From positions 1 through 61,406 of the forward strand of contig JAGHYV010000019.1 in assembly GCA_017743475.1 (NCBI GenBank): a stretch of DNA of 61,406 bases, written 5' to 3'. Below the pieces are notes generated by a model. The model was not told the DNA's origin. It did no database searches and was given only the letters and a program-made list of their open reading frames with translations. The position numbers and the translations under genes were made by a program. Positions 1-61,406 of this stretch are shown piece by piece; within the stretch, counting starts at the first letter, position 1; every line of letters starts with the position of its first letter. Source of the stretch: Roseiflexus sp. (GTDB lineage Bacteria > Chloroflexota > Chloroflexia > Chloroflexales > Roseiflexaceae).

Positions 1-339
1 TCAATTATACATCTTTCAGGCTGCGTATGAGGTTACGGTATGGTGAATGCGCAATACGTCGCTACCACAGTGCAACGAAAATGGACGCTCCTTTTGCGCC
101 AGAACAGAGGGGGCGGGCATCCTGCTCTCGAGTGTAGAGTTTTTGGGAAATATAAGCGATGTTCTGCATTCCCGCGCGCCTTTGCCTCTCATCACCCCAA
201 CCCACTTCTCTCACAAGGGGAGAAGGGGAAGTTTGGGCGTTCCTGATGGCTGAAACGGGAGATGGCACGCAGGGGCTTGCAAAAAATCTACTCCTGTGAG
301 CAGGGATGCCGCCCCCTGCCGATTCCCGACTACTCCCAC
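1..339. other. Intergenic region with two short hairpins, no gene
   Basis: No convincing gene is present. Two inverted repeats are visible. CTTCTC (205-210) pairs with GAGAAG (220-225) inside a C-rich then G-rich stretch of the 'CACCCCAACCC...GGGGAGAAGGGG' type, a repeat style often dispersed in Chloroflexota genomes. GCAGGG (300-305) pairs with CCCTGC (314-319) just past the end of the minus-strand gene at 340. On the minus strand a T6 run follows that second stem, but only after about a dozen bases, so it is a poor intrinsic terminator. Confidence 0.4.
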
Positions 340-1464
340 TCAGCGAATGCACTGAATGTCCTCTGCTGTGTTATCTGGCTTCATAATGTAAACCCGGTCG
401 GTATTCATACGGTAGATGGCGAACGCTCCGCCCCGGAAGTACTGCTCCACGGCTTTGTCGGCTCTTTCCGGTTCAACTGCCCAACCGAGTGTCTCGCGGA
501 CGAACTGATTCTCGCGCCACAGTTTGCCGAACCCGCGGATCGGCTCAAACAGACTCGGCGGAGGCGTCATCCCGCCGCTCACCGGCTCCCCTTCACGCCA
601 GTAATCGGGGTGGAGTTGCCAGACAAGCGAGCCGCGCGCGTTGTCGTAGAAGACCACCCAGATATTGCCAGCCTGCCAGGACGCAATGTCACCCGTGTTG
701 GCAACCCAGTACATGGCGCCGCGCTCGAAGCGCTGCGATGCTGCCGGAACCGCCAGTTTCGGGAATGGCGATGGACATCCGAGAATGTTCGGATATGCGC
801 GTGTGGTGGAACCAAGGAATGGTGCCGGTGGTGCGCATCGATCGCTGACCGCGGGGTATATATCACGCCCCAGCAAACCAAGCAGCACCTCGTAGCGCGT
901 TCCTGCCAGTTCGGGATGGTACTCCATCCGTCGTCGCTCGAAGTACTGCACCGTGCCGGTCCAGAGTTCATCACCATTCGCCAGCGTTTCGGTCATCGGT
1001 TCGCTGATCGGATAACCGAAGCGCATCAAGCCGCCGTTGCGCTGCCAGTACTCAAGGAACTTGCCGCAGAGCGAGTGTCCGGTCTCCGGGAAGAACCGGC
1101 ATCCTTTTGGAACCGAGGTCGGACGCGGCAACAACTGCCATGGGCGCCCCTGATAGTCAAGCACCTGAGCGCCAAGCCGACCGGCAAGAACGCCGACTGA
1201 GCCGTGATCCTCGAGACGGTCGCGCTCGAACCACTGCACCGGACCGGTCCAGTTCTCAACTGTCTCAATCCGTAGTTCGCTGATCGGGTAGCCAAATACC
1301 GGTAGACCGCCGTTGCGCTCCCAGTAGCGCAGGATCGCGCCGGAGATACAGAAGCCGGTTTCCGGGAAACATCGCCGCCGTTCCGCTGCACTCGCCGGCG
1401 CTGCTGCAACAAGCGCACCGCTGATTGCCAGCAGAAGAGTGACCAGAAGGATCCCGCGTTTCAT
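340..1464 (-). CDS. Secreted protein with repeated 'FPETG...NGGLPVFGYP' modules
   Basis: A 374-residue exported protein of unknown function. Residues 1-26 form a classic signal peptide with a hydrophobic stretch ending in APASA. Two copies of a module follow, beginning RRCFPETGFCISG (near residue 29) and CRFFPETGHSLCG (near residue 121). Each runs into YW-x-RNGG, a FGYPIS motif, a 'VQ[WY]FER' strand and an 'LLGRLG'-like end. The paired cysteines in each FPETG motif suggest a disulphide-stabilised extracytoplasmic fold. The C-terminal ~150 residues have no recognisable family. The same module occurs twice in the CAP protein at 4221 on the other strand, so the two genes are distant paralogues. 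I infer a cell-surface role; ligand and function are unknown. Confidence 0.75.
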   Translation of the reverse strand: MKRGILLVTLLLAISGALVAAAPASAAERRRCFPETGFCISGAILRYWERNGGLPVFGYPISELRIETVENWTGPVQWFERDRLEDHGSVGVLAGRLGAQVLDYQGRPWQLLPRPTSVPKGCRFFPETGHSLCGKFLEYWQRNGGLMRFGYPISEPMTETLANGDELWTGTVQYFERRRMEYHPELAGTRYEVLLGLLGRDIYPAVSDRCAPPAPFLGSTTRAYPNILGCPSPFPKLAVPAASQRFERGAMYWVANTGDIASWQAGNIWVVFYDNARGSLVWQLHPDYWREGEPVSGGMTPPPSLFEPIRGFGKLWRENQFVRETLGWAVEPERADKAVEQYFRGGAFAIYRMNTDRVYIMKPDNTAEDIQCIR

Positions 1465-2015
1465 GGTTTTCTCCTTTCTTCAGCGGCGTCAATATGCCGC
1501 TGTTCACCTTGAGTCTACGCCTGTGCGCGCATACGAGGAATGGAAGATGCGTGGCAGAACGCTGGCAGGATGCGTCGAAGATGAAAAGATGATGAGAGCA
1601 ATGCTTTGCCCTTCTTTGTTGGCGCTAGCGCGCGCCCCTGCTGGCGATCAACGAACTACATCGATGCAGAGCATTCTGCTGAACCGGGGGTGAAAGAGGA
1701 TGATGAGGTTCTGTCCTGTAGCAGCACTTGTTCAGCGACTCGTCGCTGACATCACATCTGGTAGAACACGACACGCGATACGGCGATGTTCGTTTCCAAT
1801 CTGCACTGTTTGCCACAGAGCGAGGGCGTCCGCATTCGTGGAGTGGTCGAGGATACGATGCCCTCGCTCCCGTGACAGGTCGTATCGCTGCGTGCAGGCG
1901 AGACGCCTGCACCCCAGGCTACGTGGGGACACACACCGTTCCAGCGTGCCAGGAACATCCCAGAACGACCTGTGTCTCTCACTATTGACCTGGCGTGCGC
2001 TGGTATCCGGTTTCA
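1465..2015. other. Intergenic region between divergent-spaced minus-strand genes
   Basis: About 550 bases without a credible gene. It holds the upstream region of the secreted protein ending at 1464 and the downstream region of the eRF1-like gene. The only clear structure is the perfect hairpin at 1892-1912, listed separately. Small open frames here lack homology-like features and a plausible ribosome binding site. Confidence 0.5.
1892..1912. repeat. Perfect 9-bp hairpin, palindromic intergenic repeat
   Basis: GTGCAGGCG (1892-1900), loop AGA, CGCCTGCAC (1904-1912). The related palindrome GCGCAGG-CTTG-CCTGCGC occurs at 18954-18971, suggesting a family of small dispersed palindromes with a GCAGGC core. 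There is no T-tract, so an intrinsic terminator is unlikely. Confidence 0.6.
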
Positions 2016-3182
2016 TCAATAGCGGAAGACCGCTGCGATCCCGTTGCTGCCGGGAATTTCGGCAGCCGCCACTGCAATCGCCTCGCCGCTATGTAGAATT
2101 GTCTGGTGAGCGGCGAGGTCCAGCAGGTCTTCATCACCCGGCAGTGGTTCGTCGTGCAGTAAGGCGGTCTCCTCATCTGGGTTATAGCGCCCCCAGACCT
2201 GTCGGTCACTGGCGACAAGAAGGCGCTCGACACGCCCGATGTGCGCTGCGGGCAAGATGGTGCGCAAATTCGTGCTGGCACGCGGCGGATTGTACTGAAG
2301 CAACGCTTCGAAGCGGTCACGCTCATCAGTGGCACGGCGGCTAAGGTCGTCCATCAGGATGTCTGCACCGCGTTCACATAATGCTTCGTCGCTCAGGTGA
2401 TCCGGGCTGCCGCTAATGTAACCATCGACAACATGCGCATATCCGTTCAGCGAACGATACATCGAGACCATATACTCTACACCCGCCAGCACTAGCGGAT
2501 CGCGGACGCGGTTCATGGCGCGCTCGACAGCGTTGCTCACTGCCTGAAGATAGCGATGCACCTCCGCTTTTTCATCAAAAATGTTGCCGCCATGCCCTGG
2601 ATACATGGCGCCACTTGCGCCGCCGCGCATTGAACGAGTGACGTGGCGTTGTGCCTGACGACCGGTCGGGTCGGTTTGTGGCAGATCGTCGAGTCCTTCA
2701 GGTGCGTCAGGCAGCGGAACTGTTGTGATGCCGGATGGCGTGGCATGCAGCAACCGCACGCGGCTTTTGCTCAGTGCCAGCACATAGAACGAGTCGGTTG
2801 CAGGGCGCGGGATGAGCAACGGTTTGATGTATGGACGACGCCCCACCATCACCGCATCGCTGACACGATGCGGCAACTGGTAGATGTGAACCTGACCAGG
2901 AGCGACGTAGATCGCCAGACCCGCATCCTGGTATGCTTCGAGTGCTCGCGCATCGGTCATGTCCCACGCTGGCGCCAGCATTGCGCGCATATCATCGCGC
3001 TCATATCCACTGGCTTCTAGTTCCGCTTCGGCACGCCGTAGCAGATTTTCGAGTTGAACCGCACGCTGAAGCGTTTCACCCGGCGGATAGGGCGCTAGGA
3101 AGAACGAGACCCATGGCGTCCCTCCTTGCTCAATTAATTCTCGCACTTCTTCGCGCGATACTCCTTTGAGTAAAACACTCAT
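2016..3182 (-). CDS. Bacterial eRF1-like (baeRF-type) protein
   Basis: A protein of about 388 residues that resembles the bacterial and archaeal eRF1-related families (baeRF), which share the Rossmann-like and C-terminal domains of archaeal release factor and Pelota. Visible features are an N-terminal alpha/beta region starting MSVLLKG, a 'YVLALSKSRVRLLHAT' strand-turn typical of the baeRF middle domain, and a C-terminal L7Ae-like segment ending in the hallmark 'HSGEAIAVAAAEIPGSNGIAAVFRY'-like tail. I chose the start at 3182 because AGGAGG lies just upstream; a longer frame to 3236 is open but lacks a binding site. The GGQ motif of true release factors is not seen, so a ribosome rescue or hibernation role is only an inference. 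It is followed at 60 bp spacing by no partner on this strand; the phosphoribosyltransferase lies upstream. Confidence 0.7.
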   Translation of the reverse strand: MSVLLKGVSREEVRELIEQGGTPWVSFFLAPYPPGETLQRAVQLENLLRRAEAELEASGYERDDMRAMLAPAWDMTDARALEAYQDAGLAIYVAPGQVHIYQLPHRVSDAVMVGRRPYIKPLLIPRPATDSFYVLALSKSRVRLLHATPSGITTVPLPDAPEGLDDLPQTDPTGRQAQRHVTRSMRGGASGAMYPGHGGNIFDEKAEVHRYLQAVSNAVERAMNRVRDPLVLAGVEYMVSMYRSLNGYAHVVDGYISGSPDHLSDEALCERGADILMDDLSRRATDERDRFEALLQYNPPRASTNLRTILPAAHIGRVERLLVASDRQVWGRYNPDEETALLHDEPLPGDEDLLDLAAHQTILHSGEAIAVAAAEIPGSNGIAAVFRY

Positions 3183-3244
3183 ACGTTCCTCCTGAATTCC
3201 ACGATGACACATGATTTCGAGCCATTCAGCCATCATGGATCGTA

Positions 3245-3961
3245 TCAGGTAGTGCCCTGTTCCAGTGCCTCATCAGTACGGGGCGCCGGTACATAGCCAC
3301 AGAACGCTTCGGCGAGGAGTGTGCGCACCTCCTCATCACTAGTTGGCGTGAAGTCGCTGTACCACAAGCCAATCGCGTAGAGCAATTCAGGCGTCGCCAG
3401 CGCAACAACCTCATCCACCAGCGGTTCGATTTCCGCGACACTCTCGGGAGCAGCAACCGGCGTTGCCACAATGATCCCGGACGGACTGCCTCGTCGAACT
3501 GCTTCGATAGCAGCCTGCATGGTCATACCGGTTGCCAAACCATCGTCGATGAGAATGACACGCGCGCCTTCAACCGTCGGCGGACGCCGATCGCCGCGGT
3601 AGAGGCGTCTGCGCTGTTCGAGAATACGTTGTTCTTCAGTGGTGATATGCTCGATGATGTCTGACGGTATGCCAAGTTCTCTGATGACTGTGTGGTTCAG
3701 GACGCGCACACCGCCTTCCGCGATGGCGCCCATCGCCAGTTCGGCATGTCCGGGGACGCCGAGTTTACGCACGAGGACAATATCGAGCGGCGCGTGAAGC
3801 GTACGCGCGACCTCATACGCAATCGGTACGCCGCCACGCGGCAGCGCCAGCACCAGCAGATCGGGAGTGTCGGCTAATGCCGCGAGCCGACGCGCCAGCA
3901 ACATACCTGCCTCGCGTCGGTCACGGAACAGTGGAGGAAACTCTTTAGCCCTGATACGCAT
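3245..3961 (-). CDS. Phosphoribosyltransferase-domain protein
   Basis: A 238-residue type I phosphoribosyltransferase fold. The PRPP-binding loop is VILIDDGLATGMTM, matching the family's acidic-acidic-G-x-A-T-G signature. An upstream 'ALPRGGVPIAYEVA' loop and 'VRKLGVPGHAELAMGAIAEGG' segment are characteristic of the stand-alone subgroup often annotated as predicted phosphoribosyltransferase and seen fused to dienelactone hydrolase-like domains. The start at 3961 is set by GGAGG about 8 bases upstream; the frame is open to 4084. It lies 62 bp upstream of the eRF1-like gene on the same strand and may be cotranscribed. The base acceptor cannot be told from sequence. Confidence 0.75.
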   Translation of the reverse strand: MRIRAKEFPPLFRDRREAGMLLARRLAALADTPDLLVLALPRGGVPIAYEVARTLHAPLDIVLVRKLGVPGHAELAMGAIAEGGVRVLNHTVIRELGIPSDIIEHITTEEQRILEQRRRLYRGDRRPPTVEGARVILIDDGLATGMTMQAAIEAVRRGSPSGIIVATPVAAPESVAEIEPLVDEVVALATPELLYAIGLWYSDFTPTSDEEVRTLLAEAFCGYVPAPRTDEALEQGTT

Positions 3962-4220
3962 TGCAGGCGCCTCCGCACGCCACCGAAATGGCGGCGATTG
4001 GCGCCGGGAGGGGCGCAGCGCCGCTGCACCCATGCTGTGGATAACAACGACGCTCTCATCCGCCGCGACATTGCGGTAGCGCATAGTGTGTTTGTTATTT
4101 TCTTATTGTAGCGCGTCCTGTGCAATTTGGGGTAGTCGTTGCTTCACGCAGCGTGAGCGTCGGAATACAGGGCTTCGGCAATTAATATAATGCGCATAGA
4201 AAGGAGGCATACGTCTGCAT

Positions 4221-5492
4221 ATGCGATATTTTCTTCTCCTTATCATTACGGGAATAGCGTTTTTCTCGACGATCCCCCACGCAACGGGGCGGAGTGCTGA
4301 ACGATGCTTCGCTGAAACCGGCTTTTGCATCTCAGGACGCATACGATCATTCTGGGAACAGAACGGCGGATTACCGGTGTTTGGTTTTCCCACAGGACCT
4401 GAGCAAGACATAGCTATTGAAGGGCGTATGGTGCGCGCGCAGCAATTTGAGCGCAATCGCCTCGAACTGAATCCAGGCAATCGTCCGCCCTACGATGTCT
4501 TACTGGGAAGACTGGGTGCCGAGCGTCTCTCTCAGATGGGACGCGACTGGCGATCCTTTCCGCGGAGTCAACCGCAACCAGGACGCCGTTTCTTTCCAGA
4601 GACAGGTCACAATGTGTGTGAGGATATTCTTGCTGCGTGGCGTGCAAATGGACTTGAACTCGATGGTCGGCATGGTACGACCGAGGCTGAGAGTCTGGCG
4701 CTCTTCGGCTTGCCGTTGAGCAATCTTGTTTCAGAAACACTGAGCGATGGCAAAACGTATCAGGTGCAGTGGTTCGAGCGTGCGCGATTCGAGGTGCATC
4801 CGGAACTTGCCCCTCCTTACCGTGTCTTGTTAGGATTGCTGGGCAATGAAATTCAGCACATTGGGCAGGCATCGCAACAACCATCCCTCCCATCGAATGA
4901 CTGGCTCGAACGAGTCAATGCATATCGCGCCCGTGCTGGTGTTCCGCCGGTCACTGCCGATCCGACTTTGAATGACAATTGTGTTCAACATGCGCGCTAT
5001 ATGGCGGAAAACGGCGTGCTGACCCATGACCAGAATCCGTCGCTTCCCTGGGCTTCTGGAGCAGGGCAGACATGTGCCCAGAAAGGAAATGTCTGGCTGG
5101 GATCGGGCAACGCCTGGAAACTGCTGGACGCGATAGATAGCTGGATGATGTCGGTTGGACATCGGGCCTGGTTGCTGTATCCAACGACTCTGACCTTTGG
5201 GTTCGGATTTTACCAAACGGGAGGGGTCAGCGCTGCCGGGTTGGATGTTCTAACGCATGCTCGATTTGATCAAGATACGACCTTCTCCGGCTGGTCAGTA
5301 CGGTATCCTGGGAGTAACCAGCCGGATGTTCCTTCGATAAAGTTGCCAATTACTCTGATCTGGCCATACTTCGGTCCGACGCCTGGTATCAGCAGTGTAA
5401 GCCTGCGCACAGCATCAGGAGTAGCACTGCCCCATTCTGTAACAACAAACCTTCCTGCCGGTTACAAAGGCGTGGCTATCATACCGGCTTAG
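4221..5492 (+). CDS. Secreted CAP/SCP-domain protein, prematurely stopped
   Basis: A 423-residue exported protein. Residues 1-24 are a signal peptide. Two FPETG-type modules follow (RCFAETGFCISG near residue 29 and RRFFPETGHNVC near residue 127). A CAP (cysteine-rich secretory/PR-1) domain begins near 'LERVNAYRARAGVPPV' with 'HARYMAENGVLTHDQN' and 'GHRAWLLYP'; many bacterial CAP domains are extracellular and of unknown activity. The reading frame stops at an amber codon (5490-5492) after 'GVAIIPA', but the same frame continues with typical CAP C-terminal sequence (see next entry). The C-terminal beta strands have therefore been lost. AAGGAGG sits 13 bases before the ATG, slightly far. Confidence 0.75.
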   Translation: MRYFLLLIITGIAFFSTIPHATGRSAERCFAETGFCISGRIRSFWEQNGGLPVFGFPTGPEQDIAIEGRMVRAQQFERNRLELNPGNRPPYDVLLGRLGAERLSQMGRDWRSFPRSQPQPGRRFFPETGHNVCEDILAAWRANGLELDGRHGTTEAESLALFGLPLSNLVSETLSDGKTYQVQWFERARFEVHPELAPPYRVLLGLLGNEIQHIGQASQQPSLPSNDWLERVNAYRARAGVPPVTADPTLNDNCVQHARYMAENGVLTHDQNPSLPWASGAGQTCAQKGNVWLGSGNAWKLLDAIDSWMMSVGHRAWLLYPTTLTFGFGFYQTGGVSAAGLDVLTHARFDQDTTFSGWSVRYPGSNQPDVPSIKLPITLIWPYFGPTPGISSVSLRTASGVALPHSVTTNLPAGYKGVAIIPA

Positions 5493-5588
5493 GCACTGCC
5501 GCCATTTACGACTATTGAAGTAACGGTCACCGGAACCTATGATGATTGATCTTTCAATATCACATGGCACTTCACAACCCGCAGATGA
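5493..5588 (+). pseudogene. In-frame C-terminal remnant of the CAP protein
   Basis: Reading on in the frame of the preceding gene past the TAG at 5490-5492 gives ALPPFTTIEVTVTGTYDD, then a TGA (5547-5549), then SFNITWHFTTRR and a final TGA (5586-5588). 'LPP-TTIEVTVTGTY' followed by 'F-x-W-x-FTT' is the normal ending of this kind of bacterial CAP/Ig-like secreted protein. The gene once extended to 5588 and now carries two nonsense codons. The remnant overlaps the probable start of menH. Confidence 0.7.
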
Positions 5589-6406
5589 TGGGCGCTGGCG
5601 GAACGTCACCCTCGACCAGCATTTCGTATTACGTCGCCGAGACTGGTGTTGGCGATCCGCTGGTGCTGCTCCACGGTTTTACCGGCAGCGGCGAGAGTTG
5701 GGCGGAGGTGATCGACCAACTGTCACGCCAGTTTCGGGTGATTTGTATCGATCTGCCGGGGCACGGGCGCACGCCTGCGCCGCCAGACCCGGCGCGCGCC
5801 ACATTGCCGCTGGTTGCTGGCGATATTGCTGCCCGGCTGCGCGACCTGGGAGCCACGCCAGCGCATCTGGTCGGGTATTCGATGGGGGCGCGCCTGGCGC
5901 TGGGGATTGCGTTGCTGCACCCGTATGCAGTGCGGACGTTGATCCTGGAAAGCGGATCGCCGGGATTGGCGACTGAAGCGGAACGCGCCGCGCGGCGTGC
6001 GCTCGATGAGGCGCTGGCGACCCGTATTGAGCAGAACGGAATTGTTGCATTTGTGGAAGAATGGGAGCGACTGCCGCTGTGGGAGAGTCAACGGCGCCTG
6101 CCGGAAGCGGTGCGGCAGCGGCTACGCGCACAGCGCCTGCGCAACACTCCGGCAGGGCTGGCATCCAGTCTCCGCAGCATGGGGACGGGCGCGCAACCGT
6201 CGTTTTGGGACGACCTGCCGCGCCTCTCGATACCGACCCTGCTGATCACCGGTGCGCTGGATGAGAAGTTTACGGTAATCGCACGCGACATGTGCGCGCG
6301 TTGCCCGGTGATGGCCCATCATGTCATCGAGGGCGCCGGGCATGCGCCACACCTCGAATGCCCGGCGGAGTTCGTGAAGCGGGTGGTTGAGTTCATCGAC
6401 CGCTGA
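5585..6406 (+). CDS. menH: MenH-like alpha/beta hydrolase (SHCHC synthase)
   Basis: An alpha/beta hydrolase of the type that removes pyruvate from SEPHCHC to give SHCHC in menaquinone biosynthesis. It has the oxyanion/lid motif LLHGFTGSGESW, the nucleophile elbow GYSMGAR, the MenH-typical 'LESGSPGLATEAER' and 'FVEEWERLPLWESQ' segments, the acid in 'TGALDEKF', and the catalytic histidine in 'GAGHAPHLE'. The start is uncertain: in-frame ATGs lie at 5546, 5564, 5585 and 5588, none with a clear ribosome binding site, and upstream DNA is the CAP gene remnant. I place it at 5585 because family members begin close to the first strand. The menaquinone methyltransferase gene at 58547 supports a menaquinone-using organism, although the two are not linked. 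Confidence 0.75.
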   Translation: MMGAGGTSPSTSISYYVAETGVGDPLVLLHGFTGSGESWAEVIDQLSRQFRVICIDLPGHGRTPAPPDPARATLPLVAGDIAARLRDLGATPAHLVGYSMGARLALGIALLHPYAVRTLILESGSPGLATEAERAARRALDEALATRIEQNGIVAFVEEWERLPLWESQRRLPEAVRQRLRAQRLRNTPAGLASSLRSMGTGAQPSFWDDLPRLSIPTLLITGALDEKFTVIARDMCARCPVMAHHVIEGAGHAPHLECPAEFVKRVVEFIDR

Positions 6407-6409
6407 GAT

Positions 6410-6432
6410 GTTGCCCGTCAACCGTGGGCAAC
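6410..6432. repeat. Stem-loop between convergent menH and ceramidase pseudogene
   Basis: GTTGCCC (6410-6416) pairs perfectly with GGGCAAC (6426-6432). It sits between the ends of two convergent genes, where a bidirectional stop signal would be useful. No T-run follows on either strand, so it could only be a weak or factor-dependent terminator. Confidence 0.35.
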
Positions 6433-6459
6433 CGTGGGCGCGTCCCCTGGCAGACGCTC

Positions 6460-7653
6460 TCACGGATGATTTCCGATCAGCCCCCGCGCCGCTGCAAGTG
6501 CACGTGAGCCGGCGGTCGGTCCGACTGACATGCTCTCTTCATACTGCCTGCCGGGGTTCAGGTAATCGGCGGGGGCACGAATTCGTCATCGGGCAGGATG
6601 TAGCCGATCTCATCGTCCGCCAGACCGATGAGCACCCGGCATGGACCGGGCAGCGCCGCTTTGAGTTCGAACCCTAGCCGTGGCAGCAGTTCGCCGGGAA
6701 TGGTGATGATCTGCGCTGCACCGAGATCGATGAAGGTGCACGAGGTTGTAATCGCGCCGTTCACCGGTTGGCGCACCCGCAGTACTCCAATCTGCTGCGC
6801 CATGAGCAGCAGCGGATTGACCAGCGGCAGGTCGAATTCGGTGCGCCGCACTTCCAGGCGATTGGCATCGATCACCGCCGACGCTGCCAGTGCCGCCAGT
6901 GCTGCATCGGCATAGGCGCGCCCCATGCGCTCCGCCCAGGCGGGGGTGCGATCGCACGTGTCGGGGGATAACATTCCACCCAGCGCGCCAGAAACATGCA
7001 ACGCCACTCCGCCGACCCGCGCCTCCACCTCTCAACATGCATACCCGGCATAGTCCGCCGAGATCAGCGTGCTGTCACCGTCCAGCACTTCTGGATGGCA
7101 CGCCATGTTCAGCAGGGTGGCGATCACTTCGCCATCCAGTTTCACAAACTGGAGCGCCGCCACTTCATCGTCAACAATGTCCGGATCAGTTGGCAATATA
7201 TCCCGGCAGACGGGTCATTGCGCAGCGCATGCGCGCCGGGCAGCAGAATGTCAGCGCTTCCATTGCCGCATCGATGATTGCCTGTTTGACCGCTACCAGG
7301 TAGAGCGTATCCACACCGCTGACGTACCGGTCTGGTCCCCACAATCCCAGTGTATCCGGGCCGCTGTGGGTGTGGGTGCAGGCGATAACCAGACCGGACG
7401 GATCGATGCCGTGCGAGTCGAGGGCTGCGCGCACATCGAGCACATCGCTGCGGTCGAGACCGATCAGGTCACAGGCGACGATCACTGCGATCCGCTCATT
7501 GAAGCGCAGCGCAAGTGCGCGCACATACAGGTCGGTGTCAATCGCTGTAGCACGCCGGTTGTTCTGAAATCCCGCCAGAAAAACTGGACGGGCATCGAGT
7601 TGGGGAGTAATGCGGCACGTTGCGGTGCCAGCGAGCAGGGCAGACGCATTCAT
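6460..7653 (-). pseudogene. Neutral ceramidase-like hydrolase, broken gene
   Basis: Four open pieces together give one ~395-residue protein resembling the neutral/alkaline ceramidase N-terminal family. Piece 1 (7653-7186) starts MNASALLAGTATCRITPQLD and contains 'VACDLIGLDR' and 'THTHSGPDT', the metal-binding motif. A frameshift near 7190 moves to DPDIVDDEVAALQFVKLDGE...MACHPEVLDG...ISADYAGYAC. A TGA (7032-7034) interrupts this, and the same frame continues EVEARVGGVALHVSGALGGM. A second frameshift at a C5 run (G5 at 6571-6575 on the plus strand) leads to DYLNPGRQYEESMSVGPTAG...LIGNHP, ending at 6460. The gene starts only 3 bp after the GH4 gene ends, so it was the last gene of that operon. 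Confidence 0.8.
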
Positions 7654-7656
7654 ACG

Positions 7657-8931
7657 TTACCTCTCGAAGGTCGGAAGCAAACCCCGGTTCGTTCGTTTGA
7701 TATCCTCCCATACGGTCTCAACGCGCGCTGCGTCCGGTCCGAGCGGATTGGCGAGCAGCGCCAGCATTGCTGCATCCTCGTCGCCCTCGACCGCGGCTTT
7801 CACAGTCAGCAGTTCATACGCCTTCACCTGACACGTCAGACTATGGAACACAAGCTTGAGCAGAGCGACGGGGATGGGCATAGCGCCATACTTCTCGACC
7901 GTGCATGGCATCTCGACAACCACATCATCGTCCGGGTTAGGGATAGCGCCGTTGTTGCGCGTATTCACGACATGAATGGCGTTGTCGCCGGTGTGGAGCG
8001 ATTCGATCAGCGCCGCTGCCGCAGTGGAGTAGTACGCTCCGCCGCGCTCCATCAGTTCCGGCGGCATCTCGCGCAGGTTCGGATCGGCATACCGCGCCAG
8101 CAACCGTCGCTCGACATCTATCACCACTTCGGCGCGGGTTGGCGCACCACTCTCCTGCTGCGCAATGATCTGCGGCGTAAGGTAGAAATAGCGCAGGTAC
8201 GATGAGGGAATGGCACGCAGCATCTGGATCAGTCGTGGGGGGAAACGGATCGGATCCTCGTCGTGGCGCAGATGCTCGACATATGCCTCAAGTACAGCAT
8301 CAGTGGCATCATCGCCGTTGATCGTCACGCGACGGATCCAGTTCAAGTGATTCAGCCCGACCCGTTCGATGAACACCTGTTCGGGCGAAACGTTGAACAT
8401 GCGGGCAATCGCGCGCTGCGCATTGATCGCATTGTTGCACAACCCAATAACCGGCACGCTGCCATGACGCGCCACTGCCTCAGTGACAAGTCCCGCCGGG
8501 TTTGTGAAATTGAGCAGGATCGCCTGCGGTGCGATTGCGCGCATATCGCGCGCAATGTCGAGCGCCACCGGAATGGTGCGCAGCGCCTTGGCAAACCCGC
8601 CGACGCCGGTCGTCTCCTGCCCGACAAGACGATGCCGTCGTCCAAGCAGTTCGTCATTGTGACGCGCCTGCTGGCCGCCAACGCGAAACTGGGTCACCAC
8701 ATAATCGGCGCCTTCCAGCGCCAGTCGCCGGTCGGCGGTCAACTCTACGCGAAACCCCGCACCAGCGTGGCTGACCATGCGTTGCGCGAACGAACCGACA
8801 ATCCGCAGGCGTTCCTCGTCAGGATCGACCAACCACACTTCGTGCAGATTCAGGATTGGATTCCGGGCGATCAGACCTTTGATCAGTTCAGGGGTGTAGG
8901 TGCTGCCGCCGCCGATGACAACAATCTTCAT
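7657..8931 (-). CDS. Glycoside hydrolase family 4 (6-phospho-glucosidase-like)
   Basis: A 424-residue GH4 enzyme. The family uses NAD+ and a divalent metal to cleave glycosides by an oxidation-elimination route. The NAD-binding motif [15 protein letters not shown] lies at the N-terminus. The metal ligands are visible as the cysteine in '[10 protein letters not shown]' and the histidine in 'VGLNHLNW'. The CN-x-x context resembles the CNVP motif of 6-phospho-beta-glucosidases, but the proline is replaced, so the natural substrate is unsure. Length fits the family. It lies between the G1P dehydrogenase-like gene (56 bp) and the ceramidase pseudogene (3 bp), suggesting one catabolic operon for glycosylated or lipid-linked substrates. 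No phosphotransferase genes are nearby, which weakens the 'phospho' assignment. Confidence 0.85.
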
Positions 8932-8987
8932 ATTTCACCTCGCATCCAGAGGACTGCCCCGCATTGTACCACCGGGCGGCGCGCAGG

Positions 8988-9953
8988 TTACAGGTCGTGC
9001 GCGGTGCTGAAGGCGAGATGGTGGCGTCGAACATACGACGGCAACTCCCGGATCACCTCCTGCATGACCGTTTCCGGCACGCGATCAAGTGGTACGCCAG
9101 CCTGGATCAGCGCCTGCTCCAGCGGAGCGACATGCTGCCCCTGCCAGGCGGCAGCGCGCAGGATTGCCGGTCCAACCAGATCACCGTGGGCGTGACCGCT
9201 GCCGATTGATGGATGCGCTTCCAGCGCATACGCCAGATAGTGTTCTGAACCTTCCTCCGGTCGGCTATGCCCGATCAGATTGCACAGTTGCACTTCGAGC
9301 GCCAGGAGCCGCAGCAATTCACGGATGCCCTCCAGGTCGCCGCGCCCTGCGGCTTCGGCAACAGTGATCGCGCCATCGAGGATCGCCTGCGCTGCCATGG
9401 CAACCCACGGCGTATACCGTTGCTCCGGCGGATTCATGCCGCACTCTTCCGCGTACCGCCAGTCGTGGAGCGCCGTAGCGATGGAGAGCAGGTCACACAC
9501 GCCTGCGGCGCGAAGATGGGGCGGCGCGTGCGCCAGAAACCCGTCATCGGCGTACACAACCTGCGCCGGACCGGTGTCGAGGTACGCCACACATCCGTTG
9601 CGGCGGACGCCGCTGACCCAGGTGAAGTGGGCATCAACCGAGAGGGCGGTCGGAATCAATGCCAGCGGGAGACTGCGGCGCCATGCGACGTACTTCGCCG
9701 CATCCGCCGCCAGACCGCCGCCGATGCCGTAGATAACGTCGATATCGGCAGGAACTGCCTGCGCCAGTTCCTCGAAGTGTGTCTCGCTGGCTTCGCGCGG
9801 CTCGGCGCTCCAGACGACCGGCAGATGCAACCCGGCATGCACGGCGGCGGCAAGCGCCGCTCCGCTCGCAATCCGGGCGATGCGCCGCTGATCGACGATC
9901 TCGTTCAGCGGCAGATCGATAATAACGGGGATGGGGTGAACGCGGTGAGACAT
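8988..9953 (-). CDS. Glycerol-1-phosphate dehydrogenase-like (AraM/EgsA family)
   Basis: A 321-residue member of the iron/zinc alcohol dehydrogenase superfamily closest in pattern to sn-glycerol-1-phosphate dehydrogenases. The nucleotide-binding loop is GIGGGLAADAAKYVAW. 'IPTALSVDAHFTWVSGVR' and 'RAAGVCDLLSI' follow, with the aspartate as first metal ligand. Histidines in 'RPEEGSEHYLAY' and 'SIGSGHAHGDLVG' supply the remaining ligands. In archaea this enzyme makes the glycerol backbone of membrane lipids; bacterial AraM-type members are rarer. The start codon overlaps the vsr stop (TGATG at 9951-9955), so translation is coupled to the restriction-modification cassette upstream. It could instead act on another polyol phosphate. 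Confidence 0.75.
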   Translation of the reverse strand: MSHRVHPIPVIIDLPLNEIVDQRRIARIASGAALAAAVHAGLHLPVVWSAEPREASETHFEELAQAVPADIDVIYGIGGGLAADAAKYVAWRRSLPLALIPTALSVDAHFTWVSGVRRNGCVAYLDTGPAQVVYADDGFLAHAPPHLRAAGVCDLLSIATALHDWRYAEECGMNPPEQRYTPWVAMAAQAILDGAITVAEAAGRGDLEGIRELLRLLALEVQLCNLIGHSRPEEGSEHYLAYALEAHPSIGSGHAHGDLVGPAILRAAAWQGQHVAPLEQALIQAGVPLDRVPETVMQEVIRELPSYVRRHHLAFSTAHDL

Positions 9954-10363
9954 CAGGATGTCAGGAAGCCTTTCAGTTTGTCGAACAGTTTTTCGCGATC
10001 TCTTGTTTCACATTCCCACACGATCAGCACATTCCAGCCCAGATATTCCAGTTTGTGCACATTTTCCCGGTCACGAATCATATTCCGATCCAGTTTTTTA
10101 TTCCAGTATTCTGTATTGCTCGATGGTCGCGCAGCATGGGGACACCCTTCGTGCTGATGCCAGAAACACCCATGCACAAATATAACTTTCTTATGCTTCT
10201 TAAGGACAATATCAGGTTTTCCGGGTAAATCTTTGACATTCAATCGAAATCGATACCCCATTTTATGAATTAACGATCGCACAAGGCGTTCTGGCGACGT
10301 GTTCTCACCACGAACCTTTGCCATAATGCGGCTGCGTTCTTCAGGATTGAATACATCCGGCAT
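9953..10363 (-). CDS. vsr: Very short patch repair endonuclease Vsr
   Basis: A 136-residue Vsr-family nickase, which nicks 5' of the thymine in T:G mismatches produced by deamination of 5-methylcytosine. Family hallmarks are the N-terminal 'NPEERSRIMAKVRGENTSPE', the catalytic 'LPGKPDIVL' with its aspartate, and the zinc-site segment 'VFVHGCFWHQHEGC' followed by 'WNKKLDRNMIRDREN' and 'GWNVLIVWECE'. All key residues are present, so the protein looks functional. It lies 3 bp after the endonuclease gene and overlaps the next gene. Its place beside a C5 methyltransferase is the usual one. Confidence 0.95.
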   Translation of the reverse strand: MPDVFNPEERSRIMAKVRGENTSPERLVRSLIHKMGYRFRLNVKDLPGKPDIVLKKHKKVIFVHGCFWHQHEGCPHAARPSSNTEYWNKKLDRNMIRDRENVHKLEYLGWNVLIVWECETRDREKLFDKLKGFLTS

Positions 10364-10366
10364 AAC

Positions 10367-11231
10367 TTAGCGCTTTATCTTCGTCCAATCTGAAGAGGCA
10401 ACTTCTATTTCTTTACGAGTGCAAATTGTGCGCCTTTCTACATAATTTCCGTTCTGTCTCACTTCTATACTCACCTCCACCACATCATCAGGTTGACAGG
10501 AAAAATGTATCGTAAAGAACCTTAAGAAACGCAACTTCCTTAATCTTCCAAACGTTTGGACGAGGATTTGTGCGCACCTCTGGTACGGTTCTAGGGAAGA
10601 GATACAAACACGGTGGTGGAACATAAAAACCATTACCTATATCAGTTACTTTCGCACGATTTTGAGACAACTTCGGGCAGATGCGACCTTTTGTTCCACA
10701 GATCATATCCCATATAATCAATCCATCTACACGCTTTTCTTCTTTAACAATTTCTGCACTTAGCCGGGTATGTATGCCTGACCAGGCATTGTGACGCGGA
10801 TCTGCTCCAGGATTCTGGCAGAGTGACCAGAGAATGAATTCGTCTGCATTCGCAGGTCTTTCGAAGATATTTGTGTTATTGCCATCAAGACATCCTTTGG
10901 CCTCAAAAACACAAATACGACCGTCGATGTGAACTTCATAATCGTGGCGCTCTCTGGTGCCCCTGAAATCCCATCTCTCTATTCTTTTGTTCTGCTTCAG
11001 GTATTCAAGAACGCTTTCGATGAATCTACGCTTCTGAGCCATGCTAGCTGCCTGTTGTCCGCGAAGACGCTCGATAGCGCCACGAAAAAGCCCCGAAGCC
11101 CAAAACTCCTCCTCGCTCAAACCATGATCGCCGATCATATACGCTTGATTCCTGAGCGCTTCCGCATACGCATCGATCAAACGTCTTGTCTCATCAGATA
11201 AGACACAAGGTATGATTTCTTTTGTCGGCAT
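10367..11231 (-). pseudogene. Type II restriction endonuclease, frameshifted near C-terminus
   Basis: The first frame (11231 to about 10488) encodes about 247 residues and contains a plausible PD-(D/E)XK core, 'RHDYEVHIDGRICVFEAKGC' (D, then E-x-K). I cannot name its recognition site. The frame ends 'YDTFFLST' at a TGA. Dropping one base from the run at 10501-10505 (T5 in the coding strand) restores a frame reading SCQPDDVVEVSIEVRQNG...SSDWTKIKR to the stop at 10367, directly before vsr. The start at 11231 overlaps the end of the methyltransferase gene by 38 bp; a longer frame to 11318 is less likely. Either the endonuclease lost its tail by a one-base insertion or the run was misread. Loss of an endonuclease with its methyltransferase kept is a common way for such systems to decay. 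Confidence 0.7.
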
Positions 11232-12381
11232 ATCTGTCACTCTCTGCGATCTCAACACGTCCTGTTGCAAGCGGACGCAGAATATGCGTCTCCAGCCAGG
11301 AAACAACCGGCACCGCAACGGCGTCGCCCATCACATGATACCCATCATTATACCGTTCCGGCAGCCAGTAACTGTCGGGCAATCCCATAAGCCGCGCCGC
11401 TTCGCGCACGGAAAGCAGGCGGGAGCGAATGGTATCACCCTCGACGACCAGGATGGTCTGTCGGCTGGAACCGCCAGCAGGCGTGCGTAAACAACCGCTG
11501 ACGCCATCAAACCGCACTTCAGCGCGCTGGCGCTTGGCCCCATCCTGTGTGCGCGTTCGCTTGTACACAGTGCCGATGTGCAGGCGACCGGTCGCCTGAG
11601 CGTGACGTACTTTGGCGATATTGACCGGGGACATCAGTGACAGGAGACGGAGCGTTTCTTCCTGACTATGCCAGGATACGCCGATCGGCTCTGGATCAAT
11701 CACGTCCTGCAGGCGTGGCCGCACATCATCGGGAAAAGGGAGATTCCACCAGATCCACCCTTCGCGCATCGACGGCGACAGGCGACGGTACGCGCGAACG
11801 ACCGGAACCGGATGCCAGATGGCGTGCGGCGTGCACGTTGTGAGATCATCCGGTATCGGCAGATGTTCCTTAACGGCAATGATGAAAAGCCTTGGTCGCG
11901 ATTGGGGAACGAAATAAACCGCATCGACAACCATCGCGCCCAGGCGGTATCCTTCCGCAGTAATAACAGTTATCAACTCCTGGAAATCGTGACCGTTGTT
12001 CGAGGTAAGGAGACCAACAACATTCTCGATTGCGATGATCGGAACGCCTCGTTCTTCCCGATTGAGGGCAGTGATCAGATTCCAGAAGGGCCAGAACGTA
12101 CCACTGCGTTCGGCGCGAAGCCCTTTGCCCTTCCCCGCAAGCGACAGATCCTGGCAGGGGAACGATGCCCATGCCAGTGCGGCACGACCAGGAAGCATCG
12201 CAGTCGTGATGTGGCGAATATCCTCGACAACCAGTTCCGGTGCGCCGGAAAAGTTGCGCCGGTAGACCTCCGCTTTCTTCTCATCGATGTCATTGGCAAA
12301 CAGGCATGTCCACTGCGGGCCCAAACCAAAGCGTGCAAGACCGCCGCCGGCAAAGAACTCGTAGAAGGTCAGATTGGTCAT
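11194..12381 (-). CDS. DNA (cytosine-5-)-methyltransferase
   Basis: A 395-residue C5 methyltransferase with motifs in order: I 'FYEFFAGGGLARFGL' (residues 6-20), IV 'FPCQDLS' with the catalytic Cys76, VI 'IENVVGLL' (119-125), VIII 'QSRPRLFIIAV', a variable region with the target-recognition domain, IX 'RLLSVREAARLMGLPDSY', and X 'YHVMGDAVAVPVVSWL'. All catalytic elements are intact. It is first in a minus-strand cassette with the endonuclease and vsr, and so should protect host DNA. Recognition specificity cannot be read from sequence. Confidence 0.95.
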   Translation of the reverse strand: MTNLTFYEFFAGGGLARFGLGPQWTCLFANDIDEKKAEVYRRNFSGAPELVVEDIRHITTAMLPGRAALAWASFPCQDLSLAGKGKGLRAERSGTFWPFWNLITALNREERGVPIIAIENVVGLLTSNNGHDFQELITVITAEGYRLGAMVVDAVYFVPQSRPRLFIIAVKEHLPIPDDLTTCTPHAIWHPVPVVRAYRRLSPSMREGWIWWNLPFPDDVRPRLQDVIDPEPIGVSWHSQEETLRLLSLMSPVNIAKVRHAQATGRLHIGTVYKRTRTQDGAKRQRAEVRFDGVSGCLRTPAGGSSRQTILVVEGDTIRSRLLSVREAARLMGLPDSYWLPERYNDGYHVMGDAVAVPVVSWLETHILRPLATGRVEIAESDRYADKRNHTLCLI

Positions 12382-12629
12382 GGTAGGACTCGGAAAAGAA
12401 CACGGAAACGTGTAAACATTCTACCACACATGCCTGTTTTCTGTACAGCATCACGATAGCCCATGTGTATCACGTTCGAGAATAGTCGTCAAGGTTGCCG
12501 GTTGCAGCAGGGTGGCGCGACATCATCTATCGTCACAGGTAAGCAGAGGCATGAGCACGCTCGTGTTGCAGGATCACGCGCCTTCTTCATCTCTCATTTG
12601 GATGCTGACCGAATGGCTTTATCGTGCGG

Positions 12630-13715
12630 CTACTCTCTGGACGCGCGACGTTCGACGTTCACACCAACCATTTCCAGCAAACGCTGCCAACCCTGGCGCA
12701 TGTGCGCTATGGAGAGAGATGCTTTGAGTTGCCACGTTCCGACAATTCCATAGGGCAGAAAGAGCACAATCAGCACATAGATCGCGCCGTTGACAAAACT
12801 GGCGCTCTCTCCCAGGTAGCGCCGCAGTCCGAAGTCGAGCAGGCGGAAGATCGCCGCGCCTGCCAGCGCGCCGTGGAGTGTGCCCACGCCGCCGATCAGG
12901 ATCATCAGCAGGGCAGTGACGGTGAAACCCAACCCGGCGATGTCGGGACTGACAATCGGTTGATAGATGGTATGCAGTGCACCAGCTATTGCAGCGGTGA
13001 GAGACGAGAGGATCAGCGCCGCAAGTTTGAACAGGAACGTGTTATACCCCAGCATCTGCGCGCGCCCTTCGTTCTCGCGGATCGCTTTGCATACCCGCCC
13101 CAGGGGCGAATCCACGAATCGGCGGTAGATCAGGTAGAACACGACCAGTATCGTGAGCGTCACAAAGTACAGACGGAGACGTTCCGTAGCCGGGCTGATG
13201 AAATCAGGGATGATGACCCCCTGCAACCCCACGTCTGCACCGGTGTAATCGCCCAGTTCACGCGACATGACCACAATATGGAACACGCTCGACAGACCCA
13301 GTGTGACCAGCGCAAAGGTGATCCCCTTCACGCGCGGCAGCACAATGCCGAACAACAGCGCCTGCGCAAGAGCTGCCAGCATCAATATGCCAAAGGTTTG
13401 CCACAGGTTCAGCCCGAAACTCTTAAGCGCGATACCGGTCAGATAGGCGCCAACCGCAAAGAACATACTATGCCCAAACGACAACAGGCCTGTAAAACCG
13501 AAAATCAGGTCATAACTCAGGGCATACAGCGCCAGAATGAAAATCTCGATTGCCAATCCCTGAATAAACCTGGACATACCACTCTGGTTCGACCACACCT
13601 CGAAGGGTGACGCGCCCTCGAACAGCCCGATAACAAATGGCAGGAGAACCAACGCCAGCAGCGTCAGCAGTGCAATGCGATACCGTTGCACGAAGGAAGA
13701 ACCGGACGTTGTCAT
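12630..13715 (-). CDS. livM: Branched-chain amino acid ABC permease LivM
   Basis: A 361-residue inner-membrane permease with eight or more hydrophobic segments and the LivM signature 'YALSYDLIFGFTGLLSFGHSMFFAVGAYLTG'. The cytoplasmic EAA-like coupling region follows 'IRENEGRAQMLGYNTFLFKLAALILSSLTAAIAGAL', and 'LIGGVGTLHGALAGA' is also typical. AGGAAGGA lies just before the ATG. It is the last gene of the liv operon, 3 bp after livH, and partners LivH in the transmembrane channel for leucine, isoleucine, valine or related amides. Confidence 0.93.
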   Translation of the reverse strand: MTTSGSSFVQRYRIALLTLLALVLLPFVIGLFEGASPFEVWSNQSGMSRFIQGLAIEIFILALYALSYDLIFGFTGLLSFGHSMFFAVGAYLTGIALKSFGLNLWQTFGILMLAALAQALLFGIVLPRVKGITFALVTLGLSSVFHIVVMSRELGDYTGADVGLQGVIIPDFISPATERLRLYFVTLTILVVFYLIYRRFVDSPLGRVCKAIRENEGRAQMLGYNTFLFKLAALILSSLTAAIAGALHTIYQPIVSPDIAGLGFTVTALLMILIGGVGTLHGALAGAAIFRLLDFGLRRYLGESASFVNGAIYVLIVLFLPYGIVGTWQLKASLSIAHMRQGWQRLLEMVGVNVERRASRE

Positions 13716-13718
13716 CGC

Positions 13719-15278
13719 TTATTCCTTCCTGCCAAGCAGACCGTTGGGCAAAATGAGCAAAATGATCACCATGAGCAGAATAGTCGATGCGGGTACCAGC
13801 GGCGGCGAAGGTTTGAAAACAATTCCGGTCAACGGGATGGCAATGCCAATCTGACCGTACTTGATAATGAACTGCTGAAGCATCCCGACCAACAACGAAC
13901 CGATTGCCGCGCCGGGGTAACTGGTCAATCCGCCGATAGCCAGCGCAATAAGCGCATTGAGCAGAAAACTTTCGCCCATCGTATTGGAAAGCCCGATTGA
14001 CGGCGCCGCCAGCACACCCCCCAACGCGGCCAACCCCACGCCCAGCGCAAACACCATTGTGAACACCCGTCGCACATTGATCCCCAGCGCCTCGACCATC
14101 TCACGATCCTGCACGCCAGCGCGAATGATCATGCCAAGGCGAGTACGCCTGAGCAACAACCACACGGCAATCAAGACAATCAGCCCGACCAGGGGGATAA
14201 AAATCTCATTGTAGATGCGAATGCGCCCACCCTGGAACAGCATCGTCGAACAACTATTCTGCAGCGCCAGCCAGAGCGACTCTGCCGGACATCCCTCGCC
14301 ACTTCCGGCGAACAGCGCCGGTTTGGGCATGGTGAACTCGGGACGTCCCCAGATCGCACGCACTATCTCAATCCCGATTGCGCTCAGCCCCAGAGTGAGC
14401 ATCAACTGATAGATCGGGCGCACATACAGCGGTCGGATCAACGTCGACTCCATCAGCGCACCAAGCCCCATGCCGCTCAATACTGCCGCCAGCACTGCGA
14501 TCAGGAACAACCAGTTGGTATCCAGTGCAAACAACCACGCTGTGAGCGGCTCATTGACGGTAAACACAACCAGCCCTCCCGCAATAAGACCGGCAAAGGG
14601 CACAACATGACGCCACGATACATGTGCTGCTGTATGGATGTCGCTCTGCCTTAGCAGCGTCAGTCCAAACGCTATCAGCATACTTGCCAGGATCAACCCG
14701 CCGAATGCTATCAGCGGAGAGCCATCACCGAAGGTGGCAGGCGCAGGGATCACACGCTGCCCCTGACTGGCGAGAAATGAAAACGTGACGGGACTTTCAG
14801 CATAATTCTCAAGACTCCAGGACGCAACCGGGTAGCCACGCATGACCCCAAAGCCGATCAGCACACCGGGCACGATCGCCACCCATGGCAACACCCGTCT
14901 CCACAAGCCCGACTGCGGCACGCGCTGCGCTAGCAGTCTCCATACGTCCCCCAGTGTAAATCCACTGATGATCAGCGCAAGTGGCGTCAGAATATCCACA
15001 AATGTATCGGGACGTACATACACTGTCCAGCCAATGTACGCGCCAACCATGAAAAGTGTGCCGTGCGCCAGATTGAGCACGTCGAGCAACCCAAAGATAA
15101 GCGAAAAACCGGACGCCACCAGGAATGTCAACGCTCCTACTGCCAGACCACGCAACAGGGTTATGACGAAATCCTGCCAGCTCATACCGCTCGCGGCAGC
15201 AACGAAGAGCACCAGCATAACTGCCAGGGTGATGATCAACACCAGGTTTTTGCGCATGATCGCCGGTATCTGTTCCAT
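13719..15278 (-). CDS. livH: Branched-chain amino acid ABC permease LivH, with insert
   Basis: A 519-residue LivH-type permease; ordinary LivH is about 290-310 residues. The N-terminus (up to 'FGLLDVLNLAHGTLFMVGAYIGW') and the C-terminal half ('RTRLGMIIRAGVQDREMVEALGINVRRVF' to 'GLTSYPGAAIGSLLVGM') match the family well. Between them lies about 200 extra residues with additional hydrophobic helices and a periplasmic-looking segment. The insert appears in-frame and of normal composition, so it is likely a lineage-specific expansion and not damage. It is cotranscribed with livF (10 bp) and livM (3 bp). Confidence 0.9.
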   Translation of the reverse strand: MEQIPAIMRKNLVLIITLAVMLVLFVAAASGMSWQDFVITLLRGLAVGALTFLVASGFSLIFGLLDVLNLAHGTLFMVGAYIGWTVYVRPDTFVDILTPLALIISGFTLGDVWRLLAQRVPQSGLWRRVLPWVAIVPGVLIGFGVMRGYPVASWSLENYAESPVTFSFLASQGQRVIPAPATFGDGSPLIAFGGLILASMLIAFGLTLLRQSDIHTAAHVSWRHVVPFAGLIAGGLVVFTVNEPLTAWLFALDTNWLFLIAVLAAVLSGMGLGALMESTLIRPLYVRPIYQLMLTLGLSAIGIEIVRAIWGRPEFTMPKPALFAGSGEGCPAESLWLALQNSCSTMLFQGGRIRIYNEIFIPLVGLIVLIAVWLLLRRTRLGMIIRAGVQDREMVEALGINVRRVFTMVFALGVGLAALGGVLAAPSIGLSNTMGESFLLNALIALAIGGLTSYPGAAIGSLLVGMLQQFIIKYGQIGIAIPLTGIVFKPSPPLVPASTILLMVIILLILPNGLLGRKE

Positions 15279-15288
15279 AAGCTGCCTC

Positions 15289-15993
15289 TTACGCTGCCCC
15301 TAAATAACGGTGAATCGCTGCTTTATCATTCACCAACTCCTGCATACGGCCACTCTGCACTGAGCGCCCTTCTTCGATGATGACATAATACTCCGCCAGT
15401 TGACTGGCGACCAGAAAGTTCTGTTCGACCAGGACAACAGTGCTGTCGGCAGCCAGATGGCGAATGGCGCCGATCAGTCCTTCGATGACGACCGGTGCTA
15501 ACCCTTCGCTTGGTTCGTCGATCAACAGCAAACGGTTATCGGCGACCAGTGCACGCGCGATCGCCAGCATTTGCTGCTGCCCGCCCGACAAATTTGCACC
15601 ACGCAGATTGATCAGGCGCTTGAGATCAGGGAAAAGGGAGAAGATCATCTCCTGTTTGCGCACATAATCACCTTTTTTGCGTTCGGCAATTTTCAAATTC
15701 TCCTCGACGGTCAGATCGCGAAAGATAGCACGATGCTCCGGCACAAAACCAATCCCTAGCGAAGCAATCTCGAAGGGGCGCATGCCGTTGATTCTGCGAC
15801 CTTCAAAACGAATCTCGCCGATACGCGGTGGCGTCAATCCCATTATCGTCTTGAGCGTGGTGGTTTTGCCCGCCCCGTTACGCCCGAGTAACGCAGTGAT
15901 TGATCCCACGGGAACGGTGAAGCTCACTCCCTGCAAAATATGGTATTGCCCGATAAAGGTATGAATGTCGTGAAGTTCCAGAATCTGCGTCAT
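15289..15993 (-). CDS. livF: Branched-chain amino acid ABC ATPase LivF
   Basis: A 234-residue ABC ATPase. Walker A is 'LLGRNGAGKTTTLKTIMG', the Q-loop region 'GFVPEHRAIFRDLTVEENL', the signature 'NLSGGQQQMLAIARALV', Walker B 'LLLIDEPSEGLAPVV', and the switch histidine region 'VVLVEQNFLVA' carries Q where many ABC proteins have H, as is normal for LivF. Its short length and 'PSEGLAP' sequence distinguish it from LivG. It lies 9 bp after livG and 10 bp before livH. Confidence 0.95.
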   Translation of the reverse strand: MTQILELHDIHTFIGQYHILQGVSFTVPVGSITALLGRNGAGKTTTLKTIMGLTPPRIGEIRFEGRRINGMRPFEIASLGIGFVPEHRAIFRDLTVEENLKIAERKKGDYVRKQEMIFSLFPDLKRLINLRGANLSGGQQQMLAIARALVADNRLLLIDEPSEGLAPVVIEGLIGAIRHLAADSTVVLVEQNFLVASQLAEYYVIIEEGRSVQSGRMQELVNDKAAIHRYLGAA

Positions 15994-16002
15994 GAGTTCA
16001 GG

Positions 16003-16773
16003 TTACATGCTCAACTGATACAGTCCACCCAGATAGGCGGTTTGCACTTCTTCGTTCGCAGCGATTTCAGCAGGCGTTCCTTCGGCAAGCACGCGCCCCT
16101 GATGCATCACCGTAATGGTATCGGAAACGCTCATTACCACATTCATGTTATGTTCCACCAGCATGACGGTTTTCTCGCCGCTGCGCTGAATGTCCTGGAT
16201 GAGTGCAATCAGTTCGGGCACCTGTTCGGCAGCCATTCCGGCGGTCGGTTCGTCAAGCAGCAGCACCTCCGGATCAGGCGCCAGAATCATACCCAGTTCC
16301 AGTTTGCGCTGATCGCCATGCGGCAGGGTGCGCGCCAGTGCGAATGCGCGTTCTTTCAGCCCCACCTTCTCGATCACCTCCCAGGCGCGCACTTCATACC
16401 TTTTGAAATGCGCTGCTGGACGCCAGAACTTGAAGTTGTCGCCGCCCGTCGCCTGCGCTGCCAGACGGATGTTCTCGAAAACGGTGAGGTTGGGAAAGAT
16501 ATTGGTAATCTGGAAAGAACGACCGATGCCCAGATGAATGGTTCGGTGGACTGGCTGACGGGTGATGTCGCGCCCCTTGAACAGAACCTGTCCGCTGGTC
16601 GGTTCCAGGTTGCCGCTCAACAGGTTGAACAGTGTGGTTTTCCCCGCGCCGTTGGGACCAATAATGGCATGCAGCGAACGTCTGCGAACTCTGATATTCA
16701 CACGATCCACCGCTACCAGTGCGCCAAAGGCTTTGGTCAGGCTTCGAGTTTCGAGAACAATATCGGTATCCAT
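16003..16773 (-). CDS. livG: Branched-chain amino acid ABC ATPase LivG
   Basis: A 256-residue ABC ATPase beginning MDTDIVLETRSLTKAFG. Walker A is 'IIGPNGAGKTTLFNLLSG', the LivG-typical 'GIGRSFQITNIFPNLTVFENI' follows, then signature region 'LPHGDQRKLELGMILA' and Walker B 'VLLLDEPTAGMA'. 'VMLVEHNMNVVMSVSDTITVMHQG' carries the switch histidine. The frame is open upstream to 17010, but the conserved protein starts at 16773. A 197-bp gap with a hairpin separates it from livK. Confidence 0.93.
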   Translation of the reverse strand: MDTDIVLETRSLTKAFGALVAVDRVNIRVRRRSLHAIIGPNGAGKTTLFNLLSGNLEPTSGQVLFKGRDITRQPVHRTIHLGIGRSFQITNIFPNLTVFENIRLAAQATGGDNFKFWRPAAHFKRYEVRAWEVIEKVGLKERAFALARTLPHGDQRKLELGMILAPDPEVLLLDEPTAGMAAEQVPELIALIQDIQRSGEKTVMLVEHNMNVVMSVSDTITVMHQGRVLAEGTPAEIAANEEVQTAYLGGLYQLSM

Positions 16774-16869
16774 AGCAGGAGTCCAGCGTATGATGCGTTT
16801 CACCAATCTCTGAAGGAATTGTACTGCAACCCGTAGCGCCCGCTGCAAGACCTCGCGCTGCTCAGATGT

Positions 16870-16899
16870 GCAGGGGCGGGATATGAAACCCGTCCCTGC
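16870..16899 (-). promoter_or_regulatory. Stem-loop in the livK-livG intergenic region
   Basis: An 11-bp near-perfect inverted repeat (16870-16880 with 16889-16899; one G:T-type mismatch) and an 8-base loop. It lies between the binding-protein gene and the rest of the transporter operon. No T-tract follows in the transcribed direction. Such hairpins often stabilise the upstream messenger or partly block read-through, so that the binding protein is made in excess over the membrane components. That role here is inferred from position. Confidence 0.5.
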
Positions 16900-16970
16900 G
16901 AGCGTTCCGCTCTCCTCCGGTTTACCTTCGCGGGTACTGTCGAACAGTCCGGTGCCTGTCCCAACCTGGT

Positions 16971-18383
16971 TTATTGACCGCTCAGGCTGCCATAGGGAAG
17001 GCCGCCACATCGTCCCTTGAGATTTTCGGGCAGTAGACAGGGCGGCTCCGGGCGAGTTGTGGCGACATACTCGTAGAACTTCGCGTCCGGATCGGTCAGG
17101 TTGGTCAGTTTGAGGATGTACATGTCCTGAATGGCCACATGGTCTTCGGGACGGATGTAAACCGTACCCTTCGGTCCTTCAAACGACATGCCTTCCATCG
17201 CTTTGATGAGCGCTTCGCTGCTGACATCGCCACCCGTCTTGCGCAAGGCTTCGACCAGCAAGATGGCGGCATTCATGCCGTCGGCGTCAAAAATGTCGGG
17301 GTTGACGCCATAGCGTGGTTTGGTATTGGCGACGAGGAAATCATTCGCTGGATTCTTCGGCACGGTGTAGTGGTAAACAATACCGCTGGTCGAGCCAACT
17401 GCCCCGCCGTAGAAGACCGGCATCAAGGCATTATCGATGAAAGCGGATGCCAGACTCATCTTGTCATTCACGCCGAGATCATTCGCAGCCTGGAAGAGCG
17501 GCACAAAGCCAGAACCAGCCCAGGTGACAATGTATGCCTCCGCGCCTGAGTTCAGAATCCGCTCCATATACGGCGTAAAGTCGGTGGTATCCGCCGGTGC
17601 AAAAATATCGTCGGCAACGAACTCACCGCCGAGTTTGCCGCACGCATCGCGGAAAGCTGCCGCTGATCCACGACCAAAGGCGTAATCCGGCGCAATCTGC
17701 ACGAATTTCTTGTACTTCTGAGTGAGGTACGTGCAGACGTTCATTGCATCCTGATAGTTGTTGCGACTCACGCGGAAGGTATAGATATTGAAATCCTTGC
17801 CGGTAATGTCATTGGCGGCAGCTGGAGCAACAATGAGCGGGATCTTGTTCTCGAAGGCGATCCCCTGAAGCGTTGCCGTCGCACCTGACGAAACGGTGCC
17901 GACCAGGATATTGACCTTGTTTACATCGATCAGTTCACGCGCGATAGTGGCAGTATTCTGCGGATTGCTGGCATCGTCGCGCACAAAGACCTGAATCTCG
18001 CAGTCATCCACCTTGAAGGTATTCTCTTTAGTGGTATTGAAATCGAACTTCTCGCCTGCTGCACCTGGTGCGCCGGCCATATACTCCATGCCGAGCATGA
18101 ACGAACGCAGAATATGCGCGCCATAGATGGCGAGAGTCCCAGAGGCATCTGTAATCAATCCCACCTTCACCGGTTCAGTGCACGTCAGACGTGCCGCCGC
18201 CGTTGCTTCGGTTGGCGCTGGAGTTGGCGCAGGCGGTTGCGTTGGCGCAGGTAGTTGCGTCGGCGCAGGTAGTTGCGTTGGCGCAGGCGGTTGCGTCGGC
18301 GGCGTAGCCGCTGGAGCGCCGCAGGCTGCGAGGATCATCGCTACCAGCAGCGTGAGAACCGTAAGCAGACGAACATGGTTCAT
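16971..18383 (-). CDS. livK: Branched-chain amino acid binding lipoprotein LivK
   Basis: A 470-residue extracellular solute-binding protein of the leucine/urea-binding type. The N-terminus is a lipoprotein signal, 'LLTVLTLLVAMILAACG', with the lipobox cysteine. It is followed by a proline-rich linker of repeated (Q/L)PAPTQ units, then the periplasmic-binding fold I starting 'VKVGLITDASGTLAIYG' and containing 'ILVGTVSSGATATLQGIA' and 'ASAFIDNALMPVFYGG'. AAGGAGG precedes the ATG at 18383; the open frame extends seven codons further. As first gene of the liv operon it would supply substrate to LivHMGF. The precise ligand (branched-chain amino acid, amide or urea) is not certain. Confidence 0.92.
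   Translation of the reverse strand: MNHVRLLTVLTLLVAMILAACGAPAATPPTQPPAPTQLPAPTQLPAPTQPPAPTPAPTEATAAARLTCTEPVKVGLITDASGTLAIYGAHILRSFMLGMEYMAGAPGAAGEKFDFNTTKENTFKVDDCEIQVFVRDDASNPQNTATIARELIDVNKVNILVGTVSSGATATLQGIAFENKIPLIVAPAAANDITGKDFNIYTFRVSRNNYQDAMNVCTYLTQKYKKFVQIAPDYAFGRGSAAAFRDACGKLGGEFVADDIFAPADTTDFTPYMERILNSGAEAYIVTWAGSGFVPLFQAANDLGVNDKMSLASAFIDNALMPVFYGGAVGSTSGIVYHYTVPKNPANDFLVANTKPRYGVNPDIFDADGMNAAILLVEALRKTGGDVSSEALIKAMEGMSFEGPKGTVYIRPEDHVAIQDMYILKLTNLTDPDAKFYEYVATTRPEPPCLLPENLKGRCGGLPYGSLSGQ
18230..18301. repeat. Four 18-bp tandem repeats in livK linker
   Basis: Four consecutive 18-bp units (18230-18247, 18248-18265, 18266-18283, 18284-18301), differing at a few positions, encode the repeated hexapeptide PAPTQ(P/L) just after the lipid-anchored cysteine. 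In-frame unit gain or loss would change tether length without disturbing the protein. Confidence 0.85.
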
Positions 18384-19154
18384 ACTGGCCTCCTTCGGAA
18401 ACATCTTCCTCCTATCAAGGAAAGCGGAACACAGAACCTGACCTTGTGCATTCCGCAGTTCCTTCGAGAATCGCTCATCCCGGCGCTAAGGGAAGAGTGG
18501 CACGGTTACAACTCGATCCACGCCTGTTCCCGGAATCGGGTAACCGACCGTTCGCTCCAGCAGGAGCGTTGGTCTTGCCGGAGCGGCCACCATCGTGCCA
18601 GTGCGCAAACGACCGGGACATCATCGCGGGTTGCAGCGAATTGTCATCCCAGTCACTACCGCCGCGCGTTTTCGAGGAACAGGAACGACAGGCAGCGCCC
18701 GCATGCACGCAGAATAGAATAGACTCGACGCATACCCGGTGTACACAGGCACCAGGCATCCGGCGAAGGATCTGCCAACATGCATATGTTCAAAGATGAG
18801 AGATTCAGACGCTGGATTACCCGGTGAGCAGAAACCGCACCATAGCGATATCGCATTATAGCGAGGCGAATCGAGGAGAGCGTAGTGCACCGTAGTTACA
18901 GAACAGTTACAGGAGCGGGAGACGGAAGACCTGGAGTCCACTTTTGATCACAAGCGCAGGCTTGCCTGCGCAACGCCTTCCAGCGTCACACTCTTGCCAG
19001 TCTCCAGGACAGTATCCTGGTTCGCATCGAGGAACCGGTGAGCCAGCCACCTCACGCACGTGTGAAAGCTGGCACCGGCCCAGTGATTGCCAGCTCACCT
19101 GCCATTGTCACACGCTGCCGGGCGATGGCGCACCGGAAGGAGAAATGATCCTGC
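18384..19154. other. 770-bp region between rex and livK with clustered inverted repeats
   Basis: I see no credible gene. It holds the upstream region of the liv operon and the downstream region of rex. Near the rex end are several inverted repeats within about 125 bases: GCGCAGG/CCTGCGC (18954-18960, 18965-18971), CCAGGA/TCCTGG (19004-19009, 19015-19020), and a longer imperfect pair, 19035-19047 with 19068-19078, enclosing a TCAC...GTGTGA half-palindrome. They could form a structured 3' end of the rex transcript or a liv leader. No riboswitch class is recognisable. Confidence 0.45.
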
Positions 19155-19829
19155 CTAGCTTTCGGGACTGTTGTGCCGCGTACTGTGAATGTCGCGGGCG
19201 AGATAGTAGGTCATACTATGGAGAATTGCGACCGGATCGATGTAGCGCACCCAGACCCCCTCCGGCACTTGGAGCACCGTTGGCGCATAACTCAGGATGG
19301 CGCGTACCCCCGCCATAACCAGGCGATCAGTCACTTCCTGAGCGCTACGTGCCGGAACCGCGATAATCGCCAGGCGAATACCCTGCTCCCTGATAATGCG
19401 ATCAGCTTCCTCGATACTCTGAACCGTCATGCCATCGATGACCTTGCCAATCTTCGAGGGGTTGCTATCGAACAGCCCGGCGATGCGAATGCCTTGCTGA
19501 CGAAACCCTTCATATCGGGCAATTGCCTCGCCAAGATGACCAATACCTATCACTGCTACGGGCCACTCGCGTGTCAGACCAAGAATGTCTTCGATCTGCT
19601 GGAGAAGCTTCCGAACGTTGTAACCAATGCCCTGCTTGCCGAATTCGCCGAAGTACGAGAGATCTTTGCGGATCTGCGCGGCAGTGACATTAATTCGGTC
19701 CCCAAGCTCCTGCGAGGAAACGGACTCAACTCCTTCCTGAAGCAGATAGCGAAGACTGCGGGCGTATAACGGCAATCGCCGGATTACAACGTCAGGGGGT
19801 TCTTCCATCCGATCCACATAGACCTCCAC
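19155..19829 (-). CDS. rex: Redox-sensing transcriptional repressor Rex
   Basis: A 224-residue Rex protein. The N-terminal winged helix shows '[56 protein letters not shown]'-type family sequence (residues ~17-70). The C-terminal Rossmann domain has '[17 protein letters not shown]', which binds NADH, and the domain-swap helix region '[13 protein letters not shown]'. Rex proteins repress fermentative or respiratory genes when NADH is low. A second in-frame ATG at 19808 may be the true start; neither has an obvious strong binding site. It is transcribed in the same direction as the big cluster upstream, after a 111-bp gap that carries its own promoter-like sequence. Confidence 0.95.
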
Positions 19830-19914
19830 AGTTGAGCCAGTTACTCCAGCACACGCGTACTGGTATGAGATGTTACGATACGGGACATAGATTATTGTTA
19901 TAGAAAGTATGTGA

Positions 19915-19944
19915 AGTGTAGCACTAAGTTTGTGAGATTGTCAA
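19915..19944 (-). promoter_or_regulatory. Candidate promoter for rex
   Basis: On the minus strand a perfect TTGACA (19944-19939) is followed after 18 bases by TACACT (19920-19915). A TCACAA half-site like that of Rex operators lies just after the -35 element, but I do not see the full TTGTGA-N6-TCACAA palindrome. The -35 box overlaps the last codons of the upstream gene, so rex can be transcribed independently of the cluster. Confidence 0.45.
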
Positions 19945-21830
19945 GATACCTGGATCAGGTTCCACACCGAAGGCATCCCCTGCGCACTCAAGCCGCCGCG
20001 TAGCGACGCTGTCAGGGTTGCCAGGAGCGTTGCATCGCAGGCGCAAGAGCGCCGTTCGATACGTAGGTGTGGCGCAACAATGCGCAGCGTTTCTGATGAT
20101 GACCTTCTTTCGTCTGCCGCACGCTGCGGTTCGCCACTGTGCGTGATGACGCTCGCATGTCGCCATCGATGGAACTCCGGAAGACGGTGCTGCACCAGAA
20201 GAGTGTACACGGGTGCAGCAGGATGCCGCGCCAGGCGTGTGATAAGGTCGTCATACGCTGCAAACGTTGATGCATCCGGTTCAACGAGCACGATTAACAA
20301 CGGTCGAACGACGCCATCCGACTCAGCGATACGTCGCATTGCACGACCAAGGGCGATCAGCGACTCTGTCGCAGAACCGGGCATCGGAACGAGGTGTGGC
20401 GCGCCTTTGTAATATGCGCTGATCTGCCCCTGGTCGATGATTGTCACTGCCAGCGCTGCTGGCGCCTCGGCGTATAACAGGCTCACCAGCGCGGAACTGG
20501 CTGTATCAATGGCTTTGCCGCCGTAGAATCCGATGTGTCGCCAGGTGCGCAATGGCAAGAACGAGATTGCTGGCGCACCGCGGTGAATCGTCGGGAGACG
20601 CGAGACGGGTTCGTGCCGCCCAACCGGCAGGAGAAGTCGCCCGATCTGCGTCGTCGGAAGGTTGCCGGGTATCACGCACGTCAGCACTGCCTGGGCATGG
20701 GATGTCTGCCGCCACTGCGCCTGCGCTCCCGGCAACGCGGTCTTCACCCTTTCGGGCAACGCCGTAAGCAATTCGGTTTCACCAGGATGAGCGTCGATCA
20801 TCAGATGCACCCGTGCACGTCGGTGATCGATGGACGCTTCGCCGAATGTGACCACGCTGCGGGTCACTCCCTGTCGCTCACTGATGTCGAGAATCGTTGC
20901 AATAACCATTGCCGCTTTCTCCGTCATCACATCAATCGAGAGCGGCGCGTCTAAGTCGCCGGTGTCAACTGTTTCTTCAACTCCCTGGATTGGCGCTGCC
21001 GGGTTCTGCCGAACGTCAGTCTCATGCCGGGCATCCTTCAGTTGACTGTCGCCCGGATAATCCGCTAGCGCGTGAGTCGTTGTGGCAATCCGATCCTGAG
21101 CATCAGGGGCGATGTCCGGGACAATCCTTCCCGCTATGCCCGGTGCGTCTGCGGTATCAGCGCCCGGTTTCCCGGCATGGTCATCAGTTGGCGGCGAGCA
21201 TGTTGGCGGGACGTGATACCCTGCTTCGATATGTGACGTCCACTGTTCGCACGGCATGAGTGGATGCTGATCGCCGTGCACATCGAGTTGACCGGGGACG
21301 CACCTCGCATGCGTAAAGGCGGCAGACGCTGCGTGCTGCGCTGCGATCCAGGCGCTCTGAAGCGCAGCGCCGCCATGCACGACGACGGATAACACCGCCC
21401 GCTGTGCGTTCCGTCCAAACACGCACATATCTGCACGCCACCGATCGACAGGCACGCCTGGTCCGGTTGTGCGCCAGCGTGGCAGTGCCACTTTGCCGAT
21501 TCGCTGCCTTGCAATGGCAACGACCAGAACGAGTGCTCCTATTCCGCCCACAATAGTCATACTGGCAGTCGCGCGCTGCGCATCGATACTGATGTCCGGT
21601 AATGGTGGAATACTGTCATCACTAGCGTGCGTTGCTTCCTGAAGAGCGCTCCTAGGACGGTCCAGCCTGTTCGTTCCTGGAGAGGGCGGCGTTTTGTGCG
21701 CCCGTTCCTGCCCAGGGTCGGCATGTCGCGGCGGAGCAATCGAAGGCGCATAGGCTGCCGCCAGCGCGACCCCGGCGGCAACTAGCAGCACTAGGCTGAT
21801 CAGCAGCGTTTCAATCCGTGGTGCATGCAT
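19941..21830 (-). CDS. FtsK-like membrane protein with degenerate motor domain
   Basis: A 629-residue protein with two N-terminal hydrophobic segments (residues ~7-29 and ~90-112), a long low-complexity linker, and a C-terminal region from about residue 300 that follows FtsK/SpoIIIE/T4CP motor order. Compare 'HIGFYGGKAIDTASSALVSLLY' with the FtsK P-loop 'HLLIAG-TGSGKS-AVN-MI-SLLY', then 'LAVTIIDQGQISAYYKGAPHLV' with 'LIDPK-EL--Y-GIPHLL', and 'LLIVLVEPDASTF' with the Walker B 'IVVIIDELADLM'. The glycine/lysine/serine P-loop residues and the Walker B glutamate are lost, so it should not hydrolyse ATP. It is the last gene of the Tad/T4SS-like cluster and overlaps the preceding gene by 20 bp. It may be a structural relic of a coupling protein. 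The assignment rests on spacing and motif context. Confidence 0.6.
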   Translation of the reverse strand: MHAPRIETLLISLVLLVAAGVALAAAYAPSIAPPRHADPGQERAHKTPPSPGTNRLDRPRSALQEATHASDDSIPPLPDISIDAQRATASMTIVGGIGALVLVVAIARQRIGKVALPRWRTTGPGVPVDRWRADMCVFGRNAQRAVLSVVVHGGAALQSAWIAAQHAASAAFTHARCVPGQLDVHGDQHPLMPCEQWTSHIEAGYHVPPTCSPPTDDHAGKPGADTADAPGIAGRIVPDIAPDAQDRIATTTHALADYPGDSQLKDARHETDVRQNPAAPIQGVEETVDTGDLDAPLSIDVMTEKAAMVIATILDISERQGVTRSVVTFGEASIDHRRARVHLMIDAHPGETELLTALPERVKTALPGAQAQWRQTSHAQAVLTCVIPGNLPTTQIGRLLLPVGRHEPVSRLPTIHRGAPAISFLPLRTWRHIGFYGGKAIDTASSALVSLLYAEAPAALAVTIIDQGQISAYYKGAPHLVPMPGSATESLIALGRAMRRIAESDGVVRPLLIVLVEPDASTFAAYDDLITRLARHPAAPVYTLLVQHRLPEFHRWRHASVITHSGEPQRAADERRSSSETLRIVAPHLRIERRSCACDATLLATLTASLRGGLSAQGMPSVWNLIQVS

Positions 21831-23124
21831 CCTGCTCTCCTTCCACGATCGTTATCAACCAGGCGCTATCGCTGCTCCGCAGCAGCAATTCATTACCGTA
21901 CCACTCACCGGTCAGATCGGGGTGCGCCGGTATCTCTGCGAGAACCGCTTCACCGATGATCAGGTTGCCTTCCAGCCGCCCGATGATGACCCGCCTTTCC
22001 TGAACCGTAACCAGGCGTAGCATCCCATCTGCACATCGCGTAATTGCCCGCGCATCGAGAGCAACGTGACGCTCTGGCAGCAGGGCGTCCAGGCTTGCAC
22101 TCCACATATGCACTTTTCCTTCTTCGTCGGGTGCGATCCAGATAATGCCATTGTCACCCCAGGCATAGGGCGGTAACCCGTCTGCGGCAGGCTCGGCAAT
22201 GACAGTCGCGACCGGTGTCGGACGCAGGCGCGCCAGAGTCAGCGCCCGTTGTTCGCCTTCGCTGCTGGCGATCAGCACGGCGCTTCCTGCTGGATGCCAG
22301 GCAAGCCCAGTGATTCTGCCAGGAATGGCAACCACCGGAGTCGGTGGTGATTCGGGGGTCATGTACCGGATCTGTTCGCCTGCTACGGTGCGTTCCGCTA
22401 GCAGCAGCGCCTGACCATCCGGCGCAAATCGCAGCAGCGATATGTTGCCGACGCCTGTGGCAATTACGCGATCCCAGCCGCGCACCACGACCTGACTCTC
22501 CTGCTGGCTGCCGGGTCGGGAGGGTTCGTACACTGCCTCGTAGCCAACGTCGCCAACAGTTAACACATCGGCACGCCCGCGATAGGCATCGATGGTCATC
22601 AATCGTTCAACCCCGCGTGAACCGATAGCAATCGTCTGCGTCGCCAGATCGCGATGGTCGGCGTCATTTTCCCTGGTTTCGGTGGGGAGCACTGCCACGC
22701 TCTGTACCCGCCACGAATCGCCAGCGCGCCAGATCGCGGCGACAGGCATACCGGGCGCGGCAGACGGCATCCGACGCACACGCGGCGCTGGAAGTCCGGG
22801 GGGAAGTGAAAGGGTCGCGGTTTCTCCCGACCGAAGCGTGAGACGCGTCCAGGATCGACGCCCATCCGGCAGGGTTGCCACAACAGTGTGCGTGCCTGCA
22901 TAAATGTCGCCTGTCCAGGGTCGCCCATCGACATCGATGGATGCGCCTGGGACGGTCTGAATGATGAGTTCGGCACGTCCACGCCAGATAGGTGGAATAA
23001 ATCCGCTTGTGACGCCGATCAGTGCGCTGGCAACTAGCGCGACGACGGCTATGTTCCAGTGCCAGCGATAGACGATCCGCGCCAGAAGCGCGTCGAGGTT
23101 GATTCGATACCCTGCAATAATCAT
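21811..23124 (-). CDS. Membrane-anchored PEGA and beta-propeller-like protein
   Basis: A 437-residue protein with one transmembrane helix (about residues 23-43 from this start), a PEGA-like domain ('IIQTVPGASIDVDGRPWTG...AGTHTVVA...LRSGETATLSLPP') and then a repetitive all-beta region with WD40/TolB-like turns ('LLRFAPDGQALLLAER', 'LAWHPAGSAVLIASSEGE', 'YAWGDNGIIWIAPDEEG'). The propeller probably faces outside and binds a partner. The start at 23124 overlaps the virB4 stop as ATGA; the frame is open to 23172. It has no counterpart in standard Tad or VirB systems that I know and may be a lineage-specific subunit. Confidence 0.65.
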   Translation of the reverse strand: MIIAGYRINLDALLARIVYRWHWNIAVVALVASALIGVTSGFIPPIWRGRAELIIQTVPGASIDVDGRPWTGDIYAGTHTVVATLPDGRRSWTRLTLRSGETATLSLPPGLPAPRVRRMPSAAPGMPVAAIWRAGDSWRVQSVAVLPTETRENDADHRDLATQTIAIGSRGVERLMTIDAYRGRADVLTVGDVGYEAVYEPSRPGSQQESQVVVRGWDRVIATGVGNISLLRFAPDGQALLLAERTVAGEQIRYMTPESPPTPVVAIPGRITGLAWHPAGSAVLIASSEGEQRALTLARLRPTPVATVIAEPAADGLPPYAWGDNGIIWIAPDEEGKVHMWSASLDALLPERHVALDARAITRCADGMLRLVTVQERRVIIGRLEGNLIIGEAVLAEIPAHPDLTGEWYGNELLLRSSDSAWLITIVEGEQDACTTD

Positions 23125-24977
23125 CGGTCGCCCCCTGTTCCCGTGACGATGCGATGGATCGTTTCGGGCCACTTTGGAATGAAGAGCGGTGTGCGTTCAC
23201 CGTCCGCCAGAAGCAACGCCGTTGCGCCAATTCCCCGCTCGATCCGACAGGTCGCCAGATACGCTGCCTCCTCTTCATTCAGGTGCAGAATGGCAGTCGC
23301 CCGGTTAACTGCGTCCGAATCGCGGTTCAATCCGAGGATGAGTTTGGTGCGCGCATTCTCCAGCAACACGCGCGTTTGATCACTTTCGTCCAGATCGTCG
23401 AGGCTCTGGGTGATAACAGTCGCTTTGAACTGCAAACTCCGCCCGATGCGAAAGATCATTTGCAGGGTGCGCGCACCGACTTCCGAGTGAAGCAGGGCGT
23501 GCGCTTCGTCGAGCACTAGATGGCTACGACGACCGGTGGGACGGTTGATCGCAGTGGTCACAAAAAAATCCATGACGATCACGGGCAACAGACGCGCAAG
23601 CGTTTCGTCGTTGCTCTGGAGCAGTGTCCAAAGATCGAGCGCCAGCAGCGGGTTGTCGGTCGGCACGTTTGATGGATGGTTGAACAAATCGCCAATCGTG
23701 CCGCGTGTGAAAAGCGTCAATGCGCGCGCCAGCTCGGGGGCGGTTGCCGCCAGGTGCTGCTGCACATCGCTGAAGGTGGGCATCGGTTGGGTGAAGGTGC
23801 GTGGATCGCTGCTGATCCCGCGTGCTGCATAGGCGGCAGCAATGGCATCCTGGATCGCTGCTGCGCCAACTGCGTCGATCGCCGCGCCCTGTGCTTTCAG
23901 TTCACGCGTTATCAGCGCTTTGACAACGCTGATCCGCTGTCCAAGCAGGTCCTCCTCCAGCGCAGCGACAGCGCGGGCGCGCTCCGGCGCGAGCGGCGGC
24001 AGTTCCAGGGGGTTGATATGGTACCCGGCACGACCGGAGAGCGAAATGTACGCCCCGCCAAGCGCCGTCGTCAGCGAGCGGTATTCCTGTCGCTTCGGGT
24101 CGAGAATGAGCAGGGCATCTTCGCCAAGCGCCAGTTCCTGCGCCAGCAATCCGCCCATGGTGTAGGTTTTGCCGCTCCCCGACTCGGCGACTATCAGCAT
24201 ATGCGGATTGGTCGCCTGCCAGCGGTCATACACGATCGGCGCGCCGCTGCGGGGATGTTCTCCCCACACGATGGGCAACCCGCCGCGACGTGTCAACCCC
24301 GGCGCAGCGGTTGGCAACCCCATCGCAGCGGCGCGCCCGCTAGTGTCATGCAGCAGTCCGGGTTGATCGTATCCGAGCGGCAAAGCGCCCAGATACCCTT
24401 CCCATTGTTGAAATTGCACAACACCCAGCAGGATGCCCTGCTGAGCCGCAGCCAGACGCACACGATCCACGCGCGCTGCCAGTTCTTCGGGTGTCGCGGC
24501 AGCAATTGTGATCGTCACCGCTACCTGGAACAGGCGATCCGTTCCTGCGGTCAGATCATGGCGCAGCGCCGCCGTCGCTTCGACCCCCTGTTGCGCTTCC
24601 ATGTCGAAGTGCGTACCCGCCTGCGCATCACCTGCCAGCGTGCCCAGCGCCGCGTCTTCACTGCGCGCCAGCACCCGACGCGCCAGTGCGTCGGGTACAG
24701 GAACCAGGCGTTGGTGGACGGTCGTGCCAGGGGCGTCGAGACCCAACGCCGGATCATCGAGCCACGCCAGCGAGAGTGTCGGCGGAAATGCGCGTACCTC
24801 CAGTGTGGTCATGAACGAATCGCCAATCTGCACCATATGGCTCCAGCGCCGGTCAATGCCGTCCGGCGCCAGCAACGTGGTGAGCGTGGTCGCGCCGGAG
24901 ATCAGCGCAGCATTTGGACTGCGACGATGACGCGCCGGCTCGATGATCGGTTTGGATAGCGCTTCGCGTAGTGACAT
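23121..24977 (-). CDS. virB4: VirB4/TraC-like conjugation ATPase
   Basis: A 618-residue VirB4-family ATPase, the central energiser of type IV secretion systems at the cytoplasmic face of the inner membrane. The N-terminal domain is short. Walker A is 'VAESGSGKTYTMGGLL' at about residues 263-278, followed by 'LILDPKRQEYRSLTTALGG', Walker B 'SHLVLDEAHALL', and the family's 'VITQSLDDL' sensor and 'LENARTKLILGLN' arginine region. All catalytic residues are intact. A detached VirB4 N-terminal-type protein is encoded 20 bp upstream. It overlaps the next gene by ATGA. This is the strongest T4SS marker in the cluster. Confidence 0.9.
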   Translation of the reverse strand: MSLREALSKPIIEPARHRRSPNAALISGATTLTTLLAPDGIDRRWSHMVQIGDSFMTTLEVRAFPPTLSLAWLDDPALGLDAPGTTVHQRLVPVPDALARRVLARSEDAALGTLAGDAQAGTHFDMEAQQGVEATAALRHDLTAGTDRLFQVAVTITIAAATPEELAARVDRVRLAAAQQGILLGVVQFQQWEGYLGALPLGYDQPGLLHDTSGRAAAMGLPTAAPGLTRRGGLPIVWGEHPRSGAPIVYDRWQATNPHMLIVAESGSGKTYTMGGLLAQELALGEDALLILDPKRQEYRSLTTALGGAYISLSGRAGYHINPLELPPLAPERARAVAALEEDLLGQRISVVKALITRELKAQGAAIDAVGAAAIQDAIAAAYAARGISSDPRTFTQPMPTFSDVQQHLAATAPELARALTLFTRGTIGDLFNHPSNVPTDNPLLALDLWTLLQSNDETLARLLPVIVMDFFVTTAINRPTGRRSHLVLDEAHALLHSEVGARTLQMIFRIGRSLQFKATVITQSLDDLDESDQTRVLLENARTKLILGLNRDSDAVNRATAILHLNEEEAAYLATCRIERGIGATALLLADGERTPLFIPKWPETIHRIVTGTGGDR

Positions 24978-24996
24978 ACAACCTCACTTTCAGCAC

Positions 24997-25659
24997 TCAA
25001 CGGTCTCGCACCACGGAGCGGATTCGTTCGAGCAATACGCCCTGCAACGGGTAGCGCGCCGCCCGCACCGGATCAACCAGGCGAAACCAGAGTCGTGCAA
25101 TCTCCTCAGGTTCGAGCAGGCGTGGTTGGGGCGAACCACCAAGCGCCATCAGCGCATCCGCCAGTCGCCGCGCACGTTCGACCGCCTCTGTAAGCAATGC
25201 AGCAGCGCGTGACGTCGATCCGGCGACTTTGTTTGCGCTCCAGAGCGCTCCAATCGTCCGGGGTCTGACGCCCGCCGGTCCATCGCTACATGCGATAGCC
25301 CAGATTGTTTGTCGATGACGACTGGCGGTTGCACCGGCGCATTCCTCCAGGTATGCCGCCATATCGTCCAGGACAGCAGTCAGCGTCGGATGCCCTGCCT
25401 GATTACTGCGGCAGTAGAGTTCGGTCATCTCCTGATCCAGGTCGGGAGGTCCGTCGATGATGTAGATATCGACAGGCGCATCCTGCGCAAGCAGGGTGCG
25501 GTGGTACGTCTCCGCCAGGCGCGCTTTGCTCTCACGCGAACGTAAATCCCAGGCGGGGGCGCCGCCAGTAACGAGTCCGACAGCGCATCCGTCGGAACGC
25601 AGGATTGCGCCACGCACGATACGCTGCGGAATCGCACGGTGCAGTTCAGTCGTGCTCAT
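24997..25659 (-). CDS. Probable detached VirB4 N-terminal-domain protein
   Basis: A 220-residue soluble protein directly upstream of virB4. Sequence such as 'RIVRGAILRSDGCAVGLVTGGAPAWDLRSRESKARLAETYHRTLLAQDAPVDIYI' fits the start of the VirB4/TraC N-terminal domain as found as separate proteins in some Gram-positive-type systems: an 'RG...D' strand, a 'DLRS' helix start, and a conserved 'Y-x-x-x-L' helix. I infer that VirB4 is split into two genes here; the alternative is an unrelated adaptor. It overlaps the VirB3/PrgI-like gene by 14 bp and precedes virB4 by 19 bp. Confidence 0.5.
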   Translation of the reverse strand: MSTTELHRAIPQRIVRGAILRSDGCAVGLVTGGAPAWDLRSRESKARLAETYHRTLLAQDAPVDIYIIDGPPDLDQEMTELYCRSNQAGHPTLTAVLDDMAAYLEECAGATASRHRQTIWAIACSDGPAGVRPRTIGALWSANKVAGSTSRAAALLTEAVERARRLADALMALGGSPQPRLLEPEEIARLWFRLVDPVRAARYPLQGVLLERIRSVVRDR

Positions 25660-26041
25660 CAGAAGCCTCCTGATAGTGCCAGTGCGGACGACGCTGCTTA
25701 AGCACGGGTGATAATGCTTCTTCGGGCGGTAGCACTATGTGCGGCTGGATCAGGCGGAGACGTTTCGGACGTTTGAGATGTCGCCATGCGATGCCAGCCG
25801 CTTCACGCGATGAACGTCCCCAAAAACGCCCTTCCAGCAGCGCCAGTCCCAGAAAGATCAGGCAACCGCTCGCCCAGATCGTGCGCTCGATATCGGCGCC
25901 GAGCGTTATGGCGATCCCTCCGGCCGTCAGTATGCCGATGCTCATCAGAAACGCGCGTGCAGGCAGGCGCATGCCGGCAATCTGCACCGACGCATGCAGC
26001 CGCAAACGTCGCGGCGGCGCTACAGTCAGGTAATCGCTCAT
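25646..26041 (-). CDS. VirB3/PrgI-like small membrane protein
   Basis: A 131-residue protein with two adjacent hydrophobic helices (about residues 30-65) between short charged tails. The plan matches VirB3/PrgI-type T4SS proteins, which sit in the inner membrane and recruit VirB4. It lies between the VirB2-like pilin gene and the VirB4 genes, the classic position. I set the start at 26041 (MSDYLTVAPP); ATG at 26047 is also possible. Sequence conservation in this family is too low for certainty. Confidence 0.6.
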   Translation of the reverse strand: MSDYLTVAPPRRLRLHASVQIAGMRLPARAFLMSIGILTAGGIAITLGADIERTIWASGCLIFLGLALLEGRFWGRSSREAAGIAWRHLKRPKRLRLIQPHIVLPPEEALSPVLKQRRPHWHYQEASDEHD

Positions 26042-26060
26042 ACGCACACTCCTTTCCAGT

Positions 26061-26360
26061 CTATCCGGTCAATCCCATGGCCCACGCCACAATGCTCGAC
26101 GATTGGTTGGCAACCACAAGAAGAATGACGAAGACCGCCAGATCGATTCCGGCGCTGCGCAAGTCGCGCGGGGACGAAAAGATATGTTTTGCCATATCGA
26201 TCAGCAGGAAGAAACCGCCAGCAACGGCAATGATGTTCTTCAGCCAGTCGAAGAGCGCCTTGAACAGTCCATCGAATTTTGGCGGATTGGCAACGATCTG
26301 CCAGAGATCTGCCGGGAGATGGGGTCCAAGTGCGCCGATTGTGGTGATGATGGGTTCCAT
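26061..26360 (-). CDS. VirB2-like small pilin/membrane protein
   Basis: A 99-residue hydrophobic protein beginning MEPIITTIG after AAAGGAGCT. It has two transmembrane stretches ('IIAVAGGFFLLIDMA' and 'GIDLAVFVILLVVANQSSSIVAWAM') separated by a charged loop ('KHIFSSPRDLRSA'). Size, topology and position just before the VirB3/PrgI-like gene fit a VirB2/TrbC-type pilin or the small channel proteins of T4SS loci. No typical long cleaved signal sequence is visible, so a pilus role is unproven. Confidence 0.55.
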   Translation of the reverse strand: MEPIITTIGALGPHLPADLWQIVANPPKFDGLFKALFDWLKNIIAVAGGFFLLIDMAKHIFSSPRDLRSAGIDLAVFVILLVVANQSSSIVAWAMGLTG

Positions 26361-26423
26361 TGTGCCAGCTCCTTTCAGATGATGAGAAAACATTCACGAC
26401 GGCACAGGATGCCGGGTGGAAAG

Positions 26424-29258
26424 TCACCTTGATGTCGATCTGCCTGCCTTGCCGCCGCCATACTGTCCGCCATCAGCATCAGGTGACCAGTACTGCCCGA
26501 CTGACGGTTCGCCAGGACGTGGCTCACGGTAGAGCGAACCGGGGTAGTTCGGTGGCGGCAGCTGATAGGGCGCTCCTTCGGGTAAGCCCGCCGGGTTGTC
26601 TGGTGGCGCCAGCGGAAGAAATGCCAGCGGATCGACCATATCTGTCCAGCAGTTTGTTTCCGGCGGCGGCTGGAGATCCCGCAGCCATTCGGGCGTGCAG
26701 ATATTGATCATCGGGAAGCTGCCCGTGTAATCGCGCTGTCGCATCCCCAGGTGCAGGTGCGGTCCGGTAGTACGCCCCGTCAGCCCAACAAACCCCACCG
26801 GCGACTCCAGTTGATACAACCGATCGCCAAGACGCACTGGCGGACCACATCCTGGTAGTGTTTCGACGGGACGCGCAAACGAAGGAATACCTGCCACGCA
26901 ACGTTCGCGCATATCACCTTCCGGGTAGGTATCGCTGCCCGGCGGCAGCGCCTGGCAACCGACACTGCTCCAGTTGATCTGCGGAAATGCGGCTTGCAGA
27001 CGCTGTATATTCCAGACTTCCAGCATGGCGCTCGCCCAACTGATCCCATTCGGGCGGTATTCGTAGTGCCACCACTCTTGGGAATCAGCGCGATCCGGGA
27101 TACGGTTCCAGCCATGGCGCTCGAAGATCGCGGTCACATCGGTCAGGTTGAGATACAACCGCCACATGCGCCCTTCACGCACCCGCCTCCAGGGGAAGCC
27201 AGTGTCCACATCGATAGCTCGACCAGTCATATGCCACGACATCAGCGCAACCCCTGGCTTGTTCGAGCGAAACTCCGGCTGGCGCAGCGCATCGGCAAGC
27301 CGCGCGAGTGGATCGTGTCCGGTTGTGGCGATAATCTCGGCGCGCACTGCGGCAAAACTGCGCGCTGCATCTTCGGCGAGCATCATGTTTGTTGTTGTGC
27401 CAGCAGCATTCACAACACCGGGCAAGGGAACGAGCGCCTGCACCCGACACACTAGCGGCGAGTCTCCCGGTCCCCATCCGGGTCCTAGCGGAGGTCCGGC
27501 TACCAGTGTCACTTCCGGGAGAATAATCTCCGGTGGAAGGGGGAGCGCTGGGGGAACCGTTGGCATTACCGGCGCTGGGTAGGGTGCCGGTGTAGTGGTT
27601 GGCAGCTGAGTTGGCGGAGGCCAGGGTCCGGGTGTGACCGCGTATGGCTCAATGAGCAGATTCAGCATCGTTGTCCGTTGTTGCACTGGTGATGCAGCCA
27701 CGCTGCGAAGGGTCTGAATACTGTTCATTGCTGCACCCGGCAACGCTTCCACCACGAACTCAGTGAAGAGAACATACGGACCACCCCCTTCGCATCGGAC
27801 GGTGTGCGCTGTGGGAGTGCATCGCACGTCGCCGGAAACGTTGGTGATACCCAACACTATCAGGTTCGCGCCGACATCGACATCCACTGTCAGGGGCCAG
27901 TCGCTGCTTGTGGCAGACAGCGCGACCCGGCGACGTCCGCCCACCGGCAGACGAGGGGCGCCGACTGTGCTCATGCTGAGCGTGAGAAAGGAAGAGGTTT
28001 GTCGGGGTGGCGTCGCGGTAGGTGAAGGTACGTCAGGCAGGTGAAAGAACAGACCAGTCTGCATCTCACGTTCCAGGCTTCCCATGCCAGACGTGACCCG
28101 GTGACGATCATCATGCCGCGACGCAACCGGAATGTCCGCCAGTCGCCACACGCAGTACACGCCAGCGCCGTATGGTCGGCAGGGATCGCTGGTTCGCTGG
28201 TTGCCCTGGTGCGCTGCCAGGTCGTTCATGTCTGGCGCGCGTCCGCCTGCGATTGGGGTCTGCACCCCCGGCGTCGGGGTTGCGGTCGGCGGGGGTGGCG
28301 GCGGCACGAGATGCGCGCGGAAACGTAGCGCGACATCCCCAGCGCGGCGTTGACCACGCACACCGCTCAGCGGCGTTTGCCAGCGCAACGTGGCCCGTCC
28401 CTGCCTGTCCGCCGGGGGATCGTCGGCAGTCCAGCCGCGCCAGCCATTGCCGCGTTTCCCCCAGATCACACCTGTCTGGCAGGATGCCGGGCGGTCGTAG
28501 AGAAAGGTGATCGTCCCGCCGTCGCGTGTCGGCACGAAGACCGGCTTATCTCCCTGACACCAGATCGCAATCGACCCTTCGTCCACATCGGGAACCAGTT
28601 CGCCGCTGCCGATCGGCTGGTAGTCGGCATACTCGTCGTAGCGCCCATACTCATCGACGATCCGCCCCTGGAGTTGCACATACAAGCGGTATGGTTCCAG
28701 ATGAGCGTAGATCGTCTGATATGCGCCGCGACTGCTTTCAACGATGACAATCTGACCGCCGCCTTCCTTCGCCGGACGACGTGGCGCGTTCGGGTCCCAC
28801 CCGACATAGGTGACCATCCCATCGAACATCGCAGGGAGGATGCAGCGGTATCCAAACGGGCATGCGCCGGTCGGATTGATGATGTCAATGCCATCGTGGA
28901 ACTCCGGTTGACCGGTGATCGGATGACGACGCCAGCCGAAGCGACTGGAGATAGCCCAACCGCCTGCGCGGTAGGTTCCGTCGGGCAGCACGTCCGGCGG
29001 CACGGGCCAGGGCAGCGCGGTGTGCTGAAAGACGGCGCCGAGCGCGCCCACAATGATCAGGATCAGCCCGCCGATCAGGATGATCGTCAGCGCAACCAGC
29101 ATTGCAACGACTACGACCTTTCCGCCAGCGGCTGCGCCGGTTTTCATCAGCGCCGACCCGACTGCCCGCAGCGCGCGTTGCCCGGCAACGCGACCCGCGC
29201 TGATCGCTGCATCACGCACCGGTGATGGCGCCCGGCGATTGTCCGCATCGTCATTCAT
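26424..29258 (-). CDS. Cell-wall hydrolase: M23 peptidase split by an M15-like domain
   Basis: A 944-residue protein with one N-terminal transmembrane helix (about residues 48-75). The first half of an M23/LytM domain follows: 'SSRFGWRRHPITGQPEFHDGIDI' with metal ligands H121 and D125. Then comes ~550 residues including Pro/Thr linkers, a jelly-like beta region and an M15/VanY-type core with 'SWHMTGRAIDVD' (S674, H676, D683) and 'EWWHYE' (E728, H731). The second half of M23, 'VGLTGRTTGPHLHLGM', supplies H834 and H836. Both active sites look complete. T4SS loci usually carry a wall hydrolase (VirB1/CwlT type) to open peptidoglycan; this likely does that job. Its start overlaps the VirB6-like gene (ATGA). 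Confidence 0.8.
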   Translation of the reverse strand: MNDDADNRRAPSPVRDAAISAGRVAGQRALRAVGSALMKTGAAAGGKVVVVAMLVALTIILIGGLILIIVGALGAVFQHTALPWPVPPDVLPDGTYRAGGWAISSRFGWRRHPITGQPEFHDGIDIINPTGACPFGYRCILPAMFDGMVTYVGWDPNAPRRPAKEGGGQIVIVESSRGAYQTIYAHLEPYRLYVQLQGRIVDEYGRYDEYADYQPIGSGELVPDVDEGSIAIWCQGDKPVFVPTRDGGTITFLYDRPASCQTGVIWGKRGNGWRGWTADDPPADRQGRATLRWQTPLSGVRGQRRAGDVALRFRAHLVPPPPPPTATPTPGVQTPIAGGRAPDMNDLAAHQGNQRTSDPCRPYGAGVYCVWRLADIPVASRHDDRHRVTSGMGSLEREMQTGLFFHLPDVPSPTATPPRQTSSFLTLSMSTVGAPRLPVGGRRRVALSATSSDWPLTVDVDVGANLIVLGITNVSGDVRCTPTAHTVRCEGGGPYVLFTEFVVEALPGAAMNSIQTLRSVAASPVQQRTTMLNLLIEPYAVTPGPWPPPTQLPTTTPAPYPAPVMPTVPPALPLPPEIILPEVTLVAGPPLGPGWGPGDSPLVCRVQALVPLPGVVNAAGTTTNMMLAEDAARSFAAVRAEIIATTGHDPLARLADALRQPEFRSNKPGVALMSWHMTGRAIDVDTGFPWRRVREGRMWRLYLNLTDVTAIFERHGWNRIPDRADSQEWWHYEYRPNGISWASAMLEVWNIQRLQAAFPQINWSSVGCQALPPGSDTYPEGDMRERCVAGIPSFARPVETLPGCGPPVRLGDRLYQLESPVGFVGLTGRTTGPHLHLGMRQRDYTGSFPMINICTPEWLRDLQPPPETNCWTDMVDPLAFLPLAPPDNPAGLPEGAPYQLPPPNYPGSLYREPRPGEPSVGQYWSPDADGGQYGGGKAGRSTSR

Positions 29259-31450
29259 GGGTTGCGCTCCTTTTCGTCAGAAGCAAGCACTGACGGCATG
29301 ACCGGGGAGCGTGACAGAGACCGCAGACTCCTTGCAGGAACGCGACGTTCTGTCACGACGGCGGGACGACGTAGCGGCGACGATAGTTTTTCCATGCTCC
29401 AGGGTTCGCGTGTGCGGGGTGGTGTGGCAAGACCTTCGGCTGCCAGTCGTTGTCGCATCAGTGCGGCCGCGTGTGCGCGGGTCGCTGCGGCGACAGTCAT
29501 TCCTTTCGCGGGGGTCAACGCAGCCACCCGCGCCTGCCGCTCCTGGATGCGCGCCATGATCACTGCGCGCTGATCGGGCGGAGCAGCGAGGAGGTCGCGC
29601 TCATCGCGTTGCAGCGCCGCCATTGTCTCTTCACGCTCGATACGATGCTCAGCCTGCGCTTCGAGCAGCGCGGCGCGGGCAATGTCGCGGCGGCGACGCT
29701 GCTGATCGGCGCTCCACGGCGACGGGCGCGGGCGAAGGCGACCATCTGCGAATGCTTCTTGAAGCCCGGCTCTTCGTTCAAGCTCGGCAGCGCTCCGCGT
29801 TTTCGCCAGACGCTCATCGCCGGGTGTTCTAAACCCGATGCCGCGCCGGATTTCATCAGCCTGAACCCGCATACCATGCGCGTGAATCGCTGCCATCTTT
29901 CGCCGCGCTTCGTCAGGTCGCTCCCCGGCAATTGCCCGGACTCTTAGGCGGTCGTACTCACGTCGGGTGCGACTGTCGGCGACGGGCATGCGGAAGGGAA
30001 CCCGACCATCGAGGGGGCGGGGTGCAGCGGCTGAGCGCCCGTTCCCATCAGGCTTCAAAACTTCGCGCGCTGTTCGCTCGAACGCGCCATCGACCCCGCG
30101 TCGCGCTAGGAAGTTGCCGCTGGCGGAAGCAACCCTCTCTGCCGCTCCGGTTGCTCCTGTGACAACAGCGTTCCTGCTGTGCCGCCACATGAACCCTTGA
30201 ATCCGCGACACCAGCGGCGTGCCATGCGTGACCGACTGCGCCATGCCGGTCAACCGTTCAGAGCCGAGCACCGTCACCAGCAACGTTAGCAAACCAAGCA
30301 CATAACCGGTGAACACCTGGTCTGATCCGCCGCGCAGCGGTGTTATCATTCCCACGGCGACGATCATCGTCGCTGCCAGCGCAATCTGCTCGATCAGCAG
30401 ATCGAAGAGACGACCAAGCCATCCATAGAACCGTGGCGCCGTCGAGCGGTCCATCAGCAACGCGCCTGCCAGCGGCGCGAGTCCGACCAGCACCATGATG
30501 CGGACAACCCGAAAGGCGTTTTTGATGATCAACCATGCCATCGCCACCCAGAAGAGGGCATAGATCAGCGCCGCACCTGCGTTCAACTCGTGCCCGATCG
30601 GCGTTGGCATTTCGAAGGAGGCTCTCGTCAGCAACTCGTCGCTGATAGCATTGAAGAGATCGATCACCAGTTGAAGCGTCGCCTGGGTCGAGTTGATGAA
30701 CAATGAAACACCCAGGAACGTCAGCACCAACCCCTTCCCTTCGGTGACGAAGCTCTGCTGCCCTTCTGCCAGCAATCGGCTCATCCGCACTACAAAAAGG
30801 AGCGTGACCAGCAACTGCGCAACGGCGCGCATCACGCTCCAGATCGCCTGCATGCCTGGATGATTGTAGGTGAGCGAGGAAGGCGTGCAGAAGACGAAGT
30901 TGGTTGCAGCGTTGTCGCGACAACTCGATGGAATGATCGTCCATGATTGAACATTCTCACCCGCCTTGATCAGAGCGGCTGCTACACGCTGGATCGTCTC
31001 GCCAAAGGTAAGAATCACCCCGGCAAAGACGCCCATGCCAGCGTCGAGCACCCACATGCCCGGATTGAGTGAGCGCGAAAACCAGGACGAAGGCTCGGAC
31101 GAAGAAACCATGTCGTACCGATTCCGTGGCTGCACTGCGGTTGGCGGCGCCAGCGGGTGCACATCCTGCCAAAGTGACGCATCGGCGCTGATCTGGGCGG
31201 TCGATCCTTCCGGCAGCGGCGGATCGCCGCGGGTGCCGGGCGCATCGGCATAAGCCGGGAGAGGGAGACACAGCGCGAGCGCCAGGAACACCATCCACAC
31301 GCACAGGCCGTATCGCCAAACCTGCCGTGGAGTGCGCGCCAGACGTGCGCGGTCAGAAAGATGGCGCGTCTGAGCGTGGAGTGTGCCTGATGTCGAGCTA
31401 TGAGGAACAGATTGCGCCGTGGTATCTGCACTATTGTTCTGCGATGTCAT
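29255..31450 (-). CDS. VirB6/TrbL-like polytopic membrane protein
   Basis: A 731-residue protein. After a probable signal segment ('YGLCVWMVFLALALCLPLPAYA'), the central ~300 residues contain about six transmembrane helices: 'MWVLDAGMGVFAGVILTFG', 'VMRAVAQLLVTLLFVV', 'GLVLTFLGVSLFINS', 'AALIYALFWVAMAWLII', 'IMVLVGLAPLAGALL', 'LLIEQIALAATMIVAVGM' and 'FTGYVLGLLTLLVTVLG'. The order and the 'VLVGLAPLAGALL' loop resemble VirB6/TrbL/TraG-N channel proteins. The C-terminal ~270 residues are charged and probably cytoplasmic, rich in Arg and Ala. GGGAG precedes the ATG at 31450. It is separated by 100 bp from the VirB8-like gene, the largest gap in the cluster. Confidence 0.75.
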   Translation of the reverse strand: MTSQNNSADTTAQSVPHSSTSGTLHAQTRHLSDRARLARTPRQVWRYGLCVWMVFLALALCLPLPAYADAPGTRGDPPLPEGSTAQISADASLWQDVHPLAPPTAVQPRNRYDMVSSSEPSSWFSRSLNPGMWVLDAGMGVFAGVILTFGETIQRVAAALIKAGENVQSWTIIPSSCRDNAATNFVFCTPSSLTYNHPGMQAIWSVMRAVAQLLVTLLFVVRMSRLLAEGQQSFVTEGKGLVLTFLGVSLFINSTQATLQLVIDLFNAISDELLTRASFEMPTPIGHELNAGAALIYALFWVAMAWLIIKNAFRVVRIMVLVGLAPLAGALLMDRSTAPRFYGWLGRLFDLLIEQIALAATMIVAVGMITPLRGGSDQVFTGYVLGLLTLLVTVLGSERLTGMAQSVTHGTPLVSRIQGFMWRHSRNAVVTGATGAAERVASASGNFLARRGVDGAFERTAREVLKPDGNGRSAAAPRPLDGRVPFRMPVADSRTRREYDRLRVRAIAGERPDEARRKMAAIHAHGMRVQADEIRRGIGFRTPGDERLAKTRSAAELERRAGLQEAFADGRLRPRPSPWSADQQRRRRDIARAALLEAQAEHRIEREETMAALQRDERDLLAAPPDQRAVIMARIQERQARVAALTPAKGMTVAAATRAHAAALMRQRLAAEGLATPPRTREPWSMEKLSSPLRRPAVVTERRVPARSLRSLSRSPVMPSVLASDEKERNP

Positions 31451-31550
31451 TGGCAGCGCTCCCCTACATATGATGTCCGGGTTACGGTCATCTACGCGGG
31501 TCATGCGCCTGCCCGCAGGTGCAGATCAGTTCCCCGGTCTCCTGAACTTT

Positions 31551-32261
31551 TTACCGGATAAGCATTGTTGTTGCTATATCAACAATCCGCCACCCATCGT
31601 CGTCCTGACGCAGCACATACCGGTTGCGTGTCAGGATGCCGCGTCTGCTGCTGACGATACGTTCGCCAATAGTGATGATCACGTCCCACTGCTCCTGAGT
31701 ATCGACCCACGCGCCTTCAGGTGTGGTGTCGCTCGCCAGAACCCCCCAGCGCACCAGCGTCGCCTGGTGGCGTTCACCGGTCTCCGCGCGCCGTGCATAC
31801 TCCTGAATCACTGCCTGCCACGCAGGTCCATCGGGCGTCAGGTAAGGACTAAGCACGTCCGCCCTGCCCTGCATCGCTGCCAGCACACTCGCCTGGTTGT
31901 ACGCCGCCAGAAAGCGAACCATATCATCTGGCACAGGCGGGAGCGGGTGCACCGGAGATAATTGCGTATAAGCGCTCTGAATTATGGATAATGAGTCTCG
32001 ATATTCCGTATCCCGGATCACATCCCCGAACCGGATGAGAGACCAGATGGCGATCACAATGCCACACACACTGGCAACACCCATAAGCGCGCGAGGGTAG
32101 CGCATCATCCCTGTCAGTAACTGGTCGAGCGGCTGCCAGGCGAGGATGATGGATACCAGGCGGTCACTCAGCGGCGGACTGACGGTATCGTTCCAGCGTC
32201 GAGCGGCACGCTGCGGCGGTGAATAACGATGTCGAGAACGCGGGCGGCGAAAGGGTTTCAT
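31551..32261 (-). CDS. VirB8/TcpC-like NTF2-fold membrane protein
   Basis: A 236-residue bitopic protein. A basic N-terminal cytoplasmic tail precedes one transmembrane helix ('ALMGVASVCGIVIAIWSLI'). The C-terminal ~140 residues end in 'WDVIITIGERIVSSRRG...RNRYVLRQDDDGWRIVDIATTML', a strand pattern typical of NTF2/SnoaL-fold domains such as VirB8 and TcpC, with the 'L...DGWRI' closing hairpin. In conjugation machines VirB8 is an assembly factor in the periplasm. It starts at 32261, 13 bp after tadC ends. Fold-level assignment only. Confidence 0.6.
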   Translation of the reverse strand: MKPFRRPRSRHRYSPPQRAARRWNDTVSPPLSDRLVSIILAWQPLDQLLTGMMRYPRALMGVASVCGIVIAIWSLIRFGDVIRDTEYRDSLSIIQSAYTQLSPVHPLPPVPDDMVRFLAAYNQASVLAAMQGRADVLSPYLTPDGPAWQAVIQEYARRAETGERHQATLVRWGVLASDTTPEGAWVDTQEQWDVIITIGERIVSSRRGILTRNRYVLRQDDDGWRIVDIATTMLIR

Positions 32262-32274
32262 TGCTGGTCTCTTT

Positions 32275-33066
32275 TCAGAAACGTTCCATAACACCGCTGC
32301 CCATCACAATCACAAAAATGATCTGCACCAGCACACTGACGACCGCAAGCGCCGCAAGCGCGAGCAGGTACAGTTTGCGTCGCTCAATCGTGCGGCGAAA
32401 CTCATCGTGGAGCACCTGATTGAGCGTCGTCTCCTGCGCCAGCAATGCCGCCTGCGGATCGGACCCCTCCGCTTCAGCCTGCGCCAGCGCCTCGGTGACA
32501 TCGATCAACTCCTGGCACCCACGGTCGCGCGCAATGCGTCGCAACGCATCGAACGGCAAGATGCCACGATCGTGCACCAGATTCAGGGCATCGGCAACCA
32601 CACGCTGCATCGAGGCATAACGGTCATCCGGTCGCATCAGGTAGCGTTCGAGCAGAACCGGCGGTGCATCGTACCCGGCAAGTGCCACGCGCACATACGC
32701 AACAAAGGAAGGGGTCAACTGTCGCAATCGTTTCTGCTCCCGTTGTCTGTTTGTCACCGGCTTGCGCGGAATGACAATCCCAACATAGAGGTAGATGCCG
32801 AGCGCGGCGGTTGCGAGCAGCAAACGCGGCATGCCATCAACTCCAGCAGAAGCGATGAGAAGCACAGGAACCGCTGCCAGCGGCAGCGCCGCAAGGTGCC
32901 CCAGCACGAACCGACCGGTCATTCCCCAGCGCGACGGAAGGGTGCGCAATCCACTCGCCAGTGCGCGGGCATGATCGATCTGCATCATCCCGATAGCAGC
33001 GATCAGAACCCCCGCAATGCCGATAAACACTGTCCAGACCCCTGGTAGGATGAAGATGTCGCTCAT
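32275..33066 (-). CDS. tadC: TadC-like type II/IV pilus membrane protein
   Basis: A 263-residue GspF/TadC-family membrane protein with hydrophobic helices near residues 8-25, 55-75, 80-100 and 238-258. The conserved domain has 'KRLRQLTPSFVAYVRVALAGYDAPPVLLER' and 'ARDRGCQELIDVTEALAQAEAEGSDPQAAL'. TadB and TadC form the inner-membrane platform on which the ATPase acts. It lies 22 bp after tadB. Order tadA-tadB-tadC is the canonical one. Confidence 0.8.
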   Translation of the reverse strand: MSDIFILPGVWTVFIGIAGVLIAAIGMMQIDHARALASGLRTLPSRWGMTGRFVLGHLAALPLAAVPVLLIASAGVDGMPRLLLATAALGIYLYVGIVIPRKPVTNRQREQKRLRQLTPSFVAYVRVALAGYDAPPVLLERYLMRPDDRYASMQRVVADALNLVHDRGILPFDALRRIARDRGCQELIDVTEALAQAEAEGSDPQAALLAQETTLNQVLHDEFRRTIERRKLYLLALAALAVVSVLVQIIFVIVMGSGVMERF

Positions 33067-33088
33067 TGGTTACCTCGTTCTGTTTGCT

Positions 33089-34039
33089 TCAGTACGTCAC
33101 GTCTTCGGCGTGTCCGAGCAGATAACCGCCGATCAGCGGCATACAGACGACCAGTGCCAGCACTGTGCCTACGATCAAGCCCAGTTCGCTGCGGTATGCT
33201 GTCAGAAACCGTTCGTTCTGGACGACGAACAGGTAGAGGGTGATGCCGACATTGATCAGGAACAGGGCGATGCCGGTGTTACGCATTTGGGAGAGTTCCG
33301 TTGTCAGCATACTGGCGCGGCGATCAGACGCCTGCATCGCCTCGTATGCAGCACGAATCCGCTGCACCAGCGCAGCGTGCGGTTGCTCAATGGCGATTTC
33401 CAGATGGCCGAGAAACGTGGCATGGCGACGCGATGGTGTCTGAGCGCGCAACGCAGCGCACACGGTCGCTGCTGTGGCAAGGAATCCGTTGGCGATCGGT
33501 TGCCCCAATCGCTCCAGAAACCATGACCACTCAGCTTTGAGCGGCGACGCGGGCATATCGGCGATGACCTTCTCGATCGCAGGTTGCAGACCACTGCCGG
33601 CGCGCACCTGCACTTCCAACCGTCCGACGAATGCTGGCAGCGCCGCGTCAATACGGGCGACATAGCGTTGTTCTTCAAGCCAGAGCAATGCCCAGACGAT
33701 CATTGCAGTCGCCGGTCCTGCCAGCACAACGGCGACGAGCAACGGTCCCACCTGGCTCAGGATTACCAGGATGACCAGTGCTGCAATCACACAAACGGCA
33801 AGCAGACGCGACGCGGCAATAACCGGCGGGCGCCAGCGCAGCGCCGGATCGACGATATCTTCGCCGGAAGGAGCGAATCGTCGCGCAAGCCAGGCATCGA
33901 GCGCCGATCCCAGTCGGCTCTGCATCAGGAACGTCACAATCAGGATTGCGGCAATCGTCGCTGCCAGCGGCGTCAGGTCCGCCAGCCATGCAGTTTCGGG
34001 ATGGGTCGTGTGCGGCGTGATGATCGACGTCGGATCCAT
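33089..34039 (-). CDS. tadB: TadB-like pilus platform membrane protein
   Basis: A 316-residue TadB/GspF-type protein with helices near residues 15-32, 65-105 and two at the C-terminus. The GspF-like core reads 'ALPAFVGRLEVQVRAGSGLQPAIEKVIADMP'. The ATG at 34039 follows AAAGGA at proper spacing; the ATG at 34057 overlaps the cpaF stop (ATGA) but reads through the same binding site. Coupled translation with cpaF is likely either way. It works with TadC as the membrane base of a Tad pilus. Confidence 0.8.
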   Translation of the reverse strand: MDPTSIITPHTTHPETAWLADLTPLAATIAAILIVTFLMQSRLGSALDAWLARRFAPSGEDIVDPALRWRPPVIAASRLLAVCVIAALVILVILSQVGPLLVAVVLAGPATAMIVWALLWLEEQRYVARIDAALPAFVGRLEVQVRAGSGLQPAIEKVIADMPASPLKAEWSWFLERLGQPIANGFLATAATVCAALRAQTPSRRHATFLGHLEIAIEQPHAALVQRIRAAYEAMQASDRRASMLTTELSQMRNTGIALFLINVGITLYLFVVQNERFLTAYRSELGLIVGTVLALVVCMPLIGGYLLGHAEDVTY

Positions 34040-34053
34040 AGGATAAGTTCCTT

Positions 34054-36123
34054 TCATGCAGAGGTGGTGGCTGAGACGTGATGCTCACTAGAAGTCTCGA
34101 GCGCACGCCGTTGCGCGCGCACGGTGGCCAGCGCCGCTGCCGAACCCTGACCTGCCTTCACCAACTGTTCCATTGCCTGTTCGCGCACACGGATCAGCGG
34201 TAATGCTATGGAGAGCGGCAGATCCGAAGGGGTGAAACGGGCGAGCATATCTACTGCAAGACGCGCCTGCCCCTGATCGAGGGCGCGCTCCGCCTCGATC
34301 CGCGCCTCTTCTGCGGCAAGTTCCGCTGCAATTCCCTGGCGGATCAGCGCTTCAACCGCTTCCCAGCCACCGGGAGGGGCAGCGTGCGCGGCAAGCGCCA
34401 GATCGGTCATGATCGCATCGAACGCCAGGCGTGCGTCGCGCCAGCGGTTCGACGCCATGAGCCGTTGCAGTGCGGCGCTTTCCGCATCTGCCTGTTGGAT
34501 CAGACTGGCAAACATACCCGGCGCCTGATTCAGCGCATCCTGCGCCGCACCGATCAGGCGCGGATCGCGGCGTTGCAACCAGGCATTGCGCAGCGTGGCG
34601 AGAGCGCGTTCCGGTTCACCTGCCAGCGTGTGGGTTTGAGCGCGTGAAATCGCATCGGCAACCGTATCGAGAGATGTGGCGGTCTGGCGCACCTGCGCCA
34701 GCGCGCGCGCCCGCACCAGTTTCTCACGCAGCGACTCAGGGGTCGGGTCACCTTCGTCCCATTCCAGCAACCCGCCAGCACCCACAGTCGCCTGGCAGTG
34801 CCAGTCAATCCTCCCGTCGGGCAGCACATCGACCCTCGCCAGCGGAACCAGCGCCGGGCGGAGCACGCCCTGATCCACGACAGCACCGTCGAGGAGCGCA
34901 ATATCGGTGATCAGGCGCAGACCAAGTTCTTCCCAGTTATCGAGTTTAATCACCACATCGAAACCACTGGCGGCATCACGGAGCGCATCGCCACGCCGAC
35001 CTTCATACATATACGCTCCTGGCATGGCGGCAAAACTGGCAAAGCGCTCGATTGCTTCACTGCACGACCGCGCGTGCAGTGTGGTGATCACTGGATGGTC
35101 GGAGAGAACTAGTGCCAGGACGGCACCAGCCTCATTGCCCCGGATTTCGCCCGGACAGAGAAGATCAGGCGTCTGGCGCAGCGCTTCCCTGGCGACGCGC
35201 CCAAAGGCGTCAGGATCGCGCTGCGTGTTCACCTGTTCGCGCGTCCAGAGATCGGCTCGGCGAATATGGATCTCCTGCATGTGGTCTTCGATGGTAAGGA
35301 TGTGCGGGTCGCCGGGCCAGGAGTTGGCGAGCGCTTCGAGCAGCGCCGTCTTGCCGCTGCCGGTGCGTCCGGCGATCAAAAAGGAGCAGCGCGCCCGTGC
35401 CAGCAGCAGGAGCAGATCTGCGATCTGCTGGTTGAACGCGCCGCGCTGCATCAGGTCGTGCACGTCCCAGGCGACGCGCCGTCCGCGACGGATGCAGATC
35501 AGTGCACCATCATCGGTGGGGATGCGTGGCGGAATGGTCGCGTGAATGCGCGTTCCATGATCGGCTGGCAGTGTCTCCTGCGGGTTTTGGGCGTCGAGGT
35601 GAACACCCATGAGCGATGCGAGGAGCATTGCGCGATCCCGCACTTCGGCAGCGCTGGCAAACTGTTCTGCGACGGTGAGGAACGGTTTGCCGCTCTCCTG
35701 CACGCGAATGCGACGCCCAATGATCTTGACTTCGTTGACGCGCGGATCGTCGAGATAGCGCTGCGCTGGTCCCCATCCGATGGTCGCAGCAAAGATTGCC
35801 AGCAATGTTTCGTCATCGGTCGGGACGCGCGCCAGCGGTCCGCCGCGCGTCCGATGCTGCCCGATTGCCCGGCGCAACACAGTGATGACTTCAGTATTCC
35901 GCTCGCCGGCTGGCGCGAACGGGTTCAGCAGGCGCCGTCGCTCGTCGGTGCTGAATGCGTGTTGCAGTTCGTCGCGGGCTGCCTGAAGGATCGCCGCCTC
36001 GCGTAACACTGCTTCACGCCCCAGCGTATCGGTTGGTCCGCCAAGCAGGGTTGCCAGACCACCATCTTCTTCGATGGAAAGTGGCGGCGCACCTCCCGAA
36101 GTGGATGGGTTTGGATGATTCAT
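34054..36123 (-). CDS. cpaF: CpaF/TadA-type secretion ATPase with C-terminal extension
   Basis: A 689-residue hexameric ATPase of the VirB11/TadA class that powers pilus assembly. The N-terminal domain precedes Walker A 'LIAGRTGSGKTALLEALAN', the Asp box 'ILTIEDHMQEIHI', Walker B-like 'DLLCPGEIRGNEAGAVLALVLSDH' and the His box 'VITTLHARSCSEAIERF'. Ordinary CpaF proteins are about 400-480 residues; this one carries about 220 extra C-terminal residues, helical and rich in Ala, Arg and Glu, of unknown role. The start at 36123 is preceded by AAAGG. It overlaps tadB. A second ATPase of the same class lies at 37436. Confidence 0.88.
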   Translation of the reverse strand: MNHPNPSTSGGAPPLSIEEDGGLATLLGGPTDTLGREAVLREAAILQAARDELQHAFSTDERRRLLNPFAPAGERNTEVITVLRRAIGQHRTRGGPLARVPTDDETLLAIFAATIGWGPAQRYLDDPRVNEVKIIGRRIRVQESGKPFLTVAEQFASAAEVRDRAMLLASLMGVHLDAQNPQETLPADHGTRIHATIPPRIPTDDGALICIRRGRRVAWDVHDLMQRGAFNQQIADLLLLLARARCSFLIAGRTGSGKTALLEALANSWPGDPHILTIEDHMQEIHIRRADLWTREQVNTQRDPDAFGRVAREALRQTPDLLCPGEIRGNEAGAVLALVLSDHPVITTLHARSCSEAIERFASFAAMPGAYMYEGRRGDALRDAASGFDVVIKLDNWEELGLRLITDIALLDGAVVDQGVLRPALVPLARVDVLPDGRIDWHCQATVGAGGLLEWDEGDPTPESLREKLVRARALAQVRQTATSLDTVADAISRAQTHTLAGEPERALATLRNAWLQRRDPRLIGAAQDALNQAPGMFASLIQQADAESAALQRLMASNRWRDARLAFDAIMTDLALAAHAAPPGGWEAVEALIRQGIAAELAAEEARIEAERALDQGQARLAVDMLARFTPSDLPLSIALPLIRVREQAMEQLVKAGQGSAAALATVRAQRRALETSSEHHVSATTSA

Positions 36124-36150
36124 GGCGTTTCTACCTTTCATGGCGCACCT

Positions 36151-37401
36151 TCACCGCGCGCCATTCACGACCAGCGCCGGCTTGCCGGGAAACCAGCGCC
36201 GGAACAGGCTCACAGATGGCTTTGGTTGCGGGAGTGGCAGCCCGATGATGCGACACATCTCCTCGACAATGTTGTGGACTGCAAGCGAGAAGGGGCGAAA
36301 TCGTCCGACATCCAGCGGCGAAACGTAGCGATCCGACTCTTCGTTTGCCAGGCTGACCAGGTACGGATCGCGCGGGAGCGTGCCAATGACGCGCGCCCTG
36401 GGCCAGTGGCGGGCGAACAGCGGCGCAACCTGACGCAGTCCAACCGTTACGCCGCGCTCAGGTTCCATCAGTATCAGCATGCAGCGATCGGTCAGATCGG
36501 GTTGATGGGCAGCGAACTGTTGCAGCGCAATGCCGACCCCCGCGCGTTCCTTGCGTCCCGGCGGCGCTGGCAACACGACCCATCCGCCGTTGCGCGCCGC
36601 TTCGAGCGCATAGGGGCGCTTCTTCATATCAGGACCGGTGTCAATTAGAACAACATCGTAATCCTGTTCGAGCACTTCGCCCAGACTGCCAACCGCCTGC
36701 ATCAGCGCGCGCCAGTCAGGCAGGGTGAAGTCGGCGGCAAGCGCCGCTTCATCGGCGCCAAGCAGGAAATCGATGCCGCTGGGAGCGTGTCGCCAGATCA
36801 GGCGAGCGACATTGGCTGGCGTAAACTGAGTGTGCCCGCGCCCTTCCTGGCGCAGGGTCAGAAATGAACCAAAACCTGCCGGAATGCGAAACTCCGGCAC
36901 CAGCCCTGAATTCGAGAGATCGCCATCAACCACCAGCACCCGTAAACCGCGTCGGCGCATTCCCTCAGCGAGTGACGCGACCACTAGGCTTTTCCCGATG
37001 CCGCCCTTTGCCCCGGCGACTGCAATCGTCACCTGGCGCGCGGCAAGACGCCTGACAACGCCGAGTTGCTGCGCGATCCAGCCCGCCAGCGCTTCAGGCT
37101 CGCGCATCGTTGTGACCGACAGCCCGGCGTCGGTGAAGTCGCTGGCGTGAACCATCCCGATGCTCTGGAGACCGACCAGCACCCGCACGCCGTGCGCCTG
37201 CGCCACGTGAATGGTTTCCCACAGGTCAGCGATAGTGCCGCGTGTGTCCTCCAGATACACCACTGGCGGTGGTTGATCGCCTGCAACCAGGCTGCGCACA
37301 CGCGCCAGGTTCGGTGCCGGGAAAGGAAGAATGCCGTTGTAGCACCCAAGCGCTTCGACCAGACCCGTTGTGTTGGTGACCAGTAAGAGTTCGATTGCCA
37401 T
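36151..37401 (-). CDS. cpaE: CpaE/TadZ-like ParA ATPase
   Basis: A 416-residue protein. The N-terminal ~125 residues are a receiver-like domain ('MAIELLLVTNTTGLVEALGCY' start, 'VVYLEDTRG') without clear phosphorylation competence. The C-terminal half is a MinD/ParA ATPase with deviant Walker A 'AGAKGGIGKSLVVASLAEGM', 'VLVVDGDLSNSGLVPEF' and 'DVVLIDTGPDM'. TadZ/CpaE proteins place the Tad pilus machine in the cell. The start at 37401 follows AAGGAGG; the longer open frame to 37611 is not supported. It sits between the two CpaF genes. Confidence 0.85.
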   Translation of the reverse strand: MAIELLLVTNTTGLVEALGCYNGILPFPAPNLARVRSLVAGDQPPPVVYLEDTRGTIADLWETIHVAQAHGVRVLVGLQSIGMVHASDFTDAGLSVTTMREPEALAGWIAQQLGVVRRLAARQVTIAVAGAKGGIGKSLVVASLAEGMRRRGLRVLVVDGDLSNSGLVPEFRIPAGFGSFLTLRQEGRGHTQFTPANVARLIWRHAPSGIDFLLGADEAALAADFTLPDWRALMQAVGSLGEVLEQDYDVVLIDTGPDMKKRPYALEAARNGGWVVLPAPPGRKERAGVGIALQQFAAHQPDLTDRCMLILMEPERGVTVGLRQVAPLFARHWPRARVIGTLPRDPYLVSLANEESDRYVSPLDVGRFRPFSLAVHNIVEEMCRIIGLPLPQPKPSVSLFRRWFPGKPALVVNGAR

Positions 37402-37435
37402 GGACGCCTCCTTATCATCTGGGGGAACCGGTTGT

Positions 37436-38680
37436 TTATAGCCGACCTTTGCCCCACGCGCCCTGAACGGGATATTTCCGTTCGAGACGGTTCGTAGCGT
37501 GATTGAATGCGAATAATGGGTTGTGCGGCAGGGAATCGCCTGCCTGACTGCCGCTCGTAACAATAACCTCGACGATCTGCCCGACACGACGACGCCCGCC
37601 ATAGATGCCAATATGCACCGCGATCAGGGGTACAGCGCCGCTCGTCATCATGCCGCGCACCACACCCGGTGACGCCAGCCCATCGAGCGTGGCGAATCGC
37701 TCCAGGTTGCGCAGTGCGGTCAGCGTATCGGGGGCGTGGATCGTGCAGATGCCGGGATGTCCGGTGGCAGCGGCTTCGAGCATCGCCAGCGCTTCCGGTC
37801 CGCGCACTTCGCCGAGAACGATCAGGTCGGGACGCTGCCGGAGAGTTAGCCGGACGCAGTGTGCAAAACTGCTGCGACTGCGCAGCACTTCTACCGCCAT
37901 CCCGTCCGGCGGCAGCGGCAGTTCGCGCGCATCTTCGATGATGATGACGCGCTTCTCAGCAGCGATTGCCTGGAGCAGAGCGGCAGTAAGGGTCGTCTTG
38001 CCGCTGCCTGCGCTTCCGGCAATCAGAAGGGTGACGCCGCGCCGGATGGCTTCGATCAACAGGTCGGCAGCTTCACGTGAAAGCACGCTTCCTTCGTGCT
38101 GGACCAGATCATCGATCGTTCTCCAGCGAGCGGGAAGCACGCGTACCGCAATCGTCGCGCCGTCGGGCGTGTACGGCGGACGGGTGACGGCAAAACGCAA
38201 TCGTCGGTCGGCGGTGCCGTAGAGCGCGTGGACGATCTGTCCATCGGCGTTGCGCCAGTCGTCGGGATCATCGGGAGTGACGAATCCAGCTCGCAGCAGC
38301 AACTGGCGCTGCGTCCAGCGCAGCCATTCATCGCAGACGCGAATCCCGGTATCGCTTCGATTGCCCTCTTCGACGACCACAATCGTTCGATCAGGTCCGT
38401 CGATGAACATGTCCGAGACGCACGAGCCAGCGCGAACCCATGCGTCGAGCGGACCGTACCAGGCAACTTCCGCCCATTCCGCTGCGGTGTATCCCTCGCC
38501 AAGACCGGCGCGCAGCAATGTTTCCGCTACCGGACGCTGCCAGTTACTCAATCGACCGGTGTTCTGACAGAACCGCAACTCTGCCAGGCGCTCGTCTGGA
38601 GCAGGCACGACGTCGGGAGGGTCGTGCGCGCGCATCCCCGACGGTTTTTCTGTATGACCGTTCATAAAGAACTCTGACAT
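37436..38680 (-). CDS. Second CpaF/VirB11-like secretion ATPase
   Basis: A 414-residue VirB11/CpaF-class ATPase. Walker A is 'LLIAGSAGSGKTTLTAALL', the Asp box 'VIIIEDARELPL', Walker B-like 'PDLIVLGEVRGPEALAMLEAAATGH' and His box 'ICTIHAPDTLTALRNLERFA'. The catalytic set is complete. AAGGAGA precedes the ATG at 38680. Its length is normal, unlike the longer paralogue downstream. In this hybrid cluster one ATPase may serve the Tad part and the other take the VirB11 role of the T4SS part; which does which is not evident from sequence. Confidence 0.85.
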   Translation of the reverse strand: MSEFFMNGHTEKPSGMRAHDPPDVVPAPDERLAELRFCQNTGRLSNWQRPVAETLLRAGLGEGYTAAEWAEVAWYGPLDAWVRAGSCVSDMFIDGPDRTIVVVEEGNRSDTGIRVCDEWLRWTQRQLLLRAGFVTPDDPDDWRNADGQIVHALYGTADRRLRFAVTRPPYTPDGATIAVRVLPARWRTIDDLVQHEGSVLSREAADLLIEAIRRGVTLLIAGSAGSGKTTLTAALLQAIAAEKRVIIIEDARELPLPPDGMAVEVLRSRSSFAHCVRLTLRQRPDLIVLGEVRGPEALAMLEAAATGHPGICTIHAPDTLTALRNLERFATLDGLASPGVVRGMMTSGAVPLIAVHIGIYGGRRRVGQIVEVIVTSGSQAGDSLPHNPLFAFNHATNRLERKYPVQGAWGKGRL

Positions 38681-38717
38681 TGAACAGGTCTCCTTTTGAC
38701 AATGCACGGGTTATCGA

Positions 38718-39632
38718 TCAGGGCGACGGATCGGGTGAGGCGTCGGAGGAAGGTTGCGCCAGTGCGCCAGGGATCGGCGCGTTTGCACCGGGAACAGGAA
38801 GAGTTGCACCTGGTACGACCTGTGGCTCGATACGCAGCGTCTCGGTCATCGGGCGCGTCAGATCGGGAAGTATCACCTGCGCCGCATCGAGACGATCCAT
38901 ATACTGCAACGGATCGCTGGCAGCGCCGTAGCGTTCCGCCCACAGCGCCACATTTGCCGCCTGTAGCGCCCGTAAGGCATGCGCCTGCGCGGGGGTCATC
39001 TCCAGATAGGCGATCTCGCCTTCGATGTACAGGATCGGAATCCCCGACATCCAGCGGCAGGCATACGCCCTCGCACCTTCCGACATCACCAGAACCGTTG
39101 CCGGCGCTTCCAGGATCGTTCCCAGAGGCACATCCGCGCGCTCCCGGTCGCACAACGATGGATCGTTAGCAATAAACCCAATATTCAACCGGTCACGGTC
39201 GGTCACCGGACCGACGCCAGTCAGCGCAAACGGTGCAGGAACCATGTTGCGCTCCAGTTTGCGACCGTTTGGATAGACCGGCTCATCAGGCGGGCTGGCT
39301 GCCAGCATGCTGGGGTTAAGGAGATCGTTCATGCCGATCTGCCGTGTTGCATACTGCCCGATGACTGCCTGCGGATCGGTGATGCCGGCAACCTGCACCG
39401 GACGGTGCAGCGGCAATTCGATGACCGCGAGATCGTCGACCGTGATCCGTGACGCATATGGAATGTCGCGCGCTGCGATGATTACGCGCTCGGTGCGACG
39501 ACTCTCGATGTAGCCATATGCCGCAGCGGCGAGTGATGCCATGATCCCGACGATGAGCAACAGCATCGGCACGACCTGCGATTTCTTTGGTGTGAGGGCG
39601 CTGCTCAGCGGTGCGGAGAGGCTTGAGGACAT
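38718..39632 (-). CDS. cpaB: CpaB/RcpC-like SAF-domain protein
   Basis: A 304-residue protein with one N-terminal transmembrane helix ('MLLLIVGIMASLAAAAYGYI') followed by a SAF domain, 'VIIAARDIPYASRITVDDLAVIELP' to 'IGQYATRQIGMNDLLNPSML', and an RcpC-like beta region. The C-terminus ends in a Pro/Ala-rich tail. CpaB/RcpC is the extracytoplasmic Tad protein that links the inner membrane platform with the outer layers. It is 37 bp upstream of the second cpaF gene. Confidence 0.82.
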   Translation of the reverse strand: MSSSLSAPLSSALTPKKSQVVPMLLLIVGIMASLAAAAYGYIESRRTERVIIAARDIPYASRITVDDLAVIELPLHRPVQVAGITDPQAVIGQYATRQIGMNDLLNPSMLAASPPDEPVYPNGRKLERNMVPAPFALTGVGPVTDRDRLNIGFIANDPSLCDRERADVPLGTILEAPATVLVMSEGARAYACRWMSGIPILYIEGEIAYLEMTPAQAHALRALQAANVALWAERYGAASDPLQYMDRLDAAQVILPDLTRPMTETLRIEPQVVPGATLPVPGANAPIPGALAQPSSDASPDPSP

Positions 39633-39680
39633 GATTGTGCTCCGTTTCTTTGATGAAGGTTGATACGATTGCTGCCAGTC

Positions 39681-40211
39681 CTACTGTTCCAGGGCATCGA
39701 GCGTCGCAGCTGCCGTGATGAGCGGACGATACGGCGCGTATCCCAGAAGTCCAAAACCGGTCATCACCGGACGTACTTCAGCGCACATCGCAGGACGGTC
39801 GAACGTCTGCGCCTGTCCATCACTGAACGAACACGTTCCGCCTTCCGGTAATACCCGCCACGTCACCCGCTCCGCCAGCACCTCCGGGCGCTCTGCCAGT
39901 CCGCTGACAGCGCTCAGGTTCTGGACAAATGTCTCTCTGGCTGTCTGGAGGGCGCGCTGCTGATCGATGCGTTGCCCATTGTGCGCCAGGTGCGCGTAGT
40001 CAAACGACTGTACGGCTGAGCGGATCGATTGCTGTAACGCATCTTCCATCTGCGCCACTTCCATCTGCCGTTCGCTGAACTCGATCACGGTAAAGATGAA
40101 AGGCGTGAGAAATGCCAGCACCAGTGCAATAAACACCAGCGATTGCCCGCGCTCTGCCCGGCGATACGCATATGGGCGCCCGGTTCGTTGTTTGCTGCGT
40201 TGTTGTTCCAT
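39681..40211 (-). CDS. TadE/TadG-like pseudopilin
   Basis: A 176-residue protein beginning MEQQRSKQ after GGGAGG. A class III prepilin-like motif, 'RRAERGQSLVFIALVLAFLTPFIFTVIEF', joins a short basic leader to the single transmembrane helix. Cleavage after the RG and before QS would give mature N-terminus as in TadE/F. The soluble domain carries two cysteines ('GGTCSF' and 'PAMCAE'). It lies 20 bp after the fusion gene upstream. No separate prepilin peptidase gene is in the window. Confidence 0.7.
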   Translation of the reverse strand: MEQQRSKQRTGRPYAYRRAERGQSLVFIALVLAFLTPFIFTVIEFSERQMEVAQMEDALQQSIRSAVQSFDYAHLAHNGQRIDQQRALQTARETFVQNLSAVSGLAERPEVLAERVTWRVLPEGGTCSFSDGQAQTFDRPAMCAEVRPVMTGFGLLGYAPYRPLITAAATLDALEQ

Positions 40212-40231
40212 GCCGCCTCCCTGCACGATGT

Positions 40232-41224
40232 TCAGTTGTCTGTATCCTGTTCGGTTGCGCGCGTTGCGCTCCGGTTGATCCGGATGTCGCTCAGTCCCGG
40301 AACAGGAGTCCAGACTTCGGCTGTGTACCCGATGGTGACGGTGATATTGCTGTAGCGGCGGCACGGGTTTGTTGCACAACGCACCCGAATGGTGGCATAC
40401 TGCGGCTCCGCAAACACGCTGCCGACAAACGCCGTTCGCGCCGCTTCCGCTACCGGTCCCGGCGCCGATGCCAGCGGATACTCCCGGTCGTACATCAAGC
40501 CGCCGGTCGATCCACGGAGCGCCGCCTGGTGCGCCGCGACCCGCACCGCCTGGCTTACGGTGTAGTGTGCGCCGATCGCCTGCACCGCCGCGACGCCGCC
40601 GAAAATGATAACCAGCACAACCATCAGTACAAGCGCCATCTCAATGAGCGCCTGACCGCCGTACCGGTTCGCGATTGGTGCGCCGACAGCGCAATCTGCC
40701 TTTTGCGTCATCGAGGCTCCTTTCATACCAGTGTTTGCCCGACCGGCTTCATCACCGGTTCCCAGGCGCGTGTTCCGCCGCAAGTTCCAAACGACCAGCA
40801 CCGCGACGCCGAAACCTCCAACGATCAGCGCCATGCCGATCATCACCCGACCAAGAACTGTGGAGGATGCCGTAGCACCCGACGCAAGATCGGTTGCCAG
40901 GGTCAATGCCGCCACACCCGCACCAATGGTGATCAGCGCCAGCGCACGCAACGCATTGCACATGTCGATCGGCGGTGATCTCTTATCTTCGCTATCCGAA
41001 ACGGCATGCAGGAGCGCCAGCGCAGTGGCGCCACCGGTTACGGCGCCAGCGCCGATCAACCCGACCAGTGCTGGAGCACTGGCGTCACCGGCGCGCGCAA
41101 TCGCTTCCACTGCATCCGCCAGCAGTATCCAGCCGCCGACCCCAGCCATCGCGCCGAAGAGACCCTTCCAGGCTTCAAAGTCAACGGCGCGATCCGTTCG
41201 TTGGGTTTCAAAAAGATGGTTCAT
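40232..41224 (-). CDS. Four-helix membrane protein fused in frame to a TadE-like pseudopilin
   Basis: One frame of 330 residues from ATG 41224 (GAGGAAG upstream). The first ~171 residues hold four transmembrane helices ('MAGVGGWILLADAVEAIA', 'LVGLIGAGAVTGGATALALL', 'LRALALITIGAGVAALTLAT', 'VMIGMALIVGGFGVAVLVVW') and no known family. Then comes MTQKADC... and a TadE-type prepilin region, 'RYGGQALIEMALVLMVVLVIIFGG', with a periplasmic tail containing 'RVRCATNPCRR'. The ATG of MTQK (40711-40709) has its own strong ribosome binding site, AAAGGAGC (40723-40716). So either a real fusion or two genes whose intervening stop was lost; both products may be made. Confidence 0.65.
   Translation of the reverse strand: MNHLFETQRTDRAVDFEAWKGLFGAMAGVGGWILLADAVEAIARAGDASAPALVGLIGAGAVTGGATALALLHAVSDSEDKRSPPIDMCNALRALALITIGAGVAALTLATDLASGATASSTVLGRVMIGMALIVGGFGVAVLVVWNLRRNTRLGTGDEAGRANTGMKGASMTQKADCAVGAPIANRYGGQALIEMALVLMVVLVIIFGGVAAVQAIGAHYTVSQAVRVAAHQAALRGSTGGLMYDREYPLASAPGPVAEAARTAFVGSVFAEPQYATIRVRCATNPCRRYSNITVTIGYTAEVWTPVPGLSDIRINRSATRATEQDTDN
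40716..40723 (-). promoter_or_regulatory. Internal ribosome binding site for the TadE part
   Basis: AAAGGAGC, four bases before an in-frame ATG (40711-40709), inside the open frame 41224-40232. It is as strong as the binding sites of the neighbouring genes and suggests independent translation of the 159-residue TadE-like product. Confidence 0.6.
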
Positions 41225-41252
41225 CAGTCTTCCTCGCTTGCCAGAACGTACT

Positions 41253-44144
41253 CTACCGCGCATCACGCGGCACGACGAACTCCACCCGATAGGTCACATC
41301 AAACACGTCGGTGCGCCGTTCGAGCACGCTGTCGGTGCGCCCGTCGCCGTCCACGTCTTCGTACCCCGTTTCCACGGCTTCGGTCAGCACGGCGTACTGA
41401 ATGCGCAAGTCGGTTCCGTTCATCGGCAGCGGCGTGATGACGTATACATCATCCCGCATCCGCTCTGGCGCGTACTGTCCCCAGAACAGATGTCCCTGCC
41501 AACGCATCTGCTCCAGCGACGGACTGACGTGGTAGCGATAGATGCATCCCCGCATCCGCGACAAGTCGGCGTGCCGCGTCTCGTCCGCGTGCGGCTCTTC
41601 GCGCGCCTTGCATCCGGCGCTGCTCACGTTCAAGCCGCCCGACCCAATGAAACTCCACGCCACGACCTTCCTGTTCAACTGGTAGTACGGAAGCCCGACT
41701 TGCCTGTCGTCCACCGTGATGAGCGGTGTGAAGTCCATCACTTCACCGCTGGGCCACGTTACCGTCGTTCCGCTACTCACGTACACCCTGCGCTGCGGGT
41801 CGAACTCCGAGTGGATGCGCAAGCGCTCCACGCCGCGCTGTGGCGGCGGAACCACCAGCACCGTCGTCGTCGCCTGCACCGCGTTGTCCAGCAGATTAGC
41901 GTCCGCATCCGCCGAAATGCGCGCCAGATGCACCAGCGCTACTGGCAACGCTGGACTTCCCTCTGGCGGGACTTGCACGCGCACGCGCACCGTCCCACTC
42001 TGCCCAGCGTTGAGAGTCCCCAAGCGCCAGATGAAGCGACCATCGCCGCCCGTCTCCTGGTACCCCGGCATCGTTTCAATAATGTTTATCCTCGGCGCGA
42101 TCTGGAAGTCGAGCAAGACGTTCGAGGCGTTCTCCGGCGAGTTGTTGTAATATGTGATGACCGTCTCAAACGTCTGCCCCGGTCGCACGATGCGCGGCGT
42201 CGTGATGCGCACCCCGACGTTCGTGCGCACGAAGACGGTCGTCGCCTCCGCCCGGTTGTCATTCGGGTCGCCGTCGTTGGCGGCGCTGACGACCACAACG
42301 TTGGTCGCAGAGTCCGGCGCTTCATTGGTCGCCGGGACGGACAGGGAGATCGACCGCGCCTCCCCCGGCGCCAGATTGCCGAGGTTCCACACGAGCGTCC
42401 GTCCGTTCGTCCACGTCGGTGCAACGCTCGCCGTCGCCGCCACGCGCGTCGTCGTCTCCGCACCCGTCGTCGGGTCGCGCAGCACAAGGTCGGCTTCGCC
42501 GAACGGCATGCCGACCGGCAGCGTATCGGTCAGTACGACGTTGTTGACCGTCGTTTGCGACGTGTTGCGCACCGTCAGGCTATAGCCGACCATCTGGTTG
42601 CGCGACGCGCGCTCCGGTGCCTGCTTCTCCACCGCCACGTTCGCGCCGGGGTCGGTGAAGAAGTAGAGTTGCGAGATGGTGGACAGCATATCGGTATCGC
42701 ACCCCGGAGTGGTGTTGAGCATCACCATCCGGTACGCTCGCCCGCGTTCGGTGATGAATCGCAGCATGAGCGGTCCGTGGTTCGTTCCCTTCTCGTCCGT
42801 GTAAAGCCAGTCTTCGGCGATTCGCGTCAGATTGCCGTCGGCGTCGCGCTGCTCCGGCTGTGGCCACGGACGCCAGGCGTACGGCGGTGTCTGGTTCCCC
42901 TGCCAGGAGAAGAAGGCGTTGTTCCAGACTTGCACACCCGGTGCCAGCGCCGCCTGCCACCCGGACGGGCGTCCGGGTAAGTTGAGACGAGAATAGGCGT
43001 CGAGGAAGGACCCTTGCACGACCAAGTGGCGGCGAGCTGGGTCATCGAGAAGAGGCGCGTCGCCCATCGACAAGAACGCCAGCAAGCGGTCGTTGCCGCC
43101 GCCCGGTTGCATATCGGTGCCGAGGTCCTGGAGGATGACCATCGCATCGCGCGAACGGTCCACATTCGAGGGGGCGAACATGCGGCGTCCGAACTCGAAG
43201 TGATAGCGAGCCTCCACCACGACGTTCGCCGGAACCCGCGTCCAGAGATTGCGCGCCTGCGCTATGCCGTCAAGGTCGGTCAAGACGCCGTGGAGCATCT
43301 GCCCCCACTCGGCGCGCTCATAGTATCTCGACCCGTCGGCGCCGGAGTAGCGTCCGCTGTACGGCGTGAACGGCCGCCCGTTGTTGTTGTAGTGGTTCGT
43401 GTTCCCCACAAAGAGCGTCTGCGGAATGGGGTCGATCGGCACGGGAATGCACAGCGGCGGCGTCGGCGTCGCCGTCGGAACCAGCGTCGGCGGACGGCCA
43501 GGGTCCGGCAGCGTGGGGGTGATGGTCGTGCCCGGCGGGGGCGTGCCCGGCGGACGGGTGAGGGTTCCCCCGCTGCCCAGCGGCGTCGCGGTGGGAATCC
43601 AGTGCGGAACGCGCTCGCACCCCTGTGTGGCGTAGAAGGCGTAGTGCGGACCCGACGTCGGGCGCCATTCAGATGTGATGATCACCTTGTAGCGACGGTA
43701 CTGGATTGGAAGGTCGGCATAGGCGGGGTCGACTTCATAAGTAACTCTGACAGCTTTGGTCCACCGCTGCCCGTAATGCCAGTTCCCTGGCGGATAGAAG
43801 ATGAATTGACCGTTGACGCGGCACTGCGGGCGGTCGATGACGACGGGCGGGGACGATGGGCGCTGCGGGTCGGACGATGCGCCGACCGGGATGCGTCGCG
43901 GGACGAACTCGTACAGCCCTTCGGCGCGCACGACGCGCGAAAAGCAGTCGCTGCGGTTGGGACCAGACGGAACGCACTCCGATGACACAATGGCGTCCGC
44001 CGCGACCCATCCGGGTCCGGGCGTCGTGCTGCCGTCCGCCCACGCCATGCTGGCGGCGCCGAGCGCGGCGAGGACGAGCAGGAGTAGCGCGAGCATAACC
44101 GCACGGCGGCGCGGAACGGCGGAGAGACTGGAATGGTCGTGCAT
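41253..44144 (-). CDS. Large secreted DUF11-repeat surface protein
   Basis: A 963-residue exported protein. The signal peptide (residues ~13-38) ends near 'SMAWA'. A ~180-residue domain with paired cysteines, a Pro/Thr linker ('TATPLGSGGTLTRPPGTPP'), a ~300-residue globular domain, and two DUF11-type Ig-like repeats follow. The repeats contain 'VRNTSQTTVNNVVLTDTLP' and 'YYNNSPENASNVLLDF', each leading to 'W-x-LG-LN/APG(E/Q)' strands. DUF11 repeats are common in bacterial surface proteins and adhesins. The C-terminal domain is not recognised and no sorting motif is seen. GGAGGA precedes the ATG. Third codon positions differ from the flanking Tad genes (more C-ending codons), a sign of separate ancestry. 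Probably the surface product or substrate of the system. Confidence 0.75.
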   Translation of the reverse strand: MHDHSSLSAVPRRRAVMLALLLLVLAALGAASMAWADGSTTPGPGWVAADAIVSSECVPSGPNRSDCFSRVVRAEGLYEFVPRRIPVGASSDPQRPSSPPVVIDRPQCRVNGQFIFYPPGNWHYGQRWTKAVRVTYEVDPAYADLPIQYRRYKVIITSEWRPTSGPHYAFYATQGCERVPHWIPTATPLGSGGTLTRPPGTPPPGTTITPTLPDPGRPPTLVPTATPTPPLCIPVPIDPIPQTLFVGNTNHYNNNGRPFTPYSGRYSGADGSRYYERAEWGQMLHGVLTDLDGIAQARNLWTRVPANVVVEARYHFEFGRRMFAPSNVDRSRDAMVILQDLGTDMQPGGGNDRLLAFLSMGDAPLLDDPARRHLVVQGSFLDAYSRLNLPGRPSGWQAALAPGVQVWNNAFFSWQGNQTPPYAWRPWPQPEQRDADGNLTRIAEDWLYTDEKGTNHGPLMLRFITERGRAYRMVMLNTTPGCDTDMLSTISQLYFFTDPGANVAVEKQAPERASRNQMVGYSLTVRNTSQTTVNNVVLTDTLPVGMPFGEADLVLRDPTTGAETTTRVAATASVAPTWTNGRTLVWNLGNLAPGEARSISLSVPATNEAPDSATNVVVVSAANDGDPNDNRAEATTVFVRTNVGVRITTPRIVRPGQTFETVITYYNNSPENASNVLLDFQIAPRINIIETMPGYQETGGDGRFIWRLGTLNAGQSGTVRVRVQVPPEGSPALPVALVHLARISADADANLLDNAVQATTTVLVVPPPQRGVERLRIHSEFDPQRRVYVSSGTTVTWPSGEVMDFTPLITVDDRQVGLPYYQLNRKVVAWSFIGSGGLNVSSAGCKAREEPHADETRHADLSRMRGCIYRYHVSPSLEQMRWQGHLFWGQYAPERMRDDVYVITPLPMNGTDLRIQYAVLTEAVETGYEDVDGDGRTDSVLERRTDVFDVTYRVEFVVPRDAR

Positions 44145-44196
44145 GATGATTCCTCCGTATGGTTCAACAACGATGCGCCGCGCCGCCGTGCTTGCG

Positions 44197-44838
44197 TTAT
44201 GGTCGGGGCGCGCCGAGCACCACGACGGTGCTGTGCGATCCTCTGCGCCACTCGACATCCGAGATGATCGGATGCGCGCCGACGCCGACCTCGACCGGGA
44301 TCGGGCTGAGCAAGAAGGCGCGGTGCGGCGGGCTGTTCAGCAACCATTGCAGCGGAAATGCGACATCGTGCGCTCCGCAATGAATCGTCTCGCCTTCGTA
44401 ACGTCCGGGATAGCCGGACTGCTCCACGCGGTGCCACGGTTCCGTGCCGTCGGTGCCCGTGTGCGAGCAGTACTCTGGTCCCCGCGACATCTGATTGATC
44501 CCCACGTCATACGCGTGGCGGCGGGCGGCGAGGGTGAGGAGCGGGTGCTCGCGGAGCGGGTGCAGCCCGTGGCGGACGCGTTCTTCGTTGAGCAGGCGAA
44601 TGAACTCCAGTTCCCACTGACGGTTGACCGGCGGGTACGGTTCGGGACGGACGACGAGCGGCAGGTAGACGCGCGACGCCGCAGCGTTTGCTCCTGCGAT
44701 CTCATCGGCGGGCGGCGCGGCGTCGGGGCGCAGCGCCGCTGCGCCCGTACCAGGCGGCGCGGATGCGCTGAGCATGAATGCGAGCATAATCGCTGCGAGC
44801 GGCAGCGCGACGATACGGTGCAGTGCATTGCGGTTCAT
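44197..44838 (-). CDS. Secreted CAP/SCP-domain protein
   Basis: A 213-residue exported CAP-domain protein. After a signal peptide ('LPLAAIMLAFMLSASAPPG'), the domain reads 'LNEERVRHGLHPLREHPLLTLAARRHAYDVGIN', 'CSHTGTDGTEPWHRVEQSGY', 'GETIHCGAHDVAFPLQWLLNSPPHRAFLLSP'. The conserved His, Glu, Glu and His cavity residues of CAP proteins are present. AAAGGA lies upstream of 44838. It is followed 52 bp later by the DUF11 gene, so the two may act together at the surface. Molecular function is unknown. Confidence 0.85.
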   Translation of the reverse strand: MNRNALHRIVALPLAAIMLAFMLSASAPPGTGAAALRPDAAPPADEIAGANAAASRVYLPLVVRPEPYPPVNRQWELEFIRLLNEERVRHGLHPLREHPLLTLAARRHAYDVGINQMSRGPEYCSHTGTDGTEPWHRVEQSGYPGRYEGETIHCGAHDVAFPLQWLLNSPPHRAFLLSPIPVEVGVGAHPIISDVEWRRGSHSTVVVLGAPRP

Positions 44839-44877
44839 TGCTAATTGTCCTTTGCGTTGGTTCATTGCGTGCGTTGC

Positions 44878-45558
44878 TTACTTCGCTGCTGGCGGATCAA
44901 GATCGAGCAAGATGACGGTGAACGATGCGACTGGATGGTTGTCAAATCCCGGCATCGGGAAGAAGGCGACGCCTGCGGCGTCGATGCCATCGAAATCGGC
45001 GGCGGTAAAGATATCGCGCAGATCGACGTCGCCGACGATGCAGGGGTCGGGGTTGTTGAGACGGGCGGCGACGACGCCAGGAATGAGCATGGAGAACTTC
45101 AAGTTCGGTGCCAAGTTGCGCTCGCGGATGACGCGCTCCATGCGATTGAAGTCGCCGCGATAGACGGTTTCGACGTACCAGAGATCGGCGGCGGCGGCGT
45201 CGAGCGACGGGTCGAAAGTCAGATCGCGCCCGGCGACGCAAGCGATGGCGGCGTGAAAGCGCGACGCAACGCTGGCGTCAGGTCGGCGTGTTGCAGGATC
45301 AATCTGCATAACGGCGCTGGTCGTATCCAAGCGTTCAGTCGACGAAACGGGAACGACGCCCGGACGCGCCACGGGGGGCAGCGAGTCGGGAACGGCGACG
45401 GTCGGTTCAACAACGACGGCGTTGGGATCGCCGAGCGGCGTGGCACCGCGGGCGGGGGGCAGCGACGCGCCTGCAATGACGGCGACGATGGCGACGACAG
45501 TCAGGGCAAGGGCGATGACGCCGAGGTTGCGGCGCACAAGCAGGGTCAGGGTCAGCAT
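44878..45558 (-). CDS. Secreted protein, possible degenerate CAP-like domain
   Basis: A 226-residue exported protein starting MLTLTLLVRR with one hydrophobic N-terminal helix, acting as signal or anchor. The rest contains 'VASRFHAAIACVAGRDLTFDPSLDAAAADLWYVE' and 'FFPMPGFDNHPVASFTVILLDLDPP'. The helix 'L-FDPSLDAAAADLW' looks like the start of a CAP fold, but the cavity histidines are not found, so this is tentative. GGAGATG precedes the ATG. It is the first gene of the long minus-strand cluster, 39 bp before the CAP gene. Confidence 0.55.
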   Translation of the reverse strand: MLTLTLLVRRNLGVIALALTVVAIVAVIAGASLPPARGATPLGDPNAVVVEPTVAVPDSLPPVARPGVVPVSSTERLDTTSAVMQIDPATRRPDASVASRFHAAIACVAGRDLTFDPSLDAAAADLWYVETVYRGDFNRMERVIRERNLAPNLKFSMLIPGVVAARLNNPDPCIVGDVDLRDIFTAADFDGIDAAGVAFFPMPGFDNHPVASFTVILLDLDPPAAK

Positions 45559-46210
45559 GGCATCTCCGTTTCTAGTGCGATGCGGCGACAATTGCTACGG
45601 ACGCACGCCGCACGTTTCTCCTGTCCGACAATCCAACAGACCACAACGCCATCGTTGACGGCAAACATTTGAACCGCCCACGTGTCTCGCCGCCGGGCGG
45701 GGGACGGGGCAGCGGACGCGGCATCCGATCCGGCGCCACGCGCCGCATTACGGACAGGCGTTTTTTCAGCAGTTGCTGCGTGGTGTCTCGTGGCACTGGC
45801 ATCGTCCCATTGCACCGCGTTGCGTCATGGGGCACGGCATGCCGTGCCCGTACTCTGATCAGGGCGATCCGCCATCCACGCAAACGGCGTCCGGTGCGCG
45901 GGAGACGCAGCTTCGCGCACGAACGCCGTCTGCAGGTCGCGGCTGGGGGTTGGTTCCCTGCTGCGTGTCTGATTTCCTCTGCTCGATAGTATAGCTGCCA
46001 ACCTCCGGAATGAGAAGACCAACTATCTCCAACCTTTGTACTGGCGAAGATGTGACATTGGTACTACAACCGGTGCAATCTCTACAGCAGATCGGGTAAC
46101 GATTCTGTAGCAGGATGGCTTGACGCAACGATTGCAACGGCGTACAATCGTTCGGGTTTGTTGTTCGCCAGTCTTTCACGACTGGCGAGAGTATGCGGTA
46201 CCGTGGTTCT
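45559..46210. other. Divergent upstream region of the Tad/T4SS-like cluster and sbcD
   Basis: About 650 bases without a credible gene. This is the divergent spacer that must hold the promoter of the 25-kb minus-strand cluster and of sbcD on the plus strand. I see no consensus -35/-10 pair of high quality on either strand. The main structure is the perfect palindrome at 45830-45849. A T6 run occurs near 45762. Confidence 0.5.
45830..45849. repeat. Perfect 20-bp palindrome
   Basis: GGGCACGGCA (45830-45839) directly abuts its reverse complement (45840-45849). Palindromes with this core are known as dispersed intergenic repeats in several bacteria. It lies centrally in the divergent spacer between the secretion cluster and sbcD; the context does not fit a terminator. 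Confidence 0.75.
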
Positions 46211-47464
46211 ATGCGCCTGCTCCATCTTGCGGACCTGCACATCGGCATCGAGAATTATGGGCGCGTCGATCCGGCGACTGGATTGCACAGCCGCCTGCGC
46301 GACTACCTGGAACGCCTGGATGAGGCGATCGATATCGGGCTTGATGCGGGGGTCGATGCAGTTCTGATCGCGGGAGATATCTACAAAAACCGCACCCCCA
46401 ATCCCACGCAGCAGCGCGAGTTTGCCCGGCGCATCCACCGCCTGCGCGCGCTCGGGTTGCCGGTTCTCATTCTCACCGGCAACCACGATGTGTCGCCAGC
46501 AGCCGGGCGCGCCCACGCGGTCGAAATCTTTGACACGCTGGCGGTCGATGGAGTGACCATCGCCGACAGGCCGCGCATCCACACCCTGCACACCCGATCC
46601 GGTCTGCTTCAGGTCATCGCACTGCCCTGGGTAACGCGCCACGCGCTGCTGACCAGAGAGGAACTGCGCATGGCATCGTTTCTGGAGATCGAAACAATGC
46701 TGATCGAGCGGGTGGAACGGTTTTTGCGCCAGGCAGCCAACGATGTCGATCCGACCCTGCCGACCGTGTTGACCGTCCACGGAACTATCGACGGCGCGAC
46801 GTTCGGCGCGGAGCGGCAGGTGTTACTGGGGCGCGACCTGGTGTACCCGCGCAGCCTAGTGGCGCTACCGAATGTCGATTATGTCGCCATGGGTCACATC
46901 CATCGTCATCAGGCGCTCGGCGACCATCCGCCGATCGTGTATCCCGGCAGCATCGAGCGCATCGATTTTGGGGAAGAGGGGGAAGACAAGGGATGCGTGA
47001 TCGTCGATCTGGGCGCGAAGGGTGAAGCGCAGTGGCGCTTTCACAAACTCTCGGCGCGCCCCTTTGTCACGATTGCGGTCGATGTTCGTGGCGTGAGCGA
47101 CCCGATGGAATCGGTGTTGAATGCGATCGGACGACGTTCGCTGCGTGGCGCAGTGGTTCGAGTGAAGATCGAGGCGCGTCCCGAACAGGAAGGCATGGTA
47201 CGAACGGAAGCGATAAGGCAGGCGATTGAGGAGGCAGGCGCATCGTTTGTTGCTGCGATAGCGGTTGAAGTTGAACGCAGTGCGCGCGGACGCCTAGCGA
47301 GCAGCGATACGAGCGTGCTGGACGGGTTGACGCCGCGCCGCGCGCTGGAGTTGTACCTGCGGCAGAAAACGCCCCCGCTGCCCGAAGAGCGTATTGCCGC
47401 GCTCCTCGCCGCCGCCGATGAACTGTTGAATGAGGGAGACGGAATAGGCGTTCAGAGCCAGTAA
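46211..47464 (+). CDS. sbcD: SbcD-like DNA repair exonuclease (Mre11 family)
   Basis: A 417-residue calcineurin-like phosphoesterase with the nuclease motif set in order: 'LADLHIG' (I), 'LIAGDIYKNRTP' (II), 'LTGNHD' (III), 'VLTVHGTIDG' and 'YVAMGHIHRHQ' (IV/V). The C-terminal capping domain follows. Mre11/SbcD trims DNA ends and hairpins, normally together with SbcC/Rad50. No sbcC gene follows; the next genes are on the other strand, so the partner must be elsewhere. I start at MRLLHLADLH (46211), since all family members begin here; the ATG at 46193 is also open. Confidence 0.9.
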   Translation: MRLLHLADLHIGIENYGRVDPATGLHSRLRDYLERLDEAIDIGLDAGVDAVLIAGDIYKNRTPNPTQQREFARRIHRLRALGLPVLILTGNHDVSPAAGRAHAVEIFDTLAVDGVTIADRPRIHTLHTRSGLLQVIALPWVTRHALLTREELRMASFLEIETMLIERVERFLRQAANDVDPTLPTVLTVHGTIDGATFGAERQVLLGRDLVYPRSLVALPNVDYVAMGHIHRHQALGDHPPIVYPGSIERIDFGEEGEDKGCVIVDLGAKGEAQWRFHKLSARPFVTIAVDVRGVSDPMESVLNAIGRRSLRGAVVRVKIEARPEQEGMVRTEAIRQAIEEAGASFVAAIAVEVERSARGRLASSDTSVLDGLTPRRALELYLRQKTPPLPEERIAALLAAADELLNEGDGIGVQSQ

Positions 47465-47497
47465 ATGCCTTTGCGATTGGCAATGGTTCCAGGGGCA

Positions 47498-47920
47498 TTA
47501 TGATCCGGACGGATCGGGCGGCGCAAGGCGTTCTCCCACAGTGCGATGCACATCGGTCGCCATGCGGATCGCTTCTTCTGCATCGCGCGCACTGTAGAAC
47601 TCAGCGGGGATAACGTCCTGGAGCGTATTGGGATAGCGCGCTTCGACGTGGTAGTAGTCCAGCGTCTTGACGGTTTCCTTTAGATCGGCAAAAAAGTGAT
47701 CATAACGTGCAGCGAGGTCGCAGAGTTTGAAGATCGAATGGGTGAAGATGAGTTCTTCTCCCTGGCTGAAGAGATACGCCTTCAGCGCCTTTTCCGCTGT
47801 TTGCTGCGCCAGAAAACAGCACGTGTCATACTTCCCGGCTTGCTCCGCAATTGGAAGGAAGGCGAGATCGGCGCTCGCCTGACGCCACCAGCGGTCGGAT
47901 TCACATTGCGGGTCGTTCAT
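47498..47920 (-). CDS. HEPN-domain protein of a HEPN/MNT pair
   Basis: A 140-residue HEPN protein. 'WRQASADLAFLPIAEQAGKYDTCCFLAQQTAEKALKAYLFSQGEEL' is the classic HEPN helix-loop, with the 'Q-x-x-EKALKA' core, followed by 'FTHSIFKLCDLAARYDHFF' and 'LDYYHVEARYPN'. In HEPN/MNT systems the HEPN protein is the toxic partner, often an RNase, and the nucleotidyltransferase neutralises it. The strict RX4-6H motif is not clear here, so it may belong to the non-nuclease branch. It overlaps the MNT gene by 20 bp. Confidence 0.85.
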   Translation of the reverse strand: MNDPQCESDRWWRQASADLAFLPIAEQAGKYDTCCFLAQQTAEKALKAYLFSQGEELIFTHSIFKLCDLAARYDHFFADLKETVKTLDYYHVEARYPNTLQDVIPAEFYSARDAEEAIRMATDVHRTVGERLAPPDPSGS

Positions 47921-48236
47921 AGATCACCTGACTGTGGTGCAGCGCATGTTTCCAGAACGGTCGCTGTCGTACGCGCTCGAAATCGGTTATGCTGTACGCC
48001 AGAATATCAGCGCCTTCACTGCTGTCGATGACACTGTACACCCAGCGCGTCAACTCGCGCGGCGAGCGGGGATCATCGAACAGCGCCAGCAGATCAATGT
48101 CGCTGAACAGCGAGATATTGCCACGCGCCACCGAACCGAAGAGAATAACCCTGGCGGCACCAAGCGCACCAATCTGTTCCGCCAGACGGTGGGCTTCGTT
48201 CAGTAATGTCTCGTGGTGCTGCAGCGATGCGCGCAT
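47901..48236 (-). CDS. Minimal nucleotidyltransferase (MNT) of a HEPN/MNT pair
   Basis: A 111-residue nucleotidyltransferase with the signature 'VILFGSVARGNISLFSDIDLLALFD', where GS and the two aspartates of SDIDLL are the catalytic set, plus a third acidic residue in 'GADILAYS'. MNT proteins of this kind AMPylate their HEPN partner. It lies upstream of and overlaps the HEPN gene, so antitoxin is made first. All catalytic residues are intact. Confidence 0.9.
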   Translation of the reverse strand: MRASLQHHETLLNEAHRLAEQIGALGAARVILFGSVARGNISLFSDIDLLALFDDPRSPRELTRWVYSVIDSSEGADILAYSITDFERVRQRPFWKHALHHSQVIYERPAM

Positions 48237-48587
48237 AAGAGTACATGCCAGAACTGAACACCAACAACCGGAACCCGCTCTCGTCCTGAAGGGTATGATA
48301 ACACACTGGAAGGACGCATCGCTGTCGCAGGTGGCGATAGGGTGCTACGCTCCGCCCGACCGAAGCGGAGACGCTGCACTGCAACTTCTCTACTCCAGGA
48401 AGACGTGCCACGCTAATTGATGAAGAATAACGAACTGCTATGGGCTGCAACGTCTCTACTCCGGGAAGGCGCGCCACGCTAACCTTCCACCTTCCCACGC
48501 TCAACCTTCAACGTTCGACGGAACTCCTGCTACCCTGTCAGCGTCTTGAGAGTACAGATGCTATCCGACGCAAGGAGAGACGATGAT
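48237..48587. other. Spacer with CRISPR-like pair and simple repeats
   Basis: About 350 bases between the divergent MNT gene and the macroglobulin gene. No credible gene. It contains a hairpin-like CTCCGC/GCGGAG pair near 48350-48370, the direct repeats at 48379-48482, and a run of AACCTTC/ACCTTC-type simple sequence near 48482-48520 that resembles the tract at 55691-55790 in reverse complement. Confidence 0.55.
48379..48482. repeat. Two 38-bp direct repeats, CRISPR-like spacing
   Basis: Repeat 1 (48379-48416) and repeat 2 (48445-48482) both begin CTGCAAC and end GCCACGCTAA, matching at 34 of 38 positions. They are separated by 28 bases of unique DNA, a 66-bp period. Repeat and spacer lengths are those of a CRISPR unit, but only two copies exist and no cas genes are near. 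It could be the decayed end of an array or a dispersed repeat pair. Confidence 0.55.
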
Positions 48588-51500
48588 ATGCCTCCGCTCT
48601 ACTGCCAGTTTGCGATCCTGTTGATACTTGCGGTGACTCTCGCTGCATGCGGCGGACCGCGCCCGCAACTAACCCCGGTGACTGCGCAACCCACTCCGGT
48701 TGCCCCGCAACGTGATATTCCCCCACCGCCGGATCGCGCGGCACCGATCCTGGTCGCCCGCTCGCCCGAACCGGGACAGGCGCTCGATCCGGGCGCGCCG
48801 ATTGAACTGGTCTTCGACCGTCCGATGGATCGCGCGTCGGTGGCAGCGGCGCTGAGTGTCGCCGGTGTGACCGGCGCCATTGAATGGCCCGATGCGCGCA
48901 CGGTGCGCTTCGTTCCGTCCGCGCCGCTGCAACGCAATTCCACATATGAGGTTTTCCTACGCGAAACAGCGAAGGGCGAGGACGGCTTGCCACTCGCGGC
49001 GCCGGTGCGCTTCCGCTTCGCCACTGCCGGATTCCTTGAGGTCGGGCAGGTGATCCCTGCTGACGGCGCGACTGATGTGCAGCCCAATTCGACTATCACG
49101 GTCTTCTTCAACCGCCCGGTTGTACCACTTACGGCGATTGAGTCGCAGGCGAACCTGCCGCAACCGGTGACATTCGACCCGCCGATTGCAGGACGTGGCG
49201 AGTGGTTGAATACGGCAATCTATACATTTACGCCGGATGCACCGCTTGCCGGCGGCGCGACCTACACGGGGCGCGTTGCCGCCAGCCTGACCGATGTGAC
49301 CGGTAATCCGCTCCAGTCGGAGTACACCTGGCGTTTCACCGTCGCCCGTCCGCAGGTGGTGACGATTGACCCATCCGATGGCGCAACGCTCGTACCGCTG
49401 CAACCACGCATCACGTTGCGCTTGAATGTGCCAGTCGATCCTGCGTCGGCGCGCGCTGCGTTTCGTCTGCTTCAACCGAATGGCGCCACCGTGCCCGGCG
49501 ATCTTCAGATTGATGGCGCAACGCTGGTGTTCACCCCTGCCCAACGGCTGGAGTTCGACACGCGCTACACTGTCGAGGTTGCCGCCAGTCTGACCGGCGT
49601 TTCGGGCGGGTCTGGCATGGCAAACGATTTCCGCGCTACCTTTCAGACTGTCCCGCGATTGCGCATTCTTGGAACCGATCCGCCTGATGGCACCACGAAC
49701 GTGCCGCCCGGCAATGGATTGACCATCCGCTTCAACGCACCAGTCGATCCGACAACGGTTATGCCGAATATGACCATCACGCCACAGCCGACGCAGGTCT
49801 ATACGTATGGCAATGAGTACGACAATTCATTTTTCATCGGCATCGATGCTCTGCCCTCGACAGAGTACACCGTCACGATTGGACCGGATATCGCCGATCC
49901 TTACGGGAGTCGCACCGGTCAGTCCTTGACGGTGCGTTTCCGCACTGCGCCGCTGGATCCCTGGGTCTATCCGCTGACACCCGGTTTCATCACGACGTTC
50001 GACGCTAACCGCGCGCCCCAGATTGCGCTGATGGCAACTAATGTCACCAGTGCGTCGCTAAGGCTCTACCGCCTGCCGGTCGAAGCAGTGGTGCAACGCG
50101 ACATCCTCGCCTCCGACGGCATCAACCCTCCCGCAAGCGCAACGCCGGTGCGTCGCTGGCAGGCGCAGTTCAGTGTGCCGCGCGATGAGCCGACAGTTGT
50201 GCGCGTCGATCTGACGGAACGGGGGGAGCGCCTCGATCCCGGTGTCTACCTGCTTATGCTGGATACACCTGCGGGCACGACCGAAGCGCGCCTGCTGGTC
50301 GTCTCTGCGCTGCACCTGACGCTGAAGGCGGCGGAACGCAATGCGCTGGTGTGGGCGAATGACCTGACGACCGGCGCGCCGGTTTCCGGTCTGACGCTGG
50401 AGTTGTTCGATGAACAGGGCGGTTCGCTGGGAACGGCGACCACTGACTCGAACGGGGTGGCAGTTGCGACGCTGAACCGTACCGAATATCGGGGACTGCT
50501 GGCGGTGGCGCGGCAACCGTTCGCGATGTTCGGCGCCGATTGGGGCGCGGGGGTCAGCCCGTGGGATTTCAGCCTCCCGACGTCGTTCGATCTTCCCGAA
50601 GTGACCGCATACGTCTACACGGATCGCCCGATCTATCGTCCCGGTCAGCGGGTGTGGTTCAAGGGCGCAGTGCGCGCCGATAACGATGTGCGCTACACTC
50701 TCATTCAGGGGTTGAACGCGGCGCAGGTCACAGTCTACGATGCCGCCGGCGAAGCAGTCTTCCAGCAGCCGATCACGCTCAATCTGAATGGCACGTTCGA
50801 CGGCGGATTCGCGCTGGCGGAGGGTGCGCCAACCGGTCAGTACGCAATCAACCTCAATGTCGGCGGGCGCGTGTTCAGTTTTCCGTTCCAGGTCGCCGCT
50901 TACCGTCCGCCGGAGATCGAAGTCACGGTGACGCCGCGCGCTGCTGAGGTTGTGCGCGGCACACCAACCGAAACGACGGTGCGCGCCGGGTATTTCTTCG
51001 GTGCGCCCGCAGCGAACCTGCCGGTGCAGTGGAATGTGCTGGCTGAACCGTTCACGCCTGTACCCGATTGGGCAGGCAGGTACACCTTCGGTGAATATGG
51101 CGATCTGTGGCTCTGCCGTTTCTGCTGGTGGGTTCCATCACCTCCACCGCAACCGATCCTCTCTGGCAGCGCGACGACCGATGCGCAGGGGGAGGTGGTC
51201 ATCAGTCTGCCGGGTGAACTGCGCGACTCGGAAGGGAATGTCATCACCCGCAGCGTGCGCCTCACCGTCGAGGCGACCGTCACCGGGCGCGATAACCAGG
51301 CGATCAGTGGACGCACCTCTGTCATCGTGCACGCCAGCGACCTGTATGTCGGTCTGGCGCCCCGCACCTACGTCGGCAGGGCAGGCGTTGCGCAGCAGAT
51401 CGATCTGGTGACGATCGATACGCACAGCGATCGTCTGGCAAACCGCACGGTTGAGATCGAACTGGTGCGCATCACGTGGGAGAACCGCTTCGTGCAGGAC

Positions 51501-54500
51501 GACGCTGGCGGACGGTGGGAGTCGCGCGAGGTGCGCGAGCCTGCTGGCACGCAGACGGTCACGACCGACGGGAATGGCGATGCAGTCATTTCGTTTACAC
51601 CCGACAAAGGCGGCGCTTATCTGGTGCTGGCGCGCACACGCGACGCCAGCGGACGCGAGGCGCGTTCATCGCTCTACGTCTGGGTGTATGGCGGCGATGC
51701 ACTCTGGCTGCGCGAGAATAACGACCGCATCAACCTGATCGCCGATAAAGGCGAGTATCGCCCCGGCGAGACGGCGACCATCCTCATCCCCTCGCCGTTC
51801 ACCGGACCGCACTGGGCGCTGCTGACCGTCGAGCGCGGCGGCGTGTTGCGCCATGAGGTGCGCCAGGTCAGCGGCGGCAGCCTGGTCTATCAACTCCCGA
51901 TCACCGCAGAACATGCGCCGAACATTTTCGTTTCGGCAGTGCTGTTCGCGCCGCCCGACAGCAATGGCGCACCGGCGGATTACAAGGTCGGCATCCTGCC
52001 GTTGAGCGTAGCACCCGTCCTGCAAACCTTGCAGGTCGCCGTGACAACCACAACGCCACAGGCAGCGCCTGGCGATACGGTACAGTTTGAGGTGCGCGTT
52101 ACCGATGCGGCAGGCGCGCCGGTGGCGGCGGAACTGTCGCTCGATCTAGTCGACAAAGCGGTGCTGTCGCTGCAACCGCGTGAGCCGGACGCGATCGTGC
52201 AGGCATTCTACAGTCGTCGTCCGCTGGGGGTGTTTACCGGCGCCGGGCTGTCGGTCGCTGCCGAGCGATTCGAGCGGTTGCTGGACGAGGCGCAAAGCAA
52301 TGTGCCACCAGGCGCGGGCGCAGCTGGACCGGAGGCTGCCGTACCGATGGTCGGGGCAGCGCCGACAGAAGCACCGGCAGCGGCAATGCCTGCGCGCGCA
52401 GGCGACGCCGCACTCGCGCAGGGGCTGACCGTTCGTGAGCAATTCGCCGATACCGCATTCTGGCAGGCGATTGTGGCAACCGATGCCGGCGGGCGCGCCA
52501 GCGTGCAGGTGATGCTGCCCGACAACCTGACGACGTGGGTGATGCGCGGTGTGGCGCTCACCGCCGATACGCGCGTCGGTGAAGGGACTGGCGAACTTAT
52601 CAGCACCAAACCGCTGCTGATCCGTCCGGTCACGCCGCGCTTCTTCGTCGTTGGGGATGTGGTGGAACTGACGGCGAATGTCAGTAACCGCACGAATGCG
52701 CCACTGGTGACAGAGGTCAAACTGGACGCCGACGGAGTGACGGTCAATGCGCCGATCACGCAGACGATCCAGGTTCCGGCGAACGGCGAGGTGTCGGCAA
52801 CCTGGCAGGTGACCGTTCTCGATGTCGAGGCGGTCGATCTGGTGTTCAGCGCAGTATCCGGTCAATTGAGCGATGCAGCGCGACCGCGGATCGCCAACGC
52901 GCCAGGTGGACGCATTCCGGTCTATCGCTACAGCGCACCGGAGACGGTTGCGACCGGCGGGCAGATCGACACGGCAGGCGCGCGGGTCGAGGCAGTGGCA
53001 TTGCCGCCGAATGTCGATGCGCGCCTGGGAGAACTGCGCGTTCGGATCGATCCCTCGCTGGCAGCTGGCGTGCTCGACGGCTTGCGGGCGCTGGAGGAAT
53101 ACCCGTATGAGTCGGTCGATGCAACCGTGTCGCGCTTCGTGCCGAATGTGGCTGCGCTGCGGACGCTGCGTCAATTGGGCGTGGCGAATGCCGAACTGGA
53201 GGCGCGTTTGCCAGCGCTGGTGACCGATGCGCTCAACAAGCTCTACCTGTCGCAGAATGCAGACGGCGGATGGGGCTGGTGGGCAGAGGATGAGAGCAAT
53301 CCGTATATGAGCGCGTATGTGGTGTTCGGCATGTTGCGCGCGTGCGAAGCAGGTTTCACCGTGCGCGATGATACACTGGCGCGCGGGATGGAGTATCTCG
53401 TCGCGCAACTCGCCGACGACGCCGATGTGCGCACTGCGCAGCAGGCGAACCGGCAGGCATGGCTGCTCTACGTCCTTGCCGATGGCGGCAGACCGGACGG
53501 CAGACGGATGGATGCGCTCTACAACAACCGCGAGCGCCTGGGCGTGTATGGCAAAGCACTGCTAGCGCTGGCGATCCACCGCGTCAATGCCGGCGATGCC
53601 CGCCTGAAAACCCTGCTTTCCGATCTGAACAATGCTGCAATTGTAAGCGCGACCGGGGTCCACTGGGAAGAAGCCGGGCGAGACTATTGGGCATTCAGCA
53701 GTGACACGTGCAGTAGCGCGATTGCGCTCCAGGCGCTCGTGCGGCTCGACCCGCAGAACCAGATCATCCCGAATGCCGTGCGCTGGCTTATGGTCGCTCG
53801 CCGCGGCGACATCTGGCTTACCACCCAGGAATCGGTGTGGGCGCTGCTGGCGCTGACCGACTGGATGGCGCTGACCGGAGAACTCAACGGCGACTACGAC
53901 TATGCCGTCTGGCTGAACGGCAACAAACGCATCGCCGGTCGTATCGACTCCACCAACGTCACGTCGCCGACGGTTGCACGCATCCCGACGACCGAACTGT
54001 TGACCGGCGATCCATCGCTGGTAGCGGTGGGGCGCAGTGAGGGACCGGGACGGCTGTACTACGCCGCGCACCTGAACCTTGCGTTGCCAGCCGATCAGGT
54101 GCGGGCGCTCGACCGGGGCATTGCCGTGACGCGCCGCTATGTGGCGGCAGACTGCACCGACGGTCCGCGTTGCCCCACGCTGACCAGCGTCAAAGCTGGC
54201 GACACCGTGCGGGTCGAACTTTCCATCGTTGCAGAGCGCGATCTCTCCTACGTACAGGTGACAGACCCGCTCCCCGCCGGTGGCGAAGCCATCGACCCAA
54301 CCCTGGCAACAACCGCGATCGCCACGAATGTCGGACCGACGCTCCAACCAGCGCCGGACGCTACGACGCCGTACCTCCGGTGGTGGCGCTGGTACGACCG
54401 GGTTGAACTGCGCGACGAAAAGGTTGCACTGTTCGCCGATTACCTGCCGCGTGGCGCGTACCTCTTCAGTTACACATTCCGCGCCGTGCAACCGGGCGAA

Positions 54501-54590
54501 TATCGTGTTATTCCGACTGTCGCGCAGGAGAGTTTCTTCCCCGAGGTGTTTGGAAGGTCGGATGGGCAACTGTTCACCATCACGCGGTGA
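48588..54590 (+). CDS. Alpha-2-macroglobulin-like lipoprotein lacking the thioester
   Basis: A 2000-residue exported lipoprotein (signal and lipobox 'LAVTLAACGG'; AAGGAGA upstream of 48588). After a Pro/Thr linker come four Big_5-type Ig-like repeats ('D-GAPIELVFDRPMD', 'NSTITVFFNRPVV', 'LQPRITLRLNVPVD', 'GNGLTIRFNAPVD'), macroglobulin MG domains, a Gly/Pro/Ala-rich bait-like stretch (near 'QSNVPPGAGAAGPEAAVPM'), the alpha-2-macroglobulin core ('WQAIVATDAGGRASVQVMLPDNLTTWV') and a C-terminal terpenoid-cyclase-like helical domain ('LSQNADGGWGWWAEDESNPYMSAYV'). Where the family has YPYGCVEQT, this protein reads YPYESVDAT (53100-53126): no thioester can form. Bacterial forms trap or inhibit proteases at the cell surface. 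No partner pbpC gene is adjacent. Confidence 0.88.
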   Translation: MPPLYCQFAILLILAVTLAACGGPRPQLTPVTAQPTPVAPQRDIPPPPDRAAPILVARSPEPGQALDPGAPIELVFDRPMDRASVAAALSVAGVTGAIEWPDARTVRFVPSAPLQRNSTYEVFLRETAKGEDGLPLAAPVRFRFATAGFLEVGQVIPADGATDVQPNSTITVFFNRPVVPLTAIESQANLPQPVTFDPPIAGRGEWLNTAIYTFTPDAPLAGGATYTGRVAASLTDVTGNPLQSEYTWRFTVARPQVVTIDPSDGATLVPLQPRITLRLNVPVDPASARAAFRLLQPNGATVPGDLQIDGATLVFTPAQRLEFDTRYTVEVAASLTGVSGGSGMANDFRATFQTVPRLRILGTDPPDGTTNVPPGNGLTIRFNAPVDPTTVMPNMTITPQPTQVYTYGNEYDNSFFIGIDALPSTEYTVTIGPDIADPYGSRTGQSLTVRFRTAPLDPWVYPLTPGFITTFDANRAPQIALMATNVTSASLRLYRLPVEAVVQRDILASDGINPPASATPVRRWQAQFSVPRDEPTVVRVDLTERGERLDPGVYLLMLDTPAGTTEARLLVVSALHLTLKAAERNALVWANDLTTGAPVSGLTLELFDEQGGSLGTATTDSNGVAVATLNRTEYRGLLAVARQPFAMFGADWGAGVSPWDFSLPTSFDLPEVTAYVYTDRPIYRPGQRVWFKGAVRADNDVRYTLIQGLNAAQVTVYDAAGEAVFQQPITLNLNGTFDGGFALAEGAPTGQYAINLNVGGRVFSFPFQVAAYRPPEIEVTVTPRAAEVVRGTPTETTVRAGYFFGAPAANLPVQWNVLAEPFTPVPDWAGRYTFGEYGDLWLCRFCWWVPSPPPQPILSGSATTDAQGEVVISLPGELRDSEGNVITRSVRLTVEATVTGRDNQAISGRTSVIVHASDLYVGLAPRTYVGRAGVAQQIDLVTIDTHSDRLANRTVEIELVRITWENRFVQDDAGGRWESREVREPAGTQTVTTDGNGDAVISFTPDKGGAYLVLARTRDASGREARSSLYVWVYGGDALWLRENNDRINLIADKGEYRPGETATILIPSPFTGPHWALLTVERGGVLRHEVRQVSGGSLVYQLPITAEHAPNIFVSAVLFAPPDSNGAPADYKVGILPLSVAPVLQTLQVAVTTTTPQAAPGDTVQFEVRVTDAAGAPVAAELSLDLVDKAVLSLQPREPDAIVQAFYSRRPLGVFTGAGLSVAAERFERLLDEAQSNVPPGAGAAGPEAAVPMVGAAPTEAPAAAMPARAGDAALAQGLTVREQFADTAFWQAIVATDAGGRASVQVMLPDNLTTWVMRGVALTADTRVGEGTGELISTKPLLIRPVTPRFFVVGDVVELTANVSNRTNAPLVTEVKLDADGVTVNAPITQTIQVPANGEVSATWQVTVLDVEAVDLVFSAVSGQLSDAARPRIANAPGGRIPVYRYSAPETVATGGQIDTAGARVEAVALPPNVDARLGELRVRIDPSLAAGVLDGLRALEEYPYESVDATVSRFVPNVAALRTLRQLGVANAELEARLPALVTDALNKLYLSQNADGGWGWWAEDESNPYMSAYVVFGMLRACEAGFTVRDDTLARGMEYLVAQLADDADVRTAQQANRQAWLLYVLADGGRPDGRRMDALYNNRERLGVYGKALLALAIHRVNAGDARLKTLLSDLNNAAIVSATGVHWEEAGRDYWAFSSDTCSSAIALQALVRLDPQNQIIPNAVRWLMVARRGDIWLTTQESVWALLALTDWMALTGELNGDYDYAVWLNGNKRIAGRIDSTNVTSPTVARIPTTELLTGDPSLVAVGRSEGPGRLYYAAHLNLALPADQVRALDRGIAVTRRYVAADCTDGPRCPTLTSVKAGDTVRVELSIVAERDLSYVQVTDPLPAGGEAIDPTLATTAIATNVGPTLQPAPDATTPYLRWWRWYDRVELRDEKVALFADYLPRGAYLFSYTFRAVQPGEYRVIPTVAQESFFPEVFGRSDGQLFTITR

Positions 54591-54630
54591 GTGTTCAAAA
54601 AAGCGGTATAATCGGGTTTTGACAGCAAGA

Positions 54631-54659
54631 GCGGAGGTCGCAGACCTCCGCGTTATTTT
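54631..54659 (+). terminator. Intrinsic terminator after the macroglobulin gene
   Basis: GCGGAGGTC (54631-54639), loop GCA, GACCTCCGC (54643-54651), followed by GTTATTTT. It lies 40 bases after the stop of the macroglobulin gene and is a good rho-independent terminator. A TATAAT at 54607-54612 lies just upstream, so the hairpin could also sit in the leader of the next gene. Confidence 0.65.
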
Positions 54660-54672
54660 CGCCGGAGGTTCT

Positions 54673-55690
54673 ATGGCTCCCCAACCTGTACGCACGGTAA
54701 TGATTTGGATGTGGCGGCATGGCGCGACACCATCTGCGCACCATGTATGAACTTCGCGGCAGCACACAGATCGTTGCCGTGTGCGAACCGTCACAATCCG
54801 CCTACGAAGCCACTGCTGCCCTCTTCGAGCAGGCTGGCGTCGCGCTGCTGCCCAACGAGCCGGACCTGGAGAAACTCCTCGCGGAGTATCGCGGCAAACT
54901 GGATGCAGCGTTCATTATCACTCCCCATGTCTATCATCACAATCAGGCAAAGGTATGCATGGAAGCCGGTCTCGACGTGCTGCTCGAAAAGCCAATGGTT
55001 ATGAACGCCGATGAAGCACGGAGCCTGATCGAAACCCGTGATCGCACTGGACGATTGCTGGTGGTTGCTTTCCCCGGAAGCCTCTCGCCCAACGTGCGCA
55101 CTGCTGTCGCACTGTTACGCTCAGGCGTATTCGGGCGGCTTATCACCATCAGCGGCGTCGTCTGGCAGAACTGGGGATCGATGACCGTCGGCACGTGGCG
55201 ACAGCAACCGGAGGTATCTGGCGGCGGCTTCTTGTTCGACACTGGCGCCCACCTGTTGAACACTGTTGTCGATTTGGCAGGCGAGGATATCGCTGAGGTT
55301 GCAGCATACCTGGACAACCAGGGGCGTCCGGTTGAGACGTTGGGTGCAGTGATCGCGCGGATGCGGTCGGGGGCGCTGGTCACGCTGCATGCATGTGGCG
55401 AAGCCATTCCGTCATGCCATTCAGACGTGCGGGTCTTCTGCGAGCGCGCCATTCTGTACACTGGAGTCTGGGGCGAACGGCTCGAGGTGCAGTACAGTGG
55501 CGACAAACCGCCAGCTGCGATCCCTGTGCCCGAGTCTCATGGTGTGTGGGAACAGTTCCTGGCAGCACGTGCTGGCAAACAGGAGAATCCGTGTCCGCCG
55601 GAAGTCGGATTGCGGATGGCGCGTTTGTGGGATGCCATCAGGGCATCGGCTGCACGCGGCGGCACATCGGTTCGCGTCGTTGAAGGTTGA
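54673..55690 (+). pseudogene. Gfo/Idh/MocA-family oxidoreductase, frameshifted at the NAD motif
   Basis: From ATG 54673 (GGAGG five bases upstream) the frame reads [11 protein letters not shown] and then goes wrong. Removing one base from the TTT at 54704-54706 gives ...[18 protein letters not shown], restoring the G-x-G-G dinucleotide-binding loop, and then follows the long open frame to 55690. The body has '[16 protein letters not shown]', the family's EKP motif, and '[14 protein letters not shown]', the catalytic Asp/His region. Without repair, translation can only start at an internal ATG (54719) and lacks the Rossmann motif. The one-base change may be a real mutation or a sequencing error. 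Substrate unknown; such enzymes use NAD(P) on sugars or related polyols. Confidence 0.8.
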
Positions 55691-55915
55691 AGGTTTCAGG
55701 TTGCAGGTTGCATGGTGCACGGTGCACGGTGCGCGTTGCACGTTCAACGTTAAACGTTCAACGTTGTTCAACGTTCTCCGGCGACACCCGTGCTATTTCC
55801 GGTTGCTCCCGTCCCAAAGCGTGCCACAGCACAGGGCAAACCCTGTGCCTTCGCACAAAATGCGGTATGGTACAATACGCACATTGGAAATAACAAGCGT
55901 ATCCTAACCGAGCAT
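55691..55915. repeat. Degenerate simple-sequence tract, upstream of methyltransferase gene
   Basis: From 55681 to about 55790 the DNA is a drifting series of short GTT/GCA words: GAAGGTT, CAGGTTGCAGGTTGCA, TGGTGCACGGTGCACGGTGC, then CGTTCAACGTTAAACGTTCAACGTT. No gene is seen. It resembles, in reverse complement, the tract near 48482-48520. It likely arose by slippage or belongs to a dispersed low-complexity repeat. Confidence 0.6.
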
Positions 55916-56728
55916 ATGCCCGGCGAAACATCAGATATTTATCACGCTTATGCGCCCTTTTACGATGGGAGCGGTCAGATCCGATTTGCAGTCCTGTTTG
56001 CTCACTATCTCCTGGGCGACATCCTGCCACGGCATCCGGTCACCGGGCACCGGGCACTCGATCTCGCCTGCGGCACCGGAACTCTGGCGCTCATTCTTGC
56101 CGACGCTGGATGGCAGGTCATCGGCATCGACCAATCGCCAGCAATGATTGCGATCGCACGCAACCGCGCGCAAACAGTGGAACCTTCCATCCGCCCCTGC
56201 TTCATCGAGGCGGATATGCGACGACTCTGGCGGACGGCAGACCAGAGCAAGGGTTGTGAGTGGCCCGACCAGGTGCAGCCAGATTCCTTTCACCTGGTTA
56301 CCTGCACCTACGACAGCCTCAACTATATGCTGACCGAAGAAGACCTGGCGGCGTGTTTCGTAACTGCTGCCAAAGCGCTGGTTTCAGGAGGATTGTTCCT
56401 CGGAGACATGAACACGCGCCACTTTTTGGAGCATGAGTGGGGCGAGGTTGAGATCATCGAACGGCCAGGTTTCATTCAAATCAACCGCAGTCGTTTCGAC
56501 CCGGAAACCGCCTGTTCGACAATGCACCTGATCGGGTTCGCTGGTAACGACGATGATGGGTACGAACGCTTCGAGGAGATCCATATCGAACGTGCCTATC
56601 CGCCAGAAACGGTCGCAGCATTGATCACTGGCGCCGGGTTGACGATTGAAGCAGTATATGATTGTTTCACCACGCAACCAATCAGCGAGCATACGCAGCG
56701 CATTGTATGGGTTGCCCGGAAGCGGTAG
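55916..56728 (+). CDS. SAM-dependent methyltransferase
   Basis: A 270-residue class I methyltransferase starting MPGETSDIYHAYAPFYDG, the usual beginning of this group. SAM-binding motif I is 'ALDLACGTGTLALILADAGW', with 'VIGIDQSPAMIAIAR' (motif II) and 'FHLVTCTYDSLNYMLTEEDL' (IV). Its acceptor is unknown; related proteins are annotated only as methyltransferases. The open frame extends to 55790, but no initiation site there fits. It is 6 bp upstream of the asparaginase gene. Confidence 0.85.
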   Translation: MPGETSDIYHAYAPFYDGSGQIRFAVLFAHYLLGDILPRHPVTGHRALDLACGTGTLALILADAGWQVIGIDQSPAMIAIARNRAQTVEPSIRPCFIEADMRRLWRTADQSKGCEWPDQVQPDSFHLVTCTYDSLNYMLTEEDLAACFVTAAKALVSGGLFLGDMNTRHFLEHEWGEVEIIERPGFIQINRSRFDPETACSTMHLIGFAGNDDDGYERFEEIHIERAYPPETVAALITGAGLTIEAVYDCFTTQPISEHTQRIVWVARKR

Positions 56729-56734
56729 GCACCT

Positions 56735-57697
56735 GTGAAGAAAGTCATTGTTGTCACAACTGGCGGTAGTATTGCATTCAAACGTAACGCAGCAACTGGC
56801 GCCTTCGTTCCAATCGATGGCGAAGATATGCTCACCCAACTGCTGAACAGTGGCATTGCCGCAGAATTCAGCGAATTCAGCAGCCTGCCGGGTAGCCATA
56901 TTACTCCAGCCCAGGGGTTGGAACTTGCGCGCCAGATTGATACGCTCCTGAACGACGAAACAGTGTCGGGCGTTGTCGTAACGCACGGAACCGATACGCT
57001 AGAAGAGACGGCATATCTCCTCGATCTGACCATCAGCCACGAGAAACCGGTGATCATCACTGGCGCCGCACGTCCTCCAACAACTCCCGGCTATGATGGT
57101 TTGTCCAATCTCGCCAGCGCTATCCGTGTCGCGGCAGCAACGGAAGTGCGTGAGACCGGCGTGCTGGTCGTATTTGCCGGACAGATCTTCGCTGCCGCCG
57201 ACGTGCAAAAGGTGTACAATCAGTCCATCGAGGCATTTGCGGCGCCGGGATCGGGTCCGATCGGTTGGATCGTGGCGGATCGGATCTGGTTGCGCCATCG
57301 CCCAGCGCAGCGGATTCACATTCCCTGTATGCACCTCGAAGAGCGAGTCGATCTCATCACTCTCGGTCAGGGAAGTGACGACCGGTTGCTGCGCCACTCG
57401 ATTGCCGATCGTGTGGCCGGGATTGTCATCGAAGCATTTGGCAGCGGTCGCGTGCCCCCGTGGTGGTTGCCCGCCATTCAGGAAGCGATTGCGCAACGCA
57501 TTATGGTCGTGATTGCGACGCGCACCGGCAATGGCGCTCTGTACGATGAGTACGGCTACGTCGGCGCCTACCATGACCTCGCCCGCCTGGGAGTGCTGTT
57601 TGCTCATCACCTCAACGGTCCGAAAGCGCGGATCAAGTTGATGCTGGCATTGGGGACGGCACGTCGTCCGGAGGATGTGCGCGTCTGGTTCCCGTAA
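56735..57697 (+). CDS. Asparaginase, L-asparaginase I/II family
   Basis: A 320-residue asparaginase hydrolysing L-asparagine to aspartate and ammonia. The nucleophile motif is 'VVTTGGSIAFKRN', and the second 'VVVTHGTDTLEETAYLL' carries the T-D of the Thr-Lys-Asp triad. 'KPVIITGAARPPTTPGYDGLSNLASAIRVA' is also typical. No export signal, so it is a cytoplasmic enzyme. It is 6 bp after the methyltransferase gene. Confidence 0.92.
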   Translation: MKKVIVVTTGGSIAFKRNAATGAFVPIDGEDMLTQLLNSGIAAEFSEFSSLPGSHITPAQGLELARQIDTLLNDETVSGVVVTHGTDTLEETAYLLDLTISHEKPVIITGAARPPTTPGYDGLSNLASAIRVAAATEVRETGVLVVFAGQIFAAADVQKVYNQSIEAFAAPGSGPIGWIVADRIWLRHRPAQRIHIPCMHLEERVDLITLGQGSDDRLLRHSIADRVAGIVIEAFGSGRVPPWWLPAIQEAIAQRIMVVIATRTGNGALYDEYGYVGAYHDLARLGVLFAHHLNGPKARIKLMLALGTARRPEDVRVWFP

Positions 57698-57782
57698 TGA
57701 GTCGTCATCCGACAAGCTATGTGACATCAAACACGAGAAGATGTGGTGAGTGTGGAGCAGTGAATGCAGAATTCGGTGATCT

Positions 57783-58550
57783 ATGCTGCTAACGATTGAT
57801 ATCGGCAACACGAATATCAAAATTGGCGTCTATCAGGATGAGCGGCTTGCCGCGCACTGGCGTGTCACGACTGAACGCCATCGGCTTGCTGACGAATACC
57901 TGGTGCTCTTACATAACCTGTTCGACCTTGGCGGCATCGATCCACGTGAGATTGATGGGTGCGCCATCTCGTGCGTGGTGCCGCCGCTGACCGGTGAGTT
58001 CCGCACGCTGTGCCGCACCTACTTCCACGTCGAGCCGTTGATGGTCAGCGCAGCGACGCCAACCGGGTTGCGCTACAACGTCGATACGCCAGCCGAACTC
58101 GGCGCCGACCGGATTGCCAACTCGCTAGCAGCCTTCCGCCGGTATGGTGGTCCGGTCATCGTGCTGGCATTCGGCACGGCCACCACCTTCGATGTGATTA
58201 CTGCTGACGGCGAGTATATTGGCGGTGCGATTGCACCTGGCATCGGCATTTCTGCCGATGCGCTCTTCCGCCTGGCGGCAAAACTCTATCAGGTCGAACT
58301 GGTGCGACCGCCGAGTGTCATTGGGAAGAATACGATCCATCACATGCAGTCGGGTGTCATCCTGGGATATGCCGGGCTGGTCGAGGGGTTGGTGCATCGG
58401 ATGCAGACTGAACTGGGCACATCCTGCCCGGTGGTGGCTACGGGGGGATTGGCAGAATTGATCGCTGCCGAAACTGAAGCCATTACCATTGTTGAACCAT
58501 ACCTTACGCTGGAGGGATTGCGACTGATCTACGAGATGAACCGATCATGA
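57783..58550 (+). CDS. coaX: Type III pantothenate kinase CoaX
   Basis: A 255-residue CoaX, first enzyme of coenzyme A synthesis. Motifs: ATP-binding 'LLTIDIGNTNIKIGVY', 'DTPAELGADRIANSLAA', 'LAFGTATTFDVITADGEYIGGAIAPGI' and 'PVVATGGLAELIA'. All family motifs are complete. Its stop overlaps the start of the menaquinone methyltransferase gene (ATGA at 58547-58550), so the two are translated together. Confidence 0.95.
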   Translation: MLLTIDIGNTNIKIGVYQDERLAAHWRVTTERHRLADEYLVLLHNLFDLGGIDPREIDGCAISCVVPPLTGEFRTLCRTYFHVEPLMVSAATPTGLRYNVDTPAELGADRIANSLAAFRRYGGPVIVLAFGTATTFDVITADGEYIGGAIAPGIGISADALFRLAAKLYQVELVRPPSVIGKNTIHHMQSGVILGYAGLVEGLVHRMQTELGTSCPVVATGGLAELIAAETEAITIVEPYLTLEGLRLIYEMNRS

Positions 58551-59263
58551 GCACGAATGTTTTACCGCCGCCCGACAAAAAAGCCGAATATGTCGAGCAG
58601 ATGTTCAGCCGGATTGCGCCCGGCTACGATACCATGAACGGCATCATGACGCTGGGGTTGGACCGGAAGTGGCGTGCGATGACCGTTGCACTTGCCGCGC
58701 CGCCGAGTTGTGGTCGCGCGCTTGATGTTGGCACTGGCACTGGCGATTTCCTGGTGGAACTGACGTCATGGATGCCAGACGGACTGGCAGTTGGCGTGGA
58801 TTTTACTGTGCCGATGATGCGTGCCGGTCTCCCCAAGATTAGGGACAGACGCGCAGTGTTTGTGGCGGGCGACGCACTGATGCTGCCGTTTGCAGATGAG
58901 AGTTTCGACACCATCACAACCGGCTTTACCCTGCGAAATGTAACCGACATCGCCGCAGCATTCCGCGAAATGTGGCGAGTCGCGCGCGTTGGTGCAACCA
59001 TCGCATGTCTGGAAGTGGCCCGCCCGCGCCACCCGCTGCTGCGAGCGGGACACTGGTTCTATTTCCAGCGGATTGTGCCGTTGATGGCGCGCGCTCTTGG
59101 TGCCGATCCTGAAGCCTACACCTACCTGCCGCAGTCAGCGCGTGTCTTCCCGCCGCCGGAAGAACTGGCGCAGATCATGCGCGCAGCTGGCTGGAGCGAC
59201 GTGATGTACCGCCTGGTGGGGTTGGGTGCGGCCGCCATCCATACCGGCATCAAACGCGGGTAA
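58547..59263 (+). CDS. menG: Demethylmenaquinone methyltransferase MenG/UbiE
   Basis: A 238-residue UbiE/COQ5 methyltransferase. 'YVEQMFSRIAPGYDTMNGIMTLGLDRKWRAM' is the family signature; motif I is 'ALDVGTGTGDFLVEL'; 'DALMLPFADESFDTITTGFTLRNVTDIAAAFREMWRVARVG' is the other signature. It performs the last step of menaquinone synthesis. It follows coaX and precedes the DUF4230 gene by 18 bp. Confidence 0.93.
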   Translation: MSTNVLPPPDKKAEYVEQMFSRIAPGYDTMNGIMTLGLDRKWRAMTVALAAPPSCGRALDVGTGTGDFLVELTSWMPDGLAVGVDFTVPMMRAGLPKIRDRRAVFVAGDALMLPFADESFDTITTGFTLRNVTDIAAAFREMWRVARVGATIACLEVARPRHPLLRAGHWFYFQRIVPLMARALGADPEAYTYLPQSARVFPPPEELAQIMRAAGWSDVMYRLVGLGAAAIHTGIKRG

Positions 59264-59281
59264 CGCTGCCCGGAGGTCGCT

Positions 59282-60166
59282 ATGCCTCGCTATGACGACG
59301 AATCTGAAGAAGAGGAGGAACGACCGCATCAGTTCCGTCGTCGAGAACTGCGCCGCGAGTCGCTGATGGAGCGTCGCCTGCGCCGTGCGCGCGGTGAAGA
59401 GGTGGACGATGTGATCGAAGAAGAGCCGCTCTATCTCCCGTATGACCCGGTCAGAACGGTGCGCTACGGCATGCCGCTGGCAGGCGGAGGATGTGCAGCA
59501 ACAGCACTGTATGCGGCGCTTGGCGCCATCACCGTTGTGCTGCTACTCATGCTCTTCTGGCAGCGGATCGTCGCAACATTTGCACTGAATGTGCCGCAGC
59601 AGGTATTGCAGGTGATTGCAACCCCAACGCCGACGATCCGTGATTGGGGTGGCGCGATTCAGCAGATGAAGAACCTCAACCGCCTGGAAACGCAGCGGTT
59701 CTCTATCGAGCGGGTGGTCGAAGCTTCGACAGCGCGAGGTGATCCGCTCGACGCGCTCCTTGGCGAGCGCCTGCTGCTGATCGCTAGCGGCGATGTGGTT
59801 GCCGGGGTCGATCTGAGCAAACTGACCGAGCGCGACGTCATAATTTCACCTGATGGCGCCAGCGTCACGCTTACCCTTCCCGCATCGGAAATTTTCAGCG
59901 CGCGCCTGAACAACGAACGCACTCGCGTGTACGACCGCCAGACTCGCCTGCTCACCCAACTGACTGGCGGGCAGGACCCGAACCTGGAGACGCAGGCACG
60001 CCAGGAGGCGGAACGCCAGATTCTGGCAGCGGCATGCGAAAATGGCATCATGCAGCGCGCCGCCGATGAAGCGAAACGCTCGATGGAGCAGTTCCTCCGT
60101 CTGCTCGAATTCGAGCAGATCACCGTGATCGCAACGCCGGGACCGTGCGTTGTTGAACAGCGGTAA
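59282..60166 (+). CDS. DUF4230 membrane protein
   Basis: A 294-residue protein: acidic and basic coil at residues 1-60, one transmembrane helix ('ALYAALGAITVVLLLMLFW', about 80-98), then a DUF4230 domain outside ('LNRLETQRFSIERVVEAS', 'GERLLLIASGDVVAGVDLSKL', 'VTLTLPASEIFSARLNNERTRVYDRQTRLLT'). Function is unknown; DUF4230 proteins are widespread bacterial envelope proteins. GGAGG lies upstream of the ATG. Last intact gene before the AT-rich tail. Confidence 0.85.
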   Translation: MPRYDDESEEEEERPHQFRRRELRRESLMERRLRRARGEEVDDVIEEEPLYLPYDPVRTVRYGMPLAGGGCAATALYAALGAITVVLLLMLFWQRIVATFALNVPQQVLQVIATPTPTIRDWGGAIQQMKNLNRLETQRFSIERVVEASTARGDPLDALLGERLLLIASGDVVAGVDLSKLTERDVIISPDGASVTLTLPASEIFSARLNNERTRVYDRQTRLLTQLTGGQDPNLETQARQEAERQILAAACENGIMQRAADEAKRSMEQFLRLLEFEQITVIATPGPCVVEQR

Positions 60167-60181
60167 AGATGCTCCTATAAT
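60153..60181 (+). promoter_or_regulatory. Candidate sigma-70 promoter before the DNA methyltransferase pseudogene
   Basis: TTGAAC (60153-60158), 17-base spacer, TATAAT (60176-60181). The -35 overlaps the last codons of the DUF4230 gene. The position 58 bases before the methyltransferase ATG fits. Confidence 0.5.
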
Positions 60182-60238
60182 TATTTTGCGGTAATGAATG
60201 TCGTTGTCGCTCCTATTTGATCGTATCAAAGGCAGGAC

Positions 60239-61276
60239 ATGGCTGAACAACGCATGTTCAAATTAGAAAATGTTACCATCTACCATCAAGACGCTGCTCT
60301 CGTTTACCAGGATTGGCCAACTCCTGATGTCATTATTTCTGATGGCAGATATGGAGTATCAGGGTTTAAGGGCGACGCCAGAGAACCTGCGGAACTGAAA
60401 GCGTGGTATCTCGGTCATATCCAATCGTGGTCGCGCTACTCCAGACCTGGCACAACACTCTGGTTCGGGAACACTCGGATGGGCAATCGTGCATCCAGTG
60501 CTTGACGAGCATGGCTGGGAGTATGTCGGTTGCAATATCTGGAACAAGGGTATTCAACATATCGCTGGCAATTGTAATTTGCCAGTCTCGAAAGGTTTTC
60601 CTGTCGTCACAGAGGTCTGCGTACAATATGTTCGACGTACAGAGTTTTATCACGAAGGAAAATTATTAAGTTTGAAAGAATGGCTGAGAAATGAATGGGA
60701 AAGAACAGGTTTGCCAATATACAAAACCAATGAGGCATGCAGAGTAATAAATGCTGCATCAAGAAAGTATTTCACACGAGATCACTTATGATACGCCCCG
60801 CCACCTGAGATATTCGAACGAATGGTCGACTATGCCAAAAATACGGCGATCCCAAGGGAAGACCTTACTTTTTCATTTGACGGAAAAAGACCAGCAACTC
60901 AGGATGAATAAAATTATTTCCCACATTCAAAGGGAAATATGGAGTAACTAATGTCTGGAATCATCCTCCTCTTCACAACGAAGAAAGACTAAGAATACAA
61001 GGATCAGGAAAGTATGCACATTTAAATCAAAAACAGATCAAGCTGATTGAACTTATTATTGAGGTTTCTTCAAATCCAGGGGATGTCATATGGGAACCCT
61101 TCGGCGGTCTTTGTACAGCAGGGTTAGTTTCTTGCCTGATGTCCCGAATAGCGTATTGTACAGAAATTGACGAACATACTTACAAAATGGTGATTTCCAG
61201 ATCGGAAGATCATGCCCGGAAAGCACGACAACAACCTCTCCTACTCGAAAGCCTGATCCAATATGAGGTTACTTGA
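60239..61276 (+). pseudogene. N4/N6 DNA methyltransferase with multiple lesions
   Basis: Pieces in three frames assemble into a ~345-residue beta-type DNA methyltransferase (motif IV before motif I). Piece 1 (60239-60505) has 'PDVIISDGRYGVSGFKGD' and 'WYLGHIQSWSRYSRPGTTLWF'. A frameshift near 60470 leads to GWAIVHPVLDEHGWEYVGCNIWNKGIQHIAGN...FPVVTEVCVQYVR. A TGA at 60789-60791 replaces the Trp expected in 'RDHL-W-YAPPPEIFERMV'. After a TAA at 60909-60911 and frame changes up to about 60926, the last piece reads FKGKYGVTNVWNHPPLHNEERL...VIWEPFGGLCTAG (motif I) and ends at 61276. At least four lesions mark a dead gene. Low GC, unlike the rest of the window, suggests recent acquisition. Confidence 0.8.
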
Positions 61277-61331
61277 TGGAAATGCCACAGCGAGTTATAC
61301 ATGATACAAGTTAGCAGTACTTTGATGTTTG

Positions 61332-61380
61332 AGACTCGACAAAGTCTTTACTAGACTTCATCAAGGTTTAGTGGTATACT
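61332..61380 (+). promoter_or_regulatory. Alternating AGACT/AGTCT boxes over a promoter
   Basis: AGACT (61332-61336), AGTCT (61343-61347) and AGACT (61353-61357) alternate in orientation. The third lies within a -35-like TAGACT (61352-61357), and TATACT (61375-61380) follows after 17 bases. An ATG occurs at 61399, so a gene probably begins just beyond the window. Controller (C) proteins of restriction-modification systems bind GACT/AGTC-type boxes over promoters; here the spacings are not the classical ones. Confidence 0.35.
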
Positions 61381-61406
61381 ATTTTCATAAGAACTAAAAT
61401 GGAGGG

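Follow-up and report, generated by a model that had tools for sequence, protein, structure and literature searches.

A Roseiflexus membrane-anchored protein with an M15-type peptidase core nested in one interrupted M23 peptidase domain

In the 61,406-nucleotide stretch of Roseiflexus DNA that we analyzed (the window), a gene at 26424..29258 on the minus strand encodes a membrane-anchored protein in which one M23 peptidase domain breaks off after Y190 and continues at P807. The insert (aa 191–806, 616 residues) is about five times the size of its host M23 domain and carries an M15-type peptidase core. The open reading frame starts with ATG, has no internal stops and yields a protein of 944 aa; orthologues in five other Roseiflexus-type genomes (69–92% identity) keep the full-length architecture. 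The best explanation, which we consider rather probable, is that this protein is the wall hydrolase of an export machine, with one M23 peptidase made from two distant pieces of the chain and an M15-type peptidase inserted between them. A literature search, outside which most subscription papers fell, found no paper on a nested or split M23 domain.

The initial annotation had pointed to an HxxxD motif (H121, D125) far from an HxH motif (H834, H836) and had proposed one M23 domain with a large insertion between them. Every cited residue lay at its stated position, and Pfam, phmmer, HMM pieces and alignment each bore out the proposal. Pfam M23 (PF01551) matched in two stretches, with 37.2 bits where the cut-off is 28.7. 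In a phmmer search of solved structures, aa 103–197 and aa 821–857 matched the M23 structures 3slu and 6muk (E 5e-6) as adjoining, in-order parts of one M23 chain (3slu 228–302 and 311–347). An HMM of length 137 was built from 57 non-redundant, unrelated M23 domains of phage contigs. On the window protein, its positions 14–85 fell on aa 102–190 and positions 98–120 on aa 820–842 (full E 1.8e-18), and on six other fused homologues the pieces ran from 14 to 85–88 and from 87–89 to 120–126, with full E-values of 7e-21 to 1.8e-18 over the whole set. The two pieces are complementary, with near-zero overlap or gap, indicating that the halves form one M23 domain.

All 57 M23 rows of the alignment placed H, D, H, H and H on H121, D125, H186, H834 and H836, and none contributed a residue to aa 193–804; as the rows had been selected by their HxGxD and HxH motifs, the free results here are H186 and the spacing. 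This alignment puts the insert at about aa 191–806, between the strand bearing H186 and the next strand. In M23 peptidases, a third histidine (LytM His260) lies about 30 residues ahead of HxH (PMC9662197). With the insert discounted, H186 lies about 31 residues from H834 and is the third active-site histidine of the domain; the initial annotation had listed the other four residues correctly but had missed this one. The protein thus carries the complete set of five M23 active-site residues and is predicted to bind zinc at this site.

An AlphaFold prediction from the full protein and four close Roseiflexus homologues gave a pLDDT of 33.5 and was confident only for an Ig-like sandwich. A second alignment included 57 complete M23 rows and omitted two M15-type phage rows, which had misplaced part of the M23 alignment. 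In the resulting model, most of both M23 halves (pLDDT about 80–93) packed as one M23 domain, as the initial annotation had anticipated, and neither two separate M23 folds nor unpacked halves, which it had named as the refuting outcome, appeared; because the whole M23 rows bridge the insert and favored this outcome, the model says that the sequence fits one domain and does not independently establish the packing. The modeled M23 matched lysostaphin (4qpb) with Z 15.5 (132 of 134 residues, rmsd 2.6), the LytM domain of DipM with Z 15.6 and ShyA with Z 15.3, each match extending from the model's beginning as far as residues 801–804. The M15-type core was mostly below pLDDT 50, and neither it nor the beta domain behind the N-half took a defined form in the model; no M15 chain was among the structure matches listed, which does not count against an M15 fold. 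By model comparison, aa 423–540 resemble the Ig domains of pilins and adhesins.

The segments of the protein, all on the minus strand, are as follows from the N terminus. A basic segment precedes a transmembrane helix (aa ~48–78, 29025..29117), seen as a hydrophobic run and as a helix at 46–80 in the model, and the predicted topology is N-in, C-out. The M23 N-half (aa 98–190, 28689..28967), located by Pfam, phmmer, HMM, alignment and model, carries the predicted zinc residues H121 and D125 and the predicted catalytic histidine H186. Then come a beta domain of unassigned type (aa 198–318, 28305..28667), which homologue comparison finds both in fused forms and in gene A of the split relatives described below; a low-constraint linker, proline-rich at its start (aa 319–422, 27993..28304), within whose counterpart gene A terminates; the Ig-like/DUF11-like beta sandwich (aa 423–540, 27639..27992; pLDDT about 83–97, pilin and adhesin matches with Z up to 15.4); a second, proline-rich linker apparent from sequence (aa 541–601, 27456..27638); and the M15-type (LAS) peptidase core (aa 602–770, 26949..27455). 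The M23 C-half with its HxH (aa 807–846, 26721..26840) was located by HMM, alignment and model, and the protein ends in a tail of the pattern YQLPPPxxPGS ... GQYWSPDADGGxYGGG (aa 881–944, 26427..26618). The insert had been described as an M15-type domain; an M15-type core does lie inside it, but this M15-like part makes up only about 170 of the 616 residues, alongside the beta domain, the sandwich and mostly proline-rich spacers.

Across the six Roseiflexus-type genes, dN/dS ratios, which are rough because dS is high, were 0.085 for the M23 N-half, 0.072 for the M15-type core (the lowest among the recognized domains), 0.10 for the M23 C-half (aa 803–880), 0.126 for the beta domain and 0.21 for the sandwich. 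The linker at aa 319–422 had a ratio of 0.50 and the second proline linker 0.18, and two of the spacers lay at 0.30–0.50. The C-terminal tail had the lowest ratio of the protein (0.045) and is conserved also in degenerate relatives, after loss of their M23 residues; it is possibly a docking segment. For split forms, the ratios were 0.035–0.21 in gene A and 0.11 in gene B.

The residues that the initial annotation had cited for a second peptidase core (S674, H676, G679, A681, D683, E728 and H731) were likewise found where it had placed them. They lie in SWHMTGRAID (H676, D683) and EWWH (E728, H731), whose order matches that of the M15 zinc and catalytic residues, and the motifs SxHxxGxAxD and ExxH are invariant in all 13 homologues. 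PF13539 scored 19.0 bits on the window core against a cut-off of 25, with sub-threshold matches in 12 of 15 aligned members and none reaching the Pfam M15 cut-off, so we label the core M15-type and do not file it in family M15. When the M15-type alignment was run as a profile against solved structures, only chance-level matches came back. The putative M15 assignment rests on the motifs together with the sub-threshold Pfam matches, no single match being significant. M15 and M23 are both counted among the LAS peptidases (PMC8416486). The core's relatives are beta-propeller-M15 proteins of Chloroflexota and a phage protein, L173, with a peptidoglycan-binding domain. Among the former, a beta-propeller protein that ends in an M15-type domain is encoded at L032:478-2208 and L033:1011-2543 and is intact (576 aa) in genome G166; in the window's own genome, such a protein is apparently broken into several ORFs.

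Homologues of both halves were found in 12 of 82 genomes of the order. Long fused proteins occur in the six Roseiflexus-type genomes and in genome G334, and short ones, which are missing the sandwich, in G331, G332 and one G333 gene cut by contig ends. In G267, G333 (contig C702, with an extra A gene on C115) and G303, the protein is split between two genes: gene A encodes the transmembrane helix, the M23 N-half, the beta domain and a proline tail, followed by a stop, and gene B encodes its own signal peptide, the M15-type core and the M23 C-half, preceded in G267 by a DUF11 domain at the start of B. The genes are 17 bases apart in G333 C702 and about 400 apart in G267; in G303, B is truncated by an early stop and the A tail appears shifted. 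In split B proteins, the C-half escaped the phage M23 HMM and was identified by direct alignment to fused homologues. Because G333 is a metagenome bin (about 5% contamination), its two systems may stem from two organisms. We considered and rejected sequencing error as the source of the split form, because in G267 and G333 C702 gene A stops cleanly after the proline tail and gene B has a start and a signal peptide of its own (G303 being similar).

The full set of five M23 residues is found in the six Roseiflexus-type proteins, in the G334 protein and in the complete split pairs; among the split forms, four A proteins retain HxxxD and the third histidine, and both complete B proteins retain HxH. 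In G331 and G332, by contrast, the M23 residues are lost (HEAIE, YGG, and RLRLA or HLRLA) and the M15 motif is intact, and the HxH of G333 C351 is without its first histidine. The earlier view that both active sites are retained is supported for Roseiflexus. The condition of G331 and G332 indicates that the family can do without M23 activity, and the loss of M23 residues in some lineages, with the M15 motif kept throughout, argues that the two sites are not equally essential. With the split relatives, an enzyme put together from two secreted chains becomes a possibility, and the division of the outer enzyme between two genes suggests a cutter that would work only once its halves meet.

Beyond the order, two samples from the phylum (301 and 400 genomes) yielded no additional homologue of the nested or the split kind. 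Viral contigs scanned with the family profiles gave only ordinary M23 or distant M15-type proteins, and a plasmid collection gave matches to the M23 N-half only, which, where annotated, are ordinary M23 proteins. In a tree of the M15-type core, fused and split forms fall on opposite sides of a fork whose weak support leaves the direction, fission or fusion, undecided by the tree. We take it as most likely that the insertion into M23 came first and that the gene was later divided by fission in the linker, because half an M23 would be an improbable starting point. A solitary remnant with the HLHLG half of M23 is present at L088:4731-5123 in genome G012, as if a split system had decayed there.

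The gene cluster is of secretion type, in line with the secretion channel of the initial annotation's proposal; the neighboring genes are VirB6-like and VirB4-like. Immediately upstream lies a VirB6/TrbL-like membrane protein gene (29255..31504, minus strand; PF04610 E 0.0023, below cut-off), whose counterparts at the split loci match PF19597 TrbL_4 just under its cut-off. A VirB4-like ATPase gene, backed by synteny, lies at 23121..24977 (minus strand), and between it and the hydrolase gene are three small conserved genes (24997..26393, minus strand; 110, 133 and 220 aa), for which no convincing family match was found. Further upstream, synteny defines a conserved block (31551..36141, minus strand), so that the gene order reads T2SSE ATPase, 322, 263 and 247 aa, VirB6-like, the 944-aa protein, 110, 133 and 220 aa, VirB4-like, 453 aa. 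The 247-aa protein (31551-32294) has very weak NTF2-like matches (E 0.09–0.3) and stands where one might look for a VirB8-like subunit. The order is largely retained in fused genomes, as far as contigs extend and homology is detectable. The slot between the VirB6-like and VirB4-like genes holds the nested protein in every Roseiflexus genome searched and in G334, G331, G332 and G333; in G267, G333 C702 and G303, the split A and B pair directly follows the VirB6-like gene, with the VirB4-like gene further along in G267 and G333. The machine is present in all six Roseiflexus-type genomes with VirB4 88–98% identical, suggesting that it is settled and not recently acquired. At 19941-44258 (minus strand), the VirB4/VirB6-like genes are joined to Tad-like genes, those upstream being two PF00437 ATPases, SAF/CpaB-like, TadE and CpaE-like genes. 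Elsewhere in the window, 48546-54590 encodes a bacterial alpha-2-macroglobulin-like protein (2014 aa) with Ig-like domains.

The protein has a predicted membrane anchor and outward hydrolase domains and is encoded with VirB4 and VirB6, as VirB1-like proteins are. A T4CP (PF02534) and a MOBP relaxase (PF03432) were absent from the six genomes searched with these two families, and the machine may therefore be something other than a conjugation system; we describe the protein as one that would work like VirB1 and do not file it as part of such a system. That absence, together with the Tad-like genes upstream, also speaks for a Tad-like pilus or other envelope apparatus, distinct from a type IV secretion system (T4SS), for whose assembly the protein would trim the wall. 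We think this unlikely, though by no means negligible, because the immediate neighbors are VirB6-like and VirB4-like and the pairing is kept in the split form. The wall-hydrolase role itself is the best supported, on the grounds of synteny, the membrane anchor and the two peptidase cores. The contrary reading, that the whole arrangement is an artefact of chance HxxxD and HxH motifs or of two unrelated half-domains, has the large separation of the motifs in its favor and nothing else that we found; phmmer, the HMM, alignment, model comparison and full-length conservation all contradict it, leaving it barely credible. Chance motifs were rejected; with the phage M23 HMM, the best of 300 shuffled controls gave E 1.3.

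The alternatives that remain concern which site works. The complete residue sets of both zinc sites and the strong purifying selection in Roseiflexus indicate that both probably act on peptidoglycan peptide bonds, and retained residues and selection favor two active sites there. It is nevertheless possible, if rather doubtful, that only the M15-type site works and that M23, its residues kept by happenstance in Roseiflexus, serves as a scaffold, peptidoglycan binder or regulator, like the degenerate LytM of PrgK or DipM, which regulates other hydrolases: the M15 motif is invariant across all 13 homologues, G331 and G332 have lost M23 residues and G333 C351 the first HxH histidine, and the degenerate LytM of PrgK down-regulates that protein's own muramidase (PMC11323569), a precedent for a LytM domain turning regulator in such a protein. 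Against this stand the five M23 residues kept in the six Roseiflexus-type proteins, G334 and the complete split pairs, and the low Roseiflexus M23 dN/dS (0.085–0.10). The reverse arrangement, an active M23 with the M15-type core as an inactive or binding module, draws on the sub-threshold Pfam scores and the want of a sequence match to a solved M15 structure. We judge it quite improbable, because conservation of the M15 zinc-ligand and catalytic residues is strict and exceeds that of the M23 residues, because the core has the lowest dN/dS among the recognized domains, and because L173, which matches endolysin families, joins a related core to a peptidoglycan-binding domain.

In the preferred reading, a wall hydrolase with both peptidases at work, one N-terminal helix would hold the protein in the membrane with the remainder outside the cell. 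There, the turn after the strand bearing the third active-site histidine would be replaced by the 616-residue excursion, carrying the beta domain, the Ig-like sandwich and the M15-type peptidase on flexible linkers. Both sites would cut peptide bonds of peptidoglycan, opening a hole for the channel, and the M15 module, with both its ends joined to the M23 body, would be held at the same place in the wall. Two-step cutting, of cross-bridge and stem peptide as the initial annotation had proposed, is plausible. Computation shows the nested M23 with its residues, their selection, the synteny and a family in fused, degenerate and split states; topology, zinc binding, catalysis, the bonds cut, the order of the cuts and the machine's cargo are inferred. 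Where the protein is encoded by two genes, an M23 site would arise only once anchored A meets secreted B. We tentatively extend this, with less than even confidence, to the proposal that these relatives have a naturally split M23, A bringing H, D and the third His and B bringing HxH and the M15-type enzyme, so that the zinc site would arise only upon assembly of A and B at the machine; the fused Roseiflexus protein would be a single-chain version of this wall-cutting safety switch.

Wall-spanning machines require hydrolases that cut solely where and when a channel forms. A peptidase within a peptidase that occurs naturally in fused, degenerate and split versions within a single bacterial order offers a comparison for how such cutters stay off until assembly and for which of the two activities matters. 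Among known systems, PrgK is the precedent for a multi-domain, membrane-anchored wall hydrolase in a Gram-positive T4SS (PMC11323569; PMC12857230). Our best reading of the nested protein is by analogy, as a putative VirB1-like wall hydrolase for a VirB4/VirB6-type machine and a nested counterpart of PrgK. Like PrgK of pCF10 (VirB1-like, DELTA class; LytM-MUR/SLT-CHAP), it has a membrane anchor and several outward wall-hydrolase domains including M23/LytM; PrgK is part of a T4SS, and its LytM is degenerate (PMC11323569), as is the M23 of G331 and G332. Unlike the nested protein, PrgK carries its domains in a row, has a muramidase and CHAP and has no M15, and the two are likened by domains, not by sequence relationship. 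The M23 fold is shared with lysostaphin, LytM, ShyA (6muk) and the LytM domain of DipM, and the five active-site residues with the active ones among them; in all of these M23 is contiguous, whereas here the insert follows the third histidine and some relatives use two genes. The Chloroflexota beta-propeller-M15 proteins (L032, L014) have the same SWHxxGRAxD and WWH/YWH motifs and GWxR pattern at 34–36% identity, but their M15 follows a beta propeller at the C terminus and does not interrupt another peptidase. The endolysin-like phage protein L173, an M15-type core with PG_binding_1, shares these motifs and 30% identity over the core, and it is stand-alone where the Roseiflexus core is nested.
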